The position numbers and the translations under genes are program-made. Positions 1 to 64,000 of a DNA stretch of 64,000 bases are shown piece after piece. Positions within the stretch are counted from its first letter, which is position 1. Each line of letters starts with the position of its first letter. The notes under the pieces were generated by a model. That model did not search any database, was not told the origin of the DNA, and saw nothing but the letters and a program-made list of their open reading frames with translations. This DNA comes from Dendrophyllia cribrosa. Lineage: Eukaryota; Cnidaria; Anthozoa; Scleractinia; Dendrophylliidae. Where the stretch lies: positions 13,597,536 to 13,661,535 of the forward strand of contig JAJLRJ010000005.1 of the NCBI GenBank assembly GCA_024195265.1, in the 5' to 3' direction.

Positions 1-260
1 AACTTAAAAATGTGGTCATCATCCGAAAGAAAACAAAGTAAAGAATGATAGCAAGCATTGATAAGATCGTCAGAGAAAACATAATTCCTTCCAGCCAAAT
101 TTTTGGCTAATGGCCTTTCTGGTTTTGGTGATACCATGCAAGATAATACACCACTAAGTTTGTCGACGCATGTCTTCCTCAAGAATAGAAATTGAATGTT
201 TTGTGTGCTTAATTTCAGTTGTTAGTGCCATTTTCTTCATTTCACACAGCATCGTCTTAT

Positions 261-440
261 GAACCCTTTACTCCCAAGAGCGCCCGAAATCAAAATTTCA
301 TTTTGTAAAATATTAAAAAAAAAAAAAAAAATAGTACCATACCATGCAAAAGTACTGCCGAAAAGGTTTCATTTGAATGGTCACACCACAGGATTTCGCC
401 CAAAGACTGAAAAGTTAGGACTACTACATGTCTTCATGGA
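261..440 (+). repeat. Dispersed repeat family A, degraded copy
   Basis: It begins with CCCTTTACTCCCAAGAGCGCC and runs through a core containing AAAAGTACTGCC, TTTCATTTGAATGGTCACAC and AAAAGTTAGGAC. The same ordered core recurs at 1175-1390, 23654-24283, 50880-51092 and 54690-55040. The right end is lost where the LINE-like fragment begins. Confidence 0.6.
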
Positions 441-600
441 AAGCGCAAACCTGGCAGACCGAAAACAATGTTCCACCAATACATCGCTTAGGTGATAAAC
501 AGTGAGCATCCCCCGCTCCCACATGAAATCAGAAGGGCTGCCAAAGACAAGAAGCAATGTCGAAAGATCGTGGCCGACTGCCTTGCAGCCGACTGAGTGA
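430..600 (+). pseudogene. Decayed LINE-like retrotransposon 3' fragment
   Basis: One forward frame reads HGKRKPGRPKTMFHQYIA before a stop. A second frame, after a break, reads RRAAKDKKQCRKIVADC. Basic KRKPGRPKT-type stretches followed by W/Y-containing segments are common near the C-terminus of non-LTR retrotransposon polyproteins. The fragment is frameshifted, short and has no other domain, so the assignment is tentative. Confidence 0.3.
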
Positions 601-1174
601 GTGAGTAGTGAAAGTGTGAAAGTGATGCCAAAAAACGTATCAACTCGTTCCGCTACAACCATGATTTAATACTACTTTGTAAAACGTGTTTAGAAAGAAA
701 AGAAATATGTTTATTATTGCAAATTTATTAAGAATCACTGAGGTTATTTTCATTAAGCCACATTTTCCAGCAGTAATCAAGTTTCCTATCTGTAAATGAG
801 GTTACATGAGGGGAAAATTCATGTTCGTTCGTCACGTACGCGCGAGCTAATTGGAATGTTTCGGAAGATTATGTGAAAAAAAAAATATCGGTAACGTAAC
901 GTAAGGTGTTGTGAACCAACCATATCAAACAAAAATAATGTAAAAACAAAACAAACGACCTTGATACATTTCAGAGAACAAAATTTAACTTTAATTAAAA
1001 AATAAGTCATATATTTTGGCTTTGAATCAGTTCCAAACCATAACTTGGACAAAATTCTAATTAACTTCCAAAAAGTTATTTTTATTTTGCAATATAATTA
1101 TCTAGTAAAAAGCATCGATAACAAAAATAGTGCCCCCCACGTATACGATAATGGTGAAAGCTTTAACGATATTT

Positions 1175-1390
1175 AAACCTTTAATTCCCAAGAGTGCCAA
1201 AAATCAAAATTCAAGAAAAATCCTGAATTTCATTTTGTAAAATATTGAAAAAAGAATGGTCATGGTACCATGCAAAAGTACTGCCCAAGAGGTTTCATTT
1301 GAGTGGTCACACCATAGGATTTCGTCGACGGACTCAAAAGTTAGAACTACACAACATGTCTTCATAATTGTCTCTGGGAATGAAACGATT
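1175..1390 (+). repeat. Dispersed repeat family A, near-complete copy
   Basis: It starts at ACCTTTAATTCCCAAGAG and ends near TCTGGGAATG, matching the ends of the full copy at 50880-51092. The interior has TGCAAAAGTACTGCCCAAG, TTTCATTTGAGTGGTCACAC and ACTCAAAAGTTAGAAC. The full copy is bounded by TTAA on both sides; here the outer bases have drifted. Confidence 0.65.
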
Positions 1391-3394
1391 TGAACACCTT
1401 TGAAAATCCAGGCGTCATGTCGTAGCCATCCCTGGTGCATTATCATGAACTCAGAACTTCGATGTTCGTTTTACTGGACAAATTAGATTTTTTCAATAAA
1501 ACATACAAGTTAAATGATAAAATATTATATTTTTTTAAGCACGGTTAAAATAAATGCCATTATACTTTTATTAGTTCTGTCGGAAATGTTCTCAAAACGA
1601 TGGTATTATATTAACTTTAAATGGCTTGATTTATGTTCTCCAAACTCAAAATCCAAAATCACAGAATTTCTACAGAATTTCCTCATATAGATGCTTTAGC
1701 TCAAAAGCATTGTCTGAAAATGGAAAAAAAAGGTACATGTATTACATGATATGAAATGTAAGATATGAGTTGCCGCCGTCTCAGTAAAGAGGGAGAGAAA
1801 TCAGTAAACCACGAAAAAAACGGAGAACACTAGTTTTGTACAACATACAATAACACAGCTCCTGCCATTCACTGGCATTGGAAACACATGTCTGGCCTGC
1901 AAAGCTGAAATCAGCGTTGACGTCCTTAGGAACTGCCAAAGGCTCAATCGAGGTTGTTGTTTTATTGACGTCCTCGGGAACTGCCAAAGGCTCGAGGGTG
2001 TTGTTTTGTATTTCCAGTATTCCGAGATTAATCACCGACGTCTTCTATCTGTAGTATAAGGGGAAGGAAACACTTTTATTGTACGTACGCCAGATTATCA
2101 GTCAAATGTCAACCATAAACTGACTTAACAGGCTGACGTTTGCTTTAATTTATCCCATGAAACAGAAAGAAGTAACCTTAAAATACACTAATCTGTCCAT
2201 TCTCTAAAATAATTCCCTTGATGTATGTCATTCAGTGTTTCATTGACAAATCTCATGCCTTCTTTAAAGCGGGACTGCTTTCTTATCACTGTGAAGAAAA
2301 AATAGAAGATATCCCTGTCACATTGACCAAAGTGTTGTCAAACTTTTGTTGCGGGAAAAGCGACAAAATCCAGCTAGAATACCACTTTTAAAAAATTGAT
2401 CTTTTTTAAAGACAGTTTTTGTAGTCAGTTTTGTAGCGAATCATGAGATGAGAAAAATAACTTTCCGAATTGATCTCATAAGTTACGTTTATTTTTAAAG
2501 ATTTGAATAAATATTATGCAAAGCAGGATAAAGGCGTCGACAGACGTTGCGTATTTTAATAAACTCACCAAGTGTCTGCAAAATACCTATTAATTTTTGA
2601 GCTGAAAGTCGTTTTTTCGGAGGCAAGCGGAACACTCATCATCAAAGTTTGGTTTTGTTTCTCGATTTTTTTTATGTTCGTTGTGCTTGTATTTCATTGA
2701 TGGTACAGGTCTACTAAAACCGCGCAAGAAGCTCGTGTTTTTCAATTTATTTTCAGGCAAAGATAAAGCCGGAAAACGCCTGCCTCGAGGAAAAATAAGT
2801 ACAAACATGATCTTTTGAAATAAATCGAAATGGATCTTTTTTTACTTTCAGACCAATTTGCAAAAAATCGCTAATGAGGCGGCCATCTACCTTCCCCGTG
2901 GGCGTATTTGTTATGCGAGAAGTTTTACGATTATTGTATGTCAACTTTATTTCGATATCTTGCATCACATCTTCAAACTTTATTAAAGTAGCCAATGCGC
3001 GACGGCTTGGTTTTCTTCTTAAGACACGCGAAGCAAGTCTCGGGCAATAATTTGTTTGTCCTTCTAATATACTTTCTCTTATCGTGTTTTTCTATGAATC
3101 TCCTAATAAGTTAGAATTTTTACTTTTTACACCTGCTCTAGTTTAAGTGCACGGTGGCACCTTAATTTCCGATAATTTTGTATGCTTCAGCAACATAGAT
3201 AAATATTCGGATGATAAGTGGGAAAAACATGTTTGAAGCCGGTCGGTTACTTCAGACAGTATTACCATAAAGTACATAGCAGCAAATATAAGCTGCTGAA
3301 AAGAAATCGAGAGCTGCAAATTGCAGCTAGACAGCGAAGCGACGAAATAAATTGCGGTCAAAACTGAAAGCACTCGGGCGCTAAACCAACAGAA

Positions 3395-4522
3395 ATGTAT
3401 TTCAACGTGACAAATTCCACTTTGGAAATTGCCACAAAATCCACAAACGTCTTAGCAAAAGCAAACAGTCAACGTGAAATCATTTTTAAAGTTTACTTGA
3501 CCAGAAGTATTCTCGCCATTCCTCTTGGGTTAATCACAACGTTTTCAAATGGGCTAGTGTTATTCCTGTTCTTCAAAGATCCAAAGAAATGCCTTCGCTC
3601 CTCGCCAACAAGCCTTCTTGTCGCCAGCCTGGCTTTAGTTGATTTCCTGGTAGGTTGTGCCTTGGAACCCACAGATGCGTATTACAGCTGGTCAATAGCA
3701 TTGGGAAAGAAGCCTTCAATAGAAAGGAAAGACTTCCAAAGCGTATCAGCGTATCTCCTTCTTTGCTCCATACTGCTTCTGATGTTGATAACATTTGACC
3801 GACACACGGCGGTTTCCCAGCCCATTCAGTACATGCACAGGATAACCAAGAAACGAGTCTACGCCAGTGTAATATTCGTCTGTAGCTACTGTGCAGCACT
3901 CATCTTTGTAATTCGAAAATGGGCGGAGAAATACAGGAACGGACTATTCTGTGGTCATGTCGATCTGGTCTTGATCATCACCACAGCCTTGTTTGGAAGC
4001 ATCGTTTTTTCGCTTCGAAAGCAAACTCGAAATTTACAAAGACTGAGTGTAAACTCCGATGATGTTTTCGTTGTTCAAGCAAGTGAGCGCGAACGGAAAG
4101 TCACATTAACACTTGCTATTATGCTTGTGGTATTCTTAGCTTGTACCATGCCCTGGTTTTTAATGATGCAAGTATTTGAATACTGCCCAATTTGCCAGAA
4201 GAACTGGTGGGTCATGAAACTGCTTTTTATTTTGTTTCAAGCAAATTGCGCTTTCAATCCGTTCTTTTGCACGCTTCGGTTACCTCGTTATAAAGCGGCG
4301 CTAAAAGTGGTATTATCACAAACAGCATTTTGCCGCCGCTTTCTTCCTACAACGTGGCGAGGAGCGCCAGCTTATAGAATTAGAAAACGCAGCTCAAACA
4401 GTTACGCTCCTAATGACGCAGTAGGACGAAAGCGATCATTAAGTTCTAGCCTCGTTAAAGATCTGAAAGATTCACCCGTTTTGATTCAGTATCAATTAAA
4501 TAACAGTGCAGACTTGAACTAA
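3395..4522 (+). CDS. Class A (rhodopsin-like) G-protein-coupled receptor, intronless
   Basis: A 375-residue seven-helix receptor expected in the plasma membrane. Seven hydrophobic segments lie near residues 35-60, 70-92, 115-136, 152-173, 187-207, 233-260 and 272-293. Class A landmarks are visible: the TM1 Asn (N52, SNGLVLF), the TM2 Asp (D83, LALVDF), DRH (135-137) in place of DRY, the TM6 Pro in CTMPWF (P253), and NPFFC (288-292) in place of NPxxY. Two N-glycosylation sequons sit at N4 and N7 of the short N-terminus. The usual TM3 cysteine of the extracellular disulfide is not visible at the start of TM3 and the second extracellular loop is short, both traits of the melanocortin/adenosine-like (MECA) group. 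Ligand unknown. Single-exon structure is typical of cnidarian expansions. The stop codon is at the boundary of a family D repeat. The first ATG of the open frame was chosen because TM1 follows after 34 residues. Confidence 0.9.
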   Translation: MYFNVTNSTLEIATKSTNVLAKANSQREIIFKVYLTRSILAIPLGLITTFSNGLVLFLFFKDPKKCLRSSPTSLLVASLALVDFLVGCALEPTDAYYSWSIALGKKPSIERKDFQSVSAYLLLCSILLLMLITFDRHTAVSQPIQYMHRITKKRVYASVIFVCSYCAALIFVIRKWAEKYRNGLFCGHVDLVLIITTALFGSIVFSLRKQTRNLQRLSVNSDDVFVVQASERERKVTLTLAIMLVVFLACTMPWFLMMQVFEYCPICQKNWWVMKLLFILFQANCAFNPFFCTLRLPRYKAALKVVLSQTAFCRRFLPTTWRGAPAYRIRKRSSNSYAPNDAVGRKRSLSSSLVKDLKDSPVLIQYQLNNSADLN

Positions 4523-4745
4523 AGGCCGGTGCAATGTCACATATTTTAGTATTACTTTACAAGCCAAAAAAACATATTCAGTTTATCAAAGAAAACCTAA
4601 ACGTATTCGGGACCAGTTTTATTAACAATTACTTTACCAGTAAATTGAGAATATAAATAAGTTGTCTTTGGCTGCGTGGCCAGGATGGAAGGGATTGCAA
4701 CTTGAACAAATTGGCCATTTTTCCCTTGTGTCCTGAAAAAATAGT
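4520..4745 (+). mobile_element. Family D MITE, degenerate 3'-truncated copy abutting the receptor stop codon
   Basis: Sequence from the receptor stop onward (TAAAGGCCGGTGCAATGTCA) matches the start of the complete family D copies at 15243 and 18990 (TTAAAGGGGCACTGTCAC). Further shared blocks follow in order: AAGCCAAAAAAACATATT, GTTGTCTTTGGCTGCG and GGCCAGGATGGAA. The 3' terminal repeat is absent; a different TTGCGGGA-type repeat takes over after about 4760. Confidence 0.7.
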
Positions 4746-5064
4746 ATCGCGGCCGTGTAGCATGAAATTTTTGCGGGAGTTGAATTTTTCGGACTGGCGA
4801 TTTTTGTGTTTTGCGGGAACAATTTTTTGCGGTTCGAGATGACTGAAATTTCTGCTGGGAACTTATTTTTGTGATTTCTGTTCAAGCATACAGCAGAACA
4901 TTAACAATGAAGGAAAATTAATATTTTCAACTTATTTCGTTATATACTTGTTGAGTTACGTTACGCTCTACTTAGAGACATTTCACTGAATTCTATTAAA
5001 TCTTTGAAGGTGATACAGTACTGGACCTAAAGGACTGCCGCAACAACAAAATCACTCAAAATTA

Positions 5065-5270
5065 AAGCCTACTCTGTGCTCCCTGCCATGCTCAAGAAAA
5101 ACGCGTTATTACTACTGAAAAAAATATATATATTGTTTCTATTAAAAATCAAAGTTCTTTTTTACGTCCGATAAAAATGCAGGGTTCTTTATTTGACTGA
5201 AGGGAGTAAATTTTTGCGGAGTATTATTCTGCAAGTGTTTTTGTTTTCTGTGCAACAATTTTCACGGTAA
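5065..5270 (+). repeat. Dispersed repeat family J
   Basis: It shares ordered blocks with 12238-12460: GCCATGCTCAAGAAAAA, ATTAAAAATCAA, GTTCTTTATT, GACTGAAGGGA and GGAGTATTATTCTGC. It ends in a TTTTTGCGG-type stretch also seen at 10585-11060 and 47060-47160. No terminal inverted repeats were located. Confidence 0.55.
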
Positions 5271-5543
5271 AACCTAAGTACTAGTGGACAGCTATCCCTA
5301 ATAAGTTACCTTTCTGACAGATTGAGGGAAAAACTCGCACGCAAAACCTAGGACTGTACCGGGTGGTGAATAGCAATACAATCTTGAGTTTAAGGCGGGG
5401 TACACGTGAATTTCAATGAAATTTTAAGAGGTTTAAAGAATGGATAGAAGAAAGAAAAAGATTTATGGAATACTAACAGACAGTTGATATCCACACAAGA
5501 GCATCCCAGGTTGATGTTGGACTATTTTGTACTCCATGTACTA

Positions 5544-5989
5544 CAGTAAAAACCCGCAAGTAAGAACCTGCATTTTCTCAAGTTAGCCTAAACAGGTTCT
5601 TACATAAATGGTAATTAGCACAACTTTAGGCTATTTAGGTTCTTTTGATAGGTTCTTATTTTCTGAAGAAAAAAATGACATTGTAGCTAATAGGATTTAG
5701 TGGTATTCAGCCTATTCCTTATATAAAATCTGCGTACCAAGTAAGTATTTATGTTAAAATGACTAACAAGAAAAATTGAAGCACTGATCACAGAACATAA
5801 CATTATATACATGTACTCTTATTTGCCCAAGTGTACTGTACACATTTTTTATATACCATGTAGATTTTAAAAATAAGAACCTGTTTTAAATTTTAGGCTA
5901 AAAAGGTTCTTGTATAGAGGGGGTCTAACTGGAAAATTTTAGCCTAACAGGTTCTTAAAAACTAGGTTCTTACTTGCGGGTTTTTACTG
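5544..5989. mobile_element. Family E MITE with perfect 26-bp terminal inverted repeats
   Basis: The left end CAGTAAAAACCCGCAAGTAA is matched exactly, in reverse complement, by the right end TTACTTGCGGGTTTTTACTG, and the match runs 26 bp. The flanks are TA on the left and CA on the right, so a TA target duplication is possible but imperfect. Internal direct and inverted copies of TTAGCCTAAACAGGTTCTTA occur. No coding capacity. CAGT ends with TA targets suggest a pogo/Tc1-mariner-type source, by inference. Confidence 0.8.
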
Positions 5990-7396
5990 CATTTTTTAAC
6001 TTCAAATTCGAATTTTAAAACTACACTCAATCTTCACTATTTATTATTTCCCTAAATTTTATAAATCCTCAGAGAAAAACTATTTTCTCCCAAACATATA
6101 CAAAAATCATCGAAAAATTTTCAAAACACCACATAACATGGATTCATGAGATGAGCAGAGAGTTTTTTGGATTGCTTGAAGCGTGAACGAGATCAGTTTC
6201 CATTTAACGGATGTTAAGTGGCGGGAAAATGACATTCAGGTGGCCACGATTTGGTAGCTAAGTTTCGAGAAATCAATTGATATTTTTCACTCCGGCGGAG
6301 CATTTTGTGTATGAGCAAGCTATATGTATTGAAAAGGTAATTCTCATCGTAGCCTCTGGCTAATTATATTTAGCAAATAGTAAAACATAGCAGTTTTTAT
6401 CAGATAGTGCCAAAGAAAACGAAGGACAAAAATAAATCTCATCTCATCTCATATGGAATGTTGTATTTATTTGCACAAGATCTTTATGACGCACTATGTC
6501 GACGCATAGGGAGATTTTGATGTAGTGGAGATCGGGGAATCATAGAAATAACTTAAATAATTTTAGCCCAATTTAAAATGCTGTAAAATCTATAACTGAT
6601 TGATGTATTGGGTAATAAAGAGAACCACAAACTAAAAATAAGGCTAATGTGGTCGCCTCAAAGTGACATTTACGCACTTACGCGGCACATTTAATTAGAA
6701 CTGTAAATTTTCCCCGGAAATTACATTGATTTTATATAAACAATTACATCTCGACAACTTGCTTTTGTCAGAGAGCAAAAATATACATGAAGCCGCATAC
6801 GATTATCTAAAAGATAAAGGCCGGGAGATAAAGTTACGAAAAACAACCCCCCAAATTGGTTGAAATCTATTATTTTAAATAATTACATAACACGCCTAAA
6901 GACACTTGCGTTGGAGTGTACCCGAAAATAAAAAATAAAAATACTTTTTCTACACTCTTAGCGTATTTAAATTTTCAACAGCGTTAATAAATATGCCTGG
7001 TCTCCTTTAATGAAGTTATAAATGGCGGGGATTAAAAGTTAGCCTGTGAATACAGAACGCCCTCAGCTGCCGGGAGCGATGAGAGTTGTTGTAAATTGCG
7101 CACACACTACAACTTTCCGTGCAACTGGTCTCGCGCCAGATCATTCGTGTAACTGAGCGCACCTGCATATTACAAGGTACTATATTCCGTGCAACTACCG
7201 TTAGTCTCGCAAATTTATTTTTGCAATTTATACGGTAAAATATTTCATGCAAACTGTCTGGCATGCAAAACTAAAATTGAAGCCGTGTTTTCCATGTTTA
7301 TAACAGTTATCGTATTTTCTTTGCAGCTTGTTTAATTAGGATGTTGATATTTATCCTGACTCGTTCCCAGCTGTCTCTCATTATGGATATGCGGGT

Positions 7397-7490
7397 GACA
7401 ACGCGACGCGACGGATGATGGGAAGGAGGGAAGAGGAGAGTCTCGGCTCTCAGTCTCCTTTTCTTCCTTCCCATCATCGTTCGCGTCTTC
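7397..7490. repeat. Imperfect palindrome
   Basis: GACGGATGATGGGAAGGA on the left pairs with TCCTTCCCATCATCGTTC on the right around a GAGAGTCTCGGCTCTC centre. Arms are imperfect. Function unknown; probably a decayed foldback element. Confidence 0.45.
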
Positions 7491-8050
7491 AGTGCAATTC
7501 ATGACGTCTGGGGATTTATCAGGAAAAAAAAAACAAGACCAACTGTGAAAAACCACTTTGATCTTTTCTCCTCACGTTACACGAATATTACTGCATGTCG
7601 GAAAGCAGAAGCGGCATGTACGTCTCGGAACGCCTCACAGAATTGGCTGAGAAAACAATAGAACAACCAACAGTACAATGGACCCTGCCAAATTCTGGGT
7701 GTTTCTTGGTGTTGCGGAAGCCATTGTTGGTTAGCTTTTGTGTTGTGGGTATTGTTCAGTGTCTTTTGAATCTAAAAATCATGGAGCATTTTGTCACGTA
7801 AAACGGGATCAAATGCCTTCGTTTTGTTTAAACAGCGTTTTTAGATTGCCAGAAAACAAACACGGCTGCCAATCACTAAAAATAACCTCCGAAAACACCG
7901 TTCCATAGTGTGTCACGTGACAAAATACCCCACGATTCTTGGAGTATTTTGGCAGCCTTGTCCAGCGGTTTCCACGCTCACCCCGCCATTTTGAAAGCCG
8001 AGAAGGCCCTGGGGACGAGGTTGTGAGCGGTCAAGAAAACCGAAGACTCT

Positions 8051-8407
8051 GGGGCGCTTTCCATTTGAATGGAAAAACCGGGTAGAATGGAACAGGACAA
8101 ATTGTCATCAATCAAAATGGAACGGGAAGAGCGTGTTCCTTTTGCACGGAGTTGCTCTTTCTTTCTTGACGAGACTGGGTACTAACGATTTACAATAACA
8201 AACATGGCCTTCAATTCATCAAGTAGCATGGCACTAGTGGGACGCAGCGGATGGTACAGGATTTTCCGATCATTTCGGTAAAAACGAGAAAAGAGAACAA
8301 CGTCTGAAGGTATTCCTTTTTTTCCGGAAAATTTCCAGTGGAAAAGTCTGTTCCATTTGATTTACCACCGGAACAACCGGATTTTCCATACAAAAGGAAA
8401 GCGCTCC
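8051..8407 (+). mobile_element. Family F MITE with about 28-bp terminal inverted repeats
   Basis: The left end GGCGCTTTCCATTTGAATGG and the right end CCATACAAAAGGAAAGCGCT are imperfect inverted repeats that continue into AAAACCGG/CCGGATTTT. A second full-length copy lies in the opposite orientation at 52568-52936 with the same interior (ACTAGTGGGACGCAGC; CGATCATTTCGG). No coding capacity. Target duplication could not be defined. Confidence 0.75.
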
Positions 8408-8430
8408 TGGAGACGAGAATGAGACCTGGA

Positions 8431-8515
8431 ACTTTTACAAGTGTAATTTATAAGTGTAGCCATTGTTTCCAACGCCTAAAACAATGGCTACACTTGTAAA
8501 TTACACTTGTAAAGT
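8431..8515. repeat. Foldback hairpin, arms about 38 bp
   Basis: ACTTTTACAAGTGTAATTTA is mirrored by TAAATTACACTTGTAAAGT, and the arms continue through AGTGTAGCCATTGTTT / AAACAATGGCTACACTT with a short loop near CCAACGCCT. It lies just beyond the family F element. Confidence 0.8.
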
Positions 8516-8864
8516 TTTATTGAATTGACCCCTGGAATACAAAAAAGGCACGTGTTATTTTACCGCTGACGTTGAGTTTATTTTCTTCAGCCATCTTTTA
8601 GCAAAGTGTTCAAAGTCGTGTCCAGTGTTGCACTCATATCATAAATTGATATCACCATAATTATACTGCAGAAGGAATTTTCAAAGTCTTGCCTGTTTGT
8701 GTTGCACTATTGTTTTGCTAACAATTTCTATACCAAATGAAAGCAACGGTCTCATAAAAATGTCAACAAAAACGCACCATTGTCTTTTCTTATGAAGCTG
8801 TCAATTTAACCTAAAAGCACAAAATGACAGAGATTCGATACTCCAAACCTATCCGGCTTATTTT

Positions 8865-8907
8865 TTTATTTTATAATTTTCTATTTTTTCTATTTTTTAT
8901 TTTTATT
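8865..8907 (-). terminator. Candidate polyadenylation signal cluster of HSPA4
   Basis: On the minus strand this stretch has AATAAA at 8865-8870, 8896-8901 and 8902-8907, about 170-215 nt past the HSPA4 stop codon. The stretch is A-rich, so individual hexamers could be chance; the position fits a 3' UTR end. Confidence 0.4.
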
Positions 8908-9079
8908 TTTTTCTAACTCTCGTGAACTTAAAATAGACTTAACTAGATTATTTTGTTTATAAAAAAAAGTAAAGAATTGCCAAGGACACACAAGTAATAA
9001 ACGAATGAACTGGAAAAACAGTCGTGGGTGCCGTATCTGACTTTTTAGTTTACTAATTATTCTGTTAATCATGTTGTTG

Positions 9080-32871
<23,792 letters not shown>

Positions 32872-33001
32872 TTATCCAAGCCTTGGAGTGAGTAAATCAC
32901 TCAAATACGCGGAACAGCCTGATCGCGATCAAATTCACGTGGTTGTGGCGAAAAAAGCAAGCCGGTTACTGTCAGCCATTACAGTGCCATATATGGAAAG
33001 A

Positions 33002-33009
33002 TGACGTCA
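33002..33009. promoter_or_regulatory. Perfect CRE/ATF palindrome TGACGTCA
   Basis: A canonical full CRE lies 152 bp upstream of the HSPA4 start codon, within the expected 5' leader or just downstream of the start site. Binding by CREB/ATF factors is inferred from the motif only. Confidence 0.45.
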
Positions 33010-33084
33010 TCTAAATCGTCACCATTCCTTTAGTGGCCGCTTGCGCAATTTTCTTTACGCGACAGAACTGAAAGTAGCTGCTTA

Positions 33085-33092
33085 CTTATATA
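33085..33092 (-). promoter_or_regulatory. HSPA4: TATA box of HSPA4
   Basis: TATATAAG on the minus strand, 235 bp upstream of the ATG at 32850. Transcription would start near 33055-33065. An Inr-like TCAGTT lies at about 33066-33071. A perfect heat-shock element is 17 bp further upstream, the usual layout of an inducible heat-shock promoter. Confidence 0.65.
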
Positions 33093-33108
33093 CTAACGGA
33101 ATGAAGTG

Positions 33109-33121
33109 TTCCAGAAACTTC
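33109..33121. promoter_or_regulatory. HSPA4: Proximal heat-shock element, three perfect units
   Basis: TTCCAGAAACTTC is TTC-nn-GAA-nn-TTC with exact spacing, the canonical HSF trimer site. It is placed immediately upstream of the HSPA4 TATA box. The nearest gene on the other strand begins 6 kb away, so HSPA4 is the likely target. Confidence 0.85.
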
Positions 33122-33207
33122 TATGGCGCCTGTTTTTAGTGAAATTACAAATGTTAGCAATGACTCAGCATTCTAAAATATTCTAGAAAGCTCTTTCTTT
33201 TTTCTAA

Positions 33208-33240
33208 GAACATCCCGGAATGTTCCGGGATGTTCTAGGA
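33208..33240. promoter_or_regulatory. HSPA4: Distal heat-shock element array, seven alternating units
   Basis: Starting at 33208, units GAA, TCC, GAA, TTC, GGA, TTC, GGA fall every 5 bp in alternating orientation; four match the consensus exactly and three have one mismatch. Bases 33207-33236 are a perfect 14-bp inverted repeat around a TG spacer. A weaker TTC-nn-GAA lies at 33181-33188. Confidence 0.8.
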
Positions 33241-35749
33241 AAAACTAGATAGGGCCACCCAATGAATTGTTTGATGAAATGTCTTTCCGGGTTCTCATAC
33301 CGCCCTGAGAATTCTAAACCTTTAATTTGGTGAATTTAGCTTGTTCACCGCCCCTGACTACACAATTTTCATGACAATGAATTTGGGGCATGCGTTCAAA
33401 CGTTCGGGAGGATGTTGCTTCGCTCACAAAAATTCAGTTCCATGAAGCAGTATCCTTCGCGATGCTGTGATTGGACAAAAAAATATCGTTCCCTTTTCAA
33501 CGACTCGCATGTTAGACAAAAACTAATCATTTTTTACTTGCACGCATTTTCCTGTCGCAGTTGTTTTCCGGCTACATTTACAGTGATAAGGTTTGACCTC
33601 ATGAGCTGTTTGCGCCTTCAGCTGGCAGGCTACATTTTACACAATGTCTAAGGATGAAAGCCTACAGCATGGACTCGAATGGACATTTAAATGATAGCTC
33701 TTCAGCAGTGCTTTCTTGTTTTCTCATACGGTTTATCAGTTTCCGCAAGAAAAAAAAGGAGTAAAGAAAGGAGCTTGAGTTTGTGATTTTTGTTTAGTTG
33801 TCATTTTGCCAGCTCTTTGGAATAAAGGTTAATGGACGATTTACGGAATCAAAAAAGGGTCGACCTACAACATGTGCGTTGTTTTGTCTGTCAGTTTTGT
33901 TGTTTTCTTTGTCAGTAACCACACGATTTTCAGGTTCGCTAAAGCAGTATGCTCGTAGTACACGAAAGGGTGGCGAACTGTTAAAGTTTAAGTATGTGAA
34001 AAGGGTGACAGAATAGAAAGGGCAGCGAAAACTAGGCAGACCACACGCAAATATCCTCAAAGATCACGCTTACCATGCCGCCGTACTGACATACTGAGTA
34101 CAGTTCATGTTTCCTGTTTCACAGCGTTTATGTGACCTGTATTGGATAATTTTCTGTGTTGACTTATCTTTGAGTCTAAATTTTGTGATGTATGTGGAAG
34201 TTGGTATGCGAAGGGATAAGGGTTTGAACTTCCGTTCCGAGCCTCCGCTCCCCGTAGGAAAGTTTATTTAGTACTTGCCCCCGGGATTACACAGCAGTGC
34301 CGTGCTGTTGTCAATATCAATTTCAAACTACAAGGGTCACGCGATCACTTGAGGTACACCAACGCTGAAGTTTACTGTGTTTACTACTAAAGAAGCTCCC
34401 TGCACATGGTACAACCAGATCAACTGGCTTCTAAACTGTAATCGGTTAAAGGCAAGAGTCACAGGTGAGCGTTTGGATATCAGGTAGCGATGCATTAATC
34501 CCTCTGATCTGGCGACACAAGGGTACTACGTTCATACTACGTACAGCAAGGGCAAATCGTTGAAATATATCACTCATTTAATTCGTTGCCCGTCTGATGA
34601 AAAAACGAATGGCAGTGTACAACCATAACGTTTACTTTTGAAATTATATCGCTTATTTTGAGGTGATTTGTAATAAGCACTTAAGTAAACACCATTTTAC
34701 AGAAGAAAAACTGCGCGCGTCGAGCAGATCAGAAGCGCAGACATTTACATTTTGTGGAATGACTTTGTAGCTTTACGCGAATAACACAAATGTTTTTCAT
34801 CGCAGCTGAAGTGCTTGCAAATGGACCGGCAATACGATACACGGAATCGTTTTACAAATTCAGATAAAATTCAGATAAAATTCTTGCTCGGCTATTACAG
34901 ACCTATTACACACTTCATAAAAACAAAGTTCAGAATTTTGTTGGATTCTTGTTTGTCAAATGTAAGAGGATCTGAGCCTTTTTCCCGCAGAAAATCAAAA
35001 CTTGGCATTGGCTTCCGATGTTAACGCCCATGCATGGGTAAAGGTATTTATCTAATCAAAACAAGAAGCGAAACAAAACCAGTCAATGTGTAAGAATAGC
35101 TTTGTACAGTCTCCCTTTTCTCTTAGCTAGCTTATGAAAGTCAAATGGACAAAGCACGCGAAAGGTGCGGTAATGCGCGGTAATGCGTGTTTTGCAACTT
35201 GCACGGCTCCGACGCTTTCTCCAAGTCACTCACGTGTAGCTTTGTTAGTCGCGCGGCCATAAAGCAAGGGTGTTCAAGGTTTGCACGTGTCAACGCATCA
35301 CGACAATAGAGGAACGACTGCATGAAATCCTCATGGAAATAATCGGTTTAACGCTTAGAGTCTCAATTCAGCATCGTTAACATTGACGCGTTCTTAGCTT
35401 AACTTTCAGAGTATTTAAGAATATAAAATGGGCGCGATTGTTAATCGGCGGTTAGGAACGGACATTTCCGTAAAACTCTGCACGTACTCGCGATCGCCCC
35501 CGGCGATCGCCTCAGTATATCCTTTGCAGATTTCACTTTTATTATTATTTCAGTACCTGGGTTATTTCGGCTTGAATGCTTATCTGCTTATTGTCACACT
35601 ACATAAAGAAATAATGATAAAACAACCCCCACCTATATGCTAAACATTCTGAGGAAAGATTTATTAGTTCTGTTCTTTGAGGCCTTGTCTCGGCTGTCGT
35701 GTTCTTTCCTTAGACAAGAAACTTTACTCGGCCACGTTTTCTCTCTCCA

Positions 35750-35925
35750 CTCAGGTGTACAAATGGGTACCAGCGAAACCCTGTGATTAACTAGCATCCC
35801 ATCCAGGGAAGAGTAGCAATATTCCTAGTTGCTTTATCGGCTACGCGGTAACCGGGTTAAGCTCCGGCTGAGTCGGCCGCCTGTGGCTCGTGAGCGATTT
35901 ACTTCCGTGAAAGGTTATACCGTTC
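35750..35925 (+). repeat. Possible SINE or LINE 3' domain fragment
   Basis: The string GTGTACAAATGGGTACCAGC, CTAGCATCCCATCCAGGGA and TAGTTGCTTTATCGG reads like a conserved 3' module of a short retroposon, but no promoter boxes, tail or second copy were found in this window. Confidence 0.25.
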
Positions 35926-36634
35926 AGATATTAAAGCGGACAGCGAAACTAAATTTCAACGTCACAATGAATAGAATACGTTTAGTCTCTATTTTCTCTT
36001 AAGGCAGGAGCCTACGCAAGTTGCACGACTTAGACCCTTTCTCGAAGTTTATGTAGCTTTGTTAGTTGCGCAGCTACATCGTACAGTAAACTCTCTTCAA
36101 GCTGGACACCCTTGGAACCAGATTTACCTGTCCGTATACATTAGGTAAATGTTCGCCTTACAGGGAAGTCCGCTTTGAGCATATTAACAATTAACTCCCG
36201 CCTATATTCCAAACATTCTGAACAATAAAACCAGCTATAGCTAATGAACGATACGTTCTTCCATTCCGAGGCGGAATTATGTATCCCGGATGCATTTACT
36301 GAGTTTTGGCACAATTACTATCTCTATACTTCCGTGAAAGGTAATCGTCAGATCCATGGAATTGGTCGCATGATACCCAGCTATCCAGACGATGACGCTT
36401 TCTATTGACCTATGAATAATCTTTCCTTCTCAGGTTTTACAGTGTTGTCGGGACTTTAACACTGAGTGTAATAACGGAGCCGCATGGCGGGTGTTGACTC
36501 CCTCACGGATTCTTTGTCTCAAACACTGCCAAATTGTGGTTCTCAGTGAAAATCATCTGTTTTAGCGAGATACTAAAATTATATATCAACTGAGTTGATG
36601 AGGCAAATTGGCCACCGTAACGATATTCAAAAGC

Positions 36635-36707
36635 AACCTCGTTCCCAGGGTCTCTCTTCTTCCCTCCTCCAGGGGGCGGGAAGAAGAGAGACCCTGGGAA
36701 CGAGGTT
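36635..36707. repeat. Perfect foldback, arms 30 bp
   Basis: AACCTCGTTCCCAGGGTCTC is matched exactly by GAGACCCTGGGAACGAGGTT, and the arms extend through TCTTCTTCCC / GGGAAGAAGA with a 13-bp loop. The word CTCGTTCCCAGGGTC also occurs at about 44354, so it belongs to a dispersed family. Confidence 0.85.
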
Positions 36708-37872
36708 GATTCAAAAGCTGACGTTTCGAGTGTCCGATCTTCGTCATAGCATTCCATCAGATCAGAGCGAATCAGTTCATGCAGCGTGTCACGAAATCGG
36801 GCACCGGTAAGTACATGTCGCAAAAGACAATAGAATTGTGGGCGATGTGTCATCTGAATAAAGCAATCCACTTACCCGCCACTGCTGGACCAGCTCTATC
36901 CATTCGTCAGATAACGGACGTGACTGTCCTTTTAATGAATTCGAACAGGCTGATTTTTTTCGACAGACCACTGGGGTAATTTGACAATTATAAATATCAT
37001 AATGTAATCAGTTTAAAGACAAACGCTAAGCAAGGTCTTAATCAGGCTTCGCACTGATGATTTTGGACTAGGAGTAAGACTAACAAATGATTTACATATG
37101 ACTGAACAAGCAACGAACCGCTATAGTAATACTGAAATTCTGACCCATGATTGGACCCTTGTAGTCACTAGCATTTAAACATCTTTCCCAGGGTCCTGCC
37201 TCGTTCACAGGCGTCGGTCCAGGGGCCCGTTTCTCAAACGTTCCGGTAACTTTTCGGGCCCGGAAAGCTATTTTCTGTCTGCAATGTTCACATTGAAGAT
37301 GCATATTTGTTGGTTTTAAAGGCTAAGCAATAAACTCCTAAGGTGACGAAGCAATTCTTGCTAGTTTGGGGGTTAATACACCCTACAGATTTTGATTTTA
37401 AAATTTAACTCCGGGCCGCGGAAAGTTATCGGGACTTCGAGAAACTGGCCCCAGCGCGGGGAAACAGAGTGCGCGGGGTGTTGTGGGAAGGTTGCGTGAA
37501 ACGCGAAGCACCTCGTGGGAACGCAACAGTCCATGCCAGTCTAAGACAAGAAAAGACCATAGAAACTTTCAAAGTTTCTTTGACTTTGATCTCAGTACGT
37601 GATTCTTGTTCAGCTGATGGTAAAACATTGCTGTCCATGGCCTTAGGTCATCCGCTGTCCCTGTTTCCATACAAGGATTTGTAGAAAGATTGTTAACAGC
37701 TTGAATTAACTACCTCGCGACTTCTCCGCAAAGCGAACATTGCCTTGTCACAGACAGCTTTATGGCTTAGCTCAGTGGAGAGACTAACTTACTCAGAGAT
37801 TAAATAAACTCAATGTATTCCCTGCTTGTAGAGGCTCTTCTATCTTCCTATAAATATCGGGAAGACCGAAAA

Positions 37873-38134
37873 AGATAGATAGATAGGTGGACAGACAGAC
37901 AGGCAGACAGACAGACAGACAGACAGACATGTATGTTTTCGAAGTTTACTATGTCTGCAGGGAGTTCGTTAGAAATTTTCGCCCCACTAAAAAAAAAGGT
38001 TTGAGAAATTCTAGTTTGTTCTTAAAAGCTCCTATAGATTCACATTTCATGTCATCAGGTAACGCATTCCAAACTTTCACCCCAAACTGCCGGTAGGAGA
38101 CTGCCAGCAGGGTAATATAGATGTTACAGGTCAA
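37873..38134 (-). pseudogene. 5'-truncated LINE reverse-transcriptase C-terminus with TGTC tail
   Basis: The minus frame 38134-37949 reads FGVKVWNALPDDMK, then SIGAFKNKLEFL. This G-x-x-x-W-N-x-L-P-x-x-h-K ... F-K-x-x-L layout is the familiar C-terminal end of non-LTR retrotransposon reverse transcriptases. Downstream on the same strand is a (TGTC)n/(TATC)n run at 37873-37929, as expected for a LINE 3' tail. Only the last 50 or so residues remain; no catalytic motif is present. Confidence 0.65.
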
Positions 38135-38364
38135 ATTTGATTTCAGGTTAATTTTCCATTGTTCTTTTCTATGCTTATATAAGATAATAAATATAAAACA
38201 AAAAAAAACACTTAAAATTTTGTGGGGTTAGTGTGGTGGTGCGTCGGTGGGGGAGAAGGGGGGGGGGGGGGGGGCGGGTGAAACACGAGAATCTTTTTAC
38301 GGTGGTCAATTTACCTTTTCAACTCTCAGTCGTAAAACTAAATCTCGCGAAATCAAATTTGACC

Positions 38365-38850
38365 TGTACTGAGGCTCGTTTACACATGCGATTTTTGTAG
38401 CGCTCTCCAATGCAACTTTTGTCGCATGTGTAAACGGGCGGCGATTTCAGTGCGATTCGGGTGCGATATTTGCTGCCATTTCCCAAAAATCGCCGCCAAG
38501 TTGCATCAGGTTTCGAACATGTTTGAAACCTCTGCGACATCACGCGACAAATCGCGCCAAAATCGCACTGAAATCGCCGCCCGTTTACACATGCGATGTG
38601 AAGATGCAACTTGCGCGCGACAAAATTGCACCGACAAGTGCGACAAAAATCGCCTGTGTAAACAGGCCGGTTTATACGTTTACATATGCGATTTTTGTCG
38701 CGCTCTCCAATGCAACTTTTGTCGCAAGTGTAAACTTGGAGCGATTTCCTGTGCGATTCGGGTGCGATATTTGCTGTGATTTCCCATTAGGTTCGGAACC
38801 TCTGCGAGATCGCGCGACAAATCTCGCCCAATTCGCCGGCGGGCCTTAAC
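38365..38850. repeat. Tandem and inverted repeat rich in GCGATTTTTGTCGC words
   Basis: A block starting ATGCGATTTTTGTAGCGCTC (about 38393) and continuing CCAATGCAACTTTTGTCGCA recurs about 300 bp later (about 38687). Between them lie inverted forms (AAATCGCACTGAAATCGCCG). Words such as GTTTACACATGCGAT occur in both orientations. The origin is unclear; likely a decayed inverted-repeat transposon. Confidence 0.6.
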
Positions 38851-39489
38851 ATGGACACTACAATAATGGAGACTCTTGGGTGTGTCTGTATTGCAGATGG
38901 GTCTGACTGTGGTTTCTGACGAAAGGAGTTGCTAAAGCTAGCGTGACTTACGTAGCTTCTTTACTTTAGATTGACACGCGACAAAGTGATAATTGTTCAT
39001 ATAACGCCGCAAGGCAGTCCTAAAATGTCAATACTCCATTGGCAACTAAAAATGTCTTCCAAAATGGATAGAGTATTGAGGTCGGACATTGCATGCATAA
39101 TCTGATCACTCCTTCTAGAATCCAACGAATGGGTACTAGCATAGTTAACTATGGTACTAGCGATAGCACGCGAGGTTATGTCGGTTATCTTAAAACTCAG
39201 TGAGCTGAGGTCAGTGATGCGCTTTGTGATATAAACCGTTGGGCGTGAGCATAAGTCTGATTGCATTGTTTCGCGTAACTCATAATCTTCGTGTGAAAAC
39301 ACTAGATATTTACATAAACATAACAACCTCTTTGCACGTCTGCACTGGTCTGAGTCTTACCATTAATTCAAGTAGATGTAAAAATCGATAAAGAACTCCG
39401 AGTATTTTAGTTCATGTATGATTTCTACATGGTATTGTTGCTGCACGCTAAAACTAATTAGTTTTCCTACCTTTTTCAATAAAACCAAA

Positions 39490-39497
39490 TATAAAAG
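39490..39497 (+). promoter_or_regulatory. TATA box of the LIMCH1/LMO7-like gene
   Basis: TATAAAAG, 65 bp before the first in-frame ATG at 39555. A start site near 39520 would give a short leader. A pyrimidine-rich run ending CACTTCAG at 39543 could instead be a 3' splice site joined to an unseen upstream exon, so the promoter call is moderate. Confidence 0.45.
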
Positions 39498-39554
39498 AGC
39501 GATTTTATTCATCATTCTGGTTTCGTCATTCATATCACTTCAGGGTATTTGCAT

Positions 39555-42500
39555 ATGAAAGCCTGCTCTTGCGGTCAGTTAAGCAATAGAGTGTTTGTGT
39601 CCGCAGTTAGCAAGTCAACACCAATGGCTTCACGATCGTCTGCTCGCGTGCCACAAGCAGATAGTCGTTCTCTCACTGCACGAGAACTAAAGGAAAAATA
39701 CAACAGTTACATCAATGCGGACCCAGCACTTGTTGAATCGAGAAGATGGATTGAGGTAAGCAAGCTTTCAGTTGGTTGCATGGATTTGCATACGACCTGT
39801 TTGGCGCATAGTCTTTAATCGCCTTTATACGATTTCTTAATTTTTGATCAAAGACAGATTTTTATATTTTGTGATTTGTAGGAGGTGACCAGAAGAGGAT
39901 TTAAAAGCGACGACTTTCGTGAATCTTTGGCCGACGGCATACTTCTTTGCGAGTAAGTATGGATGGTGAGTTGCAGTTCGCGAAAGAACGATGTTAGCTT
40001 TCAAACTCCTTGAAATAATTCAAACCGTTTTCGTAATACTTTCTTCGGTATCAATGTTCAATTAGCGCGACTGTTTGCGGTAAATGGTTATCAAATCGAC
40101 TCGGGGTACTTCATTTATCTTCCTTTGCAACGCAAGTAATTTTTTGAAGCGGTTAGCCAAGCTTTGATCAAGTTGAATCTGTTAGTGGAAGCAATTATTT
40201 TTGCAATTTTCTTGTTGCCATTTGAGAGCGATCGACTTTTAATAGCCCTGCCGACATATTTAAGCAAGTGGACTGAAATGATCAAACGACTTAAACAGCA
40301 AGAAACTTGATGCTAAATTCTGATAAGAGAAAGCCCAGTATTTGAGCTTTTAACAAAAGATACAGCAGCTACAAAAACAGAAAACTTTAGTGCAGTAAAC
40401 TCGGAGCTGTGCCTCTCAGGTCGGAAAAACATCTTCACCGTTACCGCCTGCTGTGAGATACAGTCGCCACGTAACCTACAGCTTACATATCTGTTTTTGT
40501 TATATTGCAAATCTTATGAAACAAAAATTAACACTCAAGTAGTTTAATTTCTAAAACTCAAGAGATTTTAGTGAAAAAATATTTGCTGCAGTGATGTGGA
40601 AATAATGATATTAGTCAAGAAATACAAGGTTCGTGGTCATAAACCTGGAACACATTATATCGTTTTTCTGTTCAAACATTTTCCTGTTTGACTGGTTTGA
40701 GTCAAGCATGAATAATTTGGGTTTTTTTTGCAATGACTTTATTAATATTACTGAACTTTACATTGACCGGCATTTGCAAAGGTAAAACAAGTGAGTTAAC
40801 AGGTGACTCTCAGTATATATATACAGAGTAGTAAAATCGAATTGACACTGACACACGTGCACGTGCACATAGAAAGAAAACTAAGGGAAAAGGATTTTAC
40901 CGGTAGTAACTGCTTGGCAAATTCAAAGAAAATCAACGTAGAGGGACTGAGAAATCAAGGTTAAAAGAAGTTAGCGATAAAGCCGGGTCTTAGGGCGAAA
41001 AGAACGGCGACGTACTGTAAAAAAAAGCTCGAAGTCAGTAGCCTGTTCTAATTGCGTTTAGTGCCGACAAACGGAGCGAAGGAAAAACTGCGAGAGGAAA
41101 AAAAGGCAAAAGAGACGCACCCATACATTCAATCAGTTTTAATTTGGGCGAGTTATGACGGGCGAATCAACACACTGCAGGGAGATCGACCGTAATGTTT
41201 TCAGTGCATCTAGTGAGATAGCCGTGTGTTAATATCCTAAAAGCAGCTATGTCGTGAGCGAGGATTTTGACGTATTTGGGCTCAAAACTGCCTCCAATTA
41301 AAACTAACTTTTCACGCCTTCCGACAGACACGAAATGCTTAATATTTAGAACACTAAGAGGGGATATCAAGAGAATTTTCGAAGAAAGAGTTTTAGCGAG
41401 TTTTCTAAGACAGGAGGCAATAAACGCAATCCATTTGTATTCATCTGCAGCCTTAGACAGTTAGACCACTATAGTAGTCAAATTAAGAGTAATTTTTAAA
41501 AAAAGCTGGACTTTGGGTTTCAACTGGTATAAAAAATATGTCGTTTGGGTTTGTTAAAGTAAAATTAAAAGGACACTGTCCCGGCTGAAATATCGTGTTT
41601 TCATGATTATGGCCAGGAGCAGTTGCTCACTTTACCGATCTTGAAATTGGAAGAAACCATCACTAAAAGTGATAGAAGCAAAGAATTATGAACTAAACAG
41701 ACAAAATAACGGCTAGAAAAGTCAAAATTTCACAAGAATGGCAAGTTTGATTTATTGAAAGGCGATCATTAAATCAAATTTCATGAACTGTAATCCACTT
41801 CAATCCTTGTAATCCTGCACTTTATCTCCAAACTACTGTTTCTGTTTTACTCTATAGAATCATTTTATCCAACTAAGTTGTATATTTGGTGGCATTTGGC
41901 GATATAACGTGGAAATAAGCTAAGCGACATTTTGCTATTTCGTCGGGACAGTGTCATTTTAAAACTGGTAGCATAGCCCCAAGGCATTCTAATCATCTTT
42001 GAGTGAGATAAAATGCATCAGTCAGTGTAGATAATGATCATTGACTGGTAGGTAGAACACATCCCTCTTATGTCGGAACAGTCATCATCACTATATTCTC
42101 CTCTCACCAGAAATTGCAGGTTTTGAGAATAAAGAAGTTGATCATTATAAAAAGTACAATTTGCTGAAGTTGTTTTCATAGCTCATCAAGATCCGTACGA
42201 AAGCAAATGAAAGGCAGTCAATTAATGGATCTGTGAGGACAACGATCTTGCTCAAACCAGCAATTGCATATCTTGTCTTCCTCTTTCCTTTCCTCTTTCT
42301 CGCCCCTTTCCCATAACCCCCCTCGCTTCGCGATTTTCATTTTGCCCTATCCGCCACGATTAACTCTAGTTATTTGCGGGTTGCTACTATATTTTGTTTT
42401 ATTATTTGAAAAATAAATTGTTGCTGTTGTTATCCCAACCAGAAGGTCTGTTTACAGACTAGAAAGGCCCAGAGATCTAACTGATTTGTCAACGCCTATT

Positions 42501-45500
42501 TTGTTGCTTTCCAGGTTAATCGAGATCGTTGGAGGCGTATCACTTGGTCGTATAAATCGTCTACCTACTGCTTATGCTGGCATTGTAAGTGTGTGATCGC
42601 ATGATGTCATTTATCGCTGTATATAAAGGGATTCAGTAAGAGATGCTTATGTAACTAACAGCAGCCAAAAACGAATCTAATCATAAGTGTGGTGGGGACG
42701 AAGTCAGTGGGGGTTCTAGGAGAGGGGTCTGGGAGACCTTTCCGCCCCCAACCCCCCCTCCTCCCAACCCCACTTCGCCCACCGCCTCCTCCTCCGATCC
42801 GCCACTGTGTAAAAACATTTAAATTGCTAATTGTGTTCTTGGCACAGGGGGGACATGATTTTATTGTGGTTGATTGTGTCCTGATTTTAAGATATACAAA
42901 TAATTTTTCATCACAGTCAAATTCGAGTATCCGAAGCCGCAACTACTTCAGTACGCCTCTTATGTCTCTTATATTTTCGCTGGTCCATCACTGGCCTTTG
43001 GCCAGCCCCGACTTCTCAAGAAAGCTTGGCGCGAGCGAACCTCTGCTCTGGTAGCCAGGGTACCGTAATTAAGTTCATCTGAACAGATATTCATTAACTT
43101 CAACTAGCCGTTTGCTGTCCTTATAAGCCTCAGAATTCGTCTGTCAGTTAATGAATACCGACGCATGGACTTTACACTGACCAGGAGCCCTATAACAGAG
43201 TTTCAGAGAGCTTAAGCTCAAAATCAATGTTGTACTGACAAATTTCTCGTGAAATAGCTACATTTATAACATCAAAGTCAAATCTTTTCTTGCTCACTCC
43301 TGTGAAAAAAGTAGAATGTTTTAATTAATTTGCCATGGTTTTCAGCCAATCGGAGCGAACCAGTGGCGGATCCAGCAGTTTATGTTTCCTTGCTCATACG
43401 GAAGCAGTGAACTGTTATCGCTTCAGCTGACACTCACTCATTCTTTAAACAGGACAACATCAACCTGTTTTTCAAAGCTTGCGAGGGACTGGGTCTGAAG
43501 AAACTTCATCTTTTCGATGTAGCTGACTTACAAGAAGTGACACCAGGGCGCGGCGATTCCATGTAAGTACAGGCTTGATTCAAACACCGTACGTCACCCG
43601 TGTAACACCCAAATAGTGCATAAAACGCTGCTAGCAATTTCAAAGACACTGACTTACTAGTGACGGCACCGCGGCAGAACGCACTGCGCATGAGTAGAAA
43701 ACTGAGCATCCGGTGAATAACGCATTTCCGGTGACATACTGTAATCCCATGTAAATGTTGTAGTTAATTTTTTTATCTCAGGTAATTTTTATTTTTCCAT
43801 TGTTTTTGGGTATGGTAATATATGCTGATGAATTTGAAACAAATGAAAAACAAAAATTACGTGAAATAAAAAATGAACTACAACATAAACAACATAAAAC
43901 TCCCGTACCGCGAAGTTTGAAAACAAAAAGTAAGAGTTATAAAACAAAGGTAGAGAAAAAGTTTGTTTCGTTGAAAAGTTTTTTCATCGTTCAAGTTTCA
44001 AGCGTTTGCACCAAGGGGTTTGGTGTTTGCACCAACAACGAAATATGAACAAATAATTTTTGCATCGCATTTTTTCACAAAAAACAAGTCTTCACTCCAT
44101 CTCGAAATGTATTCATGCAAGAACCGATCGTGTACGTACCATAATTTTCTTCGGTTTTGGTCCTTTCATCATTGCATCTAGAAAATCTAGGTCTGTTGGT
44201 TCATGCAGAAATGTTGTTTTATGCTGTTCGCATCGACTGTTGACTGGTAGTTTAACGGACCGGAAGTGCTTGAAGTTTACGCATGCGCAAACGTTCTGCC
44301 GCTGTGCCACTAGTGACCGACATCACAGCGCGCGCCTCAGCTCAACGCTCAATCTCGTTCCCAGGGTCCCTCTCTTATGAGGTAGCTGAAGAGGGAACGA
44401 TCTACTGTAGAAGCAGAGATCAAGTGACCCATACAACGTAGATTTTTTAGTTTTTTGAAAACTATATTTCGGCTGGCCAAACTACGCCTTCTTTAGGTAC
44501 AACGAGGAAAATGTACATTGGTTTACGTGTTTATGTAGAGAAATAGCTTGCACAATAACGGAAGTACGTAAGATTGATGACTTAGTATTAAAATAAAATA
44601 AAATAAAACAATGAAAAAGGAAACTAAATAACTAATATATTTATTCTCGGATGTTAACGCCATAGGGTTCAAGTTTTCTTAGCTTTTCTTCCCTGCTCGG
44701 CGCTTTGTTGCGCAACCAACGCAACAAAACTTTGAGAGCACCCTTGACCACCTTTATTTGTCCTCAAATATGCGACAAAAGGGCTTCAACTTTGATTTGC
44801 TCCTGAAAGGCAGCCTAAAATATTGTGACAGCAGTAGCTGTTTTGTCATGCGAAGTGGCTCCATCGCACTCGTGTTTTCGCGTGTGTGTTTTTCGTCTCT
44901 CGCGTGATTTGAACAGATCTGCGGCGTACAAGAAGGGACGCGAAATGAAAATTTCTTGGCCAATTTCTAGCTCCAACAGGCTTTCTATCTCCAATCACTC
45001 TGTTCGCGTTTATTCTTTCTGTCTGGACTGCAGCTTGCCTACTCCCATCGCGCTCCGTGCTCTCTTCACGCGCTCCGCGCGCGTCCAAGATCCTCGTATC
45101 CCCTCCCATTTCTTCTCTCTCGTGCCTGCCACGCAGGCTACTTTCCGTCCGTTTATATCGGCAGGCTTAGCTGCTATCGGTCAGCATCTCAGACGTAACG
45201 GACGTAACGGGGCAGTACGCAGCTCTTGCAAGGTCTTCTCTGATTTGCTGAGAAAACAATAGAACAAACAACACAACAATGAACCCTAGACCTAAAAACA
45301 ATTGAGCTGCGTGATATACTGCGTGGTATCTGGACGTAACGGTGCAAACTAAGGTGCAAACTTAGGTGCAAACGTACTGAGCATGTGGACGTGGGTGGAT
45401 GGGTGTCATGACACCCGCATACTCAGAATTCCTTTCGGTGACAGTCATGTTGCCCGATTGGCCATGGGAGTGTGTCAACAACAAATAAACAGGCAAAGAA

Positions 45501-47331
45501 GCATGAAATGCTTTAATTGGATATTCAATTCTTCTTTTTAAATATTCACTCAAACTCACAAAAATTCGAAACTATTTTATTCTAGCTTTATGCATGACCA
45601 CGAGAAAATATTTACATTATGACGGAAGTGGTAGCAAGCCTTGATTGTGTTACCATTTTATAATGCACCCACAATGATCCCATTCTTTGCGCGCCTTTTG
45701 TCATACGTTAAAAGCTCAATACTGAATGCGGGATTGTTCTACCGTCTATCAGGCATTGTTTTCAAAGTTGTATTGGATTTAAAACTCTTTGATATTCCGC
45801 CTCGCTGTTGTTGGGTATATTTTCCTTAGGGATTTGTTCGGATAGCGCATATAGGTAGCGACGTACTGACAACTTGTATGTGCGTCCGCTTTAGAAACGT
45901 AGGTTTTATTATTTTCCTTTATTTGCTTACTGCCGGATAACGTTGTGACAGTAGCATGTAAATTAACTACGTAACACGCGAGCCGTTCTTACCCGCTGAT
46001 CATTTCAAGTCCGGCATCTGGCTAAAACCAGAACGCGTCGTTCAAGCTGATTCAAATCTATTTCTCTCGATTTTAGATCTTCAAGAGCAAAGGAAACGCA
46101 AAGGAGGCTACAGAATGTAAGTAGATATAAAAAAATCGCTCAAGATCTTTAACTTAATCTGTAAATCCATCGAATAATTCATAATCTCCGAGCGGGAATC
46201 AAAACAAGTATTGCTATCCTGTGTCGCGTCTTGAAACTTCTAGTTGTATAGTTTTCTTCATATCCGTTGATACAGCTGGTTATGTGATAGCTTGGTTATG
46301 AACAACTCATATACCTTTCTGCATCACAGTGATCGGGCTTTGATTCTTCTCCACCGAAGTCTGTATTCTCCGATGCTACTGACTTGTGCGTTTATTGAAT
46401 AATGTAATGATATAGTCGACATGGCATTTATAAGTAAAATATTACATCCTGAAACTGCGAAGCGTTATCTTTGATACGCTAGCGTATAAAGCGTAGATTA
46501 GTTTGTTTATCTTTGACAGTTGTATTTTTGAATAATTTCATTTTTCTCAAGTTCAATCGTTAGCCTTTCTGCGGGATTTCACGGTCAGAAACAAAAATTG
46601 TAGAATGCTAAATCTAGATTGTGCACATACATCAGTGTCGAAGTCACCGTGTTTACATATTTTTTATTGTCAGTGTCTCGTGTTATATAAATTAAAAGAC
46701 TCCATGTTAAAATATTTTTAATTTGTGAGCAAGATTTTGGCGTAGAAGCCATCCGCCATGTTGAATTCTATCTTGTTTACCGACTGCGCGCGAATTCCTT
46801 TGATGCCAGGGCAACCAACCGAAACCGTAGGCTCAACATTGACAAGTTCAGAAGTAAGCATAAGTTGTGGTGACAATATGACGTTATTGACCTTGTGATT
46901 CCGTTTCTTGCAAGCGTGATGTTTTAATTTCATATAAGTATATCAGTCTAAAGACCAAAAAACCTTCACTTAACAACCCCGCTGATACAGTATCGTGCAT
47001 GCGACCACGCGTGTCCCACACACGCGAGATCCCTCTAATTACCGTGTGGCACTAAACTTTTGCGGATGGGTGATTTTTTGTGTTTTGCGCGAACTAATTT
47101 TTGCGATTGGGAAAGATTGGTCTTTCTTGTTGGGAATTTATTTTTTGCAATTTGCAGGAAGTCGCGTTCATTTGGAATTACAACAAGTTCGTGCATGCAA
47201 TCGAAATACAACTGTACTAGTGTAGCCGATTGCTCAGGCCGATGGATCAGCAATACGGTACCACTTAATGCATTATCAGGGAGCTGACGCCAAAGAAAAC
47301 GTCATAAAAAAAGAATTTGCGCTCATTTAAA

Positions 47332-47387
<56 letters not shown>

Positions 47388-50300
47388 CTGAGCCTAACAG
47401 CATCGCTCTCTGAACAGAAATCCGATCATAAACGTAACTGAGTTGAAAGGTCGGAAGCACAAGAATTAAGATTGACGACCGGGCTAGTTTTCAATTCAAG
47501 TTTATTTTAGCAATTCTCAAAAACAGAATTATGCGACCGTCTGCACAGTACATTTAGACCGTACAAAAGTTCACAAAAACAACTTTTTCTCCGTCTAGAA
47601 TAACCAGTACGACTACTTTCCGAATAAAATACACCTGTTGCTTATCAAAAATTGCCCGAGAAACTGATTTGGAAATCAAAATTGCAAAAAATACACAAAC
47701 ATGTTTGCATATTAAGGCAACGCGAGTGAAGTTAGAACTATAAAATCCAAGTCTTGTTTTGTTTACATAAAATCGCTTTTCACCTATGTAATGAATGAAC
47801 AAAAACACACAAAAATGGACAACACAATCTTCTTTCGAAAAATTTTATTCAAATCTCCATAAGTTTATGTTAAAAAGCAAAACGCGAACCATTTATAGCG
47901 CAACGAGGCCGAGCTGTCTTCGATGAAAGAAATCAAAACGACTGAATTTGAGCACGTTTTATAAACAATTCTCCAAAACCAGCGAGAACACATCTAAAAA
48001 GAAAAAGTCAATCACATATTGATATCAACATAAATTCCCATCGAAAAATGTATTTTGTTTTACCTTTAAGTCCCTTGACTTCTTAAGAATTTCTTAAATC
48101 TCCGCTTCTTCAGTTCTGAAACCCGAAGTACATCTCCCCGCATTGCTCCCACATTGGTAAAAACGTATGAAGTTCCTGGAAGCAAGATTTTATCCCTGAA
48201 AGCTCTTCTTTTTCCATTATACCGGCTTCTGAGTATCTCTTAATTAGTATCCCTGTCTTGAGTAGCAAACCGCGAAAAAATGCAGGAAAATAACGACTTT
48301 AATTTAAACGGTTTTCTCCGCTTTGTACGTGACATTCGGCCTTGCAGCCGCGCGAAAAACAAAGCCTCGCTTTGGTTTCAAAATTGCTAAGATCCCGGAT
48401 GTTGTGGGCGTCATACGCGCATGTTTTGCGACGTCAAACGCGCCTGCGAATTAGCCCTGCCCAACGCTCGGACACACATGTACAGACGTTGCCCGCGAAA
48501 CATTCCGCTAGCCATGACCATGAAAAATTAGGGAAAAGTTCTATGAGTATGGGGCACCGCAGCGAGAGCTCCGCTACTATGAAATTGTTCCAAATCGTTT
48601 AATTTGCCTAATGTGACTAAATTGTTAAGGAGCTGAATTGGTAGGGACAACTTTCAAGTTCAAATAGGGAAAGGAAAATTAACCGTCGTGTGTTCACGTT
48701 CTCAACGAAACCTATTGCAGGGAACGGCAAAGAAATGTACCAAATGTAACACGCACGTGCAGAGGCATCGTTTTCGCTCATTAAACCCAACAGTGGAGTA
48801 ATTTTTTTCGGCTTTTTTTGCGGGAACATTTTTTTGCGGATCGTGGATAAAAAAACGAAAGTCGCAAAAATAATAGTCTGTGAAGCTAGCGGTTTCTTGT
48901 TGGCACGCGCGATGCTGATTTCGTGAGAGGCGAAGCCGCGAAAACGAGCGGCAAAGTCGCGAAGGGAGAAAGACCTTTCTCCTCTCTATTCCCCTCGCGA
49001 ATTTGCCGGCTACTCAGGCTACAAGAATAAGAACCCGCAAAAATTTAGTGCCACACGGTACCTGTATTCAGTGTACACGTTTTTTATAAGAACGTTGAGG
49101 CAGGTATTGGCCAGATATTTAAGACCGTGCTGAGAACATAACCAGACTGAGATTTTGCTAAGAGCGTCGTTATTTTGTCCTCTTATTTTAAATTACAATT
49201 AGCCTAACTTGGAATAAAATAAAATGAGAAAATTTACAGTCCAACTGTTTTGTCAAGAACGTTTTCAAGCTCAAATCGCCAAAGAAATAAGAAAGAAAGA
49301 AAAAAGAGTATGTGATATCGAAGCCATGCGAAATGAGGTGCGACTTTATTTACCAGCTAACAAATTTCTAAAGTGGTACAAATTTTGGGCTAGCCAATGG
49401 ATACTTTGTAGTCGAATCTGAAGTTAGTTTCGTTTACTTCAACACTGAACCACCTACACCCTAACAGCCTTTCAAATTGGGGGGAATAAGATTGATTCTC
49501 GACAGTCCCTTTTTGTTTCGCTCAGTAAAACATAAAAGAGCTAGAAAAGATGAGCAACGTAGAAACTAATACCGAGCTTCGTAGCCATCTCTCTCAGCTT
49601 TTTTCTCTTTTTCTTGCCGCTTGTTAGACGAACTCATTCAGCAATCTGTTTTCTTCTAGATTCGTGTTTTGTTCTAGCGATAACATCATAGAACTGTTTT
49701 CAGTTAAGTGTCAAATGTAATTTTGCTATTGGTTTGATTTTGCATTGCTACGCTATGTGATTGGCTAAAAAATCTCGTGTCACATTCTCAACCAATCAGA
49801 AGTAAAACCACCAATCGTACCTTGCTTGTAGCATGTGTTTTCCCGCGCTTGACGCCGACTACAATGCTTTGAGTTCTGATTGGTCCATGGGATGATCTGC
49901 GTCTGTTGTGATTGGCCAGAGTGATTGCTTTGGTCTTGGTTTTAATTTGAAAACCGCTGTAAGGTACTCTATTTGTTCAGTGCGTCTCTCCGCAACCTAA
50001 ATTCACGTGTATGGGAAACCTTTGTGAATACTGAGATAACATACAAAATACCGTCATTATATTTGTATTTTACGTACGTTTGCAGGTGGCAATAACAATT
50101 CTGTGGTTATCCAAAGCTGCTCATAAGCGAGGTTACCAAGGCCCAGCGCTTGATTTCAGCTGTTTTCATCATCTACTTCCGGTAAGACCAGTTAGTGTGA
50201 CGCGTAAGTCAGTACTGAAACCTTGCGAAACCAAAGCCAACGAGCTTTAAATGCATTTTCTCTTGTTAGTGTTTGTCCCACTGACTAGGAATCTTGCACT

Positions 50301-53300
50301 CCACTCCCGCGAAAATATCGAAACTTCGCCTGATATATTACCAACCAAATGCCACCAAGTGTATAACTAAATAAATTATTGGATAAAACGATTCTGTAGA
50401 GCAAAACAGAACAAGTAGTTTGAGGCTAAAGTGCAGGATTGCAAATCGAATCAAATCAATTTATTTAAGTGTCAGAGTTCTAGCACGCGAGTGCTAATTC
50501 TGGACACTTTCCAGATCTAATTGGAATTTGGAAATGTTGGTTTTTGAGGAGAGGGGAAAACCGGAGTACCCGAAGAAAAACCTCTCGGAGCAAGGAGAGA
50601 ACTAACAACAAACTCAACCCACATATGACGCCGGGCCGGGAATCAAACCCGGGCCACATTGGCGGAAGGCGAGTGCTCTCACCACTACGCCACCCCTGCT
50701 CGCAAGGATGGAAGTGGATTACAGTTCATTAAATTTGATTTCATGATCGGCGGTCAAGAAATCAAACTTGCCATTCCTGTGAAACTTCATGTTTTTTAGC
50801 TTTTATTTCGTCTGTTTAGTTTGTGTTTTTTTGCTTCCGTCACTTTTGGCAAAGTAATCGAGCAAGATAATACGTAAGCTTAACCCTTAATTCCCAAGAG
50901 CGCCAAAAATCAAAATTCAAGACAAATCACAAATTTAATGTCGTAAAATATAGAAAAACAAATGGCATCATGCAAAAGTACTGACGAAGAGGTTTCATTT
51001 GAATGGTCATACCATAGGATTTCGTCCACAGACTCAAAAGTTAGAACTACACTACCTGTCTCCATAATGGACTCAGGGAATGAAAGAGTTAAAGCGGAAG
51101 CCGCTAATCGGCACCTGGTTGAAGAAAGCTCCTGGTCACACTCGTATATCAGCCGAGACACTGTCCCTTTAAGTATAAGTATAAGTATAAGTATGACCAT
51201 AGGTAAAATTAAATCTGCCTTTTGCAATGAATCCATAGTAAAAAAAACCTACACACATATTCTTTTCCAGGAGGTACATTTTCAGGGTAAAAAGGATCGA
51301 GGAACACGGAAGAGACACTCCTTAGGGGACCTGGAAACTAAATCACGTGGTACGGACAACATTCCACCAAAAAAGAGAGATCGAGTGTTCGATAAGATTG
51401 ATATCAAAGACAGAAAAGAGAAATTTCGTAATCTTGAAAACGAAGCAAAGAAGGTAAGATTCTATTCTGGTTTAATGGATGCTTTTGGTTCAATTTCCAT
51501 ATGTTTCATGCAACAATAAACGTTGTGTCCCTCCACCTTTTTTCTATTTTAGCGCTAACCAACTGATAAGGGTGGCTTAAGCCTGGTTTTGATACGGTGT
51601 AGTTCGAGAAATTTCCAGACGTTCCGAAAGTTCGTTGTTTCCTGATCGTCCAAGACATTTTCGACTCATGAAAACTCGACGACGTTGATGTCCCCAATTA
51701 TTAGGGAGGGGATTCTCGCTGAATGGAGAAAGCGTTTGTGTACTAGATTTCTGGTATGGTCGGTGGCAATTTCTGGGTTATGAAACATAAATGTTTCACA
51801 GACTAGGCCATCGGCGATTGGTTAAGCTCTGTGCCAAACTTCTAAAGCATGGTTTGAGTTTCCTAGGCTATTTTCTAACAGGAGCTGAATAGCACAGGGT
51901 ACCCAATGAGCTCAGGGCCTACTAGCCCAGGGTTTCCAATGAGTTCAAGGCCCGGTTGCACAGAGCATCACATTCAATGTGTTAATATGGGCACCTAATG
52001 TTTGCTGGGACACCAAACATTTGAAAGTCTAGGCTTCTTACGTCTAAGCTTTGGAGTACTAGAAATTTCTCTTAGACAACACTCTTGGTTTCCAAAAAGC
52101 GCATAAATCAAAATGGCGAACTTTTTACTTGCGTCTTTACTTTATCGTTAGGGAGAGTTAGCAACCACGACTGCAACGCCAAAGAAAACGTCACTGAAAA
52201 AAAAAAAGAACTTGCGCTCATTTAAACTACTTTGAAATTGTTCCAAATTGTTTTATTTGCTTAAAATGTGACTGAATTGTCCCGGAGCTGAATTTGTAGG
52301 GACGGCTTTCATGTTAAAATAGAGCAAAGAAAATTAACCGTCGTGTGTTCACGTTCGACACAAAACCTATAATTTGATCATTTGGCGTTGTTGTTTTGTA
52401 GGGAACGGCAAAGAAATGTATCAAATGTAAAACGCACGTGCGGAGGCATTGTTTTCGCGCATTAAACTTATTGTTTTGTGCCGATCTCGCTGCCCTCGCT
52501 GCCCTCGCTGCCCTCGCTGCCCTCGTCGTCGTCGTTGCTAAAGCTCCCTAATTCCGATAGTCACCAAGAGCGCTTTCCTTTTGTATGGAAAATCCGGTAT
52601 GGTAAATCCGGTATGGTAAATCCGGTATGGTAAATCAAATGGAACAGACTTTTCTCTGGAAATTTTTCGGAAAAAAAGGAATACCTTCAGAGGTAGTCCT
52701 CTTTTCTCGTTTTTGCCGAAATGATCGGAAAATCCTGTACCATCTGCTGCGTCCCACTAGTGCCATGCTTATTGTAAATCGTTAGTACCCAGTCTCCTCA
52801 AGAAAGAAAAAGCAACTCCGTGCAAAAGGAACACCCTCTTGCCGTTCCGTCAGTCCGTTTTAATTGAGGACAATTTGTCCTGTTCTTTTTAACAGGAAGT
52901 TCTACCCGGTTTTTCCACTGAAATGGAAAGCGCCCCAACATTTCTATCTCGCCCCCTCTCCCCAGTTTCCCCTCGTTTTCCCCCGCTTGTTCGAGCGCTG
53001 GTTTTTAGCTGCTCCCCAGGCCCATGATCTTAACGCCAACCTCCCATCCCAGGAGCCCTTCTGACTAACCAGACTCTTCTCACACGATCACATCAAGACT
53101 GTACTGTTAGATCTGTCTAGCCAGCGCTTCCACCGCGGTCAAACGTCCGAGGCGTTTTTCGTTTTATGTAGTGGGATTTTATTTAATATTAAATGGAAAT
53201 ATGGGCAAGGGTGTATAAAAACATTAGTTGACGTTACTTTCTTTTAATTTTTCTCAAAATGATGAGCCTTTTTCCGTTGAAAACTGACCAAAACTCTTTG

Positions 53301-56300
53301 CGCCTGATCAAAATTATGTTGGCAAATGGCGCCGACAATTCTGCAGTTCACAGTTTTTAAACGCTTAGAACTTTTTTGGTAAACTTTCAAAACGTTTGGT
53401 AAATTGACAGTGTATTGGCAATATATTAAACTTTAAACAGTGAAAATGACAACCTTAACTTTTAAGTACTTTGCTTAACTTTTGCAAATTTCTCTCGTTT
53501 GACCGCGGTTATGCCAGCGCTGTACATTTATGTTTTTGAAGACGTTTGGCTGGCACTAAGTTGCGAGTGAAGGCTTAACAAATCGTGTGTTACCATCCTA
53601 ACACAGGAATCAACGGTTTTGGAGTTAAACAGACGAAAATCAACTGGCGGGATTTTAAAAAGAATCAAAGATAACCACTGGGAGAATTGGGACACAGAAG
53701 AAGGAATACCCAGCAGCCACAAAGAAACGAAGCAGCCGAAATCTACAATGCCTGATCCAAAGTTTCACGAAAAACAAGAATTGTACAACCGACGAGAAAA
53801 GCAAGCTGAAATGGTGGGTATTTGATTATCAATACTAAAATGAAAAAGTTTCGTCTGAGTTTTGATTTTTCTAGTTTTCAGTCAAACGTGTTTATTTCCA
53901 CATATTCTGCGTGGTAGACACGCGTGTTAGCGCAACTATGGCCAGTGCCGCTCCTCCTTCACGGTTGTGCCTAAATCATACCGTCCAGAAGGACGTCGGA
54001 CACCTTATTGAGACTTATATAACGTAATGTCGACACTTAGAATTTTTTTCCAATAAATGTTTAAGTGTAAAAAAGAAAATCTAAAATCCCCACTCAGGAT
54101 AGAACCTGTGACCTCAGCTAGGCTTAGGCTTACATAGCCTACCATACCACTGTACCACCTAGCTTCTCGGGTTGCTTAGTCCTAAATTAACTAATTAAAT
54201 TGCTACCCCTAACCTCAACTGAAAGCTAACCAGTTACTCCGTTATATAAGTCTCAAAAAGGTGTCCGAAGTCCTTCTGGACGGTATGATTTGGGCTTGAC
54301 CCTCTTTCACTGATCGGTTAAACTGTAGCGCGACGGGACAATCTTAACTCGAGTGTCCACGCGGTATTTTTTTTTTTACTCGTACGTATTACGCATCTCG
54401 CTGATTGATTATTAAATCAGCTGCAATGATCCTACTGTAGGATTTATTTCGCAAATTTATCATCTCACATACTTCGTCTTTAATTCACCCTCACAGGAGT
54501 CGACCGTGTTGGAAGACAAAACACGCCGGAGGGGGAGTGGGTCAGAACGTATGACGTCGCCACCTCCCGTGTCGCTTGGACGAAGAGTGGAGGTGGACTT
54601 GAAAGAGAAGCAAAAGAAGTTTGAGGGACTTGATCGAAGCGCTGAACAGGTAATATTACGATTCTTCTTCCTAGTGTAAAGAAGCTGTAACCTTGGTCAA
54701 ATTTTATTTTATAAAATATCGAAAAACGAATAGTACCATAGAAAAGTACTGCTGAAGAGATTTTCTTGAAATGGACACACTAAAGGGTTTCATTCACACA
54801 CTCAATCACCTTGTAAAGCACAATAAACATTACCACGGGAAAGTACTTCTTAATAGCTTTCATTTGAATGGTCACACTTTATAATTTCATTCACAGTCGT
54901 CTTAAAAGTGACACCAAACTTGTGCAGTATAATAACCTGCACCACAGGAATGTACTACTCAGTAGCTTTCATTTGAATGGTCACACTTTAGGACTTCATC
55001 CACAGACTCAAAAGTTAGAACCACTTTGTGTTTCGACTCTGGCTTTGTAATACCCGCTCTTGTTTCGTGAAGTGAATATGGACAGATGTTATTATATACA
55101 AGTGGTCACATATTGCTAATAATCGTGCTCGGTTGATTTCTCCTCCAGCAATCTGCGGTTTTAAGCGGGAAGACGCGACCGGTGACCTGGGGACCAGGAG
55201 AAATTCGCCAGGCGCTCAAAAAACAAAAAACCCCGGTGGATGTTGCATTTAAGGAAAAGCATAAAAACTATGAAGAGCTTCAGAGACAAGCCACTACGGT
55301 ATGATATACTACAACTACAGTTTAATTTTCACCTGGCACGCATCGTCACTAGAGATATTTTAATCACAGTGGAAATCCTTCCTACAAACGCATAACGTTA
55401 ATGTCACCTTATATTTTCGGTATAAAACATTCATATCCGTAATTTCAACAACTTAGCTTGTACAGCGGGTTAATTAAATGTTATATTTATGTTTTAAGTA
55501 GGATGATAATTGTTCGATGCTTCCTATGTAGTATTCTTATCAAATTATGTGGACTCGGTCACGATTGTTTAGCAAGTAAAACAGAATACTTGCACTTAAA
55601 TTGGTATACCATCGGGAGATCAGTTAATTTATTCGAAGTCGAGCGCTTACAAAACCGCTTCTCGTTGCGTTTTAGCTTAAATAATTCTATATATCTTTGT
55701 CGTTAGGTTTCTGAGAATTTTTGAGCAAGAAAAACCAGTTTATTAAAACTTTAACTAACTTCTTCACGACGTCTATGCTAATAACCGAGCACTATATATA
55801 CACTGAAATAACAACCTGCTTCAACACAAATATAAGATTATATCTAGTCACAGGTGGCCGCATCAATGATACAGTGTTTTATATTTGCATGGCGATTAAC
55901 CAATTATAAATAATTGTAGTATCAAGATGATATCTTTGTATAGCTCGTATGGATGAGTTTTTTGTTTTTCTTTACAGGAAAGCGCTGTGTTGCAGGGAAA
56001 ATTACGACCCCAATTCGATCGAACTGATGCAAGACAAGAAAGAGTTCCACTACGAACTACAAAAACGGATGTGAAACTTCGGGAGAAACAAAAGAGTTTC
56101 GAACAACTCGATTATCAAGCTCAAAGGGTAAAGAACGCGAAAATATGGAACTAAATAATACTCGAAGGCAGCTGTGTGAATCCAGTGAAACTTCAAAACG
56201 CGAGACATTTTTCGTTGAATTGATAGTAGTAGGTTTATTATTTTGTGTTAGCTGAAAATGGATTGGATTTTGTTGTTAACAAACTAAATTCTGCAAGATC

Positions 56301-59300
56301 TAATATCAGGGCTGAATAGTTTAAAACAAAAGATTCTCAAAACATAAAATACGTCTTGAGGCTGATTAGGTGGGATTCTTTCTGTCAGTGCTCTAATATC
56401 CGTGTGCGAGAAATTTGTGAAACATTTGTTTTATTTTTCCGGCAGATTTGTCGTGTAATCACAAAGAGTTTAATCTGTTTGTTTTGTTTGGGGTTGAAAA
56501 ACTGTGGGTGCCCTCGATGCCAGTGACAAACAACGTCGCAATCGAACGTCGTAAAGTAAGTCTCCGCAGACATCAATGGCTTTCATGCGTGCAGAATTGT
56601 AATTGGTCATTGTCGCGGTTGCGTGTCCTGGGACTCTTTCACTGTTAGTAATTTTGACATATGTTATTTTAATTTGTTTAGGAAAAAGCCATACTTGAAG
56701 GAAACCTTCGTTTATCGCCCACAGACAGCAAAGAAAAGAAGGCAAACTCCGTGGTGGTCCCCAAACGGGAGCAAATCAAACTGGACGAAAAGAAGGCTAC
56801 TTTCGAACGACTTGACAGACAAGCGGAGCAGGTAAGCAAGCTGATTCAATATATGTTGCATTGGGGACTATTTTGTTTACAGGATGATTTTACGTCGGTG
56901 GTTTTAAAGTAGTTTTGCAGACAATTGTTTTTTAATTATTAATACGTTACGTTTAAAAATTTAATTTATATTTTCTAAGTTTTAATAGAAATTCAAAAAT
57001 TAAATCGGGTGTATGCTACATGTATAAACCACTGCGCAAAGTTTTTATTTCCTTGGACAACGGCACGCAAAGTCTTCATGAATAGCGATTTGGGTCAATC
57101 TCTAGACTTTTCTTACATCGCAATCACAATTTTATGTCTTTATTTCAACTTCCTGTTGGTTGATTAGTTCATTTTTGGTTGTGCTTATTTTTTTTGTTAT
57201 TGTATGGTGTTAGTGTGTATTGAAAGCCTCCCTTTGCTTATTTTATGGGAAAAATCATTTTATTATTAAACAAAATAATATTCCTTATTGGCGTTCAAGA
57301 GTCACCTAGCAAATATGATAAACTGTTATCATCTGATCCCATCTGGAGGGAGTCTCTACATTGCACACTAAAAACCGAACATAAGCGTCGCCTGATGAAA
57401 GCTCATTCAATTCCTTTACTTGAGTTTTATTGTTTTATTTTATGGAAGGATGCATCTGTTCTTCGCGGTCATCATCGCCCATCCTTGACAGAAACCGACG
57501 GCCGCAATAGATCATCAAAAGTTGGTCTTCCTCGAGAATCTAATGTTGGACTTCTGGAGAAGCAACGCACATTTGAAGACATGGATTACAAAGCTAGAAA
57601 GGTACAAACGTTAATTTATCAAACATAGGGATGCAGTAGTTGTCTATTCCCCATATTCCTTTGCATTTCGTCCATAAAACGCAGGAATAAGGCGAAGGAT
57701 GCGAGCAAAACATTTTTTGGTCACATAGGATGTGAACAAAGTATTTGCACAACCGTATTGCTCATCGATATATTCCTATTTTTTTTTAATTCACAGGAAA
57801 GCGAGACCCTGCAAAAGAACAAACGAAAATCATTCGGCAGCCCAGTTAAAGAGCCTATGCCACTAAGTACATCCACCAGGCCACAGTTAGGTCGTTTCCA
57901 ATCACCTTCTAACAGACAATGGAACGCTTCAGACGTTTTGAGGCGAAATCAACCAGAACGGTCCTCTCGCCCAGTTTCCAATTACTATGAATATAGCAGC
58001 TTCAACGACCATCCAGAATCAGACCAAGTTATGGAATATGCTACATCAGAAGGACGTATCGACCAAGTGTCAGTGGAAGAACCCATGCAATCGGCCCCAT
58101 CATATGAAGCTCAAGCGATGAACTACCGTCCAAACCGAACAGATCTTCCCAAGGAAGACGAGCAGCGTGCTGCTGAGAAAAGAAGAAGGGATTATTCTGA
58201 TTACGTAAAACGGCGTCACGAAGAATCCAGAAAAGGAAGGTCATCTGTTGAGGAACCCTTGGAAATAGATGTATCCGATGCCACAAATCTTTCCTACCGT
58301 GACATGGTTCGAGCGCCACCGAAAAAGTCTCGAGAGACGTTTATCCGTGAAACAAATAATATTGCTGCAGTAGAGGAGATGCCATGGCGGAAAGAGGTTC
58401 GAGAAGTCAAGGACAACAGGCACCTTTCTCTGGAAGAAGAGCAGAACGCGAGCTATGCTCCTCGACCGAGCTCACCCCGCTCCGAGCTTGGAAAGGCTCA
58501 ATACCTTGAACTTGTTGTCCCTCCTTCAAAAAAAGCGATGGACAGTTTTACTAATGAGAGCGATGCAGGTGGAAAAAAGACAGAAGAAATGCCATGGAGA
58601 AAAGAAGTAAAGGAGATCAAAAGATCACTGAGCGGAGAAGACCCTCCCGCATTCATGAATTATACTCAGGCGCAGCCTGCGGAGTTGACGCGGATTCGAC
58701 CACCCTCTTTAAAAACGCGTAATGCGTTTTTAACGACACAGGATGACAAATACGGAGAAGAAATGCCTTGGAGAAAAGAAGTTAGGGAACTAAAGGAGAG
58801 GCCAAGGACAGAAGATGACGAGGAGTATCGGGATGAGAGTCCTCCACCGGAAGTCGATTTCTCTTCTGCGCCAAATTTGCGTAAATTGTCGTACAAGGAA
58901 TTTAATACTGCGCCTTCCAGAAAACGAAGAGATGTTTTTCAGCCCGATGCTGAAAAAGACAAGGACAAGGAGGAGATGCCGTGGAGAAAGGAGGTGCGCG
59001 AAATCAAAAGAACACCAACTGAAGAAGAGGAAGAACAGCTACAAAAGTCTTCAGCGACACTTGCCCAGTCTTCTCCCGAACACGATTTCAGAGGACCTGC
59101 ATACCACGAACTCGTGGCTAAGCCTCCAAGGAAAGCCAGAGACAACTTCGTGCCGTACGAAGAAAAGCAGAAAGAGGAAATGCCGTGGAGGAAAGAAATA
59201 CGTGAAATTAAAAGAACTATAACAGAAGATGAACAGATTCCGCGCTCATCTACCGAGACGGTTCATTCTTCACCGGAAGACCAGAAAGACCTGAGGAAGT

Positions 59301-62300
59301 TTTCTTATCGTGATTTTATTGCCAAGCCCAGGAAGAAGTCGGAAGGCTTTCTCCCCAGTGAAAAAAAGGAAAAGGAAGAAATGCCCTGGAGGAAAGAAGT
59401 CCGAGAACTAAGGGAGAGACCTACAGAAGATGAGCAAATAAGTCAATCGTCTCGCTCAGAAGTTGAATCTGCACCCAATGATTCTTGGTATAGGAACTCG
59501 TACGCACCTGACTCAAGCCGCATGTATCCCGATCGTCAACCCGGTGTGCAAAACTTGTCTTATAAGGATTTTATTTGTCCACCATCGAAAGCAGATGAAC
59601 AAAAGGTACCGGTACGGCGTAAATCAACTAAAGTTCAAGATCTTACCCAGAAGTTTGCTACCATTGAACGTGAGAAAAATCTACCCAAAGAAAGTGGTCC
59701 TCCATCGCGTAAATCATTAGTAGATGTAGCAGAGCTGAAAAGAATAGAACGGGACATGAAAACACGAAGTTGGCATGGCTTCCCTACCGCCGAATACGAC
59801 TCAGATGATGAGTATGACGTGGGATATCGCCCGCGCAGAAGATCACAAGAGGAAAGGGAAGAGAGGTTGCGAGAACAACACCATCGGGAGAACGTTTCTG
59901 GACTGCAGGAACTTGACGATGTGTTTCAAGATCCAGAAGGCTACTTTGAACAGATACAAGCACCTCCCCCTGAGAAAAACATAGAGGAAGGAGTGCGTGT
60001 TCAGTATGAGGCTCCAGCGCGGGAAGGACACGACGAGAGAAGACAAGAAGTTGTTACCGTACGTTCAACGAATCATTATGGTCGCTACAGACCACATGAA
60101 CAACACGGTCAGTCTACATTATATGCTGCACATAGAGACGATTATTACCAAAACTATCCCGTCAGTGACGCACCTATTCAAAAACGCAAACCGTCAGATG
60201 ATCGAGTGGTTGTAATGCAATCCTGGATTCAGCCAAATCGCGTAGAATTAGCTGAAGCTCAAGCTCCCAGTGAACCAGAACATGTAGAAAAGAGGAATGT
60301 CAATCAAGAATACATTCCAAGGGGTAACGGTCCATATGCTCCAGAGCATTACAAAAATGAATGGCCCTACCGCGAGTACGAAAAGATCGAACCTAACCAG
60401 CCAAGTAGAGATCAAAGAAATGGAGATAACTTGTTTTCAAAGCCCAGCGACCCCAACGAAGAAAAATGTTTCATTGAAGAAAGCGAATATCCACGACAGA
60501 ACCAACCATATCATCCAGGATACAGCAGTTACAGAGAGCAAAATCAAGTCCGACACGACTATGGGATGACAACAGAAATGCATTCAGACCCACGAGAACA
60601 GAGAAGTCAGCAAATGCAAATGCCTGCCAAGGATAGCGGAGCTATGATTTTTGGCGGCCCAATTGTTGTCACTGCACGACGGAGTCAACGGTCCGAGAAA
60701 CCTAAAGTTGTGAGAGATCGCGGAACTCACGATTTTGTGCCAGCTGAAGTAAGACCCCACGAAAGCAGGGTGGTGCGGGACGATGTGGATTTTTTCCCAG
60801 CGGAAGAGAGATCGTATAATAACAGAGATAATATAAAGTCGACGCAGGATGGAAGAGAAACCATTGAGAATGCACGACGTCTAGTCTTACAGGATATTAA
60901 AAGTATTGGCAAAAAAGACGTCGTTGAGCCCCCTGAAGAAACCAAAACGGCGTACCGGCCGCAGGTGTTTGGCGTGTTTGCACGTACCGATCCGAACGAA
61001 AGCCAGCGTCGTGATGATTTACATGAGCGTCAGTCGTCGGAGTTTCCAGTAAAGGAAACCGAAGGTAGTTTTCAAGAAACGCGTCGTGCCAACACGCGTT
61101 ACCTGAATGAAAACGAGGAAGAGAATCCACAAGATTGGAAAACTCTGCAGAGTGGAAACGACGAGTTGTGGTACGCGGAATCAAACCCACACCACAGAGA
61201 CGAAAGCTATGGTTACGAAAACAGTGTGTCAGACCATACCGAGCTTCACCCAACGGTTGTATCAATGGTGGAAAGTCAGACACGGCAGTGGGGGAGCGGA
61301 GCATTCGATGAGTCTCCACAGAAAGATGAAGAGCGAACAGGACGGCAACGGGTAATGAACTTTTCAAATGACCACGACGATGACTTATCGAGCGATAACA
61401 AGGGTGGCGTTTTTCAAACAGCCACAACGGACGCAGTTCCGGTAGAAACGCGCGAAGCTGATCGAAGGCGAGAGCAGAAAGAAAAAGAAGAGATGGTACG
61501 AAGGCAATTAGGGGACGCCGAGTACAGGGAGAAGTACAGGAAGGAGTTCGAGGAGAAGAATCGCAAACAACGAGAAAAATCCAACTACCTCATGAGCTTA
61601 CAAATGAGGGCGGCTATGGACTCTGGTGAAGATGTAGATTATGGTGAAGATACCGAAAGCACAACAAGGGATAGAGAGTTTCAAGTTAAACAGCAGCAAA
61701 GTCAAGACAACACTTGGAAAAAAGAAACCGAAACCGAAAAACCGCGATTTAACGGCAATGTTGATGACAAAGAACTGATGAACGTAGTTGCTGCAGAAGA
61801 AGATTACTGGCACCATAAAATGGAGAGCAACAAAACGGAACGGCAGAACAGAGAAGCAAGCCGCCACGAGCGACCGAGGCGGTCGAAAAGTGAGGAATCG
61901 CAGCCACGAATCAATGGAATTGATTTTGTTGGCGAGGAAGACATTGTCCGCAGAGAATACAAAGACTTTGAGCACGAGGTGCGCCTTAGAAAGCTCAAAG
62001 CAGAGGAGGAGTTTATGGCTCAAGAAGCTGATAGATTAATGAAAGAAAGAGCCGCTTTGAAACAGAAAATAGAAGTCGAAGAGCCCATCGTCGCCCCGGT
62101 AGAGAAACCGCCAGTAGAATTTACCATCAACGAGGAAGCGCTTAAAAGTTTACTGGCCGAAGATAAAAAGGAAGAGAACTTTTACGATGAGAATAGAAAT
62201 CGTGATTTTTCAAAGACACGAATATCTGGACAAAAAGATCCCTTCTATAACGATAAAGATTATCCATCTCAGGTGCAAGATAAAGGAAGACAGCATTCAG

Positions 62301-63201
62301 ATAAAATTAAAAGTTCAAAGCCACAAGCAGAGGTTGTTCCAATGAACGGTCACTATCACGACAGTGAAGTTTCCCGGAAAGCACCAGCTGAAATACTAAA
62401 GCAAAACGGAGATCCCTTTATCGAAGAGGACTTCCCAGGGTATTCCGGAACAGACCCGGAAGAGAACGGCTTTGAAGGATATAGTATTTACCAGACATTT
62501 ATTCACGGCGAAAGTAATCACGTAATGTGCATGAGCTGCGGGACGTCAATCGAGAAGAGTGCCGCGATGTATATAGCAGAGTTGGACCGCTACTGGCACG
62601 TGAACTGCTTCAGCTGTGTTGTGTGCCGAGCGTGGTTTGGGGACGAGTATAGCCCGGTCCTTCACATCACCAACTCCATGTTACATTGCGAGCGTTGCTA
62701 CATAACGTCTGAGGGTAAGTTGCAGTGGATCGGGACCCCTGGGCCTCTTCCCTAGATTTTTTCGCCCAGGGAAAGTTCAACGAACGCCGTTTTTGCATTC
62801 CTCATCCATAGCAAGTTGTCGATTTTTCAAGCAACAGGCAATTAGTTCCATTTTTCGCTTGTTGTCGACTATTCCTGAGAAAAAAACTACTTATGGTCTT
62901 AAAGAAAAACTTGTGTAACAATTTTCATGTAAATGCGCTATTTATGATGGGAAAATAAAAACTGTACCCTTTTGAATTTTTTACAAAGATTGTCCTGGCA
63001 GCATGAATTTTAATCTATCCGTAGTTCAAGAAAATAACATTGAGACCTTTGTAGTTTTTCGCGAGTTAAGCGTGTTTCACTGATTCTCTAGAGCTATTTA
63101 TCGCGGTTTTGTTTAAATTGCATAAAGCTCTGTCCCTCTGTTTTTCTTTAATCTTATATCTATTTCTTTCTTTTTCAGGGGAAAGATGTACAGAAGTGTA
63201 G
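39555..63201 (+). CDS. LIMCH1/LMO7: LIMCH1/LMO7-like CH and LIM domain protein, 15 exons
   Basis: Vertebrate LIMCH1 and LMO7 are actomyosin and cell-junction scaffolds with an N-terminal CH and a C-terminal LIM domain; this has that plan. Exons: 39555-39755, 39882-39952, 42515-42584, 43453-43562, 46077-46116, 50086-50181, 51271-51453, 53607-53813, 54497-54649, 55149-55298, 55978-56127, 56682-56831, 57449-57601, 57797-62714, 63179-63201. All have GT/AG borders and compatible phases, giving 2224 aa; starting at the better ATG 39624 gives 2201. The CH domain fills exons 1-6 (ESRRWIE, DGILLCE, DNINLFFKACE, VAITILWLSKAA). Exons 7-13 are phase-0 repeats. Exon 14 holds six MPWRKE repeats (residues about 771-1115), a long charged and coiled-coil-like part, and a complete zinc-binding LIM (2156-2212). 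The last exon adds ERCTEV. The middle is low-complexity, rich in E, K, R and Q. Confidence 0.92.
41567..41960 (+). mobile_element. Family C MITE, uninterrupted copy
   Basis: AAAAGGACACTGTCCCGGCT at the left and CGTCGGGACAGTGTCATTTT at the right are inverted repeats with TTAA at or next to both ends. About 394 bp, no coding frame. It shows the pre-insertion state of the nested copies at 9941 and 50330. It lies in intron 2 of the LIMCH1-like gene. Confidence 0.85.
47040..49059. mobile_element. Family K composite element, about 2 kb, with nested insertions
   Basis: ACCGTGTGGCACTAAACTTT at the left and AAATTTAGTGCCACACGGTA at the right are inverted repeats continuing into TTTTGCGG words. Inside, a family I element is split: its left part ends near 47333 and its right part resumes near 48585, separated by an (AT)n tract and about 1.2 kb of unrelated sequence. 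It lies in intron 5 of the LIMCH1-like gene. Confidence 0.55.
47335..47385. repeat. (AT)n microsatellite, about 25 units
   Basis: An uninterrupted AT dinucleotide run of about 51 bp, at the left junction of the sequence inserted into the family I copy. Confidence 0.98.
49691..49959 (-). mobile_element. Family B MITE, diverged copy
   Basis: Left end GAACTGTTTTCAGTTAAGTG after TA; right end TTTGAAAACCGCTG followed by TA. The interior keeps TGATTGGCTAAAAAATCTCG, AACCAATCAGAAGTAAAACC and TGATTGGCCAGAGTG. It lies in intron 5, shortly before exon 6. Confidence 0.75.
50445..50701 (-). mobile_element. SINE family 2 (tRNA-headed), minus strand
   Basis: The minus strand starts GAGCAGGGGTGGCGTAGTGG (A-box TGGCGTAGTGG) and has a B-box-like GGTTTGATTCC about 40 nt later. 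A body with GGGTACTCCGGTTTTCCCC follows, then an A/T-rich tail. GCAA flanks both sides (50441-50444, 50702-50705). It interrupts a family C element whose halves join cleanly when it is removed. Confidence 0.8.
50880..51092 (+). mobile_element. Family A MITE, full length, TTAA-bounded
   Basis: It begins TTAACCCTTAATTCCCAAGA and ends CAGGGAATGAAAGAGTTAA; the outer 16 or so bp are imperfect inverted repeats bounded by TTAA. This 213-bp copy defines the family. It lies inside a family C element in intron 6. Confidence 0.75.
52151..52548. mobile_element. Family I MITE, TA-bounded
   Basis: GGGAGAGTTAGCAACCACGA at the left and GTCGTTGCTAAAGCTCCC at the right are inverted repeats flanked by TA. The interior (AACGCCAAAGAAAACGTCA; TTAACCGTCGTGTGTTCACG; GGGAACGGCAAAGAAATGTA) matches the split copy inside family K. 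A GCTGCCCTC 9-mer is repeated four times near the right end (52486-52535). Confidence 0.75.
52568..52936 (-). mobile_element. Family F MITE, reverse copy
   Basis: GAGCGCTTTCCTTTTGTATG at the left and ATGGAAAGCGCCCC at the right. The interior is the reverse complement of 8051-8407. A 14-bp unit GGTATGGTAAATCC is triplicated near the left end. It lies 20 bp from the family I element in intron 7. Confidence 0.75.
53973..54291. mobile_element. Inverted-repeat element with a tRNA-like interior
   Basis: AATCATACCGTCCAGAAGGA at the left is matched by TCCTTCTGGACGGTATGATT at the right. The arms run about 50 bp (through GGACACC and GAGACTTATATAACG). Read on the minus strand, the interior has a tRNA-like run with GGTGGTACAGTGGTATGGTA and, about 35 nt on, GGTTCTATCC, resembling A and B boxes. 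Confidence 0.75.
54690..55040 (+). repeat. Family A core, amplified copy
   Basis: The words AAAAGTACTGCTGAAGAG, TTTCATTTGAATGGTCACAC and ACTCAAAAGTTAGAACCAC recur two to three times. Similar in structure to 16050-16512. It lies in intron 9 of the LIMCH1-like gene. Confidence 0.55.
58373..59425 (+). repeat. LIMCH1/LMO7: Six-copy MPWRKE protein repeat within exon 14
   Basis: EEMPWRKEV/I-R/K-E starts at 58373, 58583, 58757, 58970, 59174 and 59375 (spacing 70, 58, 71, 68 and 67 codons). Nearly every copy is preceded by a second motif of the type LSYRDMVRAPPKKSRETF (also AQYLELVVPPSKKAMDSF, LSYKEFNTAPSRKRRDVF, PAYHELVAKPPRKARDNF, FSYRDFIAKPRKKSEGF), and a seventh such motif (LSYKDFICPPSK) follows the last copy. 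The paired motifs define a repeat of about 68 residues. Function unknown. Confidence 0.9.
62528..62698 (+). other. LIMCH1/LMO7: LIM domain of the LIMCH1-like protein
   Basis: Zinc ligands follow the LIM pattern: C-x2-C (CMSC), 19 residues, H-x2-C (HVNC), then C-x2-C-x2-C as CFSCVVC, 20 residues, C-x2-C (CERC). All eight ligands are present, so the domain should fold. LIM domains bind proteins, often actin-linked partners. It is encoded at the end of the giant exon, with only the last few codons of the protein in exon 15. Confidence 0.92.
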
Positions 63202-64000
63202 TAAAAGACTCATTTTAAGTTTAACATGGCTGTTAAAGACCTGTTCATGTTCGTTTGTAAGATTTTTATGTAATGCAACATTTTTTCCAAAGCGTCGTAA
63301 AACAACATTGCAGCAGAAATTTTTGACATTTGACATAAGACATCAAAGCGTAAAACTGTTAGGGGAATGGTCAAAACTACTGTAAAAGACTGTTTCTTTC
63401 TGTACCCCTTTGTTTAGTTACAATGAAAATACATATCCTTGTACAGTCGAGATGTCCTTAGGGCTGGTCACGCAATCGTGACGAGCCTGGGGACATCACC
63501 CCACCCCGCTAAAGATGAAGTCTGGATCCGCCATTAGTCATTTATGACCTAAGACAGTTGTTCCTTTACTGAATATCATGATTTGTAATTTCGCCGCGGC
63601 AGGAATATGCAGTTCGCGACCGTGATTTAGTTTTCAGTATTTTGTAAAACAAAATGCTTTAAAAGCGGACATTTTTACGTAGTCGTTGTTGTAAAAAATC
63701 GCTAGTATAGTACAACATGCCACAATTTTACATTTTACTTTGTACAACTAGCCAAGTAAGAAACTTCTGAAAAATAGAAGAATTAGGCTTTCTTGATAAA
63801 AAATAAATGACTAAGAAAATAGATATCGCCGATTCTAATTTTTCGTACTACACCATCATCCCATCCCGCTCAAAATCGGGGGATTAATCCAGATGTAGTT
63901 CAAAACTGTCCTCAGTCCCTACCCCTTCGTTGATTTGGTATGTGATATATCCATGTTTCGCGCACCATAATATGCTATTGAAATACCGAGGTCTATGCTC
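63202..64000 (+). other. 3' UTR and flank of the LIMCH1-like gene
   Basis: No further coding sequence was seen after the stop at 63199-63201. A candidate poly(A) signal lies at 63802-63807. The rest is AT-rich without a recognised repeat. Confidence 0.5.
63802..63807 (+). terminator. Candidate polyadenylation signal
   Basis: AATAAA about 600 nt after the stop codon of the LIMCH1-like gene. It is the first canonical hexamer I found downstream of the last exon; cleavage site not determined. Confidence 0.45.

Follow-up and report, generated by a model that had tools for sequence, protein, structure and literature searches.

An intron-split protein motif repeated across exon junctions in a coral LMO7/LIMCH1-like gene

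Five successive exons of nearly equal length in a gene of the coral Dendrophyllia cribrosa raise the question of what is repeated in the encoded protein, the exon or some other unit, and what such a row might contribute to that protein. We addressed this question in the 64,000-nucleotide stretch of DNA that contains these exons, hereafter the window. Splice sites, together with tblastn searches using the coral proteins P0001 and P0002, recovered a whole LMO7-like gene with 15 exons on the + strand (39624-63201) and a protein of 2201 aa. Exons 1 to 6 (39624-39755, 39882-39952, 42515-42584, 43453-43562, 46077-46116, and 50086-50181) encode the N-terminus and a CH domain (Pfam CH, 44.2 bits against a cut-off of 26), which is followed in the protein by the exon-repeat array, six EEMPWRKEVREIK units, and a C-terminal LIM domain found as a single stretch (Pfam LIM, 32.5 bits against a cut-off of 22.9). 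The six units and the LIM domain are encoded by exon 14 (E14; 57797-62714, 4918 nt), and the coding part of exon 15 (63179-63201) adds the final residues and the stop. The resulting C-terminus, GERCTEV, is common to the window protein and P0001-P0004. All introns from E5/E6 through E13/E14 are in phase 0, and by the sequence E7-E14 each have an AG acceptor and a GT donor.

The five exons, E9 to E13, measure 153 nt (54497-54649), 150 nt (55149-55298), 150 nt (55978-56127), 150 nt (56682-56831), and 153 nt (57449-57601), with AG/GT borders and, just as the original prediction had described, phase 0 at both ends. Its claim that these cassettes are homologous also held when the exons were aligned with one another: their 10 pairwise BLOSUM62 global scores averaged 60.5 with a minimum of 35, far above a null of 200 shuffled sets in which means stayed at or below -4.3 and individual pairs at or below 22. 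Identity among the cassettes within the window is 26-47%. An HMM of the cassette, whose training set included exons of the window itself, was run on all six frames of the window and identified five full cassettes and otherwise, at E ≤ 10, only the tail of E8 (0.1 bits), ruling out further cassettes hidden in the window's introns. No second copy of the gene was found in the genome, where the next-best match to the LIM query had 32% identity (E 0.004) and a PWRKE query matched exon 14 only (five matches). An E11 query returned only itself at E ≤ 0.001 and, as it missed the sister cassettes too, that search was insensitive.

The exons bordering the cassettes had been proposed as partial relatives, and this was borne out by a second HMM that describes the motif at the exon junctions and whose training data were solely E9-E13 junctions from four other proteins. 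It matched all seven junctions in the window, scoring 8.1 bits at E7/E8, 16.9 at E8/E9, and then 54.6, 57.7, 53.2, 53.8, and 46.8 through E13/E14, against a best score of 4.3 bits among 300 shuffled 440-residue arrays (195 of which matched at all). Because the scores at all seven junctions exceed this maximum, E7 (tail only; 51271-51453, 183 nt), E8 (head and degenerate tail; 53607-53813, 207 nt), and E14 (head) are true relatives of the cassettes.

The repeated protein unit is better read as one motif of about 31 residues, VxLxEKQxxFExLDxQAxx/ESAVLxGxxRP, cut by each intron at the slash. The exon itself was rejected as the unit because conservation is centered on the junction. Seven copies of the motif, five strong and two degenerate, are spaced about 50 residues apart with variable linkers in mid-exon. 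An N-terminal basic region and the first half of motif 1 are encoded by E7; E8 carries the second half of motif 1, a linker, and the degenerate first half of motif 2; E9 completes motif 2 and begins motif 3 after its own linker; and E14 opens with the second half of motif 7. Exons 7, 8, and 14 thus look partial because the junction-centered copies run from E7/E8 to E13/E14. The head (ESAVLxGKxR) and tail (EKQKxFExLDxQAxQ) singled out previously do both recur, but they are better taken as two parts of one motif across the exon junction than as separate units. This split is a caution against taking exons as protein repeat units.

Comparison with orthologues gave the same picture. Columns in the motif are more conserved than those in the linkers (81.9% vs. 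59.4%), a difference reached by 3 of 251 circular shifts, and gapped columns number zero in the motif and three in the linkers. The window's own paralogues are likewise more alike at motif offsets (identity 0.43) than at linker offsets (0.10). The five core motifs contain no indels across five sequences, motif positions A18, L25, and R30 are invariant, and hydrophobic residues at positions 4, 11, 18, and 25 maintain a 7-residue register across the intron site. The E9-E13 cassettes, which the original prediction proposed to follow into other anthozoans, are retained in all four coral orthologues covering the region, a set retrieved using the array itself as query, so that forms without it could be missed, and composed of cluster representatives from a database clustered at 90%, so that isoforms lacking one cassette could be hidden. 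Two of the four are probably transcripts: the contigs of P0003 (7075 nt) and P0004 (6448 nt) continue through these exons, consistent with spliced RNA.

A tree of the cassettes grouped them by position with four label changes, the minimum for five groups, and none of 200 shuffles was as low. Since the cassettes group by position and not by species, the duplications predate these lineages, and a recent or species-specific duplication is ruled out. In line with this, only one ungapped direct repeat of at least 20 nt links two exons of the array, a 25-nt match between the acceptors of E11 and E14. Judged from these sequences, the array is old, with its five core copies common to all five sequences compared. 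Both N-terminal motif copies in Montipora, and the second copy in Oculina, score under the null maximum; the exact copy number is therefore not strongly constrained. Tandem duplication of symmetric exons, in frame, also builds the protein repeat arrays of nebulin and titin. The coral gene resembles them in this respect but differs in its motif and protein, and in having the motif itself cut by an intron.

With the LMO7 class of LIM proteins taken as defined in PMC3305314, the gene is a coral LMO7/LIMCH1-class-like scaffold gene. This agrees with the type originally assigned to it, given its N-terminal CH domain and single C-terminal LIM domain and the fact that CH matches outside corals at E ≤ 0.001 were to LMO7 only (three of five matches among 361 candidates; one fish species). 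Searched against the whole genome, the fish CH domain matched only exon 4 of this gene, weakly (E 0.076). The fish protein (P0005, Nelusetta ayraudi; CH-DUF4757-PDZ-LIM) has 48% identity over 89% of the CH query (E 5e-32), and the C-terminal LIM domain of P0001 is 35% identical to it over 65 residues. It differs in having a PDZ domain, for which Pfam gave no match in P0001, P0002, or window exons 7-14, and a DUF4757 domain (PF15949, 140 bits), for which there was no match at E ≤ 10 in P0001, P0002, or the 424-aa array region. Conversely, the junction-motif and PWRKE arrays were found in the coral proteins and not in the fish protein. The expectation that vertebrates lack the array is thus supported for LMO7 of one fish species, in which no array was recognizable.

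PDZ is a canonical LMO7 feature that, according to PMC3305314, is missing from LIMCH1 and has been reported as lacking in Nematostella, and we do not file the coral protein as canonical LMO7 because it has no PDZ. As described in PMC3305314 and PMC10052820, LIMCH1, a vertebrate CH-LIM protein, shares with it the order of CH, long middle, and LIM and an in-frame exon block in mid-protein; this likeness is by description only, and the LIMCH1 muscle exons are described as disordered and having no identifiable domains (PMC10052820). The Nematostella LMO7-class protein Nv_216756, also compared by description only, is likewise cnidarian, with LIM and CH and no PDZ, but its CH domain is called degraded (PMC3305314). 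None of the titles and abstract openings listed in searches of open-licence literature describes the coral array.

The tail had been suggested to form a short helix, and a structure prediction for E11 placed a helix in this half, at residues 29-49. The head half had no helix in this single-exon model, in which the head is severed from its own tail and confidence is modest (mean pLDDT 69.8, pTM 0.33). Hydrophobic moments gave weak support for an amphipathic helix, with p 0.07 and a peak at 105 degrees for motif positions 4-25, and p 0.25 (positions 1-26) and 0.23 (1-31) with peaks at 155-160 degrees vs. the helical 100. The motif profile had no match among PDB sequences at E ≤ 10, and thus no relative among solved structures. 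The motif is probably helical.

We lean somewhat toward the array being a row of short helices joined by linkers, which would equip the scaffold with multiple sites where actomyosin or junction partners could dock or form coiled coils. Old tandem exon duplications would have converted the region that follows the CH domain into successive ~31-residue motifs, each forming a short amphipathic, coiled-coil-like helix with a flexible linker to the next. With its CH and LIM ends, the protein may tie actomyosin or cell junctions, and the motif row could provide several weak sites for a filamentous or oligomeric partner or for the protein itself; by analogy, non-muscle myosin II would be the leading candidate. 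The array might instead be a mere flexible charged spacer between the two ends, its repeats a by-product of exon duplication, as its charged composition, the lack of any Pfam match at E ≤ 10 across the 424-aa region, and the low-scoring N-terminal copies of some corals would allow. We consider this unlikely, however, as a pure spacer would predict no motif-centered conservation, and conservation sits in the indel-free core motifs and not in the linkers. It is similarly doubtful that tail and head are two distinct motifs adjacent merely through exon adjacency. Conserved blocks do flank the intron, and a continuous helix across it is putative, but the hydrophobic register spans the junction and the array is closed exactly by a tail-only E7 and a head-only E14.

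Less probable again is that the coral array is a multiplied DUF4757 region, with a motif ancestral to LMO7 and LIMCH1. In fish LMO7, the motif HMM matches best at RQQTYEELQR, which does fall within DUF4757, and the 3.5 bits of this match are reached by only about 1 in 300 locally shuffled versions; yet the best hhalign match lies elsewhere, in a charged E/R-rich stretch (0.3% probability), the DUF4757 model does not match the coral array, and the comparison covers one fish species. We regard it as equally improbable that the cassettes are alternatively spliced, so that corals would adjust motif number by tissue or stage by analogy with mouse LIMCH1, whose skeletal-muscle form includes six additional in-frame exons (454 aa) according to PMC10052820. 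In keeping with this, every cassette has 0-0 phase, the motif survives skip junctions, the label isoform X3 on the Montipora record suggests further isoforms, and database clustering could mask shorter forms. Against it, no skipping was seen in the four covering cluster representatives, all of which retain E9-E13, and duplication by itself yields symmetric phases. The helix row remains our preferred reading. In LMO7-class proteins, a long central region of poorly understood design couples the CH end to the LIM end, and if the coral middle consists of discrete helices from split exons, it would be a simple system for relating motif number to scaffold strength and a clear contrast with the vertebrate LMO7 examined.

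The idea that any cassette could be removed without a frameshift was correct and extends to the motif. Because each intron cuts the motif at the same point, loss or gain of a cassette means exactly one motif fewer or more, with the new junction intact. Every forward pairing of a tail with a head that skipping would produce still scores as a motif, at 52.0-67.8 bits for E9-E13 tails and 17.9-39.2 bits for E7 and E8 tails (scored as excised pieces, with no separate null). As each putative helix would be assembled across the junction at this point, any cassette subset would give a row of intact motifs. It is a long shot, the least probable of the readings considered here, that the array acts as a splicing-proof valency dial with which corals would adjust how many actomyosin-binding helices a junction scaffold carries, according to cell type or life stage.

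The duplicated exons lie in a + strand gene (39624-63201) that is complete in the window, with 15 exons, and was modeled from splice sites and tblastn with two coral orthologues. Its 2201-residue product, with a single stop at the end, carries a CH domain scoring 44.2 bits in Pfam and, at its C terminus, a LIM domain scoring 32.5 bits; it is 64% identical to an Oculina patagonica protein (P0001) and 57% identical to one from Montipora foliosa (P0002), whose record is named trichohyalin-like isoform X3. Exons 9-13 (E9-E13), of 153, 150, 150, 150, and 153 nt, are bounded by AG and GT; every intron from E5|E6 through E13|E14 is in phase 0. Pairwise global alignment of these five exons gave a mean score of 60.5 and a minimum of 35 (10 pairs), whereas 200 shuffled sets reached at most a mean of -4.3 and a single-pair score of 22. 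The resemblance thus far exceeds chance, and splice ends and alignment together bear out the original prediction that E9-E13 are homologous cassettes of 150 or 153 nt, in phase 0 on both sides. The duplicated array is real, old, and well conserved; the kind of event, tandem exon duplication, is ordinary.

When the window protein and four orthologues (P0001-P0004) were aligned centered on exon ends, a single block of ~31 residues was found, of which 20 precede the junction and 11 follow it, with the consensus VxLxEKQxxFExLDxQAxx|ESAVLxGxxRP, the final position having no majority residue. Identity among orthologues was 81.9% in motif columns versus 59.4% in the variable mid-exon linkers. Circularly shifting the motif mask matched this difference in 3 of 251 cases; the mask is ~50-periodic, and whole-period shifts are expected to match. 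Orthologue conservation was highest ~6 residues upstream of the junction, on the tail side and off the exact junction; paralogue identity inside the window was 0.43 at motif offsets versus 0.10 at linker offsets. A motif HMM trained on E9-E13 junctions from the four other proteins (20 sequences, window excluded) recovered seven motif copies from the window protein, with 8.1 bits for E7|E8, 16.9 for E8|E9, and 46.8-57.7 for E9|E10 to E13|E14, with a maximum of 4.3 bits in 300 shuffled arrays. Of the motif copies, exon 7 encodes just the first half of copy 1 and exon 14 just the second half of copy 7. Both exons had looked partial for this reason, and their description as partial relatives holds. 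Tandem exon repetition likewise stands, but the separate head and tail motifs first proposed for each exon give way, on alignment and HMM evidence, to one junction-spanning motif.

A tree built from 25 cassettes (5 positions in 5 sequences) placed each position in a single group, with good support for E10, E12, and E13, moderate support for E9 (89/79), and poor support for E11 (52/0). The position label required 4 changes, the minimum, and none of 200 shuffles was as low. This clustering by position indicates that the duplications predate the split of these lineages. Individual copies were scored as excised pieces, without a null of their own, using HMMs trained only on other species and other positions. 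By this scoring the five core copies reached 28.1-56.3 bits in all five sequences, while copies 1 and 2 scored, respectively, 17.9/26.8 (window), 16.7/5.7 (Oculina), 6.5/5.5 (Montipora), 2.7/1.7 (P0003), and 2.5/-4.4 (P0004). In whole-protein scans, Montipora copies 1 and 2 (0.0 and -1.5) and Oculina copy 2 (-4.8, partial) fell under the null maximum, with Oculina copy 1 (6.8) above it. The core is therefore fixed in all five sequences, with decay in the N-terminal copies. Motif 2 (E8|E9 junction, 53607-54649) scores well in the window species only; in Oculina and P0004 a short replacement sequence occupies this region, which implies loss or erosion of one repeat in that lineage.

P0003 (1959 residues, 7075-nt contig) and P0004 (1966 residues, 6448-nt contig) are each encoded by one uninterrupted frame, whereas in the window the corresponding exons cover about 12-13 kb. 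Unlike these, P0009-P0014 all (6/6) begin with a short leader immediately before the exon 14 start, as expected of frames called on genomic contigs; we thus infer that P0003 and P0004 derive from spliced RNA. E9-E13 were retained in all four orthologues covering the array, which were found by searching with the array; a CH-only search returned P0001 and P0002 as its only coral matches and no array-less coral protein. No isoform missing a cassette was observed; each of the four represents a 90%-identity cluster (1, 19, 42, and 3 members) in which single-cassette-loss forms could be hidden. Mouse LIMCH1 gains six in-frame exons in muscle (PMC10052820), a family precedent for regulated splicing but no evidence for it in the coral array.

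The exon 11 tail is predicted to be helical (residues 29-49; block pLDDT 86-91, whole-model mean 69.8, 5 sequences), and hydrophobic motif positions 4, 11, 18, and 25 recur every seven residues through the junction. The hydrophobic-moment test was weak (p 0.07 to 0.25), its peak lying off the helical angle in longer stretches. Most likely, each motif would form a short amphipathic helix, and the helices, in a row on flexible linkers, would act as several putative docking or coiled-coil sites. Any tail joined to any later head retained a motif score (excised pieces, without a null of their own), so cassette gain or loss would shift the number of sites by one with frame and motif intact.

Five of 361 candidates matched the CH region at E<=0.001: two from corals and three LMO7 records, all from one fish, Nelusetta ayraudi (identity 48%, E 5e-32). 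Searched against the 627-Mb genome, the fish CH domain matched a single locus, this gene's exon 4; the E value was only 0.076 because each exon was searched on its own. Among solved structures, the nearest to the CH domain was calponin rather than an LMO7 entry (E 3e-9). PDZ and DUF4757 domains were not found in the coral proteins by a domain search that finds both in fish LMO7 (P0005). The predicted LIMCH1/LMO7-like identity is upheld by the CH and LIM domains and LMO7 CH matches, and we thus call the gene LMO7/LIMCH1-class-like, not canonical LMO7. A Nematostella protein of the LMO7 class is likewise described as having LIM and lacking PDZ; unlike the window protein, its CH is reported as degraded (PMC3305314). 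The best motif HMM site in fish LMO7 lies inside DUF4757 (3.5 bits; ~1/300 local shuffles reach the same; one species), and hhalign gave no support for a motif-DUF4757 match with the fish LMO7 query from that species.

Exon 14 encodes a second array of six EEMPWRKEVREIK units (about 58,240-59,430) spaced 58-71 residues apart. Several of these units follow SYxDF/SYxEF and a P..K stretch. Six PWRKE-type (PW(R/K)) units occur in all 11 of the related proteins whose sequence includes exon 14 (P0001-P0004, P0008-P0014), with one ELPWRKE variant in P0009 and P0011, and none in the three fish records. Intron 9 holds an ~87-nt tandem repeat in three diverged copies (54713-55005), and similar sequence was seen by eye elsewhere, e.g., near 51,000. 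The window also contains a 384-residue open frame of a rhodopsin-family GPCR (3368-4522, + strand; Pfam 7tm_1, 76 bits) and exons of an HSP70-superfamily gene on the - strand (about 9,000-31,600, extent by eye), presumably HSP110/HSPA4, two frames of which match Pfam HSP70.
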